This document shows, in pieces, positions 1 through 47,708 of a DNA stretch of 47,708 nt. The stretch spans positions 1 through 47,708 of IMG/VR virus record IMGVR_UViG_3300035688_000216; one strand, written 5' to 3'. Below the pieces are notes generated by a model, which ran no database searches, was not told the DNA's origin, and worked only from the letters and a program-made list of their open reading frames with translations. Both the position numbers and the translations under genes were made by a program. How positions within the stretch are numbered: position 1 is the first letter of the stretch; every line of letters starts with the position of its first letter. Source of the DNA: a virus.

Positions 1-857
1 CCATTATTATAAAACGTATTGTTATAGATTCTTGAATGGGATGAACTGCCTACCCCCGGTTGTCCACCATAAACCCCAAGTCCGTGTTGAGAATTATCAT
101 ATACGGCGTTCTTACGGATTATCTGATATGGAGAGTTTGCCTGCATTCCGTGAATGGCAGCGCCGTGAACCCGGTTGCCCTCAAAGACCAGATATGCTCT
201 TGCGTCGCTACCGCCGCTATGGGCCGCGTCCGCAACCCGATAGATAGGATTGTAAAGGTCGTTATTGCGAATGATGTTGTGATGTCCGAAATTGTTAATG
301 CAGTCATGCCCAACATCCATTATTGAGCAACCTTCCACGAGATTATAACTTCCCTCGATCCAAACATCCCCGAGATTATAACAACCGGCATGAGCTACCA
401 TACAGTTTAGAAGTTTATTATGGTTCCCTAAGATGCGGACGCCGCCGTCAACATTAGCCGTTCCATTAATCAGGGGACAATTCCGGATAATATTGTAGTC
501 GCCTTCGTTCCAAACAAACCACCATTGCGGGAGTGAATTGTCTCTTGGAGAACCATCTACCGCAATTCCATCGATAATAAAATAATTTCTGCCGACGGAA
601 AATCGGAATACTCCATATCCTTGGTTCGTTCCTTTTAGTGTGGGATTATGGCCGGGATAATTCTTATAGGTAATGGGGTTCGCGGCGGAACCGGAATGTG
701 ATGGAAAAATCCGGTCATTATATGTCCCGTTCATAAGATGGGCGACATCCCCGGCAACAAGGGTCGCATTGGCCTTGCTGATTGTTTTCCAGGGATGCGC
801 GATGCTCCCGCCATCGGCATCATTGCCGAATGCGGGGTCGATATAGAATTCAGCCAT
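1..857 (-). CDS. Beta-helix tailspike, polysaccharide-lyase-like, C-terminus cut by window edge
   Basis: An open frame runs from an ATG at 857 to the window edge with no stop, giving about 285 residues of a longer protein. The N-terminus reads YIDPAFGNDADGG, then PWKTISKA, then a GDVAHLMNGTY-like segment. This layout is typical of phage tailspikes and secreted pectate-lyase-like enzymes (YVSPxGNDxxPGT..PWxTIxKA). It is followed by rungs rich in N, G, I and V such as NHNKLLNCMV, SYNLVEGCSIMD and HHNIIRNNDLY, as in right-handed parallel beta-helices. The likely role is binding and possibly cutting of a host surface polysaccharide. It follows a 38-residue gene by 5 bases and is the last gene seen in the tail operon. 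Catalytic residues cannot be assigned and the C-terminal domain is missing. Confidence 0.8.
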   Translation of the reverse strand, partial: MAEFYIDPAFGNDADGGSIAHPWKTISKANATLVAGDVAHLMNGTYNDRIFPSHSGSAANPITYKNYPGHNPTLKGTNQGYGVFRFSVGRNYFIIDGIAVDGSPRDNSLPQWWFVWNEGDYNIIRNCPLINGTANVDGGVRILGNHNKLLNCMVAHAGCYNLGDVWIEGSYNLVEGCSIMDVGHDCINNFGHHNIIRNNDLYNPIYRVADAAHSGGSDARAYLVFEGNRVHGAAIHGMQANSPYQIIRKNAVYDNSQHGLGVYGGQPGVGSSSHSRIYNNTFYNN

Positions 858-862
858 TGTTA

Positions 863-979
863 TCAGTAATCATATTTCCCCAATTTCTCCTTCAGCCATT
901 GGAAAACCAGAACGGCAATTTTCTTGATGCTGTCGGCAAAAAGTGTTCCAATCACAACCCCGAGAATTAATTTAAACAT
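863..979 (-). CDS. 38-residue hydrophobic small protein
   Basis: ATG at 979 is preceded by GGAGAAACG, a good ribosome binding site. The product starts MFKLILGVVIGTLFADSIKK and has one hydrophobic stretch (residues 3-14) followed by an amphipathic, lysine-rich C-terminus (QWLKEKLGKYDY). It sits between the large fibre gene and the tailspike gene, 5 bases before the tailspike start. It could be a small membrane peptide. No family is recognised; the support is the ribosome binding site, the tight spacing and the gap it fills. Confidence 0.55.
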   Translation of the reverse strand: MFKLILGVVIGTLFADSIKKIAVLVFQWLKEKLGKYDY

Positions 980-1011
980 CGTTTCTCCTTTTTTAAGATC
1001 TACCGTTTTGT

Positions 1012-3657
1012 TTAGTTGTACCAAATAACAAGAAAGATTTTCTTCGTGGCATTGAGTCTATTCTTGATCTGCAACGGTTCCTGGGCAGCCCCCGTTCCGA
1101 TATCCAGTTTATCGTCGGTATCGGCATTGGCCACGACGTTCGTTGAATTATTCACGAGCGTCACGTCTCCGTCATTGTCGATCCAGAAATCAGACCGCTC
1201 TTCATTATTCCCGGCGGCGATGAATCCGCGAGCTGAACTCGTGATGGAGAATGGAAGCGTAAGGATGGCATCGTCGGCAAGGTCCGTATAATAGCGATAC
1301 TCATTGACCGTCCCGCCTCCGCATTCAAGCGAAACTATCCCCCCGGCCTCGCCTATCCAATGCGGCGCCGCGTGACCGCCGATGCCGCCCGCGTCGGCTG
1401 AATAAGCGGCGAAACTATCCGTCACTACCCCCGGAACCGCCACGTTGAGCAATCTAATGGGATAACTCGTAATCGTCCCGGCTGTCCCTGCCTGTATTTT
1501 AAACCGCTCGGCAAGTATCTGTAATACTGTTCCGCTAGCCCCAACCGTACCTGTCTTGAATATGATATCGCCTGATGCGGCATCTCCGGTGGCCCTTCCG
1601 CCGGCAAGGATGATGTCGGCGGCGGCAATATTCGTTCCGACGCCCCCCGATGCATTTATGGTAACGTCTAGGGGCGTTGCGTTGACAATACCATTGCCGA
1701 GATAAATGTCATCTATGTACCCGCCGGAATCCCCGCCGATAACGCATTGGTGCGCCGTCCAGACCTTCGCCCCGTATCCGAGAGCGATGGAATAGCTTGT
1801 CGATGGGCCAACTGCAGTAAGGCTTGCATCCGGCGTGGAGTCGGCATAGATGACCGTCGAATTGTCACCGATGGTGGCAACAAAATAGTATGGCAGGTAA
1901 AGCGAACCCCCGACCTTAGAGCGATAGAGTTTTCTAGCCGTGCATAATCTCGGGCCGGTATAGGTTGGAATTGACGCTACGTTTATGATTAGGTTCCCGG
2001 CCGTGGTCGTGATGACAGAGGCCGACGCCGCCCCGAGCATCGTTTCCTTACCGTCCAAAACAAAGGAAGTTCGGTAACGATAATTGCCTATCTCAAGGCC
2101 CGCTCCAGCCGCCTTTGCTCCCGTCGGTCCCGTGGCCGGGGGAACGAAGTTCACAACATCCCAACCTGAATAAGACCCGATATAGATTGAACCTTTCTCG
2201 GTTGTGAAGTATGGGGTCCCGGAAACGGCAATTATCTTTAGGGCATTCCGTCCCACGGCGATAACGTCGCCCTGGTTATATCCGTATCTTCCCGTATCGT
2301 TCCCGGCAAAATACCCCAAAAAGCATAACCCGTCTGCCGGGGTGTCTTGGTTTGCCCCGGAATAAGCGCCGACCGAAGTGCAATAATTCAGTCCGGCCGT
2401 TCCACCGGAAACATCAACGGTTCCGCCGCCATATAAAACCTCGTCGCCGATTCCGACGTTTGCCGTTCCATATAGCATTTCATAGAATGAATAGGAACCG
2501 ATTGATATAATTCGACTGTCATTGTCAACGAGATCATCAATATAATGATAGAGTGCATTATATCCGATGGCTACAATATCGCCCCAATTATCGCTCGTCG
2601 GGGTGAATGAATAAAGCGCACTACTGCCAAGGACGATATTATTGCAAGCCCCATCATCCTGGCCCGTCGTGTCAATGTTATGTCCGGCGAGGTCTCCTAT
2701 AAAAATGTTTTGTTGCAAATATCCCTTGGCCCCCCCCAAAACATCATACCCAAGGCCGATAACGGTATTGATTCCCAAAAGAGTGGCAGCAACGCCGCTG
2801 GCGGCGTATGGACCGATGATTACGGAATCCCAGATACCGTCCTCGGTACTCGTATTGTACCAGTCCCTTATGTTATATCCGGCCTGGGAACCGATGATGA
2901 CATTATCTTCCCAGTATCCGGCGGCAAGCGGAGCCGCCTCATCTCCGATGATGACGCTATTGGTCATCGCCGCCGGATCGCCGCCCGTCCCGGAACAGAC
3001 GCCCTCCCCGAACAGGGTATTTGTATTGCCCGAATATAGGACGGTCTCCGTCTCCAGCGTCGCGCCCTTGCCGATGCGAAAGGCATCATCGGCGTCGCTG
3101 TCGTCCACGCCCATCGTATATTTGACGACAGGCGTCGCTCCAAGCACGAACTGAATGAGGGGATCACGCTCGGCATCGGAGGCATTAATAATCCGGAATA
3201 TGGGACCTGCCGTAGAATCTTGTAGGGTCAGCGTTCCATCAAGGTATCGGATATAGTCATTTCCCGAAAACGCCGTCCCTGATTCTATCTTGAATGAATC
3301 GGCGTCGCTGTCGTCCACGCCCATCGTATATTTGACGACAGGCGTCGCCCCAACCGCGAACTGAATGACCGTATCGACCTCGGCATCCGTCAGATTGCGG
3401 ATTGTGAGGAGCGGCAAGGTCGGCGATACCGTGATATACGAATTGAACTCCAGCCCGGTCTCGGCGGCGTTCACGCTCGGGAGTTCCCCTGTCGCGCCCG
3501 CATAGGTCGATGGGGTATCGGTGAGATCAATGAAAGTTTCGGTAACCGGCGGGATGATAATATGCTGGGTGATCCCCGCACCGGAGAGCGCCCGCTCCAG
3601 TTTGCGCCGGAGGATCTCCACCTCATTTCGCGTTGCGACTTTTTCGCCGATGCTCAT
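1012..3657 (-). CDS. Large tail fibre with YadA-head-like repeats (881 aa)
   Basis: The start at 3657 has AAGGATATGGC upstream. The N-terminus (about residues 5-28) looks coiled-coil (NEVEILRRKLERAL). It is followed by a duplicated module containing GATPVVKYTMGVDDSDAD, present twice 70 residues apart. Between about residues 240 and 500 are many short repeats of the type SVIIGDEA, NVIIGSQAG, NIFIGDLAG, NVGIGDEVL and SVGAYSG, each with a hydrophobic-hydrophobic-G core. This resembles the trimeric left-handed beta-roll of YadA-type adhesin heads. The C-terminal third has glycine-rich beta segments. It is probably a trimeric fibre or receptor-binding protein. No chaperone or autoprotease domain was recognised at the C-terminus. 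Confidence 0.75.
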   Translation of the reverse strand: MSIGEKVATRNEVEILRRKLERALSGAGITQHIIIPPVTETFIDLTDTPSTYAGATGELPSVNAAETGLEFNSYITVSPTLPLLTIRNLTDAEVDTVIQFAVGATPVVKYTMGVDDSDADSFKIESGTAFSGNDYIRYLDGTLTLQDSTAGPIFRIINASDAERDPLIQFVLGATPVVKYTMGVDDSDADDAFRIGKGATLETETVLYSGNTNTLFGEGVCSGTGGDPAAMTNSVIIGDEAAPLAAGYWEDNVIIGSQAGYNIRDWYNTSTEDGIWDSVIIGPYAASGVAATLLGINTVIGLGYDVLGGAKGYLQQNIFIGDLAGHNIDTTGQDDGACNNIVLGSSALYSFTPTSDNWGDIVAIGYNALYHYIDDLVDNDSRIISIGSYSFYEMLYGTANVGIGDEVLYGGGTVDVSGGTAGLNYCTSVGAYSGANQDTPADGLCFLGYFAGNDTGRYGYNQGDVIAVGRNALKIIAVSGTPYFTTEKGSIYIGSYSGWDVVNFVPPATGPTGAKAAGAGLEIGNYRYRTSFVLDGKETMLGAASASVITTTAGNLIINVASIPTYTGPRLCTARKLYRSKVGGSLYLPYYFVATIGDNSTVIYADSTPDASLTAVGPSTSYSIALGYGAKVWTAHQCVIGGDSGGYIDDIYLGNGIVNATPLDVTINASGGVGTNIAAADIILAGGRATGDAASGDIIFKTGTVGASGTVLQILAERFKIQAGTAGTITSYPIRLLNVAVPGVVTDSFAAYSADAGGIGGHAAPHWIGEAGGIVSLECGGGTVNEYRYYTDLADDAILTLPFSITSSARGFIAAGNNEERSDFWIDNDGDVTLVNNSTNVVANADTDDKLDIGTGAAQEPLQIKNRLNATKKIFLVIWYN
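3088..3139 (-). repeat. Direct repeat copy 1 in fibre gene
   Basis: This stretch is almost identical to 3298-3349, exactly 210 bases away; at least 48 consecutive bases match. It encodes the second copy of GATPVVKYTMGVDDSDAD in the fibre. The surrounding 70-residue units are similar but more diverged, so the near-identity here points to a recent gene-conversion or slippage event within a repeated fibre module. Confidence 0.85.
3298..3349 (-). repeat. Direct repeat copy 2 in fibre gene
   Basis: Partner of the copy at 3088-3139, in the same orientation and reading frame. It encodes the first copy of the GATPVVKYTMGVDDSDAD segment. The 210-base offset corresponds to a 70-residue structural unit of the fibre shaft. 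Confidence 0.85.
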
Positions 3658-3666
3658 GCCATATCC

Positions 3667-5454
3667 TTAATATGTTTGCGTATCCAGAACGGCGACGATC
3701 TCCGTCGATGCCGTTGCCGGCTTCTTCGTGATCTTGATAATCCTGAACAGAACCCCGCTTATCGCCCCACCTGCGTATGCCGCCCGCGTGCGCGTAATCT
3801 TCACCCTGTTGCGGCCGGGATTCAGGTCAAGCCCATAGCCTCGCACCTCGAACGTGATCTCAAGCGGCGGCGTCTCATACATTGAGAGATAGGCGGCGGC
3901 CAACCATGCCGCACCGGCGGATGCTTTCAAGTATGATTCAACTTCAAGCGTTTCCTCTATGCCGTAAACAAATCGTGCCACATCCGAGTCGGCTTCGCTA
4001 ACCTTGAACTCATCATTGTCCGGATTCTCGTCATACTTAATCTTGATGATATTTTTGATTGCCGAGAAATCATGCCGCATTGAGAAAGACAGAAAATGCT
4101 CATCAAAGAAATGGGGCGGCGTGACTCCAAGCGGATCACTATTCGCATAGATCGTCGGTGCATATGTCCCATCCTGAAGCGGAACGAGCTTGAAAAGAAG
4201 CGAAGCCTCCAACTTGCCGACGATCTCTCCGAATGTCATGTCATAGTCAATATAGGTCGCTATTGCCTGCCTTCGGTTCGTCTTGAAATCGAGCAGGGCC
4301 GCCGCATCAAGGATGGAAAGCGATTTGCCGATCCGGTTTACGACGAGGTCTTCGAGCATGTCGGCCCCGATGACAACCGCCCCAACCCAGGTCCCGCCCG
4401 TATCGGCCGTCTCACCCTCGTCGGCATGGACAAGAGTATACGTGAAATGGAGGATGTCCGGGACAGCCTTCACCGTGAATGTCCCATCGTAGGTCGCATC
4501 GGCCATTCCGCTGATCACGACGTTACTGCCGACGATCAATCCGTGAACGGCGCCGGTCCCGATAGTGGCTATGTTGCCGGATACGGCTCGATGGGCGGTC
4601 GCTCCCGTTATTGTCGCGCCCTCAATATCGCAAAGGAGGTTAGATGACATATCGCCGCGCAAGGGAAAAAGAAAAGGGTCGGCATAGTTCTCGGCCGAAG
4701 CATCAAGAGAGGTAGAGCCGATCTGTACCAACGGCGGTCCGAGATCCGATGCAATAGAGACGCGGATATACCCGGCCGTCCAGACACCGCCCGACGGAGC
4801 CTTAATATACCAAACCTGTATCCTCGTACAGTAGAAGGCAGTTCCACCCGTTTTGAACGATTGCCCGAGTTGGGCGGTAGCTGCGGTATCCTTAAACTCC
4901 TGAGTCTCATTGGGCCAAATATGCCTAGAGTTATTAACCTGTATCGTCTCCGGTCCGTCGAGGGTTTCCCTGCCCCATACCCAGAACCGGAGGTCATGCG
5001 CCGCGTCTGCCGTCCAAGTATTAGCGCCGGAATCGAATGTCCATATACTTCCATCACCGTATCCACATACCGCCGCATCATATCGTTTGAGATGTAGGTG
5101 CTTTGCAGCATCCACGGAGCAATCGGCATCGAGAACGAAATAATAGGTCGTGCCGGATTCAAGAAAGGGCGTCTCTTTATCAAGAGTAAATTCGGCGATA
5201 GCGAGGTCGGGCGTATAATCGCCGGGATCCAGCGTTTCCGTATCTGTCCGAACCTCGTCAAGCGAATGAATGGCGTGATCCGCTATCTTGTAAATGTGGT
5301 CAACCGTATCAATGCAGACGGGAACAACATCGTGAAGGTCGCCATAAGCGATGGGGATCGGTGCGCCGTCGGCCCGTTCCTCAAGGTTCGGATAATTCGG
5401 CGCAACGCCCGCCGCCCATTTATATCGAGTCTTAGGCAGTTTGATATTGAGCAT
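3667..5454 (-). CDS. Tail hub / tail-associated structural protein (595 aa)
   Basis: The frame is open further upstream, but the likely start is ATG at 5454, which follows the stop of the previous gene by two bases and has AGGA upstream. The product begins MLNIKLPKTRYKWAAG. A middle region (about residues 180-290, with QLGQSFKTGGTAFYC and RIQVWYIKAP) looks like a carbohydrate-binding-type beta domain. The part around VVNRIGKSLSILDAAALLDF and GEIVGKLEASLLFKLVPLQ and the C-terminal NPGRNRVKITRTR resemble tail hub or Tal-type proteins. Its position after the tape measure and two distal tail genes agrees with a baseplate-hub role. No endopeptidase motif was seen. The exact family is uncertain. 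Confidence 0.65.
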   Translation of the reverse strand: MLNIKLPKTRYKWAAGVAPNYPNLEERADGAPIPIAYGDLHDVVPVCIDTVDHIYKIADHAIHSLDEVRTDTETLDPGDYTPDLAIAEFTLDKETPFLESGTTYYFVLDADCSVDAAKHLHLKRYDAAVCGYGDGSIWTFDSGANTWTADAAHDLRFWVWGRETLDGPETIQVNNSRHIWPNETQEFKDTAATAQLGQSFKTGGTAFYCTRIQVWYIKAPSGGVWTAGYIRVSIASDLGPPLVQIGSTSLDASAENYADPFLFPLRGDMSSNLLCDIEGATITGATAHRAVSGNIATIGTGAVHGLIVGSNVVISGMADATYDGTFTVKAVPDILHFTYTLVHADEGETADTGGTWVGAVVIGADMLEDLVVNRIGKSLSILDAAALLDFKTNRRQAIATYIDYDMTFGEIVGKLEASLLFKLVPLQDGTYAPTIYANSDPLGVTPPHFFDEHFLSFSMRHDFSAIKNIIKIKYDENPDNDEFKVSEADSDVARFVYGIEETLEVESYLKASAGAAWLAAAYLSMYETPPLEITFEVRGYGLDLNPGRNRVKITRTRAAYAGGAISGVLFRIIKITKKPATASTEIVAVLDTQTY

Positions 5455-5456
5455 GA

Positions 5457-6164
5457 TTATTCCTGGAACCGCCGCGGATCTTCCGTATCGAATACGACCG
5501 TCCCATCCGTCCATGTCCATCCGCCCGTATAACCGTCGAATAGTTTGATATAATCTGCATAAGCATCGCCGCTGTACCCGAATCTGATGACCATGCGTTT
5601 GCCCTCATAGACATAATCAGCAAGTCGGGAGTCCCAGTAACCACCGGGATTTAATGCAACTACAGAACCGAAACTCTGTGCGATTCCACCTTCCGAGAAC
5701 TGTGTCGCCTCGAAGGAAAGATCGGTAATAGAAGACGGGTCGAGGAGCGGGCGATAAGGATGACTTATGGTATCAACCAATAGATCCACGAGATCAACCT
5801 GGCGGTCGGCCAGTCGTTCCCAGAAATAGGAATTGATATAGAACAAGCCGCTTCCTACACCCGGGTCTGCCGCCGTTGATGTGTGGACATAAAGTCGGGC
5901 CTGCGCCGCATCCCAATACCAGGATTTAGCCGTTGAATTACATGTTGTAAGATCGGCAACGTCCGGAGTATAGGTCACGAAAAGGCCCGTTGATTTCAGA
6001 CATTCGCGGACCCGGGACGGCTTACCCTCGGGGTGTGCTATATAATAACAGTTCGTATAAGTGACAAGGACATGAGTCCATGTCTCACCCTCAAGCCTCC
6101 TGGCCGGCTCAATTTGCGCAAGCCAGACGAGATCTTGAGTCGTGAGCGCCGGATTGAAGGTCAT
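5457..6164 (-). CDS. Distal tail / hub-associated protein (235 aa)
   Basis: Starts MTFNPALTTQDLVWLAQIEP with its ATG overlapping the stop of the previous gene at 6164. The protein is rich in aromatic and beta-prone segments (YWDAAQARLYVHTS, GYWDSRLADYVYEGKRMVIRFG). The C-terminal GYTGGWTWTDGTVVFDTEDP resembles hub proteins that describe a path or force application site in other phage tails. It lies between the distal tail protein and the hub candidate. No confident family; the structural role is inferred from position. Confidence 0.6.
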   Translation of the reverse strand: MTFNPALTTQDLVWLAQIEPARRLEGETWTHVLVTYTNCYYIAHPEGKPSRVRECLKSTGLFVTYTPDVADLTTCNSTAKSWYWDAAQARLYVHTSTAADPGVGSGLFYINSYFWERLADRQVDLVDLLVDTISHPYRPLLDPSSITDLSFEATQFSEGGIAQSFGSVVALNPGGYWDSRLADYVYEGKRMVIRFGYSGDAYADYIKLFDGYTGGWTWTDGTVVFDTEDPRRFQE

Positions 6165-6925
6165 CAGCGGGCCTCCTCGATGGAGAAGTCCATGTCATAG
6201 GCAAACCCCACGCCCGTCGGATCATAGAACAGGAAATTGAAATTGAACGGACTGGTGTTCCGGGCATAACGCGTCGATGCGGAATCATAGACATTCTCGA
6301 CAATGAAATATGGGTTTGAGAATCCCACCTCTGCAAAGATCGTCTCAAATGTATCCTTGTCCGATTCCGGGATGAAGGTGAATTGATAGGTCCATGCCTT
6401 ATAATGCGTCCGAGCGGCAACCGAAAGTTGACCGCCGACGGAAATCCCAATCTCGGAGGGATCGGTAATCTGCATGGAATAAGACGACACATCATAAGTC
6501 GGCGAGAAGTAATCGCCCAAGAAAATGCGGCCGACCTTGATATAATGATCCGTACTGGCGGGTTCGGTAATGGTGATCTTCCAATATTGGTGATTGGCTG
6601 CGGTCCAGAAAAAAGTCATAGTCTCGGCGACCGACATGTGGATTTCGTCTATTGTTTCATAGGCCGTCGATGCTCCGGCCTGAATGCGGATGGATGCACC
6701 CGTCGTGAAATTGTGGCCTTTGATGACGAGGGCCTTAATGACGGGGGATGCCGCTCCGACGTTAATGGTAATCCATTCAATCGTATCGCCTATCGAGCGC
6801 CATGCGAAGGTCGGCCATTGGTTCTGGATGTTCTCGACGGGATAATCCGTCGCCTCGGTCGATGCATCGAGCGTCGCATCGTCGAAAAGGTTATTCCATA
6901 AAAAACGGGTGTGCTGTAGTGACAT
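6164..6925 (-). CDS. Distal tail protein candidate (253 aa)
   Basis: First gene downstream of the tape measure, with AGGGGGATAACACA before the ATG at 6925. It begins MSLQHTRFLWNNLFDDATLD. The middle resembles a galactose-binding-like beta sandwich (TIEWITINVGAASPVIKALV, YWKITITEP). The C-terminus (TYQFTFIPESDKDTFETIF, FSNPYFIVENV) is reminiscent of Dit-like domains that compare measured and expected coordinates. In siphoviruses the gene after the tape measure is usually the distal tail protein, so this call rests mainly on order. Confidence 0.6.
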   Translation of the reverse strand: MSLQHTRFLWNNLFDDATLDASTEATDYPVENIQNQWPTFAWRSIGDTIEWITINVGAASPVIKALVIKGHNFTTGASIRIQAGASTAYETIDEIHMSVAETMTFFWTAANHQYWKITITEPASTDHYIKVGRIFLGDYFSPTYDVSSYSMQITDPSEIGISVGGQLSVAARTHYKAWTYQFTFIPESDKDTFETIFAEVGFSNPYFIVENVYDSASTRYARNTSPFNFNFLFYDPTGVGFAYDMDFSIEEAR

Positions 6926-6929
6926 TGTG

Positions 6930-9900
6930 TTATCCCCCTACTGCGCCCGTAGGCACGTGGAAATCATTATGGTCAAACATCCGTTGTAGAATAGGTCTTG
7001 CGTCCCGTCTCAAGAATGTTTCTATTCCGGCGCGGTCAATGGCATTGACGTTGAACGTGAGATTAACGGAACGACTACGACCGCTCGCGGCCGGGGCCGC
7101 ATCCGCCCGATAATCCCGAAGCGGCATGATGATCTCGGGCTCATGCTCGGCAATGCGGGCAAGTCGCGGAGTCCATGCAATGCCGCCCTCGGCGTATCCG
7201 CCCCGGCGGGGGAACCTGCCTCTACCGCCGCCCGCGTCATCGTCGCCGAACAATTTGGAAAGATCAGGAAGGGTCGCTTTAATCTTTATCTTCCAGTCGA
7301 CCTTAGAAATCTTTTTACCAAGTTTTTCAATTTCGCCCCAGATATCGTCAAGGGTATCTATAACCGGATTACCCATGGCCTTTTGAGAATTATCCCCCAC
7401 TTTCTTCATTGCATCCGTTGTCTTACGGAAAGCATCGGGAATCTCTTTTTCAAGTTCCCCTTGAATTCCCTTGAGGGATGTTTTGACCGGGACGCCCATG
7501 TTCTTCTCGGCTCCCGCACCTACCTTCTTCATCGTATCCAACCCCTTCAATAAATCCGGGGTCAGTTCGCCCATAATAACTTGACCGATGCCGCCGACGG
7601 TTTTCTTGAAAGGAACCCCCAATAAAGTTTCAGCACCGTCTCCGAATTTTTTCAGCGCACTTTCCGTGGTTGTAACCGCTGCGGCAAGTGTATTCGTAAT
7701 AGTTTGCCCGATGCCCACAAAAACCGTTCCAATTTCCGCTCCATATCCATTACCAACCGCTCCAATTTCCGCTCCATACTCATCACCGCCCCCGCGAGGG
7801 TTCCCGCGACCGCCCCCACCCTTGCCGCCCCCGCCACCATCCCCATCCACCCAATCCCAAGCTTTTCTTGCACGCTCTCCCGCATCTTCCCAACTATTGC
7901 CGGCGGCATCGCCCTCATCCGAAAAATCTTCGGCAATTCCATAGACCTTGCAAAAAAGCTTATACATTTTATCGAGAGTCGTGTTGACGTCGCCCATTAA
8001 TGTGTTAACGGAACTTAACGTGTCGCCTATATCAACCTTATCTTTAACAAGTCCCGCTTTCTTTGCCTGCTCAATAAGCGCTAATGTGTTTTCATCCAGG
8101 GTAATGCCGTAAGCCTTGGAATAGTCATATATCTCTTGGAGTGTCGGCGCCATTGCGCGGAGCGCATCTTCGGAAGACATACCGGCCTTCTGGAGTTTGG
8201 CATAATAATCGCCGGCATTGGTTGCAATGGCCTTGAGGGCTTCGGCAGTCATAAATCCCGAATTTCCCAGAGCCTCAAGGATGGTCTTATTGGCCTGGAT
8301 GGAGTCGAAAAGTTTTTTATTTTTATCCGCGATGCCCGCGAGATCGAGTAATTTCTTGAGGGCCGGATCCGCCGCAAGTCCAAGTTCCTTATATTTGTCC
8401 CGGAGCGCAGCCAACGGTTCCTTCATGGCCCGGAGTGCATCAAAGAACGACATGCCCGAGGCAGTCATTGCATTGAAAGATGTTAATGCGATCGTCCCGA
8501 GATTCTTTACGGCTGTCGCGCTCTTGCCGACACCGGCTATCAACGCTGAAAGGGCATTGGGAATAGTGCTTAATTGTTCCTGTTGATATGCCTGGAGGGC
8601 CTTGGATTCTTTTCCGGCTTCGCGCATCTGTTTGATAAGATCGATAAAAGCCTTACTGCCCTCTGCGCCAAATTCTTTTGCGGTGCTTATCAGTGTTTCC
8701 CAAACGCTATTGAGTGATTGACCTTCTTTGAAAATACCCTTCATGCCGTCCCTAACGGCTTGGAGGGCCGTATCCATCTCTATGCCAAAGCCCGATCCTA
8801 TCGCGGGACCGGTTGGAATAGCGGGACCGGTTGGAACCCGGAGCATCGACGATGATATGATATTTCCGATAATTTTCCCGGCCTTGCGGGCTTCCTCTAT
8901 CATGTGATCGAAATAGGCATCGACTTCTCTGTTTTCTTTCTGCGCATCGAACCAGTCGATCGCGGAAGTGATGAAGTAAGCGGCAGTGAAAGCCGCGCCT
9001 ATCGAGATCGCCAGACCAGCGAGTCCCGCTCCGGCTTCCTTCGCACCCGTTGTGATGCTCGAAAAAAAGTCCTTAAATTTCTTCGTCAGAATGCCGCCGA
9101 TGTATGTACTTACGGCATTAACTATGCCCTGCAGGAGTGAATTGAAAAAGTTTTTGAAATTCAATCCATCCTTGATGATGGTGGCGAATGCCTCGCCGAA
9201 AGCCTTGGCCATCCCATCGGCAACTGAGTTTGAGAGAGGCGCGATTTCGCCTATTTTTTTCATACTTATACCGAAACAGGCATTCACGTCCGAGACTATA
9301 TTCCATAGTTTAGTTCTGAATTCAGATGCGGTAATCCCCATCTGCCTTGCCAGTGCATTGAGTACCCGATTAAAAGCAGAAGCCGCTCCGCCGGCCTCAT
9401 CAAAAGAGGCGGGAGCCGCCGCCATGATCAGCGACATGTCCCGGGCCGCCGGGATGAATGTATTTGTCAGTTCACCGGCAAATCCCTGCATCACGTCGCG
9501 GACAAATTCAGCCCCGCGACCCAGGGGGATGATTGTTTCGGTCAATGTTCGGGTCTCGGTACTCGCGCCATAAAGACTTTCTTTCAGGGACGTGATCTTA
9601 TCTTCAAGCACCTTGATAGATCCGGGCGTCCGCTCAACCGAGGTCTTCAAGAGCTTGAGCGCTGCCTCGGCATTCGCCAGTTCCGCCGTGAGTTCGGTCT
9701 TAGTCTTGACGCCGAGTGCCTTGAGCGTATCCCCAAGTGCGCTGGCTCCGCCCGACATGTCTTTTGTCAGACCCAGCCATGCAACACCTTTGTCGATCCA
9801 GGAAAGGATGGTTTCCTTATTGGCCGCGAGAATGGCGTCCGTTGCCTTGACCGAAGCGCTCCATTCGTTCCAGACCTTCGGCCCCTGTTCCATCGTCTGC

Positions 9901-11114
9901 TGGATGGCATCCATCGTCGGCTTGAGAACTTGGAGTGAAGCGGCGAATGCTACGGCCTCAGCCTTGGCCGCCGCCATTCTTTGATCCATGTCGGTCTTGA
10001 ATGGCCGGGTCATCCATGAGCCGCTTATGATGTCATTGGCTTCCTTGACGGCCTGCGCCCAGGTCCGGATTGTATCGGTCATCGCCCCAATAACAGCCGT
10101 AACCTTTTCTATAATCGTATCGCCGGGCGCGATGGCTATCAGTAGGGCAATGATGCCAGCAGTTGCCAGGCCAACGGGAGATATAAGTGCCGTAAAACCG
10201 CCTTGAAGCAACGTGAGTGCCGCCTTGAGCGGAACGATATTTTTCAGGATTGTTGCAAGGCCAATGATGGTGGGTCCAAGAATGCTCAAGAATGCACCTA
10301 CGCCAAGAGCAACTTTACTCAACCCACTCACCAATCCAGGGTGTTCTTTTGCCCAGGCCGTGACATTGGCAATGACCCCAGCAATCTTTGTTGCCAAATC
10401 GGTCAGCATCGGGATTAGTGCATTGCCGATAGTCCTGGTCAAACCCCCCGTTGCAGCTTGCATTTCAACCAGGGCATCATTAAAGGCGTCTCCCGCTTTC
10501 GCCTCTTCGAGGGTAACGATCCCGAACTTTTTCATTCGGTCGATATTTTCTTCGAGTCCCTTGCGCCCGAGATTAAGCATGGGGATGAGGTCCATTCCCG
10601 ATTTACCGAAAAGCTTCATGGCAAGTGCGTTCTTCTCGGCACCATCTGCCATCGAGGCAAATCTGTCAGCAACATCAAGCATGACCTGATCGAGCGGTCG
10701 GAGTTTCCCGACATCATCCGTCGCCGAGACGCCGACGGCGATAAAGGTCTCCTTGGCTTCTTTGCCACCGGACGCGGCTTCGAACATGACGCGGGACAAG
10801 CCTTTCATGCCCGTCGCAAATCCCTCTATGGAGGTTCCGCTCTTGTCGGCCGCGAGCTTAAAGGACGACAATGTTTCTACGGCGATACCTGTCCTCTGGC
10901 TTAGGTCATAGAACTTGTCGCCGAGGTTCGCGGTCTTGGCAATGATGAGGCCCATACTGGCGGTGATGGCGGCACCGGCGATACTTAATGTCTTGCCGAT
11001 ACTCTGGAATCTATCGCCGACCTTGACCATCGCCTTCTCGGCGGCAGACATGTTCCGCTCGAAGTCGTCGATTTTTGCGCCGATCTTAATCCAGATATTT
11101 CCGATCTCGCCCAT
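6930..11114 (-). CDS. Tail tape measure protein (1394 aa)
   Basis: By far the longest gene, directly after the two chaperone frames (stop at 11116). It begins MGEIGNIWIKIGAKIDDFER followed by MSAAEKAMVKVGDRFQSIGK, the usual TP901-type start in which coiled-coil meets a hydrophobic helix (SIAGAAITASMGLIIA). Long helical, alanine-rich stretches continue, with hydrophobic segments around residues 270-330 and near residue 700 (GLAISIGAAFTAAYFITSA) that could enter the host membrane. A glycine-rich linker (GDGGGGGKGGGGRGNPRGGG) lies near residue 1130. The C-terminus (GGYAEGGIAWTPRLARIAEH) is the common tape measure tail motif. Length predicts a tail of roughly 200 nm if about 0.15 nm per residue applies. 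Confidence 0.93.
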   Translation of the reverse strand: MGEIGNIWIKIGAKIDDFERNMSAAEKAMVKVGDRFQSIGKTLSIAGAAITASMGLIIAKTANLGDKFYDLSQRTGIAVETLSSFKLAADKSGTSIEGFATGMKGLSRVMFEAASGGKEAKETFIAVGVSATDDVGKLRPLDQVMLDVADRFASMADGAEKNALAMKLFGKSGMDLIPMLNLGRKGLEENIDRMKKFGIVTLEEAKAGDAFNDALVEMQAATGGLTRTIGNALIPMLTDLATKIAGVIANVTAWAKEHPGLVSGLSKVALGVGAFLSILGPTIIGLATILKNIVPLKAALTLLQGGFTALISPVGLATAGIIALLIAIAPGDTIIEKVTAVIGAMTDTIRTWAQAVKEANDIISGSWMTRPFKTDMDQRMAAAKAEAVAFAASLQVLKPTMDAIQQTMEQGPKVWNEWSASVKATDAILAANKETILSWIDKGVAWLGLTKDMSGGASALGDTLKALGVKTKTELTAELANAEAALKLLKTSVERTPGSIKVLEDKITSLKESLYGASTETRTLTETIIPLGRGAEFVRDVMQGFAGELTNTFIPAARDMSLIMAAAPASFDEAGGAASAFNRVLNALARQMGITASEFRTKLWNIVSDVNACFGISMKKIGEIAPLSNSVADGMAKAFGEAFATIIKDGLNFKNFFNSLLQGIVNAVSTYIGGILTKKFKDFFSSITTGAKEAGAGLAGLAISIGAAFTAAYFITSAIDWFDAQKENREVDAYFDHMIEEARKAGKIIGNIISSSMLRVPTGPAIPTGPAIGSGFGIEMDTALQAVRDGMKGIFKEGQSLNSVWETLISTAKEFGAEGSKAFIDLIKQMREAGKESKALQAYQQEQLSTIPNALSALIAGVGKSATAVKNLGTIALTSFNAMTASGMSFFDALRAMKEPLAALRDKYKELGLAADPALKKLLDLAGIADKNKKLFDSIQANKTILEALGNSGFMTAEALKAIATNAGDYYAKLQKAGMSSEDALRAMAPTLQEIYDYSKAYGITLDENTLALIEQAKKAGLVKDKVDIGDTLSSVNTLMGDVNTTLDKMYKLFCKVYGIAEDFSDEGDAAGNSWEDAGERARKAWDWVDGDGGGGGKGGGGRGNPRGGGDEYGAEIGAVGNGYGAEIGTVFVGIGQTITNTLAAAVTTTESALKKFGDGAETLLGVPFKKTVGGIGQVIMGELTPDLLKGLDTMKKVGAGAEKNMGVPVKTSLKGIQGELEKEIPDAFRKTTDAMKKVGDNSQKAMGNPVIDTLDDIWGEIEKLGKKISKVDWKIKIKATLPDLSKLFGDDDAGGGRGRFPRRGGYAEGGIAWTPRLARIAEHEPEIIMPLRDYRADAAPAASGRSRSVNLTFNVNAIDRAGIETFLRRDARPILQRMFDHNDFHVPTGAVGG

Positions 11115-11115
11115 A

Positions 11116-11867
11116 TTAACCCTCAGTCAAATTCCGGACAGACTCATCCTTGAGTTTTTCCCAGAATTTTGACTTGTGAATTTTTGCCGTTTCCATTGCC
11201 TGTCGTTTCCTATGTTCGATATCAGCCGGCGGCGGCCCCGGCTTAACCTTGTCGTCATCCTCAAACCGGATTAGGTCTTTGGCTCTTACCGGCCTTCGAA
11301 CGCTCTTCCCGGAGATGTTCATGGTCTCAGCTGCCAAGAATGCGAATCGCCGCCACATCTCCTTCTCACGCACAAACTCGCGCTCGCCTACGGCATCAGC
11401 CATGAGGCAGAGTTCTCCCGGCGTCAAATCAAAGAATTCCCAGGGTTTGAGACCTAGGGCGTAGGCTGTTCTTTCGCTTGCTCTGAGGAAGCCGGGTCCG
11501 TCGAGGGGCTTGTCTCCGTCACCGGCTTTTCGGCGTTTTTTAGTTCTCCGCCGGACTTGAAGGACAGCGCCAAAGCTTTGAGGACGGCATTAGTAATTTC
11601 ATCAAGTTTGCTGAATTCGATGAGATCCCCGGCATCTTCGATGGTCAACATTTCGTCCTCGTGGATAAGTCCTGCCCAAAGGATTGCCCGGATGGTTTTG
11701 AGCATCTCCGGTCCCCCGGCGGTAGTTATCGTGGTCTGCGCGTTCATGATATCGACCCCGAGTTTCTCGACCAGCGTATTAAGCGCATTAAACCCGAGGT
11801 AGACATGCCGTGGCTTACCATCAAGCAGGGTAATCGGAACGGACCTTGCTTCTACGTGCGGTTTCAT
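11116..11867 (-). CDS. Tail assembly chaperone, long form made by -1 frameshift (250 aa, joined)
   Basis: Translation starts at 11867 and slips back one base at the A AAA AAC site at 11541-11535. It then continues in the -1 frame to the stop at 11116. The -1 frame is open from the slip site onward and reads AYALGLKPWEFFDLTPGEL just after the short form would end. That is a motif seen in second-frame chaperone products of siphophages (lambda gpGT type). Predicted 111 residues before and 139 after the slip. The product would guide tail tube assembly around the tape measure encoded next. Confidence 0.85.
11454..11867 (-). CDS. Tail assembly chaperone, short form (137 aa)
   Basis: The ATG at 11867 has AAGGAG seven bases upstream. 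The product begins MKPHVEARSVPITLLDGKPR, then YLGFNALNTLVEKLG and ILWAGLIHEDEMLTIEDAGD. This matches the usual layout of gpG/gp13-like tail chaperones, which start with a short beta-rich part followed by helices. It ends with a Pro/Thr/Ser/Glu-rich tail (EQAKEQPTP) that is bypassed in the frameshifted form. It lies between the tail tube and tape measure genes, as expected for this family. Confidence 0.85.
   Translation of the reverse strand: MKPHVEARSVPITLLDGKPRHVYLGFNALNTLVEKLGVDIMNAQTTITTAGGPEMLKTIRAILWAGLIHEDEMLTIEDAGDLIEFSKLDEITNAVLKALALSFKSGGELKNAEKPVTETSPSTDPASSEQAKEQPTP
11489..11541 (-). promoter_or_regulatory. Programmed -1 frameshift signal (slippery site plus stem-loop)
   Basis: On the minus strand the heptamer A AAA AAC (11541-11535) is in the zero frame (CTA AAA AAC). 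After a 6-base spacer, AAGCCGG (11528-11522) can pair perfectly with CCGGCTT (11495-11489), leaving a loop of 26 bases. Slippery heptamer, 5-9 base spacer and stem are the standard parts of a -1 frameshift cassette. The -1 frame then stays open to 11116. Confidence 0.85.
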
Positions 11868-11884
11868 AAAATCTCCTTACGAAA

Positions 11885-11922
11885 AGATTAAAAAGTGGGG
11901 GGCATCCCCGCGGACGCCCCCC
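11885..11922 (-). terminator. Rho-independent terminator between tail tube and chaperone genes
   Basis: On the minus strand GGGGGGC and GCCCCCC form a strong stem (11922-11897), followed by AC and then TTTTT (11894-11890). It lies in the 92-base gap after the tail tube gene and ends about 20 bases before the chaperone start. Partial termination here would give more tail tube mRNA than chaperone and tape measure mRNA. Confidence 0.75.
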
Positions 11923-11959
11923 GAGGGAGAAAGGAGGAAGGAAGAAAAAAGGAGGAATT

Positions 11960-12361
11960 TCAGCTTACGGAAGGTGTGAGTGCACCCCTGCCCTTGAGTG
12001 ATCCGGAAATGGTCAACGCTTCTTCGGCCGGACCTTCGTAGTCCATCGACTCCAGAACAGCACTGCCTATGAAGGTCGCGCCGTCGGGCATCGTGATGAT
12101 AATGTCCAAGTCAGCTGGGATGCCGGTGAGGAAGTGGGCCTGGAGAGCACGCTTGGCAACATCATTATAGATGTACATGCCGTTAAAATCGATAGACCAT
12201 TCCTTGCGGCCCTGGAGGAATTCGCCCCAATTGTCTGAGTCCTTCGATGTTACGTCAATCGAGGCCCCCGCGAAATGCAGGGCAAAGGACTGGTTCTCCG
12301 CCATCAGGTCGCCCTCTATAGAGAGGGTCATGAGTTTGCCGGTTACAGCGGCTGTAGTCAT
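11960..12361 (-). CDS. Major tail tube protein (133 aa)
   Basis: The start at 12361 has AAGGAGTTTATT upstream. It reads MTTAAVTGKLMTLSIEGDLM, then GASIDVTSKDSDNWGEFLQG and GMYIYNDVAKRALQAHFLTG. It closes with a beta-rich stretch ending in LTISGSLKGRGALTPS. The DVTSKDSDNW..L.GRK.W pattern is typical of the TP901-1 / gp17-like tail tube family, whose copies stack into the siphovirus tail tube. Length fits the family. A strong terminator follows, suited to a gene needed in many copies. Confidence 0.9.
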   Translation of the reverse strand: MTTAAVTGKLMTLSIEGDLMAENQSFALHFAGASIDVTSKDSDNWGEFLQGRKEWSIDFNGMYIYNDVAKRALQAHFLTGIPADLDIIITMPDGATFIGSAVLESMDYEGPAEEALTISGSLKGRGALTPSVS

Positions 12362-12483
12362 AATAAACTCCTTTGAAGTTTTTGTTTTTATTTCCCCGTT
12401 CCGCGTGAGAAAAGATTCGCGGTTCCGGGTAAGATGAACAGACTAAATTAAGTCTGTGATATGTTTTTTAATTAAGCCCCGAT
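12362..12483 (-). other. Intergenic leader of tail tube gene with two stem-loops
   Basis: This 122-base gap between the tail terminator gene and the tail tube gene holds ACAGACT paired with AGTCTGT (around 12438-12457). It also holds CCGCG paired with CGCGG (around 12401-12422), before a strong AAGGAG. No clear U-tract follows either stem, so processing or stabilisation of the tail tube mRNA is more likely than termination. No convincing promoter was found. Confidence 0.4.
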
Positions 12484-12909
12484 TCAACTCGGAGCCATAA
12501 TGAATCGGAATCTCATAACGCCATGCCTTACGAGATGCGTCGGCACGGAATCATCAATGAAGAGTTCCGACATATCGAGGAATGCGATGAACGGCGCAAA
12601 ATATCCGAGCACGGCAAGGTCCGTTCCGAGGACGGCCTGGACGATATTGTCCATATACTGGGAGGCTTGCTTATCGCCTTTGGTCGCGCTCCAGACATGG
12701 ACGGTGATGGTATTGTCTTCAACCTGCGTGTCTTTTGTCGTGAATGATATGGACCGGATGCCTATCGGAGAACCGAAGGATACATACGGCATGACGGCAC
12801 TTTTGGGAACGTAGTCATAGATCGTATAAGTGCTGGTTAAAGCATGGGTCGTGAGCCGGGTATAGATCGACTGCATTAACGGCTGGAATCCGAGCCTTCG
12901 TGTTGCCAT
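12484..12909 (-). CDS. Tail terminator / tail completion protein, DUF3168-like (141 aa)
   Basis: Begins MATRRLGFQPLMQSIYTRLT, then YTIYDYVPKSAVMPYVSFG and a DNTITVHVWSATKGDKQASQ stretch. This is the pattern of DUF3168 proteins (..ALx..L...vyd.vP....PYv..g......tt....h...i.vWs...G..ea..i), which cap the tail tube. AGGAGTTCGAT precedes the ATG. It sits where it should be relative to the tail tube gene. However, it is separated from its usual neighbour, the gp10-like protein at 22592, by the 9.2-kb glycan island. Confidence 0.85.
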   Translation of the reverse strand: MATRRLGFQPLMQSIYTRLTTHALTSTYTIYDYVPKSAVMPYVSFGSPIGIRSISFTTKDTQVEDNTITVHVWSATKGDKQASQYMDNIVQAVLGTDLAVLGYFAPFIAFLDMSELFIDDSVPTHLVRHGVMRFRFIMAPS

Positions 12910-12918
12910 ATCGAACTC

Positions 12919-15504
12919 CTAAAACTGGTTGACCACCGATCCCAGTCCATGCTTTTGTAAAAAATATGCCATCGGAGTTGTCCTACGGTACTGGTTATAT
13001 TCCGTATCCGGGCTTGTGATGAGATGGAATGCCTCGGCATCAAGACAGATGGCCGCCCTCCATGACGTTTTCTTTAACTCCAGAAAAAAGTCTATGTGTT
13101 CATATTCGATTTTTATCCGGTTATCCCACATCACGTCCTTGAAGATTTTGCATTTGGCAAGGAAGATGTTCGGAACCTGATCGGCCAAGACATACTTAAT
13201 GTCGCCGGCCGTCGCATGGACTTCGCGGGGAGCCGGGATTCTGGCGAGTAGTTTGCCCCGCATTTCAAATCGTAGCCCCTTGGCATAGTTCTCTCCGGCA
13301 AAGAATGCACCTTTTTCATATTTAAGCGTCGCTGCAACTAACCCGATATGCTCATCCGAATCGAGCACTTCTTTCATGTGTTTGATCGATTCAGGGTCCC
13401 TGATGACAACGTCGTCATCCGATATTAGAACATAATCTTCCTTGGCCTGTTTTATGATCGCATTCCGTCCTAGGGAAATCCCCGAATTGAATGGAAGGGA
13501 GATGATCACGTGTCCGCTCTTTTTGAGTTTCGCATAGGCCAGCGCTCTCTCGTCATCCTGCGGTCCATCGTCGGCAATGTAGAAGCGATAGGGTAGGCCG
13601 GACTTGGCGAGCGTTGCCCGATACGTTTCGAGCGTCTTGAATAATGTCTCACTCCTCATGAACGTCTTGATCCCGACGGCAAGTTTATTTTCGCGGGCGG
13701 CAATAACGGCCTTCATGTCATTATCAATTATCCGTTGCCGGATTTCGGTCGTCGAAATACCCTGCGTATAAGGTAGATAAACCAATTTGCCGCCGTGCTT
13801 CCGGACATATGCCTCGCCGGGACATTGGTCCCAATCATCGCCGTGAACGAGATAATGAGGTTGAATGCCTGCCGCCTCAAGGTCGGCCGTCGAATTCCTG
13901 TCGTTCTGCATAATGGTTTTATCGACGCATTTCAAGGCTTCGACAATCCTCCGCCTAGCCTCGAATGGGATGATCGGCTGGGACTTGTAATCCGATGCGG
14001 CCTTATCGGTCAGAACGCCGACAATGAGTTTCGTCCCAAGCGCCTTGGCCCGTTCAAGGATAGCCAGGTGTCCCTCATGGAAGAGGTCCCAGACGCCGCC
14101 GATGAATACGGCTTTCGCGCCCCGCTTGAAATAGTTTCGGTCAATGGCCCGGCAGTCATTCCAATATCGATAGGCTCGTTGCCGTTGCCGCCAGTTCGAT
14201 CCATAGCGCTCCAGAAGATATCGTTCCGGCGGGTTCGGGAGGAAGCATGGAAGGCCATGGAACGTGACCGGCTTCAGGTCTTTGAAGAGATGGGCCGAGA
14301 AAACATGCGGGAGAAATTCCAAATCGACGTCACGCCCGCCTTTCTTATTCGGCCCGAATGCGCCGTGCCACCAAAAATCGCCGTCATCATAAAAAAAGAA
14401 AAGATCGACCTTGACGCCGTTCTTCCGGAAACTTAATTCCGTTTTTTTCTTGCCGTAAATCCACGCCCGCAAGAACTCAAACCCGGCCGCTATCATGTCG
14501 GCCTGGAGTTTATCCCAGAGTGCCGGTTCCTTCGGGTGAAGTCCGATGTCGATATCCGGATCATGTGGGATGAACCCCTGTTCCCGTACCGCCCCGAGGC
14601 ACGTCCCGGCCTCCAGCCACCAGATACACTTGTTGGCGGTTAGGACATCTATGATGAGTCCGAGGTTATCACCCTTGAGATCAACCGGTTTCCCATCTCC
14701 CATCGCTTCGTAAGAAAGGGGCGATTCCGGATTGTAATCGCTGTTGACGTATTTGAGTCCCCATTTCTCGCCGAATAATTTCCACCCCACCGGACGGCAT
14801 CGGTATTTCTTGTAATCGTCCGTTCCTTCCGGAAGGTGTTGCAACGATACGTCTCGGGTATAGGCGACACGCCATTTCATTTTTTGCTGGAGCCCCAGGA
14901 AGAAATCCTCGTGTTCCAGCGCCGTCTTAAATGCCTTATCCCATGGGTTATCGAACCATACCTGGCGACGCATCAGGAAGATATTGAGGATAAGATCGAA
15001 ACTCATGGTAAACTGAACGCCGGATGCCGTCTTCCGCCATACCGGAGAATCAATTTTCTCTATGAAATGCGTCGTGCCTTCACTATAAATCTTGCCTTCA
15101 TAGTGCTGCTCTCGGCCATCCTTGAGGAACATTAGGCAGCCACAGAGTCCGGCCGTTGGTTCATCGTCTAGGACCGCCCGGAGTTTTTCAACTTTCGTCT
15201 CGTCGGTGAATACCGTGTCGTCTTCGATAATCATCAGGTATTCGTATTCCGGCGGGATAAGCTTCAGCGTTTCGTTCCGGACGCCGCTCACGCCGAGATC
15301 GAACGGAAGTTGGAAATGCGTGCATTCGGCAGCCTTCAGAAATTCCGTCTTTTTATCATCCGGATTCCCGTTGTCGCCCACGAAGATCGGGATATCGGGA
15401 TAAAACTTCCTGATGCTTTCGACGCAACGCATAAGGAGTGCGTCCCGCATGAACGTCGTTATGATGATCGCGGTTCGATCAAGTCCCGGTGTCGGTTCCG
15501 TCAT
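12919..15504 (-). CDS. Four-domain fusion GT2 - LicD - cytidylyltransferase - GT2 (861 aa)
   Basis: Domain 1 (residues 10-225) is a GT2-like fold beginning TAIIITTFMRDALLMRCVES, with an acidic metal motif IIEDDTVF (92-99). Domain 2 (about 281-450) looks like LicD: WWLEAGTCLGAVREQGFIPH, then DPDIDIGLH (315-323) and KVDLFFFYDDGDF. Domain 3 (465-592) is a nucleotidyltransferase of the TagD/RfaE type: GGVWDLFHEGHLAILERAKA (HEGH 476-479) and ISTTEIRQR (583-591). Domain 4 (606-830) is another GT2-like domain with ISDDDVV (694-700). The cytidylyltransferase part could activate a polyol phosphate or phosphocholine-like group as a CDP derivative, and the LicD part could transfer it. The natural substrate is unknown. 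It is the last gene of the island. Confidence 0.85.
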   Translation of the reverse strand: MTEPTPGLDRTAIIITTFMRDALLMRCVESIRKFYPDIPIFVGDNGNPDDKKTEFLKAAECTHFQLPFDLGVSGVRNETLKLIPPEYEYLMIIEDDTVFTDETKVEKLRAVLDDEPTAGLCGCLMFLKDGREQHYEGKIYSEGTTHFIEKIDSPVWRKTASGVQFTMSFDLILNIFLMRRQVWFDNPWDKAFKTALEHEDFFLGLQQKMKWRVAYTRDVSLQHLPEGTDDYKKYRCRPVGWKLFGEKWGLKYVNSDYNPESPLSYEAMGDGKPVDLKGDNLGLIIDVLTANKCIWWLEAGTCLGAVREQGFIPHDPDIDIGLHPKEPALWDKLQADMIAAGFEFLRAWIYGKKKTELSFRKNGVKVDLFFFYDDGDFWWHGAFGPNKKGGRDVDLEFLPHVFSAHLFKDLKPVTFHGLPCFLPNPPERYLLERYGSNWRQRQRAYRYWNDCRAIDRNYFKRGAKAVFIGGVWDLFHEGHLAILERAKALGTKLIVGVLTDKAASDYKSQPIIPFEARRRIVEALKCVDKTIMQNDRNSTADLEAAGIQPHYLVHGDDWDQCPGEAYVRKHGGKLVYLPYTQGISTTEIRQRIIDNDMKAVIAARENKLAVGIKTFMRSETLFKTLETYRATLAKSGLPYRFYIADDGPQDDERALAYAKLKKSGHVIISLPFNSGISLGRNAIIKQAKEDYVLISDDDVVIRDPESIKHMKEVLDSDEHIGLVAATLKYEKGAFFAGENYAKGLRFEMRGKLLARIPAPREVHATAGDIKYVLADQVPNIFLAKCKIFKDVMWDNRIKIEYEHIDFFLELKKTSWRAAICLDAEAFHLITSPDTEYNQYRRTTPMAYFLQKHGLGSVVNQF

Positions 15505-16231
15505 TCCCTAATATCTCCCTCACGAGTGGTTGTGCAAAAACCCGCACTTTATTCTCTATGTGTTCCCGGAGTGTATAGCCATCCAGGTTCGGCTGCGGCT
15601 TATCCGTGTTTTCGCGGAATCTTGTCCCATACCAATGATGGTATAGGGTCGCTTTATCCCCGATCCATATTTCATCTCCGATACAATCGGGATAAACCTT
15701 CGTTCCCTTTTCAAGCCGATTGACTTTATATCCGAGGTCAAGTATCTGCCAATAAATACGTTGCGCCGTATCCGTGGAGCGCGGGTCCAGTTCCGGCCGA
15801 TAGGCGAAGGATAGGTAGTGCTCACGGATAAACCGCCGTTCAAAGAAAAACAGGGGCGGGTGGAGCGGCTTGTGCGCCGGACCGACACAACCGATGAGTC
15901 GCGTCAATCGGTCGGCTCCATAGAGCGCGATGAGATCGGTGTCCCACCCAACACGCTGAACATGGGTATCGATATCAAGGATGCAGACATACCACCCGAC
16001 GGCCGCATCGACCAGTTGATCCATCGCCCGGCCGTGTCCGAGATTTCCTTGATTCTCGATAAGCCGGACATCGGGTTGTTGCCTCAACCAATCGAGGTTC
16101 CGCTTAAGCGATCCGTTATCGGCAATGATAATTTCATACGTTTTCGGAGTCGTGAACTTCCGGACGCTTTTCACGAGAAGTTCGGCCCATTCCGGGGAAT
16201 CGACATTGGCGGCGGCGATGGTTAGGCGCAT
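15479..16231 (-). CDS. GT2-type glycosyltransferase (250 aa)
   Basis: Starts MRLTIAAANVDSPEWAELLV and continues TYEIIIADNGSLKRNLDWLR and NLGHGRAMDQLVDAAVG, the nucleotide-sugar binding half of GT-A/GT2 enzymes. The acidic metal motif is ILDIDTHV (DxD). The C-terminal half (LFFFERRFIREHYLSF, GDEIWIGDKATLYHHWYG) would shape the acceptor site. It overlaps both neighbours, so it is translated as part of the island operon. Donor and acceptor are unknown. Confidence 0.85.
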   Translation of the reverse strand: MRLTIAAANVDSPEWAELLVKSVRKFTTPKTYEIIIADNGSLKRNLDWLRQQPDVRLIENQGNLGHGRAMDQLVDAAVGWYVCILDIDTHVQRVGWDTDLIALYGADRLTRLIGCVGPAHKPLHPPLFFFERRFIREHYLSFAYRPELDPRSTDTAQRIYWQILDLGYKVNRLEKGTKVYPDCIGDEIWIGDKATLYHHWYGTRFRENTDKPQPNLDGYTLREHIENKVRVFAQPLVREILGNDGTDTGT

Positions 16232-17043
16232 CGAAGCCTTGCCAACTCTTCCCGAATCCGAACCCTGAGCATTCTGCCCTTTTTCGTTTCTGCATTTTCC
16301 GGTTCAAGCCACGCTTGGGCGTGCCCCCAATGATGAAACGATGACAAGATATGGGGCGTCAATTCCCGATGGATATATCCTTTAGGGTTATCATGCCGCA
16401 TCTTGCACCAAAGGACGCAGCCGGGATCGAAGATTACCTTGTCGGGTTTGAAATCTACTGCATATCTGCCCCATGTCGCCTGCGTGCACAGGAAAAGTGG
16501 ATTATGCTCGGGCGGATAAAGATGGGAGCATTCTGTCCGCCACGGCTCATCTTCGCGCCGCAATTCGTCAATCGACCAATCGACAGCCATGCCGTCCCGA
16601 TAGGCCGTCATGTTTAGGAGCGCGAACCATGGCAAGAATTGTCCCGGCATATATCCCCGGCTACAATATCCGAACTTGTCTTTTTCGATTGCAACGATGA
16701 GGACATGGGGATCGGCGGCCAATCCCAGGAGGCCCGACAGCCAGCCGGGGCGGAGCACCTGGATGTCATTATCCATGAGGACGGCGAAGTCGGCGTCCGA
16801 ACCGTTGACGAGGGCGTTCAGCCCGACCCCGTGGCCCCGATGTGCATTCCCTAGAAGGATACGGTTGATCAGGCCAACATCTTGCGCCCGCGTGAGATAG
16901 ATGAGTTCGCCCGGATTCGCTGAGGCGTCATCATAGACAATGACGCGGTGCGGCTCCGGCGTGAGCCGGGCGATGCTCTCGATGCACAACTCCAAGGCTT
17001 CGCGGCCATCAAAATTCGGGATTAGAATATCAACCGGCTTCAT
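16222..17043 (-). CDS. GT2-type glycosyltransferase (273 aa)
   Basis: I chose ATG 17043, which overlaps the previous stop as ATGA, over an in-frame alternative at 17052. The protein starts MKPVDILIPNFDGREALELC, with a HRVIVYDDASANPGELIYL stretch and a GHGVGLNALVNGSDADFAVL stretch. The metal motif is LMDNDIQV (DND). This is the standard order of a GT2 GT-A domain. It shares the IPNFDG, VYDDAS and DxDIQ(V/I)L(R)xGWL layout with the glycosyltransferases at 17642 and 18929, so the cluster probably grew by duplication. Confidence 0.85.
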   Translation of the reverse strand: MKPVDILIPNFDGREALELCIESIARLTPEPHRVIVYDDASANPGELIYLTRAQDVGLINRILLGNAHRGHGVGLNALVNGSDADFAVLMDNDIQVLRPGWLSGLLGLAADPHVLIVAIEKDKFGYCSRGYMPGQFLPWFALLNMTAYRDGMAVDWSIDELRREDEPWRTECSHLYPPEHNPLFLCTQATWGRYAVDFKPDKVIFDPGCVLWCKMRHDNPKGYIHRELTPHILSSFHHWGHAQAWLEPENAETKKGRMLRVRIREELARLRCA

Positions 17044-17642
17044 TTGTCGCAATCAATAAACGGGTCGATAATTCTAAACCCCTCGGAATATTTCGGATCC
17101 TTAAACCCGATCAATGTCACTTCTCCAAATCCTGCCTGCCATCCCGTCAATACCTTCGGGGAATGGCCCAGAAACACCGAGTGCTCATAAAGGAATTGGT
17201 GAATATATAATCCGAGCGATTCCAGGTGATCAAATACCACCTTGGACTTGAGACTGTGGAATTGGCCGTCGGGTGCAACAGCCAGTTCGTGTGGATTATT
17301 AAGCGCCGATCCCCACGAGATTACCAACATCCCGTCGCCCCGCATGAGGTCAACCATTTTGGCGAGGCTCTGTTTCCAGTACGGATCATGCTCCAACATC
17401 GAGGCCGAGGCGACCGTGTTAAAGCATGACGCCGGATATTGAAACTCATGCGTCAAGCTGACAACATCAACATCTTTTCCAGGACGCCAATCGACACCGA
17501 TATAGTTTTTACAATGGAAATAATCGCGGATGGACCCGTTGATATTGGCTGCCCCGAACTCGATCACAACGGCCGGGTCGTTAAAATAGCACGGATATCG
17601 CTGACTCGTCTGCCTCCAGAAGTGCCGATTGAGGGGGTGCAT
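17040..17642 (-). CDS. Class I SAM-dependent methyltransferase (200 aa)
   Basis: Contains VVIEFGAANINGSIRDY as a modified motif I, an acidic end of strand 2 (YIGVDWRPGKDVDVVSL), and NTVASASMLEHDPYWKQSL, the common Methyltransf_11 motif before strand 4. It then has DLMRGDGMLVISWGSA. The glycine-rich loop is weaker than canonical (EFGAANINGS). Flanked by two glycosyltransferases with start/stop overlap at both ends, it is likely a sugar or glycan methyltransferase rather than a nucleic acid one. Confidence 0.75.
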   Translation of the reverse strand: MHPLNRHFWRQTSQRYPCYFNDPAVVIEFGAANINGSIRDYFHCKNYIGVDWRPGKDVDVVSLTHEFQYPASCFNTVASASMLEHDPYWKQSLAKMVDLMRGDGMLVISWGSALNNPHELAVAPDGQFHSLKSKVVFDHLESLGLYIHQFLYEHSVFLGHSPKVLTGWQAGFGEVTLIGFKDPKYSEGFRIIDPFIDCDK

Positions 17643-18379
17643 TATGAGGCATCCTTCCGCAACTTAATCAACTCCGCTTGGACTGCTTCGTATTTCTGCT
17701 TTCTGACATCAAAGTTCGGACCGCTCATCGGCATGGAAAGAACGGAGATGTGACAGGGGTGATGGTAATACGCGCCCGGCCCGTTCGGGAATGACGAAAT
17801 CCCCTGCGGGAACGGGGCAAGAATGCGCCCCTGATCGAGTATGTTTTTATAAATCTGATGACCGGCAGGATATAACGCCATCGGCGTTGCGTCCCAACTA
17901 ATAAATTCCGGTTTCGTCGTATAGTCCCATTCGGCGGGTTTAATGAACGGATACTGCGCCATATCCAGCATAAAAAACCACGAGGCGATAGATACGTTAT
18001 CGGGGAATACCTCCATATCGGTGATCATCGCTGCACCCGTTGCCTCTTGATGAGCAATCATCTTCTCAAGCCATCCGGAGCGCAGGATCTGGATATCGCA
18101 ATCCAGAATCATGGCAAGATCGGTTGTCACGGCATTGAGCATCGTCCTGATGCCGCATCCCCATCCGCCGTGCGGGTTGCCTTCGATGAACTTGATCCAG
18201 CCTTTCTCTTGGGCGGCCCGGAGATATGTGAGGTCATCGCCGTAGTGTACGGGGTCCGAGGCGTCGTCATAGACAATCATTTCATACGGGCATTTCGTAA
18301 ACCTCCGGACGGACTCTATGGCCAGGGCGACAGTATCGCCGGACTGGAAATTTGTCATGCAGATAGTGACGCTTTTCAA
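17642..18379 (-). CDS. GT2-type glycosyltransferase (245 aa)
   Basis: Starts MKSVTICMTNFQSGDTVALA, then CPYEMIVYDDASDPVHYGDD and GWGCGIRTMLNAVTTDLAMI. The metal motif is ILDCDIQIL (DCD). Family features match GT2. It has the same VYDDAS and DxDIQ signature as the gene at 16222-17043, pointing to duplication within the island. The role would be adding one sugar in the putative phage-encoded glycan. Its own acceptor is unknown. Confidence 0.85.
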   Translation of the reverse strand: MKSVTICMTNFQSGDTVALAIESVRRFTKCPYEMIVYDDASDPVHYGDDLTYLRAAQEKGWIKFIEGNPHGGWGCGIRTMLNAVTTDLAMILDCDIQILRSGWLEKMIAHQEATGAAMITDMEVFPDNVSIASWFFMLDMAQYPFIKPAEWDYTTKPEFISWDATPMALYPAGHQIYKNILDQGRILAPFPQGISSFPNGPGAYYHHPCHISVLSMPMSGPNFDVRKQKYEAVQAELIKLRKDAS

Positions 18380-18389
18380 CCCTCTCTCC

Positions 18390-18932
18390 TCATGGGCTCA
18401 CTATAATTCCGATCCCGGTCCGGGGTTTGCTCCGGCTATCGATAGAGATAAAGACTTTTTCCCCGGATACGGTAGTAATCAATTCGCCCCACAATCGGTG
18501 CGGCCCGGCCAAGCCCGTGATATCGTGGAGGGCGACAATTCCGCTCGCGAGCGGTGCATATATCTCATAATCCCGTTTAACGGATTGATAGTCATGCGCT
18601 CCGTCTATGAACAGAAGATCGATGGTCTGTCCGTTGAGCATAGTCCGGAGTCGGTCAAACGTTTCGGGTGCATGACTATCGCCGAGAATGTCCGGCGCCC
18701 CCGACTTGTTTTGTATGTCGATTCCGATATGCCGAGCGTTCAAATAGTATTCGTAAAACGGCTTCTGCGCATTCGCCCAAATCCCGATTTCGACAACTAG
18801 CGGACGTTCAATCTTATGTCGCTCAAAATAGGAGCGAACGATGTCCATATAGGCAAACCATTCCGGGCGGCCCTGCATGGGCAACGCGAAAGATTCCTCA
18901 AAGGATTCATAATCTTGAACGCAATACATCAT
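18390..18932 (-). CDS. Class I methyltransferase, CmcI-like (180 aa)
   Basis: Motif order: LVVEIGIWANAQKPFYEYYL, then ARHIGIDIQNKSGAPDILGD, then IDLLFIDGAHDYQSVKRDYE and IVALHDITG. The LFIDGAHDYxSVxxDyexyxPL stretch is the hallmark of the CmcI / Methyltransf_24-like group. It is a clear paralogue of 27697-28290, which shares GDSHAPETF/GNTHAPETL and LLFIDGAHDY/ILFIDATHTY. It overlaps the upstream glycosyltransferase, so a role in modifying a sugar or glycan intermediate is likely. The substrate is not known. Confidence 0.75.
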   Translation of the reverse strand: MMYCVQDYESFEESFALPMQGRPEWFAYMDIVRSYFERHKIERPLVVEIGIWANAQKPFYEYYLNARHIGIDIQNKSGAPDILGDSHAPETFDRLRTMLNGQTIDLLFIDGAHDYQSVKRDYEIYAPLASGIVALHDITGLAGPHRLWGELITTVSGEKVFISIDSRSKPRTGIGIIVSP

Positions 18933-19786
18933 GAGGTTATACCATCTGTCCTCAGTTCCGCGAGTCGCTTATCGACCTCGGCGAGTACGCTCTTGACATG
19001 GGGGTGATCGGGGCGATGCGAATTCCGGTCTATCCCACCCCTCCATATTATGTGCGTATTCCAATAATTATCGGGTAGGGGTATCATCCTTAGTTCCGCC
19101 GGATTATCGAAATGGAGCCGTTCCCACAGCGTCCATCCTGTGTCGGCAAACACAAGCGGGGGCGTGCGCTCGGGCGTGCGAGGAGGCGTAAGTCCGGCGA
19201 ATATCTCCGGCCGTTCGAACTCCTCAAATCCGATCTGCCGAAGTTCCCACTTATGGTCCGCGAAATGCCGCCGATAGAGCGGCATATTCAAGAGCATGAT
19301 ATTCGGCCAGTAGGTCGGCGTTATCCAACTCACGTCAAAATGGTTCCCCCCGTCGCGCTCGCGGGCCACGCCCAAATCGTGCTCCGGGTCTTTTATCAAG
19401 TCCGTGAGCGTATCCAGCCAATCGGGTCGGATGATCTCGGAATTGGAATTGAGGAGGAGCGCATAGTCCGCCGTCGATGCCGCGCATAACAGAGTCAGAT
19501 TTTCGCCGTGTCCGTAGTGCGTGCCGGGATCCGTCTTTTCGATGAGTTGGATGTGCCCCATCCCGGCCATCGCCCGTAGGTATTCGCGCCGGTTGCCGTC
19601 ATCGCCCGTGATTGAGATGGGCTGAGGATCACGCGCCCAGTTCATCCCCGATAGGCTCGTGACGGAACTGTTATCGCAAACGATGATCTTATATCCCGTC
19701 TCCGGCGACGTACGCTTTATGATCGACTCGACAGTCAGGCAAATCGAGTTCCAAGTGAAGCGGTTTGGAATAAGGATGTCGATCAT
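18929..19786 (-). CDS. GT2-like glycosyltransferase, divergent metal motif (285 aa)
   Basis: Starts MIDILIPNRFTWNSICLTVE, then GYKIIVCDNSSVTSLSG and HYGHGENLTLLCAASTADYA. The place of the usual DxD is taken by LLNSNSEII, so the metal ligands are changed (NSN). Enzymes with such changes can be metal-independent or inactive. It overlaps the DNA methyltransferase start upstream and the methyltransferase downstream. GT2-like fold is well supported; activity is less certain. Confidence 0.75.
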   Translation of the reverse strand: MIDILIPNRFTWNSICLTVESIIKRTSPETGYKIIVCDNSSVTSLSGMNWARDPQPISITGDDGNRREYLRAMAGMGHIQLIEKTDPGTHYGHGENLTLLCAASTADYALLLNSNSEIIRPDWLDTLTDLIKDPEHDLGVARERDGGNHFDVSWITPTYWPNIMLLNMPLYRRHFADHKWELRQIGFEEFERPEIFAGLTPPRTPERTPPLVFADTGWTLWERLHFDNPAELRMIPLPDNYWNTHIIWRGGIDRNSHRPDHPHVKSVLAEVDKRLAELRTDGITS

Positions 19787-20436
19787 GCCCTTGCTGTCTC
19801 CATCGGAATTACAAGTTGCGCTTGTGCTTCCTTGATTCGCCTTTCTGCTATAGCAAAATATCCGGGGTCAATCTCAATGCCGATGAAATCGCGCCCGGTC
19901 TGGACGCAGGCAACGCCTGTCGTGCCGGAACCCATAAAAGGATCAAGGACAGTCGAACTGGGTCTTGCAAATTGGGCAACAACTTTTTCGTAAACATCAA
20001 CCTGCTTCATGGTCGGATGATTGAATTTGGGCAAGCCCGCCTTGCGAACTGTTTTATATAAATTCCAACCACGCTTCACTATTTTGGGGTTGCCTTTCCC
20101 CAATAGGAATTTGCTTTGAAATACATCAAATCCGACTCGGCAAAACGCCATGGTGTTTTCCTGGGAGACAGCCAGCAAATCGAGAAATTCCCAATCCCCA
20201 ATAAAATCCGGGAGCCTTAGAATTTTCTGTCTTGCCCAGTCGCTAATCAAAAAAGAATCGTCCTTTGCAATGCGATAGAGTTCGGAGAAAACGTCTTTCA
20301 ATAAGGTAGTGTTTGTAAATTCATCATTTGCAAATGCCTTGCCGACCCCATACGGCGGGTCCGTTATCACCGTGTCAACGGACTTGTTGGGGAGCGTTTT
20401 CATTACTTCCAGACAATCGCCGAGGATGAGTTTCAT
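19783..20436 (-). CDS. DNA methyltransferase, beta-class N4/N6 type (217 aa)
   Basis: The catalytic motif DPPYGVG lies at residues 26-32 and the SAM-binding motif LDPFMGSGTTGVA at about 164-176. This order (catalytic first) defines beta-class amino-methyltransferases. The start MKLILGDCLEVMKTLPNKSV is canonical. It sits between an acetyltransferase and a glycosyltransferase, with four-base overlaps at both ends. No restriction endonuclease is nearby, so it is an orphan, perhaps protecting phage DNA from host restriction. The target sequence cannot be read from the gene. Confidence 0.92.
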   Translation of the reverse strand: MKLILGDCLEVMKTLPNKSVDTVITDPPYGVGKAFANDEFTNTTLLKDVFSELYRIAKDDSFLISDWARQKILRLPDFIGDWEFLDLLAVSQENTMAFCRVGFDVFQSKFLLGKGNPKIVKRGWNLYKTVRKAGLPKFNHPTMKQVDVYEKVVAQFARPSSTVLDPFMGSGTTGVACVQTGRDFIGIEIDPGYFAIAERRIKEAQAQLVIPMETARA

Positions 20437-20984
20437 TGGCCCCTATATTCATTCTCAAGGATGCTCATGGCCAGATAATCCACGAATCGCCCGTTGCGGA
20501 AGATAGCCTCTCGGTGCTTCCCTTCGAGCTTGAACCCGGCGTTGAAATAGAGTTTCTTGCCGATCTCATTAGTATCGAGAACTAAGAGCCAGGTGCGATG
20601 CATTCCCATGTAATCAAAGCAATATTTGAGAAGTGCCTTATAAATCCGCGTCCCATATCCTTGCCCGCGCATCGCCGGGACAACATCGGCCCCGATGCGG
20701 ACGGAACGGTTGGGGCGGTCTATCTCATCCATCCGAATGATGCCGACGAAATCGCCCTCAAAATAGATAGGATAGTGCTCATCCTGTCGCTCCATGAATA
20801 CGGCGAAGTATTCTCGGGAAGGATCACCGTCCAGCCGCGAGAACCATTCCGCCTGCGCCTCGGCTGAGATATGCCCGATTGAGGTAAGCTGGCTCCAGGT
20901 CGATGGATCATTTCGCAGGGTCCGGATCGCCTCAAGGTCCTTCTCCTCTACGGGCCGAAAGACGATGCCGTTACCCGCGAACAT
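20433..20984 (-). CDS. GNAT-family N-acetyltransferase (183 aa)
   Basis: Begins MFAGNGIVFRPVEEKDLEAI, then a DFVGIIRMDEIDRPNRSVRI stretch. The acetyl-CoA loop is PAMRGQGYGTRIYKALLKYC (R/Q-x-x-G-x-G/A motif), then TWLLVLDTNEIGKKLYFNAG and LEGKHREAIFRNGRFVD. This is the layout of PseH/FdtC/RimJ-like GNAT proteins. It is encoded directly after a DegT aminotransferase, so N-acetylation of the amino sugar made by that enzyme is a reasonable inference. Confidence 0.85.
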   Translation of the reverse strand: MFAGNGIVFRPVEEKDLEAIRTLRNDPSTWSQLTSIGHISAEAQAEWFSRLDGDPSREYFAVFMERQDEHYPIYFEGDFVGIIRMDEIDRPNRSVRIGADVVPAMRGQGYGTRIYKALLKYCFDYMGMHRTWLLVLDTNEIGKKLYFNAGFKLEGKHREAIFRNGRFVDYLAMSILENEYRGQ

Positions 20985-22104
20985 GATCCCATGCCTCTAT
21001 CGCATCCATTATCGTTTCCCTTTCATCCTGCCCGATCCACCATCCTACCGGGATACACACCTTATGCGAATCGAACTCATCTACACCCGGGAGCGAGCCC
21101 CCGCGTGCGCCCGCGAAGCAGGTATGTTTATCGTTTCGGGCGTGAACCTGCGATACCTGAACTCCGCCCTTTGTCATCCAATCCATGAAGGAAGGCCTGT
21201 CATCGACCAGGATCGTATAGAGCCAATAGGATGATATCCGGTTCGGCTTGTATGCGAGCGGGCGGGCGTGCCTTATGCCCCGTGCCTCAAACTCCGAGCC
21301 ATACCATGCGGCGTTCAGCCGATGTACCGCCAGCGTTTCGGGGAGCGTCTTGAGGCCCTCGATGCCGATGGTTGCGGCGATATCATTCATGTGGAATTTA
21401 TATCCGAATTCGGCGATGTTATCTTCGCATCGGAAGTCCGTGCGCGGCGTATCGCGGTCTATGCCGTACCAACGGATAAGTCGGCCCCGGCGATAATGGA
21501 GTTCAGCCATCGCCGCGCTCCCGCCGGCCAGCGTCAATGCCCCGCCGTCCACCGTCGTCAGATGCTTAATCGCCTGGAACGAGAAGCATGTAAACATGCT
21601 GATGCTCCCGATCCGTGCGCCCTTATATGAGGCCCCGATGGCGTGGCAGGCGTCCTCAATAAGATAGATGCCATTTGCTTCGGCTATATCCATGAGCCTT
21701 TCGAGATCGCATGGGTAACCGCCCCAATCGACGCAGATGATAGCCCGCGTCTTGGGCGTTATCTTGCGTTCCACATCATCCGGATCGATATTGGCATCAT
21801 GCGGATTGATGTCGGCCCAAACGATATCCGCTCCCCGCTCCAGGATGGGCATATTCGAGGCCGTGCAGGTCATGGGCGTGCAGATGACCTCATGCCCGGG
21901 TCCGACGCCCGCAAGCCGGGCCGCGAGATGGATTGCCGATGTTCCGCTATTCGTGGTCAGGACTCGGTTGTTCTGGAACTCGTCGGCCAGAAGGCGCTCG
22001 AATATATCGACCTTCTGTCCCTGCCCGATGTAACCCGAATGAAGTACGTCAAGGAGTGGGCCGTCAATGAACGGCGGCATTCTAACCTTGAAAAGCGTTA
22101 TCAA
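20971..22104 (-). CDS. DegT/DnrJ/EryC1 sugar aminotransferase (377 aa)
   Basis: PLP-dependent enzyme. The phosphate-binding segment is LTTNSGTSAIHLAARLAGV (GTSA 54-57), the PLP ring contact is IEDACHAIGASYKG (D151), and the Schiff-base lysine lies in SFQAIKHLTTVDGG (K180). Length is typical of the family, which aminates nucleotide-linked keto-sugars. No dehydratase, epimerase or dehydrogenase is present to make the keto-sugar, so the host must supply it. It is the first gene of the island and overlaps the gp10-like gene by four bases, so the island reads as part of the structural operon. Confidence 0.92.
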   Translation of the reverse strand: MITLFKVRMPPFIDGPLLDVLHSGYIGQGQKVDIFERLLADEFQNNRVLTTNSGTSAIHLAARLAGVGPGHEVICTPMTCTASNMPILERGADIVWADINPHDANIDPDDVERKITPKTRAIICVDWGGYPCDLERLMDIAEANGIYLIEDACHAIGASYKGARIGSISMFTCFSFQAIKHLTTVDGGALTLAGGSAAMAELHYRRGRLIRWYGIDRDTPRTDFRCEDNIAEFGYKFHMNDIAATIGIEGLKTLPETLAVHRLNAAWYGSEFEARGIRHARPLAYKPNRISSYWLYTILVDDRPSFMDWMTKGGVQVSQVHARNDKHTCFAGARGGSLPGVDEFDSHKVCIPVGWWIGQDERETIMDAIEAWDHVRG

Positions 22105-22592
22105 ACTTTTTCATCCTTTCCCATGATCTTGCCGATCTCCGCGCCGACTTCGCCTTCGTGCTGGAGATAGGCTTTAGTAAGATAAAATTTGCCTTCAACA
22201 ATCGTTCCAACCCCTAGTCCCATTCCCGCGAATGAATCCGCGCCTTGCTTCGATCCTGCCACGTGACCATATTCGACATGTATGGCATATTTCACGTTGG
22301 TTCCCACGACAACGACGAGCCCTTGCGGCCCCTGCGGTTCACCAACGCCATCGTCGGCCTGCGCCTTGCCGCCCGTTCGTCCCCGAGACTTTCCGCTTCC
22401 GGACCAATTAGTTGAAAGAGAAGAACGGAGACGACCCGTTTTCACGGGACAAAAAATCTTAGCATCTCTTTCGACCTCGAATCCGATCTTCTTTAGCGTA
22501 TCCTCACAAGCCTGGCGCTTGATGATTTGCCACTTCTTGAGGCTCGCCAGCGTCTTCTCGATGCCCTCGACCTTGACGTTTATGGTGCTCAT
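22101..22592 (-). CDS. HK97 gp10-like head-tail / tail completion protein (163 aa)
   Basis: Begins MSTINVKVEGIEKTLASLKK, then AKIFCPVKTGRLRSSLST and VVVGTNVKYAIHVEYGH. The pattern A...P..TG.Lr.S......... G....YA..vE.G is diagnostic of the HK97 gp10-like family. It comes after the connector and head-closure genes and would normally be followed by the DUF3168 tail terminator, which here lies 9 kb further on. Confidence 0.9.
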   Translation of the reverse strand: MSTINVKVEGIEKTLASLKKWQIIKRQACEDTLKKIGFEVERDAKIFCPVKTGRLRSSLSTNWSGSGKSRGRTGGKAQADDGVGEPQGPQGLVVVVGTNVKYAIHVEYGHVAGSKQGADSFAGMGLGVGTIVEGKFYLTKAYLQHEGEVGAEIGKIMGKDEKV

Positions 22593-22593
22593 T

Positions 22594-22944
22594 TCAATCC
22601 CATAGGTTGAAAAAGAACTCCCGGAATAGGTCTAGGCATTCCTCGACGTAGGTTATCTCTTCCTGCGAGAATTCGTCCCAGTCCGGCGCCGTCATCCGCT
22701 CGAAACCGTCGGCTATCTTAAAGAGAACGGCAATCCACAGTTCATCGCCGTCCTCACCGTCGAACGCCGACGGATAGCCGGACGTATTCTCGGCCATATA
22801 CAGGAGCCTTGGGGTCAAGAATCGGGCCACGGCATCATTCAGGTCCCACGTATCCTCGCGGGAAAAGCCATGCCGTAGCCGGAAAACGATACTCCGGATG
22901 TAATACGGGATATTTCGGACGAACCGCCGAATACGCCAGAACAT
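22594..22944 (-). CDS. Hypothetical protein in connector region (116 aa)
   Basis: I chose ATG 22944, coupled as TGATG to the previous stop, over a GTG one codon upstream. The product starts MFWRIRRFVRNIPYYIRSIV and is rich in aromatic residues and in Asp/Glu (DWDEFSQEEITYVEECLDLF). The N-terminal basic-aromatic part and acidic C-terminal helix resemble no family I can name. Position between head closure and gp10-like genes suggests a virion or assembly role. Confidence 0.65.
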   Translation of the reverse strand: MFWRIRRFVRNIPYYIRSIVFRLRHGFSREDTWDLNDAVARFLTPRLLYMAENTSGYPSAFDGEDGDELWIAVLFKIADGFERMTAPDWDEFSQEEITYVEECLDLFREFFFNLWD

Positions 22945-23279
22945 CACTCCCCCCGCCCGATCTCCAGCACGGCCAACTTGAGATACTTGCTGACCTCATC
23001 CCAATCCTGAATGAGCTTTACATCGAAGGCCCGGGTCCCCAGGTAAAGCCTATCCCCCTCGGCGATATCGCTCAGGTGTTCCATGAATACGAAATAATTG
23101 GCAAAGACGGTCGCCTTGTCATAAGTGAGCATCGCTTCTTTCGATCCCAACGCCTGGAATCGGCACTTGATGCGGTAATGCAGGACGGTCCAGGCAGATG
23201 TATAGCCGCCCTGCCCGTCGGCGGTCTGCGTCTCACGTTGGATATTCACGGTGCTGTTGAGAAGCGACGCGAAACTCAT
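22944..23279 (-). CDS. Head closure / head-tail adaptor protein (111 aa)
   Basis: Begins MSFASLLNSTVNIQRETQTA, then DGQGGYTSAWTVLHYRIKCR and a FVMEHLSDIAEGDRLYLGTR-like stretch ending in KYLKLAVLEIGRGE. This is the pattern of the phage head-tail joining family (SPP1 gp16 / HK97 gp7-like): an N-terminal VxIxRxTxTxDGxGGxxxxW and a C-terminal YLKLAVLE. Length fits. ATGA coupling with the small gene upstream. Confidence 0.85.
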   Translation of the reverse strand: MSFASLLNSTVNIQRETQTADGQGGYTSAWTVLHYRIKCRFQALGSKEAMLTYDKATVFANYFVFMEHLSDIAEGDRLYLGTRAFDVKLIQDWDEVSKYLKLAVLEIGRGE

Positions 23280-23452
23280 ATCCCCTCCCCGTTATAATCC
23301 TTGAGATCGATTATCGTATCGGAATCCTTTTCGTGAAGTTCCATCTCATCCAAGACGGACAGAAGCCAGGTAATGCAGTCGGACAAGTCCTGCCGCGATG
23401 ATATGGCGGCATAGCGGGGAGCATCCGGGCCTCGATAATCGATAACGATCAT
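23276..23452 (-). CDS. 58-residue hypothetical protein
   Basis: ATG 23452 is part of TAATG with the upstream connector gene, and its TGA overlaps the next ATG at 23279. It begins MIVIDYRGPDAPRYAAISSR and ends in an acidic segment (EKDSDTIIDLKDYNGEGI). The gene fills an otherwise empty 170-base gap with perfect coupling at both ends, which is the main support. No family recognised. Confidence 0.65.
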   Translation of the reverse strand: MIVIDYRGPDAPRYAAISSRQDLSDCITWLLSVLDEMELHEKDSDTIIDLKDYNGEGI

Positions 23453-24294
23453 TAGACGATCCGTTGCCGGTAGAGGTCTATATCCGCCCGGAGGTCTTCA
23501 GGTACGGAACTTGCCATATCCCGAAGGGTATAACTGTAGTCGCCCATGCTCTCGGACTTGATCGACATGTCTTGACTCTTCTGGTTATAGCGATAAGCCA
23601 CGAGCAGGACGCACGCTTCCTCAAGCGCATAGGGAACGGTTGTGTAGCCCGCCGTGTAATCGACGAAGTATTCCTCACCCCGCACCCATCCGCCGGAGCG
23701 ATAAAGGATGCCGTAGTTCCGGTCCTCTGAAGGCGAGATGAGATAGTAGTCCGTCAATTCATCATTCGGGATTTCGCAGTATGCCGATGTCGGGGATTTG
23801 CAATACATCCCGGGCCGGATGAGGAGGTCCGTCGCCTTGCGCGTTCCATGCGTAGAATCGAGAAGCGTTGCCGTCCACCCGGCGATAAGATTGAGCGCCG
23901 CGATGAGAAGATTGATCGTAGCTGAACTTGCAAGCGTCAGCGATGTCGCCACCGCTCCGTCTGCCGAATACTTGAGCGCCGAAGATGTTATCTCGATTGT
24001 CGCATGGTTTGTCGCCGCGGTATTCGTGACGGAGAAGGCATTCGTCCGCCCAACGGAGACGCGGCTGATCGTCGTCGCCGGATACTGGTCAAGGCGAAGG
24101 CTCGCCCCGCCCGTCCCGTAGTATATCTCCCGCGTGTAGGTGCGAGTTTTTAGTTTTCTGTTACAATACCGCTCCAGATATCCGCTCGCTCTTTCGATGA
24201 GCGATTCGAGGAGCGTGTCGGAATTCTCGTCGGTAATCCCGAGATAGAGTTTCGCCTGGGCCAGCGTGATTAGTGCCGCAGATGATAGCGCCAT
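23452..24294 (-). CDS. Head-tail connector (gp6-like) protein (280 aa)
   Basis: The start is ATG 24294, preceded by AGAGGTGG. The N-terminus ALITLAQAKLYLGITDENSD, then LLESLIERASGYLERYCNRK, is the signature of HK97 gp6-like connectors (L..vK.yL.I....D..l..li..A....e.y). It is followed by TREIYYGTGGASLRLDQYPA and ISRVSV and ends with a helical part. It forms the first ring below the portal. Its size is larger than HK97 gp6 because of an inserted central domain (about residues 90-170). Confidence 0.85.
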   Translation of the reverse strand: MALSSAALITLAQAKLYLGITDENSDTLLESLIERASGYLERYCNRKLKTRTYTREIYYGTGGASLRLDQYPATTISRVSVGRTNAFSVTNTAATNHATIEITSSALKYSADGAVATSLTLASSATINLLIAALNLIAGWTATLLDSTHGTRKATDLLIRPGMYCKSPTSAYCEIPNDELTDYYLISPSEDRNYGILYRSGGWVRGEEYFVDYTAGYTTVPYALEEACVLLVAYRYNQKSQDMSIKSESMGDYSYTLRDMASSVPEDLRADIDLYRQRIV

Positions 24295-24304
24295 GGTCCA
24301 CCTC

Positions 24305-24595
24305 TTAGATGACGCGCACGAGGAGCGCATCCTTGTTGGGATTATTGAAAGTCTTGCCGCCCGACGTAACGACCTTGAACAGCACCACGTATTCGACCCC
24401 GGCCGTTCCGCCGGAGATGAAGGTGCTGACTTCGGGGCTGGCGACGGTCACGGCGCTGAGCGTCAGGCCCGTAGGCGTCACGGCAACGGTCGTTGATGCC
24501 AGGATCGTTTCCCCGGTCGCCAGGTCGGGCGATATATATGTCAAGCCGATAGGGAATGTCTCGGATACCGCTTTTTCTACAACCTCTATGGCCAT
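24305..24595 (-). CDS. Fibre-tail adaptor-like small protein (96 aa)
   Basis: Begins MAIEVVEKAVSETFPIGLTY, then ATGETILASTTVAVTPTGLT and ends FISGGTAGVEYVVLFKVVTS plus a short beta tail. This is a compact all-beta protein with the VSGGTxGxxYxVxxxVTTS pattern seen in many phages next to connector genes, sometimes annotated as fibre-tail adaptor. AGAGAGAGG precedes the ATG. I am fairly confident it is a structural component; the exact role is inferred. Confidence 0.7.
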   Translation of the reverse strand: MAIEVVEKAVSETFPIGLTYISPDLATGETILASTTVAVTPTGLTLSAVTVASPEVSTFISGGTAGVEYVVLFKVVTSGGKTFNNPNKDALLVRVI

Positions 24596-24597
24596 GG

Positions 24598-24819
24598 TTA
24601 ACCTCTCTCTATCGCATCAAAAATGCGGTTCCGTGGGGTTGCTTCAAAAATTCTACCCCTCACCTCGGCGTTGAAAATTCTGTTCCTTACCTCGGCATCG
24701 AATATCCGGTTCCGGACGATGGCGTTGAAGATGCGATTCCGGGGAATAACGTTGAAGAGGATCGGGTATATCTTGGTGCTGACAAGGATGGCCCGGATGA
24801 TACTTACGATTGTCGGCAT
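24598..24819 (-). CDS. Nonapeptide repeat protein (73 aa)
   Basis: After a hydrophobic start (MPTIVSIIRAILVSTKIYPI) residues 23-73 are five and a half tandem 9-residue units of the form (N/D/E)-(A/V)-x-x-R-(N/G)-R-I-F, ending IERG. Each unit is likely one beta-strand plus turn, so the protein may form a small solenoid or an extended ribbon. Short phage proteins with comparable ENRT-type repeats occur near head-tail genes in other phages. Ribosome binding site GGTGATGTGAC. Function unknown. Confidence 0.75.
   Translation of the reverse strand: MPTIVSIIRAILVSTKIYPILFNVIPRNRIFNAIVRNRIFDAEVRNRIFNAEVRGRIFEATPRNRIFDAIERG
24601..24753 (-). repeat. 27-base tandem coding repeats
   Basis: About 5.6 copies of a 27-base unit encode the R-N-R-I-F nonapeptides of the 73-residue protein. 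On the plus strand the cores GAAAATTCT, AATATCCGG and AGATGCGATTCCGG recur with small changes. Copies differ at the nucleotide level, so the array is not a very recent expansion. Confidence 0.75.
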
Positions 24820-24820
24820 G

Positions 24821-25618
24821 TCACATCACCATGATTACCTGTTGCACATAGGCTACGGCGCCGCCGCCGGGCTTACTGGCCGTGGAACGTAGACGAAGAT
24901 TCTCCGGGGTTCCGGTTTCGTTCTTATTCGCCAATGAACGCAAACTCAGGTCTTCGGTTGTCCAGCCGCCCATCGGACCGGCTCCACTAACAGGATTCAA
25001 CGCTACCGCATGACCGCTACTAACGGCGGATGTAAAAGAACTTAATGCATGAGCATCGATAGTACCCGTGCCTATTTTTCTCCCGCTAAAACAGGCTAAC
25101 GCACAATATGAACTATAGGCAACGGCATAACCATATAAAATAGTGCAGGCAGGATCGGTCCCGGAACAGGCGGTGGCTACTCCTCCCGCAGCATTGCTGC
25201 CGATAATAAGGACTTCGCACCAAGTGGCAACGGATGGAACCGGGACGGATATCGAAGTCCCGGCGTCATTAATCTGCTGATCGGCTGCATTTATCGGGTT
25301 GGATGTATCAACATTAAGCCAGGCTCCAATTTCTCCCAGGTTGCGTCCTGTTGCGCCGAGGGTAAAAGTAAAAGTGCCGGCGGCAATGTCGGCCGCATCT
25401 GCAAACTTATAGAATAGGGCCGAGCGGGAACTTGCCGTATTGGACTGTGCGCCGACGATAGTCCATTTTGCCGGCGGGGTGATGGTTCCGGCCATGTCTT
25501 TATTTACGACGTGCGCCAGCATGAAGTCACCGATGGCCAAGCCCGCAGGTTTCGTGATAACACAGTTTGAAGAATTGGCCCCCGGGCTGGTTCCGACGGA
25601 CCGCAATAAGACTACCAA
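24821..25618 (-). CDS. Fibre-type structural protein (265 aa, TTG start)
   Basis: The frame opens two bases after the previous stop with TTG as first codon (VVLLRSVGTSPGANSS). It has alternating beta and small residues, with GDFMLAHVVNKDMAGTITPP, NTASSRSALFYKFADAAD and GTFTFTLGATGRNLGEIGAW. It resembles phage surface or fibre domains that start with a loosely conserved P.g...gD.mla.i. Position in the fibre region supports this. The ribosome binding site is weak, so the start is tentative. Confidence 0.65.
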   Translation of the reverse strand: MVVLLRSVGTSPGANSSNCVITKPAGLAIGDFMLAHVVNKDMAGTITPPAKWTIVGAQSNTASSRSALFYKFADAADIAAGTFTFTLGATGRNLGEIGAWLNVDTSNPINAADQQINDAGTSISVPVPSVATWCEVLIIGSNAAGGVATACSGTDPACTILYGYAVAYSSYCALACFSGRKIGTGTIDAHALSSFTSAVSSGHAVALNPVSGAGPMGGWTTEDLSLRSLANKNETGTPENLRLRSTASKPGGGAVAYVQQVIMVM

Positions 25619-25619
25619 G

Positions 25620-27155
25620 TTAGACCGCCGTTACCGTCCTGTCCGTTACATCCATAACCGGCGTTGCCCCGCCCTTGAAAGCCACGACAAAATAGGCCGA
25701 GCCGGGAAATACCGCGAAGGAATAGGCCCCGGTGACGGAGTTACTTTCTTGATAGGCGATATATGTCGCAGTATCGGTTCCATTGTCACGGAATAAATAG
25801 ACATCGCATGAACCGAGCGCGACCCCGGCGTTGTCTTTGGTTATCCCGGCAACGGTGACGGATTCACCGCCCGCCTCCGGTATGATACGCCCGTGTCCTA
25901 AATCATTAGACCAATTAAAGCAAGTAGTTATAACGCCCGTATCACTAAATATGCATTGTCCCAGCGAACTATCTATTCTGGTCGGATTCACCTGAACGAT
26001 ACTTTGTGTTGCCCCATAACCAAGTGTGATAATAGCCTTAATGGCACCATCCGCAGATGTATATGTGTATTTGTAAGACGGCGCACCCGGGAGGGGGGCG
26101 GTAATCGCGGTAGTAATGGTATATGTGACAGCTTCTTCAAAGGTGAAGGTCCGCGTTATCGTAACGACTGTATGGGTAAGCGTCCCGACAGTAAACCCCG
26201 ATGTCCCATCGAAAGTAACGCTGGCATTCGCTATCGTAAAGGTACCCGTCACTGTCAACAAGGAATTAAGAGTAAGCGTTATGGCAGAAGTTCCCGTGAG
26301 GGTAATGTTATTCCAACCTATCGGGTCGGTATCCAGGGTGCAGGAACTTGCAATAGAAAGCGTAGAACCCGTAGTGGTAATTGTACCCGACGAATGGGTA
26401 AGCGTTGGGGTTCCACTTGCCGCAAAGTAAAAAATTGCAGCAGCTAGGGTAACATCGCCAGCAAAGGTAATGCTATTTGAAATGGCGGCGGCGCTTGCGG
26501 TTAGTGTGCCACCCGTGAGGACTATTGTCGTTGTTCCCGTTAATGCCCCGACAGATATCGTAATTCCACCTGTATTCCAATTATATAACCCATCCAAAAC
26601 GGTTTGTGTAGCGATGGTCGTTAATCCAGAAATCGTGACATCGTGCACAATGGTAACGGTTTGTGTTGCACTAATGCTACAGGTAGCGGCATAAATATGG
26701 AAATCCCCGGAGAATGTTGTACTTGTTGCATTGATAAGTTGTAGGTCGCCCGAGATTGTTAGGTCATCCGCTAATATGACGGTACCCGACGTGAAGTTGC
26801 CGATCGTAACCGGCACCCCAATCGTATTGCCGTTAGTAGTCCACGTTCCGGCAGCGAGCATAATCAAGGCCGCAGTCCCTGCCCATTGCACCCCCGAACC
26901 AATGGTAATACTCCCAGACACGCTTAACCCATAAGTAAACGTCAGGGTGTGGGTATACGCGGTAGCGGTAAGGGTTTTACATACCTTATTAGTTGAATTG
27001 AGAGTACAGTCGGGACTCCCGGCATCGAAGAAAACATCCTCAGCCGCAGATGGTACGGCCTGCCCACCCGCTCCGCCTTCGGTCAGAGACCAGTTGGCCG
27101 TAAGACTCCAGTTAAGGGCGCCGCCACCGTTTATGAAATGTCTTTCTCCAGCCAT
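25620..27155 (-). CDS. Beta-rich fibre / adhesin-like protein (511 aa)
   Basis: Begins MAGERHFINGGGALNWSLTA with NWSLTEGGAGGQAVPSAAED and VFFDAGS, a start common in phage and bacterial beta-helix adhesins. It continues through about 350 residues of T/S/G/I/V-rich repeats (SGSITIGSG, ISGDLQLINAT, LTVTGTFTIAN). The C-terminal part, AGITKDNAGVALGSCDVYLF and VTGAYSFAVFPGSAYFVVAF, looks like a carboxypeptidase-regulatory-like beta-sandwich. Very low Lys content agrees with an extended beta structure. Probably a virion-surface fibre. Confidence 0.7.
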   Translation of the reverse strand: MAGERHFINGGGALNWSLTANWSLTEGGAGGQAVPSAAEDVFFDAGSPDCTLNSTNKVCKTLTATAYTHTLTFTYGLSVSGSITIGSGVQWAGTAALIMLAAGTWTTNGNTIGVPVTIGNFTSGTVILADDLTISGDLQLINATSTTFSGDFHIYAATCSISATQTVTIVHDVTISGLTTIATQTVLDGLYNWNTGGITISVGALTGTTTIVLTGGTLTASAAAISNSITFAGDVTLAAAIFYFAASGTPTLTHSSGTITTTGSTLSIASSCTLDTDPIGWNNITLTGTSAITLTLNSLLTVTGTFTIANASVTFDGTSGFTVGTLTHTVVTITRTFTFEEAVTYTITTAITAPLPGAPSYKYTYTSADGAIKAIITLGYGATQSIVQVNPTRIDSSLGQCIFSDTGVITTCFNWSNDLGHGRIIPEAGGESVTVAGITKDNAGVALGSCDVYLFRDNGTDTATYIAYQESNSVTGAYSFAVFPGSAYFVVAFKGGATPVMDVTDRTVTAV

Positions 27156-27164
27156 GTTGTCCTC

Positions 27165-27695
27165 TTATGCCGCCTTGAACGAAAGCCGGATCTCCATGCC
27201 CTTCGCCCCGCTTGCCGCCGCGTCGATGTCTATGGCGATTTCCTCTCCCGTAGCCACCCCATCATTCGCTGTGCTGATTACCGCCGCGCTTGCCGCCGCC
27301 GCCGTAGCCGTATCTTTCTCCGTCACGTCCCATTCCAGAATCTTGGCCGCAGACAGCATATCCACCGACGACGTTACGTTCCGAATCATGACGCCGACCA
27401 CGCCTGATGTCGCCGCCGTATAGAGATGCCCGCCGCAGGAAACAAGGTTCATCCCATTGAGAGATGCGGGAACCGTGAAGTACATCTTCCCGTTACCCGA
27501 TGCTATGGCCGATGCCTCGTTATAAACCTTCAGGATGACCGTCTTGGTATCCCATGCAGCAGACCGAGCCGTGATCTTCGATAGGGCGTTACTGGCCGCA
27601 TCGGAAACGACGGCCACCCTGGACAATGCGTCCGAGGCCGCATCTGAAGATGTTGCTATGTCGGCAGGCTTGAATGTTGCGCTCGTGTCAGCCAT
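27165..27695 (-). CDS. Small fibre-like protein with TFKPADIAT N-terminus (176 aa)
   Basis: The start is ATG 27695, two bases after the methyltransferase stop. The N-terminus MADTSATFKPADIATSSDAA is shared with the protein at 29352-29855 (MADASLTFKPADIATASDAA), followed by Ala/Ser-rich helical repeats (SDAASNALSKITARSAAWD). The C-terminal half (KMYFTVPASLNGMNLVSCGG, VGVMIRNVTSSVDMLSAAKI) is a beta domain found in phage surface proteins. The shared N-terminus may dock both proteins on the same partner. Confidence 0.65.
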   Translation of the reverse strand: MADTSATFKPADIATSSDAASDALSRVAVVSDAASNALSKITARSAAWDTKTVILKVYNEASAIASGNGKMYFTVPASLNGMNLVSCGGHLYTAATSGVVGVMIRNVTSSVDMLSAAKILEWDVTEKDTATAAAASAAVISTANDGVATGEEIAIDIDAAASGAKGMEIRLSFKAA

Positions 27696-27696
27696 T

Positions 27697-28290
27697 TTAT
27701 TTCCCCATCCCAAACCCGTCGGTTATGTCTTTAATGTTATCCCGACCCCGCTTTACGATTATCCCGATCCCCAATTCGCACCATCCGTTCGCCCATGCCC
27801 CGATAGAAATAAATGAGATATCGGGATTCTCTTTTTCACTCGCCTGGATATCCGTCCATAGTTGAGCTATTTCCTTTTCGTGGCTTATATCGTGGAATGC
27901 AATTATATCCGTCGCCAATGGGCCATAGACCAGGTAATCCGCAAGGGCGTCCACATAGGTGTGTGTGGCATCGATGAACAGAATGTTTATCTTCCTGTCG
28001 CCGAGCAACGCCTTGAGTTTCCTTAGCGTTTCGGGCGCGTGCGTATTGCCGAGAATGTCGGGTTTTGAACACTTGTCGCTCACGTCTATCCCGACATGGG
28101 TCGCATCAAGGAACCGCTCATAGTGCGCCTTCTGCCGCCCATGTTGTGCACCCAGTTCTACGATGACCGGATTTGTAAGACAATGTTTTACGCAGTACGC
28201 CTGCACAAATTGCAGGTATGCCTTCCACTCTCCGAAAATCTGGTTCGGTCCCGTGAACGAAAGAACCTCAGCCTCCGTAACCTTAATCAC
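27697..28290 (-). CDS. Class I methyltransferase, CmcI-like (197 aa)
   Basis: Motifs: PVIVELGAQHGRQKAHYERF, then ATHVGIDVSDKCSKPDILGN, then INILFIDATHTYVDALADYL and IIAFHDISHE. It is paralogous to 18390-18932, sharing GIDxxxKxxxPDILGxxHAPET. In both genes the product ends with a GIGIIV segment. It overlaps the glycosyltransferase start at 28287, so the two enzymes form a pair set between two fibre genes. A likely role is methylation of a sugar on a fibre or host glycan. Confidence 0.75.
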   Translation of the reverse strand: MIKVTEAEVLSFTGPNQIFGEWKAYLQFVQAYCVKHCLTNPVIVELGAQHGRQKAHYERFLDATHVGIDVSDKCSKPDILGNTHAPETLRKLKALLGDRKINILFIDATHTYVDALADYLVYGPLATDIIAFHDISHEKEIAQLWTDIQASEKENPDISFISIGAWANGWCELGIGIIVKRGRDNIKDITDGFGMGK

Positions 28291-29327
28291 TCTTTTTTCT
28301 CCAGGAGTTTCGCGTACAAATCAACGTACTTCTTGACTTCCTTCTCCCTATCAAAGTTGTCTTTGGCGTATTGAAGCGTCTGTTGCCTGAGAACGCTTCC
28401 CTCTTTGGTCAATGCCTTCCAGCACTTCTCTACCTGATCGGCAATAGAATCCAGGTCCCAAATCTTTGCATGATATGACGTATAGTCGCCCGCATAACTA
28501 ATGACGGGGACGCCCATCGCCATCATCTCCATTGTGACGCGACTGGCAATCCCGCTGATGTTATTATTGAACCCAATGTCCGCACCCTTCATAAAGGGAC
28601 GCAGGTTGTTATTCTCAAGCTGAATGTTCTCACAGAGGTTTTCCAAATTCCGTTCCTTGCTCCGGCAGAACATGTTCCGATACGTCGATATCGGCTCCAG
28701 CGACAGGCTGAACAGGTTCAGTCGCGCCTCCGGTATCCGCTTAACAATCCTCGGCATCGCCCAAATAATATGGGACGGCAACTTCTCCATCCTCAGAACG
28801 TCGCATGACATAATTGCCGGATGATTGATGTATTTCCAGGTCATCTCTTCGCCCTGATACCGCTCCAGATCAATCGAGTTTGGGATATAGTGAATCCTGC
28901 CATGCTCATCGTAGAGTTCCAGGATATCAAACTCATGTTTATTGAGGACAACCGTCGCATCATATTTCCAGAGGATGTTAATGTGCAGGTTAAACGATTC
29001 GTCCTTCCGATTCGACACCCATTCCTTTAAGAGCATGTGTTCGTTCGGCCCGTGCAGGACGGCGACGAACTTCGGCCCCTTCAGGTTCCTGATTTCGCCG
29101 GGAATGGCGGCGTGTAAAACGTGGATGTCGGCTTTCTTGGCCGCCTCCCAAGAAATGGGGGAGAGCCAGCCATCGTCGGTGGCGACCCTCCCCTCTTTTT
29201 GTTTGTCGTTTGGTTCGGCAAGGTCGGATTGAAGCCCCGCTTTCCGCTCATATTTGATTTGGTCTTTGACAGACTCGTACATTCCCGATTGTCTTGGACA
29301 CCATGATGTCCAATGGACTACTTGCAT
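28287..29327 (-). CDS. GT-B-type glycosyltransferase (346 aa)
   Basis: Begins MQVVHWTSWCPRQSGMYESV. The N-terminal Rossmann-like half includes ADIHVLHAAIPGEIRNLKGP and FVAVLHGPNEHM. The linker YDATVVLNKHEFDILE and IHYIPNSIDLERYQGE is the classic GT4/GT1 hinge (..vipNgiD...f). The C-terminal half has GADIGFNNNISGIASRVTME and MMAMGVPVISYAGDYTSYHA, the donor-binding E-x-x-A-x-G-x-P-V segment. Retaining glycosyltransferase. It is not of the GT2 type found in the main island. Confidence 0.85.
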   Translation of the reverse strand: MQVVHWTSWCPRQSGMYESVKDQIKYERKAGLQSDLAEPNDKQKEGRVATDDGWLSPISWEAAKKADIHVLHAAIPGEIRNLKGPKFVAVLHGPNEHMLLKEWVSNRKDESFNLHINILWKYDATVVLNKHEFDILELYDEHGRIHYIPNSIDLERYQGEEMTWKYINHPAIMSCDVLRMEKLPSHIIWAMPRIVKRIPEARLNLFSLSLEPISTYRNMFCRSKERNLENLCENIQLENNNLRPFMKGADIGFNNNISGIASRVTMEMMAMGVPVISYAGDYTSYHAKIWDLDSIADQVEKCWKALTKEGSVLRQQTLQYAKDNFDREKEVKKYVDLYAKLLEKKE

Positions 29328-29351
29328 ATCCGACCCTCCTTTGACGATAAA

Positions 29352-29855
29352 TTACAGTACTGTGCTGTACATGAACTTGAGCAGGCCCGCGCTCGTCCGC
29401 GTGATGTAGTGAACGGCGGCAGATGAACCCGTGTCATTGGTCCGAATGACGGTCGAGGCGAGAGACGTGGCTTTACTGAGGGCCGCCGTCGCTTGCGAAA
29501 TAGCGTTACTTACCGCATCGGACTGAGCCGCAACGACACTACTGGCCTTTACGGCCTTGCTCACCGCATTGCTCGCCGCACTTAGGGCATCGCTCACGTT
29601 AGATTGCAAGCCCGCCGCGATACTACTGGCCGAATTCGCATGGGTCAATGCATGAGACGCCGCACTCAAGGCGTCCGAAACCCCGGAAGCAAAACCATCC
29701 CAAGTCGCAGACCGAGCCGCAACCGCACTCACGGCGGCAGAGGCATCCAGGTCCCATACGGCAGACCCGGCGCCGATTTTAGACATGGCCTTTGAGGCCG
29801 CATCGCTTGCCGTAGCGATATCCGCAGGCTTAAAAGTCAAACTTGCATCAGCCAT
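29352..29855 (-). CDS. Ala/Ser-repeat fibre protein with TFKPADIAT N-terminus (167 aa)
   Basis: The start is ATG 29855 with AAGGAG upstream, overlapping the previous stop by eight bases. After MADASLTFKPADIATASDAA the protein is a run of helical or coiled units such as SKAMSKIGAGSAVWD, SDALSAASHALTHANSASS and SDALSAASNAVSKAVKASSV. It ends with a short beta tail (VHYITRTSAGLLKFMYSTVL). It looks like a trimeric coiled-coil fibre segment. Paralogue of 27165-27695 at the N-terminus. Confidence 0.65.
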   Translation of the reverse strand: MADASLTFKPADIATASDAASKAMSKIGAGSAVWDLDASAAVSAVAARSATWDGFASGVSDALSAASHALTHANSASSIAAGLQSNVSDALSAASNAVSKAVKASSVVAAQSDAVSNAISQATAALSKATSLASTVIRTNDTGSSAAVHYITRTSAGLLKFMYSTVL

Positions 29856-30438
29856 TTGATTTCTCCTTCGCAGATTGGGGCACCGTCTCGTCGTTTCTAC
29901 AAACGGCGATAAGCGGGTTTTCATATTGGCCGGCCAGCGGCTCAAGCCTATAATTCCTTATACTAACCGAGACGAAATGCCGCTTCAGGATGCCCTCCAA
30001 TTCCTTCGGGGCATATTCCCTGACGTGGCTTTCGCCTTTCCGATATCGGCTTAACCGATTCGGCGTGGAGAGGATAAGGGTTCCATCCTTAGTCATCATT
30101 TTCTTGACATTCTCAAGGGCCGATTTCTCGTCCTTGATATGCTCAAGAACATCTATCATCACGATATAATTGAATTCCTGCCCGGATATCCCCTTAACGA
30201 TATCACCGTACTCATAGTGCAGATTCCGGAAGGGGAAGACGGCCTTCGCAAACTGGATTGCATTCTCGTCGATCTCATAGCCATAGACTTCATTGGCATT
30301 GACATTCAAGAGATGCGTTCCGAAGCCGGTCCCGAATCCTATGTCGGCAACCTTGTTCCGGACGACCTTCTTGATGACATCATATATATCGAATTGCGGA
30401 CTAAGGACGTACTTAAACCGATTCCAAATCAGGTACAC
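29848..30438 (-). CDS. Class I SAM-dependent methyltransferase (196 aa)
   Basis: Clear motifs: NKVADIGFGTGFGTHLLNVN (motif I DxGxGxGxG), NEVYGYEIDENAIQFAKAVF (motif II with acidic residue), FNYIVMIDVLEHIKDEKSAL (motif before strand 4, VLEH) and KDGTLILSTPNR. This matches Methyltransf_11/23-type small-molecule enzymes such as UbiG. It stands next to the fibre/glycosyltransferase cluster. The substrate is unknown; a glycan role is inferred from context. Confidence 0.85.
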   Translation of the reverse strand: MYLIWNRFKYVLSPQFDIYDVIKKVVRNKVADIGFGTGFGTHLLNVNANEVYGYEIDENAIQFAKAVFPFRNLHYEYGDIVKGISGQEFNYIVMIDVLEHIKDEKSALENVKKMMTKDGTLILSTPNRLSRYRKGESHVREYAPKELEGILKRHFVSVSIRNYRLEPLAGQYENPLIAVCRNDETVPQSAKEKSNG

Positions 30439-30440
30439 GA

Positions 30441-30635
30441 TTATAATCCCGGCAACATGTTGGTCAGTTTAATAATGCGGGCCAGAAGATATTGCCGCTC
30501 CTTTTCGGCAACGGTCAGTTCTTCTCTGAGGGGGTTAAGAAGACCGTCAAGCCGATTCAATTCTGCATTAACGACGGATAATTTTCCTCTGGCTGTGTCG
30601 AGTTTCCTTTGGATTTCTTCTTTTTCATTTGGCAT
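30441..30635 (-). CDS. Short coiled-coil protein (64 aa)
   Basis: ATG 30635 has GGAGCC upstream and the stop is two bases before the methyltransferase start. The sequence (MPNEKEEIQRKLDTARGKLS, then NAELNRLDGLLNPLREELTV) is highly helical with leucine/alanine heptads throughout. It could be a fibre oligomerisation unit or an assembly chaperone. No family recognised. Confidence 0.6.
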   Translation of the reverse strand: MPNEKEEIQRKLDTARGKLSVVNAELNRLDGLLNPLREELTVAEKERQYLLARIIKLTNMLPGL

Positions 30636-30636
30636 A

Positions 30637-31014
30637 TTATGGCTCCGGTACGTCGTCATAAACGACGACCACTTTGTTGGCAGCATCCAACCGTATCCGT
30701 TTGACCTGATATTCTGTCGATGGAGGATTGCTCGTGATGAATTGGTCAAACACTCCGATGACTGAAACATTCGAGAGCGTATATGCGACGATCCCGGCCC
30801 CCGATACATTGATGTCATACTCGCCCGGGTCCGCATAGAATACGAAGCGCCCGTTGGCATCCGTAGCAAACGGGTTCGCCTGCGCCGCGCCCGCCGGGCT
30901 TGAATAGATCGTCGAAGCCACGACCGTTCCGGGCGCATAGACGGTTATCGTGGCAAGCGTTCCCGTCCCGGCCGTGTCGATGACGGTATTGTGGTATGCG
31001 ACCTTGTTTGCCAT
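30637..31014 (-). CDS. Fibre / collar-like structural protein (125 aa)
   Basis: Starts MANKVAYHNTVIDTAGTGTL with AGGTATTAGC before the ATG. The segment NPFATDANGRFVFYADPGEY followed by DINVSGAGI is the typical short beta-sandwich of phage fibre proteins (DxxGxFxFYxxPGxYxVxVSGxG). The C-terminus (YQVKRIRLDAANKVVVVYDD) is a beta hairpin. Probably part of a fibre or head-decoration assembly. Confidence 0.65.
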   Translation of the reverse strand: MANKVAYHNTVIDTAGTGTLATITVYAPGTVVASTIYSSPAGAAQANPFATDANGRFVFYADPGEYDINVSGAGIVAYTLSNVSVIGVFDQFITSNPPSTEYQVKRIRLDAANKVVVVYDDVPEP

Positions 31015-31015
31015 G

Positions 31016-31264
31016 CTAATACCTTTTGGTCTTGTTGAACGATGAGCGGGTCATCTTGTCCTTCGGGGCCTGGCGGATAAACTTCGGTACGGCGACATCG
31101 GTCACGGGCGTGGCACGTGGTCCTGTGGCGACGGGATTGTCACGTTCAATAACGGCTAATTTATAGATATCGACAAGCCAGTGGACCGTCGTCTGCGATG
31201 CCGCATCCTTGATATCGCCGGGTTTATTCGATCCCCAAGCCTTGATAAACCTCAGTTTTGTCAT
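31016..31264 (-). CDS. Hypothetical protein after head module (82 aa)
   Basis: The ATG at 31264 has AAGGAGACATT upstream. It starts MTKLRFIKAWGSNKPGDIKD, then ASQTTVHWLVDIYKLAVIER, and a Pro/Lys-rich C-terminus. The GSNKPGDIKDxxxxTVxWLxDxxxAxxxE pattern is like small phage proteins found after capsid genes (DUF7210-like in style), so a virion or maturation role is possible. Family assignment not made. Confidence 0.6.
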   Translation of the reverse strand: MTKLRFIKAWGSNKPGDIKDAASQTTVHWLVDIYKLAVIERDNPVATGPRATPVTDVAVPKFIRQAPKDKMTRSSFNKTKRY

Positions 31265-31336
31265 AATGTCTCCTTCGGATAGCCGATTTATAGCCCTTTT
31301 TTGGCCGCCGGATGCCCCAGGATCGATTTTCCAGCC

Positions 31337-31504
31337 TTACTCCGTATGGTGGGCAGGGGGTGAAGGTGTTTTTGCCTCAGCCGGCTCAACTTTCCGAGCA
31401 TAGCCGCCCTCGATCAAAACATGGGCGAATTCGTCAGACACCGCCCGCCGCTGGCCGACTCGCCAACAGCACTTATATTCTCGGATGATCTCGATCTCTA
31501 TCAT
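31337..31504 (-). CDS. 55-residue hypothetical protein
   Basis: An open frame from ATG 31504 to TAA at 31337 gives MIEIEIIREYKCCWRVGQRR, then AVSDEFAHVLIEGGYARKVE and a Pro-rich end. The pattern (short beta, then a helix with LIExGYAxxV) resembles small proteins next to capsid genes in other phages. The ribosome binding site is weak, and the ATG lies immediately downstream of a terminator hairpin. Support is therefore moderate. Confidence 0.5.
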   Translation of the reverse strand: MIEIEIIREYKCCWRVGQRRAVSDEFAHVLIEGGYARKVEPAEAKTPSPPAHHTE

Positions 31505-31520
31505 GCGATTATTAGGATGG

Positions 31521-31563
31521 AAGAAAAACCGGGAAGGGCCGAAACCCTCCCCGGTCCTTTTTT
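31521..31563. terminator. Bidirectional rho-independent terminator after capsid module
   Basis: An 11-bp stem with one mismatch (ACCGGGAAGGG against CCCTCCCCGGT, 31528-31555) closes a six-base loop. It is followed by CCTTTTTT on the plus strand and TTTTTCTT on the minus strand. It lies 29 bases past the stop of the last head gene, so on the minus strand it would end capsid-module transcripts or lower readthrough into the fibre genes. Confidence 0.85.
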
Positions 31564-31591
31564 ACAATGAATGATCTGAATCTGGTTCTGA

Positions 31592-32002
31592 TTAGGCGGG
31601 CAGGGTAGCCTGTTTGTATCTGGCCCGATCGCGTGCACAAATAGCACCGACAACAAAAGCCTGCGACGCCGTTTCGGTCAGAAGAATCCCAACGTGGGTA
31701 TAGCCACCCGTGACATTGAGGTCTTCCCCACGCACCTGAATGACGGTAAGCCCATCAGCCGTAGTGATTGTAGACACGGCTCCGGTTACATCGGCTTCCG
31801 TTCCAGCTGCGCCGATCCGTTGTCTGACCTGTGCCGTCAAGGACGCTGAACCCGTTCTCGCCCCCGTGAATACAATGAAGGCGGCAAGATCATAATTGGC
31901 CATGCTGAAATACGTCGGCGTGTTTGCGTTATTGTTCCGCGTCGCCTGAACCGCAGCCACGTCGGTCTTGATATGGCTCGTAAAAGTGTGAACGTTTCCC
32001 AT
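31592..32002 (-). CDS. Probable head decoration-type protein (136 aa)
   Basis: AGGAGTTAATAA precedes ATG 32002. It begins MGNVHTFTSHIKTDVAAVQA and is beta-rich (ANYDLAAFIVFTGARTGSAS, LTVIQVRGEDLNVTGGYTHV). Its start has a helix-plus-beta layout seen in small proteins encoded after phage capsid genes. A terminator directly follows, so it would be co-expressed with capsid at high level. Decoration or stabilisation of the head is inferred from position. Confidence 0.6.
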   Translation of the reverse strand: MGNVHTFTSHIKTDVAAVQATRNNNANTPTYFSMANYDLAAFIVFTGARTGSASLTAQVRQRIGAAGTEADVTGAVSTITTADGLTVIQVRGEDLNVTGGYTHVGILLTETASQAFVVGAICARDRARYKQATLPA

Positions 32003-32025
32003 TTATTAACTCCTAAAAACTAATT

Positions 32026-33051
32026 CTAGCTGGACGTGGTCAAAACCACGAAGGCCGAGACCGTCTCGCCCCCGAGCCTTGGCGTGACGGGAGCATCCAT
32101 TATAGGCTGTCCATCTACACGCAATACCACTCGCCAGAATGTCTCATCGGTCAGGAAGCCGTAGCTCCCTGGGACTTCCCGAGACGCGGAAATCTCTAAA
32201 CTCCGATTGCCGATTACATAGTGGTTCCAATCGGCAAGAATAATGTCGCCCGTCGTACCGGCCGCCGAACACTTCTCCGTCGGGATGATCGGACACCCCA
32301 TACAGGTCATGTCTGCCAAGTCGATAATTCCATAAGCATTCGACCCGGCCGTCGCATCGTTCGCCCAGTTCGCAAGGACTGTAGGATTGATGAGCCAAAC
32401 GGCTCGCTTCCAGGAATCGGGAAGCAGTCGCCCTGCCATTTGTGCGATGTCAGCCGGGACCGGAGTTCCGGGCCAAGCCGTGCGTGCGTGCGCGATAGTC
32501 GCCGGGGCGTTCATGATGCCGAGCGGTTGCCCGGTGCCCGTGCCCCAAACGTAGTAATAGTCTTCTTCGAATGCCAGCGCCTGTCCGAACGAGAGCTGCA
32601 TGAATTCTCCGAAATTGGGATAGTCGGCTACGAGTTCATTCGATGCAAATAGACTGCCGACGAGTTTATGCACCGTTAGTTCGAGTTCTCCGAGGGCCGG
32701 TTTGGATATGACAAGTGACTTGTCGCCGCCCTCGTATTTCCACGTGAATGTGATCCCGCCGAAATAGGAAGAGACTCGGGACGATTCCACGAGTCTCCGA
32801 ATTTTCAGCGAATCGCTGGACATCTGAAGCACTTTTGCCCGAGGCCGGACGATGCTGTTCTCAAGGGCGATATTGTAAATCCCCGCAGCCCATTCCTCGG
32901 GGCATAGGAAGCCCCCTTGAGCATCGCTCCCCTCGGCCATGTGCCCGGCCGTCTTCAGCCGGGAGTCCCGAATGCCTTCGACACAAGCCCGGCGGACACG
33001 TGACAAGTACTCTCCGAAACACTTAAACCCGCCTTTTGGATCTTTTTCCAT
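32026..33051 (-). CDS. Second HK97-fold capsid protein, no delta domain (341 aa)
   Basis: AGGGGCTGAAT precedes ATG 33051. It starts MEKDPKGGFKCFGEYLSRVR, then GFLCPEEWAAGIYNIALENS and RPRAKVLQMSSDSLKIRRLV. It matches the mature part of the upstream capsid gene point by point: GGFL(V/C)PEE, PRA...M.(T/S)DSLKI, FGGI, P.(F/L)G.LELT.HKL.G, SNEL.AD. The long N-terminal delta/scaffold domain is absent. It may form pentons, a minor capsomer or a separate structural role. Confidence 0.85.
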   Translation of the reverse strand: MEKDPKGGFKCFGEYLSRVRRACVEGIRDSRLKTAGHMAEGSDAQGGFLCPEEWAAGIYNIALENSIVRPRAKVLQMSSDSLKIRRLVESSRVSSYFGGITFTWKYEGGDKSLVISKPALGELELTVHKLVGSLFASNELVADYPNFGEFMQLSFGQALAFEEDYYYVWGTGTGQPLGIMNAPATIAHARTAWPGTPVPADIAQMAGRLLPDSWKRAVWLINPTVLANWANDATAGSNAYGIIDLADMTCMGCPIIPTEKCSAAGTTGDIILADWNHYVIGNRSLEISASREVPGSYGFLTDETFWRVVLRVDGQPIMDAPVTPRLGGETVSAFVVLTTSS

Positions 33052-33064
33052 ATTCAGCCCCTAA

Positions 33065-34288
33065 TTAGCTTGTGGCTGCGGACAGTTGCACGAACGGCGA
33101 GAACGTATGAGCACCCCGCCGCGAGGTGATGGTTGTCTGCGGCCAGCATTGGCCGGCAACCCTAAGAACGAAGCGCCAGCAGGTCTCGTCCGTGGCGAAT
33201 GCGACATGTGTGGAACTATCAATCGTGATGGACTGGCGGTCGCCGATGAGGTAGTACCGGAAGTCGGCGAACAGAATATCGCCCGCCGTGCCGAGCGCCT
33301 GCAACTTTTCGCTGATGATGACGGGCCGCCCCAGGATAGTCCAAGCGCCAATGCTATCCTTGAAATTGGGTTGCCAGATCAGGATCTTGCCGCTGGCGTC
33401 GGCTGCGTTTCCGCTTCCGAGTTCAAGAAGTTCGGCCATAACCGTCGGGCCGATAACCCAAACGGCATTACCGAGTGAAGCAGGGAGCATGGACTGGTAC
33501 ATCTCGGCAATGTCTTCAGCATGCACCCGGTTGGAGGTATTGCGGAGGACGCTCTTCAGACAACCGCAGTTGAAAACGCCCAGGGGTTGACCCCCGCCGC
33601 CGCCAAAAAGAAAGGCATCATCTTCATAGTATCCCCAGGCCGAACCGAATTGACGCCGGATAAGAGGTTCCAGAGCGATGGCGCTGTCGGCCAAGAGTTC
33701 ATTCGACGTATAGGTGAGCCCGGCAAGCTTGTGGGGCGTGAGTTCCAGCTGCCCAAAGGTCGGCTTGGAAGGGGTCTTGTCTTTTGCTTCGCCCGTCCAA
33801 TAGGCGACGATGCCGCCGAAAACGGTGCTGGCGTGTGAAGTGTCGTTAACGTAGGGGATTTTCAGCGAATCGGTAGCCATGGGGATAATGGTCGCCCGGG
33901 GCCTTACAACGGCACCCTCAAGGGCGATCTCCTGGAGTTCCATCCGGTATTCTTCGGGAACGAGGAATCCGCCCTGGCTGTCTTCCCCGATTTCCATGTG
34001 ACCCGTAGTTTTGTTGACCGTGCCGGGCATAAAGGACAGCCGTGGATCGATAGTGCGATTGATACGAACGTCGCGTGCAGCAATGAGAAATTCGCCGAAG
34101 GATTTGAATTTTGCCTTGGATTGTGGCTCAAGGACAACTTCGCCTGCCGGCTTGAGTTCATCCTTGAGTTTGTTGGTTGCATCGGCCAGTTGTTCTTTCA
34201 ACTGACCCTTAATGTGCTCATCAATGGTGGTCGCCAGGATGGCGTCGGTCCTATCCTTAATGAGTTTATCGAGTTCTTCTTTAGTCAT
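33065..34288 (-). CDS. Major capsid protein, HK97 fold with delta domain (407 aa)
   Basis: CAATGGAGGGTCTACT precedes ATG 34288. Residues 1-60 are helical (KEELDKLIKDRTDAILATTI, QLADATNKLKDELK), typical of the HK97 delta domain removed by the prohead protease. The HK97 core follows: KSFGEFLIAARDVRINR, GGFLVPEEYRMELQEIALEG, FGQLELTPHKLAGLTYTSNE and DDAFLFGGGGGQPLGVFN. It closes with RPVIISEKLQALGTAGDILF, ADFRYYLIGDRQ and TDETCWRFVLRVAGQ. These are the standard landmarks of the family. Confidence 0.92.
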   Translation of the reverse strand: MTKEELDKLIKDRTDAILATTIDEHIKGQLKEQLADATNKLKDELKPAGEVVLEPQSKAKFKSFGEFLIAARDVRINRTIDPRLSFMPGTVNKTTGHMEIGEDSQGGFLVPEEYRMELQEIALEGAVVRPRATIIPMATDSLKIPYVNDTSHASTVFGGIVAYWTGEAKDKTPSKPTFGQLELTPHKLAGLTYTSNELLADSAIALEPLIRRQFGSAWGYYEDDAFLFGGGGGQPLGVFNCGCLKSVLRNTSNRVHAEDIAEMYQSMLPASLGNAVWVIGPTVMAELLELGSGNAADASGKILIWQPNFKDSIGAWTILGRPVIISEKLQALGTAGDILFADFRYYLIGDRQSITIDSSTHVAFATDETCWRFVLRVAGQCWPQTTITSRRGAHTFSPFVQLSAATS

Positions 34289-34370
34289 AGTAGACCCTCC
34301 ATTGGTCTGTGTGGAATTTGTTAAGATGTCCCGTCCATCCCTTGTTCGGCTATCATCTCCACGTCCGGGC

Positions 34371-34410
34371 TTACCCCACTAATGGCTTGAAATCCATTTC
34401 CGTGGGGTAA
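34371..34410 (-). other. Long hairpin upstream of the major capsid gene
   Basis: TTACCCCAC (34371-34379) and GTGGGGTAA (34402-34410) form a perfect 9-bp inverted repeat. Inside it AATGG (34381-34385) pairs with CCATT (34394-34398) around an 8-base loop. There is no U-tract, so it is not a standard terminator. It lies about 80 bases before the capsid start and could be an RNA processing or stability element. It accounts for much of the 243-base gap between protease and capsid genes. Confidence 0.6.
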
Positions 34411-34415
34411 TTTGG

Positions 34416-34535
34416 ATGCTGACGATTCCGCCGTTTTTAGAGATGCGGCGACATCGGCCTGTTGTCAGAATGTTATCTGAACAGAAGGTCGCCCGCGTAC
34501 TTGACGTGGGTGAGCGTATGGTCAGATATGATTAG
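34416..34535 (+). other. Possible plus-strand 39-residue ORF with HTH-like helix
   Basis: On the plus strand an ATG at 34416 opens a frame with the segment VVRMLSEQKVARVLDVGERM followed by VRYD and a stop. The LSxxxVARVLxVGxxxVRxY pattern resembles the helix-turn-helix of excisionase or MerR-like proteins. It is the only candidate plus-strand gene, is very short, and may be chance or a remnant of a regulator. A minus-strand frame through the same gap also stays open without an early start codon. Confidence 0.2.
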
Positions 34536-35935
34536 ATAACCCTCCCCCTGATTTTAGCCAAGGCAACCTCGATAGCCTCAGCAACAGCCTTCTTGTAATC
34601 CGCGCTTCGGATGTATTCATCAATCAGCACCTCGGCAGTCTTGTCGGGCGCGGACGATTCAATGACGATGTCCGGCTCAGGTTCGAAGGCGATGTCCTCA
34701 ATGGGCGTAGGCGTTGGTATAGACGCCGGCGCAGGAGTTAGCTGAAGCCGTGCTAGGATGGCCGCAACGTCCTGCCTGAGTGATGCGAGTTCAGAGGCCA
34801 CATCAATTTCCTTCCTGTCAAATATCGATGGAATATTCACTACGGCAGGATCGATGGAGGGCGCAAAAAAGGCAGAAATATCTCCTTCGCTCGTACTGGT
34901 TATGACCATCGATTTCTCGTGTTCCTCTACCCACCGCTTAGCCTCTTCTATTGTCCACCTCGAAGTTTCGAACATGTATGTAACGATCTCCTTGCAGGGG
35001 ATACAATAGAGCGCCATAATACCGTCCTTGGCAGAGACGGTAATCGTCCGAATCTCGTGATCGCCATGCCCCTCGGAAACCGGGATCCTGTGGTAGTTCT
35101 CGGTCGTCTCGGGCTTGGTTACAACCTCAGCCTTGACCCCTAAAGTCGTTCCGCATGTATCGCAAAAGTCAATCTTGGGTTGAATAGCATCCGCCGTGAG
35201 CAGTAACGCATCCGTATCCGTTTCGCATACGGTCGTATCCGTTTCGGGTACGGGAGCGGGATCGGACTCGATTCCCAGTGCTTCCTTCATGCTTTTGGAG
35301 TCTAAGACAAGCTCGCCTTTGCTGACAGCCAGGTTAAGACTTTGTGCATTACTGGCAACAGGCACGTCTGAGTGTTCCAGAAGGAGCCATTTGGTATAGA
35401 TTGCCTTTGCAGTCTCGGCTTCTTCCCGCGGGACGCCATATTCCTTTTCCAGCCTGTCCACCAAATCCTTAAATCGGACATCATCTTGCCGGACGTGTTC
35501 AATCGGGATGAACCCCACCGAATTGGAGTTCAGGAATCCACCCTTGACGCATTGGAAGGCATCCTCGGCGAACTGATGGGAAGCATAGACCGTCTTAGCT
35601 AGGATGCCCTTCTTAACGGGTTTAATCCAAACATCTTTTCCAATCGGGAGCGTGTCATATTTATGGCTAAATAGGACGCTCGGCGACTGTCGGAAGTCAT
35701 CAAGGATGGCCCCGTCGGGCAATAGAATCTCACCGTCCCTATCGAGCCTGGGCGTAGTGATAAGCCGGATAGCGGCACGTTCGCCCTCTTCAATGGTGAT
35801 GTCCGTCGGGTCGATAGGGATGCCCTTCCTGACATATTCAATCTCATCGGCCTTGACGTGCAGCTTTTGAGCATATTTCTTGGCCCTATCCGGGAATATG
35901 TCTTTAAGTTTATATCGGTCGGTTCTGAGTTCCAT
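34532..35935 (-). CDS. Prohead protease with long C-terminal extension (467 aa)
   Basis: The start is ATG 35935, with AAGGAG seven bases upstream. The S78-like protease core has IRLITTPRLDRDGEILLPDG, VLFSHKYDTLPIGKD (H91) and GGFLNSNSVGFIPIEH (S137 or S139), the usual HK97 prohead protease His and Ser context. After residue 235 a long extension holds two CxxC pairs (CDTCGTTLG and CIPCKEI), then a Pro/Thr-rich region and a helical end. Usual family length is about 170-250 residues. The extension may act as scaffold or carry a zinc site. Confidence 0.85.
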   Translation of the reverse strand: MELRTDRYKLKDIFPDRAKKYAQKLHVKADEIEYVRKGIPIDPTDITIEEGERAAIRLITTPRLDRDGEILLPDGAILDDFRQSPSVLFSHKYDTLPIGKDVWIKPVKKGILAKTVYASHQFAEDAFQCVKGGFLNSNSVGFIPIEHVRQDDVRFKDLVDRLEKEYGVPREEAETAKAIYTKWLLLEHSDVPVASNAQSLNLAVSKGELVLDSKSMKEALGIESDPAPVPETDTTVCETDTDALLLTADAIQPKIDFCDTCGTTLGVKAEVVTKPETTENYHRIPVSEGHGDHEIRTITVSAKDGIMALYCIPCKEIVTYMFETSRWTIEEAKRWVEEHEKSMVITSTSEGDISAFFAPSIDPAVVNIPSIFDRKEIDVASELASLRQDVAAILARLQLTPAPASIPTPTPIEDIAFEPEPDIVIESSAPDKTAEVLIDEYIRSADYKKAVAEAIEVALAKIRGRVI

Positions 35936-35993
35936 TCGGTACTCCTTGGCTCGCCATTCCGGGCGAACATGATATGAGAAAGGCGGTTTCCAT

Positions 35994-36863
35994 TTATTCG
36001 ACGACCGCCAAAACTGAACATCGGCAGTTCGGATGAAGGGGCGGTGACATCCCGTCGCCGTAGTCATCATCGAAGAACGTGTCCTCAAGCGCGACGACTT
36101 CGCCATCCAGTTCCGCGCAGATGTCGCAACAATCCGGCGCGGTGAGCCATTCCTTTTCCTTCACAACCCCACTCTGTTCGTAAGCCTCAATGGCTGCTTC
36201 ATTCGATGCCCGACTTGTCTCCGTGCGTGAGATGATTTCGGCGCGGTAACTATCCCAGGCGTCGAAATATTGCGTTATATCTTTCATTATCTCCGGGATT
36301 GATTTCCCTTCATCGAATCCCGTTTCAAGAATGCTCCTCAATTTCTCTATACTGGTCGCCTCAAGGTTCTCCGCAAACTTGAACGAGTAATTTTCCAGCC
36401 ATTGTTTGATGCGCGGATTCGAGATATCGAATGCCGTGCCTAAATCCAACTCATCGAGTTTGTCTTTCCCGAGGTCGGCCAACATCACCGTCAAGAGCTT
36501 CTTCGTCTCTTTCGATAGGCGATTCTTGAACTGGGAGGCCGGATACATTATATTATCGGATACTCCCTTGCGCCCGCCTGCCCGATTGCCGCCCTTGAAT
36601 TTCTTCAGGTTGGCTAGGATGATGGCCTTCTCGTCGGCCCAGAGTGAGCGGAGCATCGACTTCCAGCGCTTCTCGTATGGCGCAAGCCGCTTGAAGAGCA
36701 CGTCGAAATAGACGGCATGAGAGATGCGGGACGGTTTTCTTTCGCCGGATGGTGAAATAGTCAGCTTCAGCTTATGGCGGATCATCTCCTCAGCCTCGGC
36801 TCCGCAGATAGCGCGGATCATGGCATCTGCTATAGAGTCGATGTCGTGGCTGTGGAAACGCAT
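35994..36863 (-). CDS. Phage Mu gpF-like head morphogenesis protein (289 aa)
   Basis: Starts MRFHSHDIDSIADAMIRAIC two bases after the portal stop. The helical N-terminus is followed by SIPEIMKDITQYFDAWDSYR, AEIISRTETSRASNEAAIEA and PDCCDICAELDGEVVALED. It ends with GMSPPLHPNCRCSVLAVVE. The RTETSRASNEA, P.CC.IC..LdG and PP.HPNCRC motifs are diagnostic for the MuF family, minor head proteins encoded next to the portal. Confidence 0.92.
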   Translation of the reverse strand: MRFHSHDIDSIADAMIRAICGAEAEEMIRHKLKLTISPSGERKPSRISHAVYFDVLFKRLAPYEKRWKSMLRSLWADEKAIILANLKKFKGGNRAGGRKGVSDNIMYPASQFKNRLSKETKKLLTVMLADLGKDKLDELDLGTAFDISNPRIKQWLENYSFKFAENLEATSIEKLRSILETGFDEGKSIPEIMKDITQYFDAWDSYRAEIISRTETSRASNEAAIEAYEQSGVVKEKEWLTAPDCCDICAELDGEVVALEDTFFDDDYGDGMSPPLHPNCRCSVLAVVE

Positions 36864-36865
36864 CG

Positions 36866-38311
36866 CTATTTGACCACCCCGAGCTTTTCCTTTATCCGCT
36901 CGATGACCTTGCCGGCCAAAGCATCGGCCTCTTCGTCAGGGTTCGCAGGCTCTTCCGGCGGCGGCGTCCCGGGTGCAGGCGGCGTAGGTTCTCTTTCCGT
37001 ATCACTAATCGGAACCATGTTAAACGGAACAAAAAGAGTATCCGCACCATCGATGGGTTCAAGGCCCATGTCGGCCCTGGCCTCGTTCCGCGTCATCACC
37101 CCGGTATTGACATACCCGATGCGTTCCGCAAGTTGGGCTGCGCTATCTTCGGGCACGACATCATCGAACGCGCAAAATAACGTCCCCGTATCATCGAACA
37201 TCGGGAGGAGCTTTTCGTTTATCTTCTCCTCAATCTTCCTGAGTCGCGGTTGGATTCCATATTTGGCATGGAAGTATTGAGCGCCATCAACGTTGGCCCG
37301 GATAGCGTCCTGGTCCCAGAGCGAGATCGGCGTATTGAAAGCGGCGGCAATCTCTTCCCGCGTGATGCGCCTGCCCTCGATAAACGACAGTTCCTCATTC
37401 GTCAAGCTGTCCCTGACATATTTGAGGCCCGGCGGCAGGATGGGCGTCTCTCCGGCATTCGTCGTCCCGGTATATCGCTGTTTCCATTCTTCCTTGAGCC
37501 GTTCAACCTCAATACTCGATATCTCAGAACTTGATTCAAGGACCCCGCCCGTCCGCGCCTTCTTCTCGAATAGCGCCTCTTCATATTCGTACATTTTCGA
37601 GTTCGTATAGACGGCATCGGCTATCCCGCGCACGACACCCATACCGCGATACTGGCTGGCTGGATTCGGGAAAGAGAATGCGACGATATCCTCAATGGGA
37701 ACATCGAATCTGACAGCCCCGCGCTCATAGCGATAACCCGTGATGAAGTCCTTAAATGTCTTTCCGGGGATGGACGATATATATTGGCTGGGGATAGGCC
37801 AAAGTTCAACCGGTTGGCTGAGTTTGCCCTTGATGATATACCAGTAAGCCTCACCCATGAGGTCCAGGAACATGATCGTCAGTTCCATGAGGTCTGACCG
37901 ATTCATAAATGGATTGACGTTCTCCATGAGGTCAAGGAAGGCGTGTTCCGTGACCTCTTCGACATCCTCCGATTTGGTCCTCCACTTGGGACCAAGCCTT
38001 GCCTTGGTGCGCCTATCGACCTTCGCCGTCTTGATCGACCGCCAGGATTTCCCGCCCTCGGGCACGCGGGCATAGAGTTCAAGCGGCACGGCGGCGCAGG
38101 ACTGAGCGTTAAGCGACGTGCAGATATAGACCCAGGACGTAAAGTTATCAATGGCATCCATCTTGCTGGTAGGCTTCTTGCCACGCATAACGCCCTCGCC
38201 CCAGTACCGAGAGTCCATCCATGCGGACGGATCGCCGACGGGCGCGTTCCCGCCTTTCAGCATTCGCCGGAGCCGCCCGACCTTCAAGGCAAAGCGTTCT
38301 ATTTTATCCAT
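36866..38311 (-). CDS. Portal protein, HK97 type (481 aa)
   Basis: I chose ATG 38311, which has GAGGA upstream and lies 13 bases after the terminase stop; the frame is open from 38380. Family marks: FTSWVYICTSLNAQSCAAVP, MGEAYWYIIKGKLSQPVELW, DIVAFSFPNPASQYRGMGVV, DAVYTNSKMYEYEEALFEKK, NTPISLWDQDAIRANVDGA and YVNTGVMTRNEARADMGLEP. This is the Phage_portal (HK97 gp3-like) pattern. It forms the dodecameric ring through which DNA enters. Confidence 0.93.
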   Translation of the reverse strand: MDKIERFALKVGRLRRMLKGGNAPVGDPSAWMDSRYWGEGVMRGKKPTSKMDAIDNFTSWVYICTSLNAQSCAAVPLELYARVPEGGKSWRSIKTAKVDRRTKARLGPKWRTKSEDVEEVTEHAFLDLMENVNPFMNRSDLMELTIMFLDLMGEAYWYIIKGKLSQPVELWPIPSQYISSIPGKTFKDFITGYRYERGAVRFDVPIEDIVAFSFPNPASQYRGMGVVRGIADAVYTNSKMYEYEEALFEKKARTGGVLESSSEISSIEVERLKEEWKQRYTGTTNAGETPILPPGLKYVRDSLTNEELSFIEGRRITREEIAAAFNTPISLWDQDAIRANVDGAQYFHAKYGIQPRLRKIEEKINEKLLPMFDDTGTLFCAFDDVVPEDSAAQLAERIGYVNTGVMTRNEARADMGLEPIDGADTLFVPFNMVPISDTEREPTPPAPGTPPPEEPANPDEEADALAGKVIERIKEKLGVVK

Positions 38312-38324
38312 CGGTTTATAGTCC

Positions 38325-39536
38325 TCAGATGAAATGAAAGTGGCGCTCGATCCGACCCGCACAATGCGTGTGGATCGCATAGCGGACGGCGCTCATGAGG
38401 TGGTCCATGATTTCGGCAGGTACGGCCAGTGAGTTTCCCGCCTTGTCGGTTTTATATTTATATCGCCGTCGTTCATCTACAAGATTAGGTGAATCGCCAA
38501 TAATATGGATTTTGAGGTTCTTCAAGTAATCAATCCCGGCCCTCACGCTATCCGGACCCTTGGCACAGGGTTTGACGTTTAGCCCGGCCCGGCACAACTC
38601 TTCAATCGACTTGGGCTCGGCGGAGTCGGCATAAACTTCATCTGTCCGATTGATGCCCTTGCCTTTCATGACCGAGGCGAGTTCTTGGTTCGTGAGGTTC
38701 CGAGCATAAAGAAGTTCCTCAAGCCAGAATTCGTCGGCCTTTCGATAGGCGCAGACAAGCGCTGCGGGATCGACAGAGAAGCCGAAATCCAAGCCATAGA
38801 AGGTCTCGTCATAGAACGTTCCTTCCGGCCGATCTACAACATCCCAGTTGAAGATGACACCCTTTGCCAGCGCCCATTGGCCGAATCGGTAGATAGCCGA
38901 ATAGGTCGGATCGTCCAGCATATCGAGGCGAATGCGGTATGCCTCACGGATTTCGGCTATCGGGTTATCATCGACCGTTGACTCATGGACAAAGGCATCG
39001 GGATCCTTGTGATCGAAAAATCGTTCCTTGAGCCAGGGGGCCGCCGCCTCGTCGGGATTGAATGAGAGTATAATCTGGTGGTAGGATGGGCATGTCTCAC
39101 GGAGCCGAAGATCGATCTGCGTGAAGTCGTCCTTCGTGAACTCGGTCGTCTCTTCCATCCAAATGCCGGTGACGCCCTTGATGGACTTAATCTTGTCAGG
39201 GTCGTCCAGCCCATCGAACAGCCATTCGTTTCGCCTGCCGTTCGGAGCCAGAAAAGAAATCGTGCGCTCGGTCTTGTTGAAGTCATAAGTCTCGCCTATA
39301 GTATCGAGCAGATTCTTGCTGACTTCGAGAACCGACTCACGGACTCGGGAACGGACCTTGCGCAGAATTAGGAAGCGATGCCCGCCCTCTTTTTTGGAGC
39401 GGTAATAGAGTTTCCGTGCGGCAAATTCAGACTTGCCCGATCCTGCCCCGCCGCACAGGACGAGATAACGGGCCTTCTCTTCGAGGAGTGGAAAAAAACT
39501 ATCTGAGATGGACAGATCGAAGACGATCTCGTTCAT
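38325..39536 (-). CDS. terL: Terminase large subunit (403 aa)
   Basis: ATPase part: Walker A LCGGAGSGKS (residues 27-36) and Walker B VTGIWMEETTEF (122-133). Motor coupling segment SYHQIILSFNPDEAAAPWLK. Nuclease part: GLDFGFSVDPAALV (D250), DEVYADSAEPKS, and the C-terminal VPAEIMDHLMSAVRYAIHTH-type acidic motif. The order and spacing match the Terminase_3 / PBSX XtmB-like group. The ATG overlaps the stop of the small subunit gene by four bases. Confidence 0.95.
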   Translation of the reverse strand: MNEIVFDLSISDSFFPLLEEKARYLVLCGGAGSGKSEFAARKLYYRSKKEGGHRFLILRKVRSRVRESVLEVSKNLLDTIGETYDFNKTERTISFLAPNGRRNEWLFDGLDDPDKIKSIKGVTGIWMEETTEFTKDDFTQIDLRLRETCPSYHQIILSFNPDEAAAPWLKERFFDHKDPDAFVHESTVDDNPIAEIREAYRIRLDMLDDPTYSAIYRFGQWALAKGVIFNWDVVDRPEGTFYDETFYGLDFGFSVDPAALVCAYRKADEFWLEELLYARNLTNQELASVMKGKGINRTDEVYADSAEPKSIEELCRAGLNVKPCAKGPDSVRAGIDYLKNLKIHIIGDSPNLVDERRRYKYKTDKAGNSLAVPAEIMDHLMSAVRYAIHTHCAGRIERHFHFI

Positions 39537-39856
39537 TTAGCGCCGTCGCCGTTCCCGCCGCCATCGCCGTCCTTCGTGTGAATGACGCGGATGAGAAGCG
39601 CCTGAGCCTTGCCGTCGGCATCGGGGGTATTGCCAAGATTGATGTCGGCAGGCAGGATCTTCGTGATCCATTGATAAAAGGCCGCCGTGTTGTGATTTGA
39701 TGCTTTGGCCCATGCGAGAAGGGCATCTTCTCCGCCCATGCGCTCAAAGACATTGAGGAACGCAGCCTTCAGGGTCGTGAACTTATTGACAGACCCCTTC
39801 GGACGCCCACTGGGATTCGGGCATTGATTGGGTTTAAACGGTTTTCCTTTGGACAT
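39533..39856 (-). CDS. Terminase small subunit candidate (107 aa)
   Basis: Begins MSKGKPFKPNQCPNPSGRPK and continues GSVNKFTTLKAAFLNVFERM. The NPSGRPKGSxN motif is typical of DUF5681-type, basic N-termini of small terminase-like proteins. It is followed by helices and an unusual Gly/Asp-rich tail (TKDGDGGGNGDGAK). It is encoded directly before the large subunit with an ATGA overlap. DNA recognition is inferred from position and the basic N-terminus. Confidence 0.75.
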   Translation of the reverse strand: MSKGKPFKPNQCPNPSGRPKGSVNKFTTLKAAFLNVFERMGGEDALLAWAKASNHNTAAFYQWITKILPADINLGNTPDADGKAQALLIRVIHTKDGDGGGNGDGAK

Positions 39857-40004
39857 GCTGCTGTTTTTCGCTGTTTTTTATTAACCATGCAGTCATAAAT
39901 GCATCAGAAAGGACAATCTTGATCCGATAATGCTCATCACAAAATTCGCCTCGAGAATCCTGAAATGTTGCTTGTCCTTTACACATATCGCATAGGCCAT
40001 TCAT
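39834..40004 (-). CDS. 56-residue zinc-finger-like small protein
   Basis: ATG 40004 has GGAGGG five bases upstream and overlaps the previous stop as ATGA. The product starts MNGLCDMCKGQATFQDSRGE and continues FCDEHYRIKIVL, so it has CxxC and CxxH pairs fit to bind zinc. It ends in a basic tail (EKQQHVQRKTV). Its 3' end overlaps the small terminase start by 23 bases. Too short for HNH nuclease; a DNA-binding or regulatory role is possible. Confidence 0.65.
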   Translation of the reverse strand: MNGLCDMCKGQATFQDSRGEFCDEHYRIKIVLSDAFMTAWLIKNSEKQQHVQRKTV

Positions 40005-40186
40005 TTTCCCTCCGCGTGTTCCATAATTACTATAAAAACCTCATCGTCGGCCCGGTGTAATCTATTTAATCCGTCAAGCAATATGTCGTTTGGTCGGAAG
40101 CGCAGCCGTATCTCCCCTTCCTTATCGCCGGACAAGAGCGATTTAACGCTGATGCTTTTAATTAATGCGGGGAAGGTGGTTTTCAT
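40001..40186 (-). CDS. 61-residue hypothetical protein
   Basis: First gene after the repeat-rich block. It starts MKTTFPALIKSISVKSLLSG, then DKEGEIRLRFRPNDILLDGL and ends VFIVIMEHAEGK. It is a mixed beta/helix small protein with no clear family. The ribosome binding site is weak, but its stop is coupled as ATGA to the next small gene, which supports it. Confidence 0.55.
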   Translation of the reverse strand: MKTTFPALIKSISVKSLLSGDKEGEIRLRFRPNDILLDGLNRLHRADDEVFIVIMEHAEGK

Positions 40187-40410
40187 GGTTTAGGTTATGT
40201 GAGCCGCGACATTTCTCGCGACAGATTGTCGCGGGGTGGACAAAAACTGCTACAGTTAGTAATAAGTGTCAACCTTTATACACCATATTATGAGCCGTTA
40301 ATGAGCCATTAATGGTGTAATGCCCGACCCGGTAGGTAAATAAGATTTCTTTAATAAGCGCTTTCGCTGTTAAAGGATTCGACCACTTGCTTTAATAAGT
40401 ACGGTCATTG
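40187..40410. promoter_or_regulatory. Non-coding repeat-rich block upstream of terminase genes
   Basis: No frame fits here. It contains three CGCGACA elements (direct at 40205-40211 and 40217-40223, inverted at 40227-40233). It also has adjacent 11-base tandem units ATGAGCCGTTA / ATGAGCCATTA (40290-40311) and TACACCAT (40279-40286) inverted as ATGGTGTA (40312-40319). Two 25-base elements CTTTAATAAG-N9-TGTTAA start at 40349 and 40390. A TTGACA (minus, 40272-40267) has no convincing -10 partner. Candidates are a cos/pac packaging site, an operator region or an origin. Confidence 0.6.
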
Positions 40411-40414
40411 TTAA
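40349..40414. repeat. Two tandem 25-base elements, 41 bases apart
   Basis: CTTTAATAAG followed nine bases later by TGTTAA occurs at 40349-40373 and again at 40390-40414. The spacing is identical in both copies while the nine bases between differ. The second copy overlaps the stop of the 56-residue gene. Conserved ends with a variable middle are typical of protein binding sites. Confidence 0.7.
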
Positions 40415-40581
40415 TGGGTTATCTCCGGTTTATTGGCCGTTGCCGCCATAATTGCAACAAAAATGGCTTTAGTGACGGCAAAAATCGTATAGATAAAAAC
40501 GATAAAGATGATCAGGGGAAGCAGGCAGACGCACCCGATGCCGACGATGGCAACCCCGATGATTTGACCGATGCGCTTCAT
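40411..40581 (-). CDS. 56-residue membrane protein
   Basis: ATG 40581 overlaps the previous stop as ATGA. The product starts MKRIGQIIGVAIVGIGCVCL and is hydrophobic through LPLIIFIVFIYTIFAVTKAI, so it spans the membrane once or twice before a short polar end (NKPEITH). It may be a holin-like or superinfection-related membrane peptide. No family recognised. Confidence 0.65.
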   Translation of the reverse strand: MKRIGQIIGVAIVGIGCVCLLPLIIFIVFIYTIFAVTKAIFVAIMAATANKPEITH

Positions 40582-40844
40582 TCCTTCTCCTTATCGTTAA
40601 GGGCGGTGATCTTCTTTCTCAGCCGTTCCAATTCTTTCGCCGTCGCGTCCTCAAAATCCCACCGGCCCCGCAACTTGTGATAGGCGCTCAGGTTTTTCGT
40701 AAAGAACCGGATCTCTTCGATGGCGTATTGATCTGCGTCGAGGCCTATCTCGTAGACCTCGATGCGCCCGCCTACGTACTCGAAATAGGCAGGATCCATC
40801 ACGCACTCTTCCACAAAGCTGAGGAAATAGGTTTTGCCTTTCAT
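40578..40844 (-). CDS. Hypothetical protein (88 aa)
   Basis: Starts MKGKTYFLSFVEECVMDPAY with ATGA coupling to the methyltransferase stop upstream and to the membrane gene downstream. The N-terminal half is beta-rich (YFEYVGGRIEVYEIG) and the C-terminal half a charged helix (AKELERLRKKITALNDKEKE). No family recognised. The couplings at both ends support it. Confidence 0.6.
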   Translation of the reverse strand: MKGKTYFLSFVEECVMDPAYFEYVGGRIEVYEIGLDADQYAIEEIRFFTKNLSAYHKLRGRWDFEDATAKELERLRKKITALNDKEKE

Positions 40845-41817
40845 GCCGTCGCCTCGATTCTCCGTTCTGCTATATCGACGTATTCTTGCTCTTTCTCAAT
40901 CCCGATGAATCGGAATCCCTCAATCTTGGCCGCCATGCCGGTCGTGCCGCTTCCCATGAACGGGTCTAGGATGATGCCGTTGGGCGGGGTGACGAGTCGG
41001 CAGAGGTAGCGCATGAGGGCGAGGGGCTTGACACAAGGATGGACGTTGCTCATTGTCGAATGGCCGTGCTTTGCCGTTCTCCCTTCACTCCGGCAATCCC
41101 CGCCGCTCATCGTTTTCCTAAGAGTTTCCTCCATCCCCTCGCACCCGATCTCGCGCTCGGCCCGGCTTGCCTTAGCGCAGTAGAAGAAGCGGGCGGCGGA
41201 ACCGGAGTCGCCAAACCTAGCCCCACTTTGAAGCGGGAACATAGCATTGCTTTTGTTCCCCCATTTTCCACCATCATATTTTGAACCTGCCCCATGTGGA
41301 CTCGGGAACAGTTCCAGCACCTCGTCGCTCCCGTCGTGGATCAGGTTCGCGGGCCAGCGACCCTGCGTCCCATCCCAAGGTGTCCCTTGCGGAGTGGATA
41401 ATACTTGGGAAGTTCGCCCTTTATCTTGAATGTTGCCCTTGTCTTTCCGGGCATTGACCATATCCCCATTAGCTGGAACCCTGCACCCGTCGATATTGAT
41501 AGCTCCGCACCCCCACTTCTGGACGTTCGCGGCTACCGTGCCATCCAGCGGCTTGCGGGCCATGATGATGGGTTCATAGGCGGGCTTAAGGGCAGTCCCC
41601 CAACCGGCCCATTGTTTCGCCGCGTCGGTAGCGGGGGCGGTGATGTTTATCTGTTTCAATTCCTCTGGTAAACTATGCAAGAATATGCCACCATCGGAAT
41701 CCTTGACGCCATTGCGCTTGCCAAATCCGGCACGAACCTTGCTGATAGTTTCTCTTTCCTTCCCCGCCGCCTTGTCAATCGCCTTGCTTACGTCTAAACT
41801 TTTAGGGAAGCCAGTTA
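40841..41817 (-). pseudogene. C-terminal half of a frameshifted DNA methyltransferase
   Basis: This frame carries the rest of the methyltransferase whose N-half ends at 41815. It reads FPKSLDVSKAIDKAAGKERE, then a variable target-recognition part, NVHPCVKPLALMRYLCRLV, and the SAM-binding motif LDPFMGSGTTGMA near the end. The half is in the -1 frame relative to the N-half. A TTG at 41860 in this frame could start a separate product but has no clear ribosome binding site. Removing eight bases near 41813-41820 would rejoin the two halves as YGSGFPKS, the usual family sequence. Confidence 0.75.
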
Positions 41818-42588
41818 GCCCGAGCCGTAAACCCACATGAGGCAATCGCGGATTTCCCAACCCGCATCTTCAATTGCACACGTGAGTCTATGGCTCGTCC
41901 GCGTTCCTCCAAACGCGAGTAGGTGGCATCCGGGCTTGGCGACACGCAGGGCTTCAACGGCCCATTGATAAAAGAAGTGGTCGAACCCGCGTGGGTTTGC
42001 CGCGTTTATGAAAACCGACGATTCGGTAATTGGCCCGCAATATTCCCGGAGACCCCTTAATCTCTCCCAAAACCCAGCCATCAATTCTGGGCGATTGACC
42101 CCAGGGTTTTTCATTGACTCCGCCAATGCCTCGCGCCAAATAATGAAGTCCCTTTTCTTTTTGCTTTGTAGTGGATAACGGTCCAATACTCCTACTAACC
42201 GAGCACATTCAGCGCGGGCGACAAGCTCCCATCGTTGCTTCTGGTGCGTCTTCCCGTTTAGGATTGAACTTCCAGAATAAACCTTCCCCCCAAGTCGCTC
42301 TTTGAGCATGGATAATATACCGCCGTCGTCGGCGCGAAGACTAATCTCAAATCGGCAGTAGTAATAGTCCCCGCTCGGCCTATGCTGGCGATGAATGTCA
42401 AAATTACCCTCTCCGTCTATGAACCCGGCAAGCCACATCCCAAAATCGGCTGGAATATCGAAGTCATGGAACGTATCAAATTCCTTCCCCATGAATTCAA
42501 GGCCATATGGCGGGTCGGTAACGATAGCATCCACGCTATCCGGTTCCATGCCGCGCATCACGTCAAGGCAGTCGCCATGATAGATCAA
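41815..42588 (-). CDS. N-half of DNA methyltransferase with inserted LAGLIDADG domain (257 aa)
   Basis: Starts MIYHGDCLDVMRGMEPDSVD with catalytic DPPYGLEFMGKEFDTF (residues 25-40). Between residues 43 and about 195 lies a foreign segment with LAGFIDGEGNFDIHR (53-67), a LAGLIDADG homing-endonuclease motif, and YCRFEISLRADDGGILSMLK. The methyltransferase then resumes with FDHFFYQWAVEALRVAKPG and TSHRLTCAIEDAGWEIRDCL up to MWVYGSG and a stop. Intein splice residues (N-terminal Cys/Ser, C-terminal HN) are not seen at the borders. The protein ends prematurely because of a frameshift. Confidence 0.8.
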   Translation of the reverse strand: MIYHGDCLDVMRGMEPDSVDAIVTDPPYGLEFMGKEFDTFHDFDIPADFGMWLAGFIDGEGNFDIHRQHRPSGDYYYCRFEISLRADDGGILSMLKERLGGKVYSGSSILNGKTHQKQRWELVARAECARLVGVLDRYPLQSKKKRDFIIWREALAESMKNPGVNRPELMAGFWERLRGLREYCGPITESSVFINAANPRGFDHFFYQWAVEALRVAKPGCHLLAFGGTRTSHRLTCAIEDAGWEIRDCLMWVYGSG

Positions 42589-42848
42589 ATGCGTACCATC
42601 ATCCCCACAAGCGTGCCCGCCGATGCCCCGAACGCATACGCCACGAAAAGTTCACGCCTGCCCGCCGTGATGCCACGTTCTGTTACCAGAAATGGTACAA
42701 GTGTAACCAAGAACGATACACACATCGCCATAAATACTATGCCGCTTGAGACCGAGCGATACCAGAGGACGACGAGTACATCCGTACCCATGCCTAGCGC
42801 GAAGAAACCGCCAAGGCTTCTTAACCGTCGTTTCAAGTGGCGGCTCAT
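42585..42848 (-). CDS. Small multi-pass membrane protein (87 aa)
   Basis: AGGAATTCCG precedes ATG 42848. Starts MSRHLKRRLRSLGGFFALGM (basic N-terminus), followed by hydrophobic stretches VLVVLWYRSVSSGIVFMAMC and VSFLVTLVPFLV. It ends ELFVAYAFGASAGTLVGMMV. Two or three membrane spans are likely. It could be a holin or anti-holin; a similar small-residue C-terminal helix (GASxGTxxG) occurs in UPF0316-type membrane proteins. Function is uncertain. Confidence 0.65.
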   Translation of the reverse strand: MSRHLKRRLRSLGGFFALGMGTDVLVVLWYRSVSSGIVFMAMCVSFLVTLVPFLVTERGITAGRRELFVAYAFGASAGTLVGMMVRI

Positions 42849-42860
42849 CGGAATTCCTGG

Positions 42861-43277
42861 TCATGTCTTTTCCCTATTTGGCCTTTTGGGATCCAAGACA
42901 AAGCAGGCAATATGACGTCCGGTTCCTTTTCCCGGTTGGCCATCCTCAATGGCACACCATTTCACGTCTTTCAAATTGCGGATCTCGGCCCCAGCCTCAA
43001 TGAACCAATGAATCCATTTGTCAATAGGAAAAACAAAGACTATCTTTTTGCCCTTTTTGTATTCTTCAAGAGCCTTCCGAACCCATTTAGTTGGACCATT
43101 AAAAGGCGGATTTACATAATTTGATTTTCCCCATTCAACAGCAAGGCCATCAAACCCTTCTGGAATCGGATAGGGACATGGATCAAAATCGAATTGAAAC
43201 TCACGATTTAATTGATCCATCAAATCAAGCGGTGTTAGCCAATAATGCTTCCCGTCCTTAGCCCCATCATAGGTCAT
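42861..43277 (-). CDS. Phage Dam-type adenine methyltransferase (138 aa)
   Basis: Starts MTYDGAKDGKHYWLTPLDLM with FQFDFDPCPYPIPEGFDGLA. The catalytic motif is SNYVNPPFNGP (NPPF 56-59). This matches the DNA N-6-adenine-methyltransferase family of phages (T1-Dam-like): W.TP..l.d.l...f.fd.DPc......g....W....y.NPPf. Length and order fit. TAATG coupling with the tiny membrane gene upstream. It is the third DNA methyltransferase in the window. Confidence 0.9.
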   Translation of the reverse strand: MTYDGAKDGKHYWLTPLDLMDQLNREFQFDFDPCPYPIPEGFDGLAVEWGKSNYVNPPFNGPTKWVRKALEEYKKGKKIVFVFPIDKWIHWFIEAGAEIRNLKDVKWCAIEDGQPGKGTGRHIACFVLDPKRPNREKT

Positions 43278-43357
43278 TAACTCCGCCTCTTATACCACCG
43301 CCACGCCACGACCAGACAGAACCCGAGCGCGATCAGTGTCAGTAAGTGGCGGGTCAT
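43277..43357 (-). CDS. 26-residue transmembrane peptide
   Basis: ATG 43357 has GGAGGG three bases upstream and its stop overlaps the Dam gene start as TAATG. The product MTRHLLTLIALGFCLVVAWR with tail WYKRRS is a single hydrophobic helix with a basic C-terminus. Its core LIALGFCLVV(A)WRW is nearly identical to the end of the 47-residue protein at 43734-43877, due to a 44-base duplication. It may be a small lysis or membrane-anchor peptide. Confidence 0.6.
   Translation of the reverse strand: MTRHLLTLIALGFCLVVAWRWYKRRS
43295..43338 (-). repeat. 44-base duplication, copy 1
   Basis: Identical to 43755-43798 except for one base, and exactly 460 bases away. It codes for the membrane helix LIALGFCLVVxWRW in both copies and in the same frame. 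The sharp ends and near-identity suggest a recent copy event of a coding block. Confidence 0.85.
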
Positions 43358-43372
43358 CGGCCCTCCTGGTGG

Positions 43373-43630
43373 TCATGCAATGTATCCTTTAGGAAATAGG
43401 CGACATGGCGGACATCCATTTATGATCCTGCCTTCAAGATGCCCAGGGGGACAGGGTTTATTTGGGTATCGTTGAGTCCATATTTCCTCTGCGCTTGACC
43501 GAGCCGAATATTCCAAACTTTGAAGGGCGGCCTTTCTAGGCATACCCTTCTCATAATGAACAATTACATAGATCATCTCGCCGGACTTAAATTGATATAA
43601 TTGCGTTATCGAATCAAAGGCGGTTTTCAT
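43373..43630 (-). CDS. Hypothetical protein (85 aa)
   Basis: Starts MKTAFDSITQLYQFKSGEMI five bases after the previous gene. Ends with NKPCPPGHLEGRIINGCPPC followed by RLFPKGYIA, giving cysteine pairs near the C-terminus. It lies between the two copies of the duplicated membrane peptide. No family recognised. Confidence 0.6.
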   Translation of the reverse strand: MKTAFDSITQLYQFKSGEMIYVIVHYEKGMPRKAALQSLEYSARSSAEEIWTQRYPNKPCPPGHLEGRIINGCPPCRLFPKGYIA

Positions 43631-43635
43631 TTTAC

Positions 43636-43737
43636 CTACTTAACAATAAGGCACATTGCAACAATGGCTAATTCCCCCATGATTACATATAATAAAAATC
43701 GGATTTCACCAATTTTATCATCCAAGGATTCCTTCAT
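43636..43737 (-). CDS. 33-residue transmembrane peptide
   Basis: ATG 43737 overlaps the previous stop as ATGA. The product MKESLDDKIGEIRFLLYVIM, then GELAIVAMCLIVK, has a charged N-terminus and one hydrophobic helix. Probably membrane inserted. Strict coupling to the 47-residue gene suggests they are made together, like small holin pairs. No family known. Confidence 0.55.
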   Translation of the reverse strand: MKESLDDKIGEIRFLLYVIMGELAIVAMCLIVK

Positions 43738-43877
43738 CTTGTTTTTCCTTTCGCCCACCGCCACACCACGACCAGACAGAACCCGAGCGCGATCAGTGCG
43801 CCGATATTCAACGGCGAGAGCTGGAGCTTGAGCTGAAAGGCAAAAGCTATATTCAAATACTCGGGGATGATGTTCAT
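43734..43877 (-). CDS. 47-residue transmembrane peptide
   Basis: ATG 43877 is coupled as ATGA to the upstream gene. Sequence MNIIPEYLNIAFAFQLKLQL is followed by NIGALIALGFCLVVVWRWAK and GKTR. One clear membrane span with a basic C-terminal end. The C-terminal core is shared with the 26-residue peptide at 43277-43357. It is a holin-type candidate by size, position and charge layout. Confidence 0.6.
   Translation of the reverse strand: MNIIPEYLNIAFAFQLKLQLSPLNIGALIALGFCLVVVWRWAKGKTR
43755..43798 (-). repeat. 44-base duplication, copy 2
   Basis: Partner of 43295-43338 with one mismatch. It encodes the membrane helix end of the 47-residue protein. The two copies flank the 33- and 85-residue genes, so recombination between them would delete that pair. 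Confidence 0.85.
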
Positions 43878-44218
43878 GCCTTGCCTCTTCTTTTCTTCGT
43901 AAATTCGATAGCGGCAGTGGCGGCGGTAGCGGCAGCGGCGGCGGCACTAGCAACGGATACAGAGAGTGCCTTAATATCGGTAAAGATTTGCTGGTGATCC
44001 TGGCGGTTCTCGGCATGAAGGTTTTTAATTTCCTCTGCCAGTTCCGCCTTTTGTTTTTCTCCCGTCTCTATTCCTGTAACAATCCCGGAATGAAGAGGAC
44101 AGATCTTGCCGTTCCCGTTCTTGCCGTTCTTCCGGGCGTCATAAATGAGCTTTGTCCAGGCCGCTATATTGCCGAGACCGACCCCGATTGCCGTAACTTC
44201 GCCTACTGATAGTGACAT
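43874..44218 (-). CDS. Membrane-anchored coiled-coil protein (114 aa)
   Basis: The start is ATG 44218, with AAGGG about nine bases upstream. An N-terminal weakly hydrophobic stretch (VGEVTAIGVGLGNIAAWTKL) is followed by IYDARKNGKNGNGKICPLHS, then a charged coiled-coil (KAELAEEIKNLHAENRQDH). It ends with an alanine-rich helix (VASAAAAAATAATAAIEF) and a basic tail. The NGKICPLHS segment occurs in various small phage proteins. XhlA-like lysis function is possible but not shown. Confidence 0.55.
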   Translation of the reverse strand: MSLSVGEVTAIGVGLGNIAAWTKLIYDARKNGKNGNGKICPLHSGIVTGIETGEKQKAELAEEIKNLHAENRQDHQQIFTDIKALSVSVASAAAAAATAATAAIEFTKKRRGKA

Positions 44219-44219
44219 C

Positions 44220-44831
44220 TCATTTTCCCTTGATGGCTGAATATCCGATATAGCCGAGCGTACCAACTATTAAGCCGGACTTAACGGTTGACATGACCCG
44301 CGTCCATCGGAGTTTTCGCTCGGCAACCTTCCAGCCCTGAGTTGCCAATTGCAAAAGGCGACACTCTGCGTCGTATTTCGCTTTCCAGGACTCAGAGATG
44401 ACGACCTGCGCGTTGAACTTTACGGCCCATGCGGAGATAACCTTATCTTTCTCCGCAATAATGGCTTCTGAAAGACTGAACTTCTGAGCCCACGTATTGT
44501 CCAGTTCAAGAAGCTTGGCCCGGCAATCGGCGCTTAATTTGGGCCATGTGCCCCTTATTTTGTCCAGCTCCTTATCTTTCTGACCAATGGCGTTGGTTTT
44601 TTGACCAATGATCTTGATCTTCTCGGCAATCTCCTTATCCTTTTGCCCAATGATTGTGTTCTGTTTGGCAATTAGTGCATCTTTGATTTTGGCATCGGCT
44701 TCGGCAATAGCCGCCGCCTCTTGGTAACGCCCGACGACTACGGACGCCTTATCGCGGATCCGCAAGCCGTCACAGACTGCGATGCCGAATGCGATTGCCA
44801 ACGCAAGGGCAATCCAATGGATTTTTTTCAT
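44220..44831 (-). CDS. Spanin-like / coiled-coil membrane protein (203 aa)
   Basis: Starts MKKIHWIALALAIAFGIAVC (membrane anchor or signal), then a long coiled-coil with internal repeats NTIIGQKDKEIAEK, IKIIGQKTNAIGQKDKELDK. It ends with a second hydrophobic stretch (SGLIVGTLGYIGYSAIKGK). An inner-membrane spanin (Rz) has the same anchor-plus-coil form but usually not the C-terminal hydrophobic end. Nearby small membrane genes and a downstream-encoded set of lysis candidates make a lysis role plausible. Confidence 0.5.
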   Translation of the reverse strand: MKKIHWIALALAIAFGIAVCDGLRIRDKASVVVGRYQEAAAIAEADAKIKDALIAKQNTIIGQKDKEIAEKIKIIGQKTNAIGQKDKELDKIRGTWPKLSADCRAKLLELDNTWAQKFSLSEAIIAEKDKVISAWAVKFNAQVVISESWKAKYDAECRLLQLATQGWKVAERKLRWTRVMSTVKSGLIVGTLGYIGYSAIKGK

Positions 44832-45133
44832 TCTGCAGTTATCCCGCTCGGTTTATCTATGCGTGTATAACTATCGTCAATTATTGGCTTATCCATTACC
44901 ATCGTGACGCTTGGCCGATCCGACGGAATCTCCTTGCCGTGACCATTACCGTTGCCGTTTGGTTGGTATTCGCCCCTGCGTTGCATCAGGCGTTTGTAAC
45001 CATATCCACCGAAGACGGCGACGACGGCGGCGGCAAATTCGGCATAGGGAGCCGGACGGTAGGATGAATATATGAATCCGGCCGTCAGGACCGATAAGGT
45101 GATGACAAAAGCCTCTCGAGTCCTGATTGCCAT
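44828..45133 (-). CDS. Two-span membrane protein, holin candidate (101 aa)
   Basis: Sequence MAIRTREAFVITLSVLTAGF continues IYSSYRPAPYAEFAAAVVAV and FGGYGYKRLMQRRGEY. Two hydrophobic helices around a short turn and a polar, Asn/Gly-rich C-terminal tail make it look like a class II holin. ATG is coupled to the previous stop as TAATG and the gene is followed directly by the spanin candidate. No family named. Confidence 0.55.
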   Translation of the reverse strand: MAIRTREAFVITLSVLTAGFIYSSYRPAPYAEFAAAVVAVFGGYGYKRLMQRRGEYQPNGNGNGHGKEIPSDRPSVTMVMDKPIIDDSYTRIDKPSGITAE

Positions 45134-45438
45134 TATTCTTTGCCTTCCAGCAGGTCCCAGGCTTCCTTGACAATGCGTGGCCCGTATATCTTGCCGATCA
45201 AGTCCTTCACGAGCTTCGCGTCATCCACGTCCAACATGACGGGTTCCTTGCAGCCGTAGATGCGAGATGCCAGCGCTCCCCGTCGGTATTTCTCTTTACC
45301 ATCGAGTTTTCGGTCATCGTCAGATAAGGCATCGAGTGCGACAACGGCTGCGTCCCTGAGCGTAAACGCGTCGCCCTTGCCGTCCTTGATGTCCTCCCCG
45401 CTAAGTGCCTTCAATGGAACCGAGAAATCAATCTTCAT
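45133..45438 (-). CDS. Conserved-type phage protein of unknown function (101 aa)
   Basis: Starts MKIDFSVPLKALSGEDIKDG, then AFTLRDAAVVALDALSDDDR and YRRGALASRIYGCKEPVMLD. It ends with a helical PRIVKEAWDLLEGKE. This beta-then-helix layout with KIDF..PL..L.G...KD is common among short proteins in siphovirus and myovirus genomes, where no function is known. ATGA coupling on both sides. Confidence 0.65.
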   Translation of the reverse strand: MKIDFSVPLKALSGEDIKDGKGDAFTLRDAAVVALDALSDDDRKLDGKEKYRRGALASRIYGCKEPVMLDVDDAKLVKDLIGKIYGPRIVKEAWDLLEGKE

Positions 45439-45683
45439 TTATCCTCCCCTGTTTGGGATACGGGTCGATTCCCTTCAAACTCGATTAGCCAGAGCAAATA
45501 GGTCTGCGCTTTGGTTAAGTCCTCAATCGGCTTCCCCTTGTAGCGATATCGAGAGATATATTTAATAATGCAAGCCTTGAGATGGCCCCGGTATTCCTCG
45601 GGCGTGAAGCTCGATTCGATGAAATCAATCGGCTCGATTACGGAGCGATCATAATGGGATACAGGCGGCTTAAACGTGGGCAT
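45435..45683 (-). CDS. DUF3310-like protein (82 aa)
   Basis: ATG 45683 has AGGAG eight bases upstream; an ATG at 45704 lacks one. It starts MPTFKPPVSHYDRSVIEPID, then YRGHLKACIIKYISRYRYKG and KPIEDLTKAQTYLLWLIEFE. The HY....IEPIdfI......e...G...KYi.RY..Kg...DL.KA..YL..Li pattern defines the DUF3310 family, sometimes called a nucleotide kinase-like protein in T7-like phages. Confidence 0.8.
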   Translation of the reverse strand: MPTFKPPVSHYDRSVIEPIDFIESSFTPEEYRGHLKACIIKYISRYRYKGKPIEDLTKAQTYLLWLIEFEGNRPVSQTGEDK

Positions 45684-46044
45684 CAGGTACGCTCCTGACC
45701 CCATAGAATGACGGCATTTTTAATTCCACGGCCCGCGAATATTCGGCTTGGCATCCTTCCGATACCTCCCATCCGGGCAACAAGACGATGATGTCGGAAA
45801 CCTCAAGGAATGCCATGCTGATAGATTTGATGGCACCCTCGGTTATGGTGTCGCCGCCATAAGTCAGCGATAAGAAATACTGATAATCTAGGGCGGGACA
45901 ATATGGCGCATAACCCTTGGCGATTAGACCGACGGCGACTTGAACCATGTCCCTAATATTCAGGAGATATTCGATAGCCGCGTTCTCCGTATCGAGTCTA
46001 TTTCCATGGGGCGTCATCGGCCCCGCAATATAAGCTATTTTCAC
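45670..46044 (-). CDS. DUF4406 / nucleoside deoxyribosyltransferase-like protein (124 aa)
   Basis: Starts MKIAYIAGPMTPHGNRLDTE, followed by NIRDMVQVAVGLIAKGYAPY, then SMAFLEVSDIIVLLPGWEVS and EGCQAEYSRAVELKMP. The pattern YIAGPM, G..p..P, ..l...D.i.lLpGW..S.Ga..E...A is that of the DUF4406 family in the nucleoside 2-deoxyribosyltransferase superfamily. It may act in nucleotide turnover. Activity untested. Confidence 0.85.
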   Translation of the reverse strand: MKIAYIAGPMTPHGNRLDTENAAIEYLLNIRDMVQVAVGLIAKGYAPYCPALDYQYFLSLTYGGDTITEGAIKSISMAFLEVSDIIVLLPGWEVSEGCQAEYSRAVELKMPSFYGVRSVPDAHV

Positions 46045-46385
46045 TTGGCTTTTTTCTTCCCTTTCGGCTTGATTGTCCAGACTGCGGTAACGGCCCCGTC
46101 GCCGACATCGACCAGCTTCAGCCGCAATCGTTCATGGTCAACAAGTCCTTGCGCCCTCACCCGTCCGGCAATCATCCATGGGCCGAAGATGGGACGCTTC
46201 TCCCCGTCGCTGGGCGCAACGGCAACGGGCTTGCACGGTATAAAACAATAACAACACGAGGTAGCCGTTTTCTCCATGCCGCACTCGAAACGCGGCTTGA
46301 GCCCATTCTCCAGGAATTCGGCGCGGTGTTCGCATCTAAAGCAGAGGCCGAGACCGAGCGTTTTTTCCGCTTCTTCGGCTTTCAT
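46041..46385 (-). CDS. Cysteine-rich hypothetical protein (114 aa)
   Basis: Starts MKAEEAEKTLGLGLCFRCEH with CFRCEHRA, then RFECGMEKTATSCCYCFIPC. These cysteines could hold one or two metal ions. The rest is beta-rich (VRAQGLVDHERLRLKLVDVG) with a basic tail (TIKPKGKKKAK). Coupled as ATGA at both ends. No family recognised. Confidence 0.6.
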   Translation of the reverse strand: MKAEEAEKTLGLGLCFRCEHRAEFLENGLKPRFECGMEKTATSCCYCFIPCKPVAVAPSDGEKRPIFGPWMIAGRVRAQGLVDHERLRLKLVDVGDGAVTAVWTIKPKGKKKAK

Positions 46386-46663
46386 TCAACCCCCGGAACA
46401 GGGATAAAAACATCCCCATTCTCTTGCTTTTTTATATCTTCCATGTTGGCTATCTGCCGGCGGTATGTCTCGATTTTAGCGCATTCAAAAGCACCGACGA
46501 TCTCATTGAACACCCGATACGATATCCCATGCTGTGTCAGATAGACTTGACCGAGCATCGTGACAAGATAGTTCAACTCCCCGGCGCTGTCGATGCGCAG
46601 GTTCTTGACTTTCTCAAGGAAGTCCTGAAAACTCTCTCTGCGCGCGGAGACGATATAGGGCAT
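46382..46663 (-). CDS. DUF6899-like phage protein (93 aa)
   Basis: The start is ATG 46663, in TAATG with the 28-residue gene. It begins MPYIVSARRESFQDFLEKVK, then IDSAGELNYLVTMLGQVYLT, GISYRVFNEIVGAFECAKIE and ENGDVFIPVP. This follows the MPYI..r...f...........aGeLNY.it.l...y.....Sy...neiiGalE.akle.yRr......d.K..eNGDVy layout of a phage family of unknown function. Confidence 0.8.
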   Translation of the reverse strand: MPYIVSARRESFQDFLEKVKNLRIDSAGELNYLVTMLGQVYLTQHGISYRVFNEIVGAFECAKIETYRRQIANMEDIKKQENGDVFIPVPGVE

Positions 46664-46749
46664 TATGCACTTCCCCCGTGCTCTCGGCGGCCCACCCATC
46701 GCCTGTTCTTGAGAGCCGTTTCCCACCCGTATATATGGATTTTATCCAT
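46663..46749 (-). CDS. 28-residue short ORF
   Basis: An ATG at 46749 follows the endolysin stop by six bases, and the frame ends in TAATG with the next gene. The product MDKIHIYGWETALKNRRWVG with tail RREHGGSA is short and basic. Translation coupling and filling of the gap are the only support. The ribosome binding site is poor (CAAGAC). Confidence 0.35.
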   Translation of the reverse strand: MDKIHIYGWETALKNRRWVGRREHGGSA

Positions 46750-46755
46750 GTCTTG

Positions 46756-47103
46756 CTAGATTTCGAAGTGAAAAATGTCCCTAAATCCCTCGAAATAACC
46801 CCCCCACGTTCCGCCCAGCTTTTTCCAATATGCCCCGAGAATTATATAAGGCGAATCGTCCCAAACAATCTGAGCCTTGCCGTTAATGACATAGAGATCT
46901 CGGGCAAGGTGGGATTGATGGCGACTGATAATCTTCACGCCATCACACTTAGATTTACCGGCATCGAATAACGCCTTTTGCTGTTCGGCAGTTCGGTAAT
47001 ATCCCTCGTTTCCATGAATGAATTTAATATCATTGATGTCGGCGTAAACGGAAAGAAGCCCGAATAGGCGATTGAATTCTGCGCGGAGGAGTGTGTTAGT
47101 CAT
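46756..47103 (-). CDS. M15-type peptidase endolysin (115 aa)
   Basis: The start is ATG 47103, overlapping the previous stop as ATGA. It carries KFIHGNEGYYRTAEQQKALF, then SRHQSHLARDLYVI with a possible zinc-binding H65 and D69, and ends with GYFEGFRDIFHFEI including H112. This is the VanY/M15 (L-alanyl-D-glutamate or DD-carboxypeptidase) arrangement SxHxxxxAxD...HFE. It would cut peptide cross-links in the cell wall. It is small, with no wall-binding domain. Confidence 0.8.
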   Translation of the reverse strand: MTNTLLRAEFNRLFGLLSVYADINDIKFIHGNEGYYRTAEQQKALFDAGKSKCDGVKIISRHQSHLARDLYVINGKAQIVWDDSPYIILGAYWKKLGGTWGGYFEGFRDIFHFEI

Positions 47104-47306
47104 TCTATCTTGTGAAATCCAGGGGGGATTGTTTCGGCTCTCCGAAGTTTCGGTATCCAGGCAAGATCGGGATTGCCGAACATAATGGTTTGGCAATATC
47201 CGCAATAATAGGAACGTCTCATCTTGATGCCATTTTTAAGTTGGAATTCCCCCCCACAATGCACGCAGGTTTTGATGGATTCCGGATTTTGATCTTTTCC
47301 CTGCAT
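47100..47306 (-). CDS. Zinc-ribbon-like small protein (68 aa)
   Basis: Starts MQGKDQNPESIKTCVHCGGE and continues FQLKNGIKMRRSYYCGYCQT. Two CxxC knuckles separated by about 20 residues can form a zinc ribbon. Ends RRAETIPPGFHKIE. Coupled by ATGA to the endolysin gene. The ribosome binding site is weak. Confidence 0.55.
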   Translation of the reverse strand: MQGKDQNPESIKTCVHCGGEFQLKNGIKMRRSYYCGYCQTIMFGNPDLAWIPKLRRAETIPPGFHKIE

Positions 47307-47327
47307 ATATTGATTATGTGCATTGAC

Positions 47328-47687
47328 TTACTTCCTGTCAAGGGGCAAAGAACGTAAGGCCGTTTGTTTACTATTAGATAACCGTATCTTTTTCCTGGCA
47401 TGGGGTATGTCGATCTGGAAATAATTCATGATGGAACTAAATCCGAAAATAGAGTTATCCGATATTCCGTCGAAAATATAGCGTTTAGCGCTTGCGTAGA
47501 TTTTGTTTTGACTGTTAATTTTATCACGTTGATACTGTTTGATTTTTGTATAATTTCGCCTATTGTCTTTGGACGGGCCGTTGAGATAATCTTGAACGGC
47601 TTGGAGCGCGATGGCGACGAGTAGTTTTTCATAACCTCGACAATCTTTGTCTATTTTGTTTTTAGAGAGAGCATTTTTTATAATCAC
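47328..47687 (-). CDS. Hypothetical protein at right edge (119 aa)
   Basis: Starts MIIKNALSKNKIDKDCRGYE, then LLVAIALQAVQDYLNGPSKD, AKRYIFDGISDNSIFGFSSI and MNYFQIDIPHARKKIRLSN. The A..YIFD......FsfI...l.id....R..I pattern is seen in several phage proteins of unknown function that may bind nucleic acid. It is the first gene of the visible leftward operon, only 21 bases from the window edge; the bases beyond hold only a short GCCTTGCC repeat. Confidence 0.6.
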   Translation of the reverse strand: MIIKNALSKNKIDKDCRGYEKLLVAIALQAVQDYLNGPSKDNRRNYTKIKQYQRDKINSQNKIYASAKRYIFDGISDNSIFGFSSIMNYFQIDIPHARKKIRLSNSKQTALRSLPLDRK

Positions 47688-47708
47688 CTAGCCTTGCCTC
47701 GCCTTGCC

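Follow-up and report, generated by a model that had tools for sequence, protein, structure and literature searches.

A polymorphic glycan-building gene island in the tail operon of an environmental phage lineage: a probable virion O-glycosylation locus

The viral DNA analysed here (the window; the whole 47,708 nucleotides of IMG/VR record IMGVR_UViG_3300035688_000216) carries on its minus strand, at 12919-22104, an island of ten ORFs, all of which were present in an ORF check of the window (Table 1). As the first-pass annotation had proposed, this block lies between a gp10-like gene and a DUF3168 gene, identities with which the phrog_5 and phrog_176 matches of the flanking genes agree, and such genes are indeed usually adjacent, as in HK97, Che8, Dubu, AGM1 and Bxb1. 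The four-base overlaps or very short gaps described in that annotation are roughly correct, the measured spacing between neighbours ranging from -26 (overlap) to +10 bases. The GC content of the island (0.50-0.58) is similar to that of the remainder of the window, a scan of the block found no excess of promoters or terminators within it, and the only strong terminator-like hairpin (11922-11897) lies past the major tail protein gene. No membrane-helix-like hydrophobic stretch is present in the island proteins (19-residue hydropathy maximum, 1.63).

Table 1. Features of the window that bear on the island, in the order of the minus strand
Feature	Coordinates	Strand	Evidence and remarks
Major capsid protein paralogue 1 (MCP1)	33065..34288	-	phrog_10 6e-51; predicted acceptor, ends ...AATS-COOH
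Major capsid protein paralogue 2 (MCP2)	32026..33051	-	phrog_10 5e-34; predicted acceptor, ends ...TTSS-COOH
Second glyco cluster, amid fibre-like genes	27697..30438	-	Pfam; phrog_2170 glycosyltransferase 3.6e-6
Methyltransf_31 of second cluster	29848-30438	-	Pfam
GT-B/GT4 of second cluster	28287-29327	-	Pfam
Methyltransf_24 of second cluster	27697-28290	-	Pfam
Neck1/HK97-gp10-like tail completion protein	22101..22592	-	phrog_5 E 2.8e-16; upstream island boundary
DegT, DegT/PseC-like NDP-sugar 4-aminotransferase	20971..22104	-	PF01041 4e-75
GNAT, PseH-like N-acetyltransferase	20433..20984	-	PF13302 (Acetyltransf_3) 2e-15
Beta-class DNA methyltransferase	19783..20436	-	PF01555 (N6_N4_Mtase) 1.5e-25; window type only
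GTd, GT-A-fold glycosyltransferase	18929..19786	-	PF00535 marginal, E 0.0014; core gene, usually beside GNAT
MTb, Methyltransf_24 small-molecule methyltransferase	18390..18932	-	PF13578 2.4e-7; variable cassette
GTc, GT2 glycosyltransferase	17642..18379	-	PF00535 2.7e-11; variable cassette
MTa, SAM-dependent methyltransferase	17040..17642	-	phrog_32762 6e-23, Pfam weak; variable cassette
GTb, GT2 glycosyltransferase	16222..17052	-	PF00535 6.5e-12; in relatives, at least one divergent copy
GTa, GT2 glycosyltransferase	15479..16231	-	PF00535 4e-11; core gene
Fus861, tandem GT2 with LicD-cytidylyltransferase module between	12919..15504	-	PF00535, PF04991, PF01467
DUF3168 tail terminator	12484..12909	-	phrog_176 1e-19; downstream island boundary
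Major tail (tube) protein (MTP)	11960..12361	-	phrog_1407 3.6e-23; predicted acceptor, ends ...TPSVS-COOH
Terminator-like hairpin	11897..11922	-	11-pair stem then T-run; 3' of major tail protein

Pfam and NCBIfam back most of the gene identities given in the first-pass annotation, the Pfam matches of GTd and MTa being weak. DegT, which heads the island in nearly all relatives, belongs to the DegT/DnrJ/EryC1/StrS aminotransferase family (PF01041, 253.6 bits against a cut-off of 19.8); its catalytic Lys180, in the motif SFQxIK, is invariant among relatives, in which the gene is allelic (55-100% identity), and its best PDB matches are 4zwv/4xau and CalS13. The best NCBIfam models of DegT and GNAT are PseC (204.6 bits, under the cut-off of 423.5) and PseH (TIGR03585; 76 bits, under 93.1), and because both scores lie below the equivalog cut-offs, membership of the PseC/PseH pseudaminic-type pathway is not indicated. 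The AlphaFold2 model of GTd is a confident GT-A fold (pLDDT 84.6), with GT-A matches in Foldseek that include ppGalNAc-T and TarP (E 1e-7 to 1e-8, TM ~0.4).

The 861-residue fusion, Fus861, comprises a GT2 domain (residues 11-225), a LicD domain (290-323 and on), a CTP_transf_like domain (468-591) and another GT2 domain (610-741). It belongs to the LicD phosphotransferase family (PF04991, 52.2 bits against a cut-off of 22.6), and the D-x-D-I-D (DxDxD) motif is kept in those homologues that bear the module. Sequence matches include FKRP, PECT and G3P-CT, and the cytidylyltransferase domain is akin to the Fom1 CyTase and to ethanolamine-phosphate CT. Foldseek matches B4GALNT1 (6e-15) and human ECT (2e-8) with a model of low overall confidence (AlphaFold2 pTM 0.39, the LicD and cytidylyltransferase part being of low confidence), and only the glycosyltransferase domains and the sequence evidence are therefore relied on. 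In known LicD/cytidylyltransferase glycan tailoring, a small phospho- or phosphono-alcohol is CDP- or CMP-activated and then moved to the glycan by LicD-like transfer (PMC6697681). Fus861 is predicted to resemble these systems in its CTP_transf_like and LicD-type chemistry, but differs from them in that both domains are part of one phage protein and have a GT2 domain on either side. Since no Ppm enzyme is seen, a phosphonate is less probable than a phosphate ester. Presence or absence of the module is clean; it is missing at the same inter-GT2 junction in two relatives (L054 and L057); in a third (L038), GTa and Fus861 are joined in frame as a protein of 1098 aa.

The island site is filled in all relatives that have a contig spanning it, about ten distinct viruses, and the ends of the island are mostly conserved, with a polymorphic middle. 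That site and order are conserved in independent contigs speaks for selection on the arrangement and against an error of assembly. An assembly chimera, or host DNA recently inserted in a single phage, is exceedingly improbable: the block does separate genes that adjoin each other in many other phages, and nothing else favours such an origin, but it stands at the identical site in many contigs that come from different samples and have diverged in sequence (35-100% identity). The first-pass annotation had suggested a search of related contigs with and without the insert, and had named wrongly joined host DNA as its refuter; the same arrangement was found in many independent contigs, which excludes that refuter. 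The word "inserted" is not borne out for this lineage, because no empty site was found among the lineage members that span the island site, empty sites being seen only in unrelated phages, and a recent insertion is rejected on this ground. Nor is the DNA methyltransferase, which had been counted within the set, a conserved component; it is missing from the island of L031, L035-L038, L054, L057 and L075, and as a gene peculiar to the window type it was rejected as a member of the glycan pathway. Dagobah, whose major capsid protein is 44% identical, was rejected as an empty-site control, its neck and terminator genes being unrecognisable by homology. A genome scan with capsid homologues returned near the lineage only L125, a short contig from a MAG of Aminicenantes, which was too weak to identify the host; the remaining matches came from prophages of actinobacteria or from distant MAG contigs.

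The most likely attachment site of the glycan is the C-terminal serine of the phage's own capsid and tail-tube proteins. Among non-redundant homologues, the terminal residue is serine in 13/13 MCP2, 10/10 MTP and 13/15 MCP1 sequences, whereas it is serine in 0/20 homologous actinobacterial capsids, for which absence of glycosyltransferases was not checked over whole genomes (Fisher p 7e-8 for lineage against actinobacterial capsids, uncorrected for phylogeny). These counts are not independent, because lineage members share ancestry. In MCP2 the last residue is the sole invariant position among the final ten, and the residues beside the terminal serine vary. Against the rule, MCP1 ends in ...TSA in one island-bearing relative (L004/L031) and in ...KGG in distant, DegT-bearing contigs (L082/L088/L110). 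The capsid protein of L147 ends in GS. Both capsid and tail-tube proteins are Ser-terminal in the glycosyltransferase-bearing cultured phages Che8, Dylan, prophiGD57-2, Fryberger, Poise, Neville and mEp390, as is the capsid protein of Mareelih, also cultured and glycosyltransferase-bearing, and the window carries the signature of these reference phages (MCP1, TS; MCP2, SS; MTP, SVS). In three relatives (L010, L012 and L054), GT-B genes stand between the two capsid genes, which likewise favours a virion target. Dubu, AGM1, TM4 and Bxb1, in which no glycosyltransferases are recognised in genomes that were not scanned whole, do not have this terminal serine on both proteins. Because both proteins of HK97 are Ser-terminal without known glycosyltransferases, a terminal serine alone is not diagnostic.

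The glycan might instead be placed on other virion parts, such as the Ser/Thr-rich fibre-like proteins encoded at 24821-30438 (Ser and Thr make up 27% of fib511), the neck or the baseplate. A second cluster of glycosyltransferase and methyltransferase genes lies among these fibre-like genes (Table 1); relatives hold other GT-B genes in this region. Such a target is quite improbable, because relatives that keep the island have unrelated genes in place of the fibre-like genes, whereas the tail-tube gene, next downstream of the terminator gene, is constant and Ser-terminal.

Sets of DegT, GNAT, GT2 and LicD genes characteristically occur in loci for O-antigen, capsule and teichoic acid, polymorphism suits surface antigens as well, and remodelling of host surface glycans has been proposed for pelagimyophage glycosyltransferases (PMC7029224). 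The island could thus alter the host surface late in infection, by way of receptor masking, superinfection exclusion or an aid to release. This is rather unlikely, because late co-expression with virion genes would leave little time for a surface change, the terminal-serine signature is borne by virion proteins, and the island proteins include no membrane-spanning transferase. Searches of seven lineage contigs found no flippase (PF13440), GtrA (PF04138), initiating phosphoglycosyltransferase (PF02397) or thymidylate synthase/hydroxymethylase (PF00303), and the control matched in each; TET/JBP (PF12851) gave no match, but neither did its positive control. These results argue against both host-surface and DNA modification, the absence of export genes being provisional because the contigs are fragmentary. 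Hypermodification of DNA by phage glycosyltransferases is on record, according to PMC12619734 (Pyle 2024, cited therein), and the island transferases could in principle add sugars to the phage DNA to evade restriction, since the window contains DNA methyltransferases and the L054/L057 homologues have weak TAGT matches. This reading is very unlikely: besides the lack of a PF00303 homologue in the seven contigs, LicD, DegT, GNAT and the late structural location fit poorly with it, and relatives do not conserve the DNA methyltransferase.

The island is thus probably a virion O-glycosylation locus, with its enzyme activities, glycan and attachment predicted from sequence. DegT would transaminate a host-made NDP-4-keto-6-deoxyhexose and GNAT would acetylate the product to an NDP-4-acetamido-sugar. 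Soluble GT2-type transferases would then build an oligosaccharide in the cytosol directly on the virion proteins, starting at the C-terminal serine of MCP1, MCP2 and the tail-tube protein, and O-methyltransferases would cap it. The cytidylyltransferase of Fus861 may form a CDP-activated phospho-alcohol of the ethanolamine-, choline- or glycerol-phosphate class, which its LicD domain would move onto the glycan while the two flanking GT2 domains build it. The genes are probably expressed late, alongside the virion proteins, because the operon is common to both. The first-pass annotation's idea of a co-transcribed phage island for an amino-, acetyl-, methyl- and phospho-decorated glycan is supported by the near-coupled genes and the many independent contigs; of its two proposed targets, the virion is the better supported, on account of the terminal serines of capsid and tail tube, and the host surface the less likely, export and initiating genes not having been found in the seven contigs. 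Swapping of glycosyltransferase, methyltransferase, sulfotransferase and DegT genes would give each phage a different coat. Tentatively, and at somewhat less than an even chance, the island may be a polymorphic, capsule-locus-like island, present at the head-tail junction throughout a lineage of uncultivated tailed phages, with its own aminosugar and CDP-phospho-substituent, that puts a strain-specific coat on capsid and tail-tube serines, the Ser-terminal pair being a glycosylation signature across unrelated phages.

As far as the literature found shows, virion glycosylation has been demonstrated only for mycobacteriophages. If the present reading is true, the glycan coats of environmental phages in another lineage are far more elaborate, their synthesis includes steps devoted to sugar nucleotides and phospho-alcohols, and their genes are shuffled in the manner of antigen genes. 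The set names candidate acceptor proteins, the terminal-serine rule is directly testable in cultured Poise, Fryberger, Neville and mEp390 as well as in the present lineage, and Fus861 offers a single-polypeptide LicD-cytidylyltransferase for study.

In Pseudomonas viosamine-type flagellin islands and PseC/PseH pathways, DegT, acetyltransferase, glycosyltransferase and methyltransferase genes adjoin a structural gene, and flagellin, a polymeric surface protein, is O-glycosylated in the cytosol. Those islands differ from the window in being bacterial, with flagellin as the acceptor, and the window DegT and GNAT score below the PseC and PseH cut-offs. The gtrABC cassettes and Wzx/Wzy O-antigen loci resemble the window in having phage- or cell-borne GT2 enzymes for glycan modification; the window differs from the former in that GtrA was not found in the seven contigs and no island protein is membrane-spanning and Gtr-like, and from the latter in that no flippase or initiating phosphoglycosyltransferase was found in the same fragments.

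Mycobacteriophage capsid and tail-tube subunits reportedly bear C-terminal glycans, according to PMC12619734 (Freeman 2023, cited therein), and the window shares with Che8/Corndog-type phages a cassette of phage glycosyltransferases and an O-methyltransferase. Corndogvirus Dylan has such a cassette in its structural operon, an O-methyltransferase and three glycosyltransferases (genes 32-35) lying between the portal and prohead protease genes, and its capsid (VGS) and tail-tube (GDS) proteins are likewise Ser-terminal, but these four genes occupy another site and lack DegT, GNAT and LicD-cytidylyltransferase. Che8 similarly encodes GT2 and Methyltransf_24 proteins and has a capsid protein ending ...KTGS and a tail-tube protein ending ...SDGS, but its cassette (gp108-gp110) is small and lies at the far genome end, and its adjacent neck and terminator genes have no island between them. 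Neither blastp nor the island HMMs matched Che8 gp108-110 or Dylan gp33-35 at E 0.01, only Pfam folds being shared. The class is already known from a few cultured phages, the present set being larger and apparently producing unusual sugars of its own, and the best reading of the island is as an independent and larger counterpart of the glycosylation systems of mycobacteriophages.

Ten minus-strand genes separate the neck and tail-terminator genes of the window, in the transcription order DegT aminotransferase, GNAT, DNA methyltransferase, GTd, MTb, GTc, MTa, GTb, GTa and Fus861 (GT, GT2-type glycosyltransferase; MT, small-molecule methyltransferase). The description of the island in the first-pass annotation is borne out by ORFs, profile matches and tight junctions, with overlaps of up to 26 bases and gaps of at most 10. 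No excess of promoter- or terminator-like sites was found in the island, and the strongest hairpin lies 3′ of the major tail gene. The other minus-strand genes, which encode terminase, portal, MuF, two HK97-fold major capsid proteins, connectors, tail tube and tape measure, make up the structural operon of a tailed phage. The two capsid genes, adjacent and diverged paralogues, are retained lineage-wide, with a GT-B gene between them in contigs L010, L012 and L054. In relatives, the counterpart of the capsid-connector interval holds other genes, among them GT-B genes and one for a sulfotransferase (L010). The C-terminus of h136, RYKQATLPA, is nearly invariant (12-14 of 14 homologues).

Coordinates of the island, its flanks and other features
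Feature	Location	Strand	Remark
Island	22104-12919	-	ten ORFs, between Neck1/HK97-gp10 and DUF3168 genes
Neck1/HK97-gp10 gene	22101-22592		phrog_5; island flank
DUF3168 tail terminator	12484-12909		phrog_176; island flank
Fus861	12919-15504	-	861 aa, GT2-LicD-cytidylyltransferase-GT2
Tail tube	11960-12361	-	
MCP1 + MCP2	32026-34288	-	HK97-fold
h136	31592-32002		small protein adjoining capsid genes
Capsid-connector interval	24821-30438		Ser/Thr-rich fibre-like ORFs, one GT-B, two methyltransferases
Split DNA methyltransferase gene	40841-42588		two ORFs
ORF	41815-42588		LAGLIDADG homing-endonuclease domain after DPPY motif region; domain missing in contig L005
ORF	40841-41860		remainder of split methyltransferase
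Mareelih capsid and next two genes	L167:5456-8494		

When capsid, neck, terminator, fusion and DegT sequences were searched against 2.9 million viral contigs, matches came from many samples; L025 and L026 are essentially identical to the window, and diverged relatives keep homologous genes (35-97% identity) with unchanged neighbours. The order neck, DegT, (GNAT), glycosyltransferases/methyltransferases, GTa, Fus, terminator and tail tube recurs in L031, L035-L038, L054, L057/L058 and L075, and partial copies occur in L009, L029 and L030. G001 (L148), the most distant contig, has neither DegT nor GNAT, but its complete fusion, GTa and a sulfotransferase-like gene continue to adjoin the terminator; in L017 a putative rhamnosyltransferase follows the neck gene. 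The first-pass annotation called the island inserted, which holds relative to other phages, in which the flanking genes touch (HK97, Che8, Dubu, AGM1 and Bxb1), but not within the lineage, no member of which showed an empty site in the contig search. The island is thus an old trait of the lineage, occupying its site even in diverged contigs. Viral contigs commonly encode DegT aminotransferases of this family (L050-L123; 375 confirmed in one scan), often amid other unannotated ORFs of 200-350 aa. The sole, weak hint of a host comes from a Candidatus Aminicenantes MAG: one 6.6-kb contig in its bin, L125, carries MCP1 (56%), MCP2 and h136 of the lineage.

The ends of the island (DegT, GNAT, GTd and GTa, Fus) are stable, and shuffling affects the middle, where methyltransferases and GTb- and GTc-like transferases differ in number and order. 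DegT alleles fall at ~55% and ~92-100%, sulfotransferase-like genes occur in L054 and L148, and the DNA methyltransferase is confined to the window type. GTa and Fus861 form a single 1098-aa protein in L038. Two similar tandem GT2 domains exactly flank the LicD-cytidylyltransferase module, which is cleanly missing in L054 and L057; these two contigs, like L075, have an additional N-terminal GT2. In its shuffled genes and alleles the island would resemble polysaccharide loci on which diversifying selection acts.

The closest matches of DegT are NDP-4-keto-6-deoxysugar 4-aminotransferases (CalS13, PDB 4xau/4zwv), and the best NCBIfam models for DegT and GNAT are PseC and PseH, both under cut-off. 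These matches suggest an NDP-4-acetamido-4,6-dideoxyhexose as product, the precursor of which would be supplied by the host. For the cytidylyltransferase of Fus861 the matches are Fom1 CyTase, the cytidylyltransferases for ethanolamine-phosphate and glycerol-3-phosphate and, under cut-off, RfaE domain II (NCBIfam); the LicD part matches fukutin-related protein, and in both sequence and fold the first GT2 domain is similar to B4GALNT1. Fus861 likely makes a CDP-phospho-alcohol that is moved onto the glycan.

An unplanned lead came from C-termini. Ser is the last residue of MCP2 in 13/13, tail tube in 10/10 and MCP1 in 13/15 non-redundant homologues, which share ancestry, and most adjacent positions vary; it ends 7.6% of long ORFs. 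Terminal Ser occurs in 6/11 terminators and is not the pattern in lineage homologues of neck, portal, MuF and adaptor. None of 20 homologous actinobacterial phage or prophage capsids ends in Ser (Ala, Arg, Pro or Thr instead; p = 7e-8, a statistic that ignores phylogeny). In one island-bearing phage MCP1 ends TSA, and in distant DegT-bearing contigs the capsid ends KGG. Of the two targets first proposed, virion and host surface, the signature favours virion proteins. Seven fragmentary lineage contigs, in which controls were detected, yielded no flippase, GtrA or initiating phosphoglycosyltransferase, which speaks against the host surface, and no thymidylate-synthase-type enzyme, which speaks against DNA modification. 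Membrane helices were likewise not obvious in any island protein, and cytosolic protein glycosylation is therefore favoured. Compared with the defining features of gtrABC, Wzx/Wzy and DNA-hypermodification systems, the island falls outside all three on the contigs available.

Capsid and tail-tube subunits of mycobacteriophages are reported to carry glycans at their C-termini (Freeman 2023, as cited in PMC12619734). The Che8 capsid and tail tube end KTGS/SDGS, and nearly all other checked Che8 virion proteins lack terminal Ser. Phages picked by a search with the Che8 gp110 transferase, before their termini were seen, end VGS/GDS (Dylan), AGS/PAS (Fryberger), QGS/GGS (Poise), DPS/AGS (Neville), SGS/SGS (mEp390) and VGS (Mareelih, capsid); prophiGD57-2 (AGS/AGS) was found via its capsid and its transferases were noticed afterwards. 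Phages without a recognised transferase end VTA/PGV (Dubu), TAV/AGV (AGM1), PAA/ISV (TM4), SVG/DVV (Bxb1) and VGA (Dagobah, capsid); the exception is HK97 (SGS/TIS), a false positive for the Ser rule. Capsids are thus Ser-terminal in 8/8 phages with a transferase vs 1/6 without (p = 0.003; a small, hand-picked set, phylogeny ignored). In Gordonia phage Mareelih, which has a glycosyltransferase pair nearby, the capsid and next two proteins end VGS, TGS and SGS; all three are possibly glycan acceptors.

The leading reading, which we hold somewhat probable, is that the island glycosylates the tail tube and the two capsid paralogues. With the activities, step order and acceptor that we infer, the island would be expressed late and would O-glycosylate the C-terminal Ser of MCP1, MCP2 and the tail tube; the purpose may be a shield against host or environmental binding, altered surface adsorption or particle stability.

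Phage-encoded virion glycosylation and a glycosyltransferase cassette in a structural operon are of a kind already known. Dylan carries an O-methyltransferase and three glycosyltransferases within its structural operon, and Che8 gp108 joins a GT2 to Methyltransf_24, a family to which MTb and MTc here also belong. The island enzymes have no detectable homology to those of Che8 or Dylan, and the island is not counted in the Che8 family by descent. What appears new is the aminosugar branch, the phospho-alcohol branch, the capsule-locus-like polymorphism and the different site.

Follow-up and report, generated by a model that had tools for sequence, protein, structure and literature searches.

A Putative Self-Supplying Glycan-Assembly Enzyme with Two Glycosyltransferase Domains, a LicD Domain and a Cytidylyltransferase Encoded in a Phage Tail Operon

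Introduction

What might a single polypeptide that joins two glycosyltransferase (GT2) domains to a LicD-type phosphotransferase and a cytidylyltransferase (CyT) do among the tail genes of a phage? The question is raised by a gene in the IMG/VR virus record IMGVR_UViG_3300035688_000216, an uncultured virus contig of 47,708 bases and not an isolate, whose whole length is referred to as the window. LicD enzymes are described to transfer phosphate together with an alcohol (PMC4873967; this and the other papers are cited from excerpts), and a preliminary description of the window had suggested that the nucleotidyltransferase may supply the LicD domain with its donor.

Results

Gene order along the minus strand of the window resembles that of siphophages, with terminase, portal, head, head-tail adaptor, neck, tail terminator, major tail protein and tape measure, and these surrounding head and tail genes bear out the earlier placement of the four-domain gene in a phage structural operon. 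A Ser/Thr-rich protein is encoded at 25620–27155. As the terminase is only 42 % identical to that of the nearest isolate phage, we name no host. The gene was described as one open frame holding GT2, LicD, nucleotidyltransferase and GT2 domains, and Pfam, matches to solved structures and AlphaFold2 folds all agree with this. Its ATG lies at 15504 on the minus strand, a point on which the earlier description is corrected, there are no internal stops, and the earlier domain limits proved accurate to about 10–20 residues (Table 1).

Table 1. Features of the four-domain gene and of the surrounding sugar island in the window.
Feature	Positions	Strand	Basis
Tail terminator, downstream border of island	12484..12909	-	phrog_176 1e-19
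Four-domain protein GT2a-LicD-CyT-GT2b, 861 aa	12919..15504	-	Open frame, Pfam, homologs
GT2b domain, residues 605-861 (DDD 696-698, EHxD 802-805)	12922..13692	-	PF00535; GT-A fold
HxGH cytidylyltransferase (CyT), residues 462-596 (H476, H479, GDDW 555-558, YTQGISTT 579-586)	13717..14121	-	PF01467; Fom1 CyTase
LicD domain, residues 281-455 (D315, D317, D319, D367)	14140..14664	-	PF04991; FKRP sequence and fold
GT2a domain, residues 1-250 (EDD 94-96, EHxD 197-200)	14755..15504	-	PF13641/PF00535; B4GALNT1 fold
GTx, GT2 gene directly upstream of four-domain gene	15479..16231	-	Pfam; fused in frame in L007
GT2 glycosyltransferase (island)	16222..17052	-	PF00535
SAM-dependent methyltransferase (island)	17040..17642	-	phrog_32762 6e-23
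GT2 glycosyltransferase (island)	17642..18379	-	PF00535
Methyltransf_24 methyltransferase (island)	18390..18932	-	PF13578
GT2-like protein (island), weak, below cut-off	18929..19786	-	PF00535 19 bits
N6_N4 DNA methylase (island)	19783..20436	-	PF01555 1.5e-25
GNAT acetyltransferase (island)	20433..20984	-	PF13302
DegT/DnrJ/EryC1 sugar aminotransferase, PseC-like (island)	20971..22104	-	PF01041 4e-75; TIGR03588 2e-60, below cut-off
HK97 gp10-like neck/tail-completion protein, upstream border of island	22101..22592	-	PF04883; phrog_5

GTx and the beginning of the four-domain gene share 26 bases. The tail terminator comes directly after the gene of this family in 41 of 46 loci (28/30 and 13/16 in two locus sets). 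Of the other five, L020, L104 and L123 end within the gene (L020 and L123 represent one contig), and no tail terminator is seen next to the gene in L054 and L122. The islands of the window's nearer relatives begin with the aminotransferase and acetyltransferase and end with GTx and the four-domain gene, while the genes between them vary; in the L041 group the four-domain gene is accompanied in the island by a single gene, which is Methyltransf_24-like. A clear membrane-helix-like segment is absent from all island proteins, the top 19-residue mean being 1.63 in the GT2 protein of 16222–17052, and Pfam recognised no flippase, polymerase, lipid-carrier transferase, chain-length control or export gene in the island.

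Both outer domains belong to the glycosyltransferases. Glycos_transf_2 matches in two stretches (1.7e-25), placing the second GT2 domain at 610–741, and Glyco_tranf_2_3 matches with its best stretch at 11–225 (7.8e-9), each above the curated cut-off. In a full-length AlphaFold2 model built from 11 rows GT2a and GT2b were modelled well and the LicD-CyT part poorly, with pLDDT <50 over most of 373–605; the LicD-CyT piece modelled separately from 14 rows reached a pLDDT of 80, and the models are read here domain by domain. The GT2a model superposes on human B4GALNT1 (9h6k, VIA Z 26.7, rmsd 2.2 over 237 residues), and that of GT2b on polypeptide GalNAc-transferases (VIA Z ~20) with other GT-A enzymes close behind. 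The glycosyltransferase fold shared by these models leaves the sugar specificity unfixed. GT2a and GT2b also align together with both modules of the chondroitin polymerase K4CP, the two-module superposition being loose (rmsd 19.9).

The LicD and nucleotidyltransferase families are each matched by Pfam above their curated cut-offs. For LicD (PF04991), the match of 1.1e-13 and 52.2 bits against a cut-off of 22.6 falls in two stretches, the best at 290–323. Among solved structures only FKRP matches this domain convincingly by sequence (4e-6), the aspartates of the DxDxD and VD(L/I)F motifs (Table 1) aligning with those of FKRP, and the model superposes on FKRP 6kal with a Z of 16.8 and an rmsd of 2.6 over 154 residues.

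CTP_transf_like (PF01467) covers residues 468–591 with 1.1e-17 and 64.9 bits (cut-off 21), and the two motifs named in the preliminary description, HEGH at 476–479 and GISTTEI at 582–588, are both present. Sequence matches among solved structures are the Fom1 CyTase 5x3d (8.1e-21), human ECT, HldC and TagD. The CyT model lies closer to Fom1 (Z 18.3, rmsd 1.5 over 119 residues, 40 % identity) than to TagD (Z 17.4, rmsd 1.9 over 125 residues), and the domain is nearer to Fom1 than to TagD in both sequence and fold. The earlier assignment to a class that makes CDP-linked products is to be corrected in that the domain stays below the curated NCBIfam cut-offs of both families matched: it scores 67.2 bits with the TagD/GCT equivalog TIGR01518 (cut-off 165.4) and 90.8 bits with the HldE domain II equivalog TIGR02199 (cut-off 181.5). 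Clues to the nucleotide diverge, as GDDW is common to TagD and Fom1 (GGDY in HldC) and the HldE model outscores that of TagD. Arg113, Lys44 and Lys46 are reported to be important in TagD (PMC8262930). Arg113, which belongs to RTEGISTT in TagD, is not kept in the window's CyT, where Tyr579 takes its place; Fom1 CyTase carries the same Tyr, which is found at this position in 29 of 32 CyT domains, with Asp there in two and His in one. In the alignment only Lys507 stands at the places expected for Lys44 and Lys46.

All four domains are under strong purifying selection, with dN/dS values of 0.05–0.11 in each of them against five close relatives (L004–L008). Loss of catalytic residues was checked in an alignment of 18 four-domain proteins, 13 of them distinct, and these residues are kept throughout. 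H476, H479, K507, R517, GDDW, Y579 and S584 of CyT and the four LicD aspartates are unchanged in 18/18, as are the acidic metal-binding and EHxD motifs of GT2a and GT2b (E94–D96, D696–D698, E197/D200, E802/D805), while T585 and T586 are occupied by T or S. In the wider set all 36 LicD domains retain their aspartates. Of 32 CyT domains, those of L117 and L118 have lost the motifs, and some others deviate at single positions.

The viral scans yielded 49 classified contigs, with the weak single-domain relatives L027–L029 left out of the count. Whole four-domain frames, ranging down to ~41 % identity, occur in 23 of them, two with a decayed CyT. Contig ends cut a further five four-domain frames, and three pieces of LicD-CyT-GT2b are likewise cut. 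Three contigs (L119–L121) encode GT2a-LicD-GT2b without CyT, and the 57-kb record of L119 was found to hold no CTP_transf_like gene. GT2a-GT2b without LicD-CyT is found nine times whole and twice cut, with a further GT2 in front in the scanned example L021. The remaining contigs are L020 (GT2a-LicD, cut), L011 (cut), L054 (LicD-GT2 and a separate GT2) and L122, a phage that encodes LicD, CyT and GT2, in this order, by three separate genes that overlap. A 22-base deletion in L007 joins the upstream GT2 gene in frame to give a five-domain protein of 1,097 aa, and the L102 protein is extended at its N-terminus by a long stretch that resembles GT2 on visual inspection. Since homologs lack CyT (L119–L121) or carry a motif-less one (L117, L118), donor synthesis in situ is not essential to the family.

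The four-part order had been called unusual; we encountered it in a single group of uncultured phages only, although the window's genome is not its sole carrier. No place in isolated phages and no plasmid match covers 80 % of the four-domain protein, and the island has no DNA match in isolated phages. Genome-collection scans, which required exact short patterns, returned no LicD-CyT relative and one weak glycosyltransferase match (L055). Among the matches listed for 398 Pseudomonadota genomes, with up to five candidates scored per genome, none spans both LicD and CyT, and the literature searched contains no report of the four-domain order.

A tree of 18 proteins had suggested that LicD-CyT entered an older GT2a-GT2b pair by a single insertion; we dropped this after computing a tree of 23 proteins. 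Here the GT2a domains of forms that lack LicD-CyT and those of forms that lack CyT alone each group apart, but the GT2b domains of both forms are mixed. GT2a and GT2b differ in their histories, so that parts have been swapped at the domain border.

LicD occurs at 19 places in 16 of the 398 Pseudomonadota genomes, two pairs of places overlapping in their flanks. At none of the 19 is it fused to CyT. Six places have a separate CyT gene within 1.5 kb (L072, L073, L075, L076, L081 and L084, the last with the gene on the opposite strand); the other 13 have no CyT within this distance. Among five plasmid LicD relatives, three were inspected in their gene context, and a separate CyT adjoins in S. meliloti and Gemmobacter, not in Phaeobacter. 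Such adjoining LicD and CyT genes in bacteria and in the L122 phage support the suggestion that CyT supplies LicD. Eight stand-alone CyTs beside LicD (L122, L057, L058, L073, L075, L076, L081, L084) score 56–161 bits with the TagD family, that of L122 (161.3 bits) falling just below the cut-off of 165.4 that none exceeds. Most CyTs beside LicD in bacteria and L122 score highest with the glycerol-3-phosphate family, which makes a polyol donor the first guess, though one qualified by the closeness of the window's own CyT to Fom1 and its low TagD score. In L072 the CyT beside LicD shares its chain with an oxidoreductase and that in L058 neighbours an SDR gene, which would fit polyol donors.

Discussion

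We propose that the four-domain protein, whose gene is grouped with the tail genes, assembles glycans and supplies its own donor, combining a donor relay with the decoration of a virion protein. We infer its enzyme activities, donor, acceptor and virion target, and judge the chances of the whole reading to be about even. CyT would convert CTP and a phosphorylated alcohol, most likely glycerol-3-phosphate or another small polyol phosphate, into a CDP-linked donor, from which LicD would move the phosphate-bearing group onto a sugar to form a phosphodiester. This relay from CyT to LicD is well supported by gene association, from which we infer it. GT2a and GT2b, as GT-A domains, would add sugars from nucleotide sugars to the same growing glycan, while the aminotransferase, acetyltransferase, methyltransferases and further GT2s of the island may vary these sugars. 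Because of the tail-operon position and with neither a clear membrane segment nor a lipid-carrier enzyme in the island, the glycan would most likely be placed on a virion protein in the cytosol; gene position and the missing membrane parts make virion glycosylation probable. As a bolder and rather doubtful extension, the phage might produce a phosphodiester-bearing, teichoic-acid-like tail glycan through one chain that makes and relays its own CDP donor, with hypervariable flanking genes giving each phage its own glycan type.

The island could instead alter the host surface (LPS, capsule or a teichoic-like polymer), for example to block superinfection, with the enzyme acting on a host glycan at the cytosolic side of the membrane. 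Bacterial LicD proteins do work on cell-surface glycans (PMC4873967, PMC11666461), such a role was proposed for the LicD gene of some Flandersviridae (PMC8008677), and two of three opened bacterial LicD relatives sit in O-antigen or capsule-like loci. The island, however, holds no clear membrane segment and none of the flippases, polymerases or lipid-carrier transferases looked for, and the gene lies within the tail operon with its nearly constant terminator neighbour, so that we regard this explanation as possible but on the whole unlikely. A polymerase, in which LicD and the pair of GT domains take turns in extending a teichoic-acid-like chain whose repeats are glycosyl-polyol phosphate, seems less likely still. 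The joint alignment of GT2a and GT2b with both K4CP modules is in line with it, as are the Gram-negative TagF-like capsule polymerases that unite GT modules with polyol-phosphate transferase modules on a single polypeptide (PMC5974469, PMC8262930) and the discussion of the LicD-family protein CpsC in a paper on capsule polymerization (PMC11666461). Against this stand the looseness of the K4CP superposition and an island without recognised genes for chain-length control or export; moreover, the relatives without LicD-CyT keep GT2a-GT2b plus, in L021, a third GT2, so that phosphate repeats are not needed for the core role of the family.

The relay might also operate with a phosphonate or phosphocholine in place of a polyol phosphate, which we consider similarly doubtful. 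The nearest solved CyT, the Fom1 domain, makes CMP-hydroxyethylphosphonate and shares the Tyr that replaces Arg113 of TagD, and nucleotidyl activation of phosphonates has been linked with nearby LicD-like transferases (PMC6697681); yet PEP mutase was found in none of 17 viral records searched, fragments included, and the preference of most LicD-associated CyTs for the glycerol-3-phosphate family points elsewhere. That the glycan island modifies the phage DNA is very improbable: the island does contain a DNA methylase gene and others lie at 40841–43277, but none of the island proteins and none of ten scanned proteins encoded at 42–48 kb matched a base hydroxylase, hydroxymethylase or nucleotide kinase, and LicD and CyT are not known to play a role in DNA hypermodification. 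An assembly artefact or a functionless, decaying fusion might be suspected in a contig with no isolate behind it, but is scarcely credible given the same frame in many separate contigs, the low dN/dS of each domain and the retained catalytic residues.

If the protein indeed is a self-supplying glycan-assembly enzyme, it would both produce and consume an activated phospho-alcohol and at the same time build the sugar chain bearing this group. The series of fused, split, CyT-less and CyT-decayed forms allows any benefit of having donor synthesis and transfer on one chain to be tested. Should the target be the virion, phosphodiester decorations would join the few known phage virion modifications and help to explain why tail operons contain sugar islands.

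Each enzyme type in the protein is known, as is the pairing of a CDP-donor synthase with LicD; we found no description of an HxGH-type CyT in such a fusion, of its setting between two GT2 domains or of its fixed place in the tail operon. FKRP, fukutin and bacterial LicD proteins (PF04991) resemble the window's domain in fold, in metal-site aspartates and in being expected to pass on an alcohol phosphate taken from a CDP donor, but are stand-alone transferases, whereas the window's LicD lies between two GT2 domains and beside its presumed donor synthase. Alike in logic are the bacterial ISPD-LicD fusions (PMC4873967) and the adjoining ispD and licD of some Flandersviridae, described as new for phages (PMC8008677), which pair a CDP-donor-type synthase with LicD, once already in a phage. 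Their synthase belongs to the IspD family and not to the HxGH type, GT2 domains go unmentioned in the excerpts, and the Flandersviridae genes are reported as separate and part of a replication module.

The window's CyT has its fold and the HxGH, GDDW and GIS(S/T)T motifs in common with Fom1 CyTase and TagD/GCT (PF01467) and differs from TagD in Tyr579. CyT fusions occur in phosphonate synthesis (PMC6697681); Fom1 is fused to PEP mutase and TagD is unfused, whereas the window's CyT is joined to LicD and GT2s. TagF-like Gram-negative capsule polymerases likewise place GT and polyol-phosphate transferase modules on one chain and in one subset are fed by CDP-glycerol, but, according to the excerpts, use a TagF-like transferase instead of LicD and a cytidylyltransferase that is a separate protein (PMC5974469, PMC8262930); CpsC, from capsule synthesis, belongs to the LicD family (PMC11666461). 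K4CP shares the two tandem GT-A modules on one chain, contains neither phosphotransferase nor donor synthase, and is less close to the window's GT2a than is B4GALNT1. With regard to the target, mycobacteriophages glycosylate their capsid and tail tube with enzymes of their own (PMC12363180). LicD and cytidylyltransferase are not mentioned in the excerpts on Che8, Corndog and Myrna, and for the window's phage virion glycosylation is a prediction; in these three phages, phage-encoded glycosyltransferases decorate virion proteins (PMC12363180, PMC11256854), as we propose here for the four-domain protein.

Results and Discussion

The four-domain protein (GT2a-LicD-CyT-GT2b, CyT being the HxGH cytidylyltransferase domain) was found further extended in a single related viral contig, L007, where the loss of 22 bases between near-repeats has eliminated a stop, leaving the upstream GT2 fused in a five-domain frame. 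Two other contigs, L117 and L118, retain within a four-domain frame a natural decayed CyT: this domain no longer has the initial His of HxGH, nor does it have GDDW or the YT pair.

Positions of features in related contigs (own coordinates) and in the window
Source	Positions	Feature
L007	8580-11870	five-domain frame
L117, L118	3122-5728	four-domain frame
L122	3968-5684	LicD, TagD-like CyT and GT2 genes
L119	1090-1620	small extra LicD-like gene
L022	48-842	P-loop protein
L026	4221-4958	P-loop protein
Window	25620-27155	511-aa protein
Window	27165-30438	second sugar cluster
Window	32026-33051, 33065-34288	tandem head genes
Window	40841-41860, 41815-42588	DNA methylase pieces

In the window, the 511-aa protein matched no family in profile searches and carries 17 Ser/Thr within one 30-residue stretch, making this Ser/Thr-rich protein a possible glycan carrier. 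A second, small sugar cluster, comprising a GT4-like glycosyltransferase and methyltransferases, is flanked by head genes and head-tail adaptor genes. Each of the two tandem head genes matches phrog_10 as well as phrog_617, both of them families of the major head protein. One DNA methylase appears split into two pieces. The second piece has an additional match to an HNH endonuclease family, which gives the impression of an interrupted methylase.

The sugar-enzyme islands of relatives lacking LicD-CyT encode STGRCG-type P-loop proteins (L022, L026 and similar), which we take to be putative sulfotransferase-like proteins. The extra LicD-like gene of L119 lies upstream of its GT2a-LicD-GT2b gene. 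In contig L122, LicD, CyT and GT2 are encoded by three separate overlapping genes, whose order matches the domain order of the fusion.
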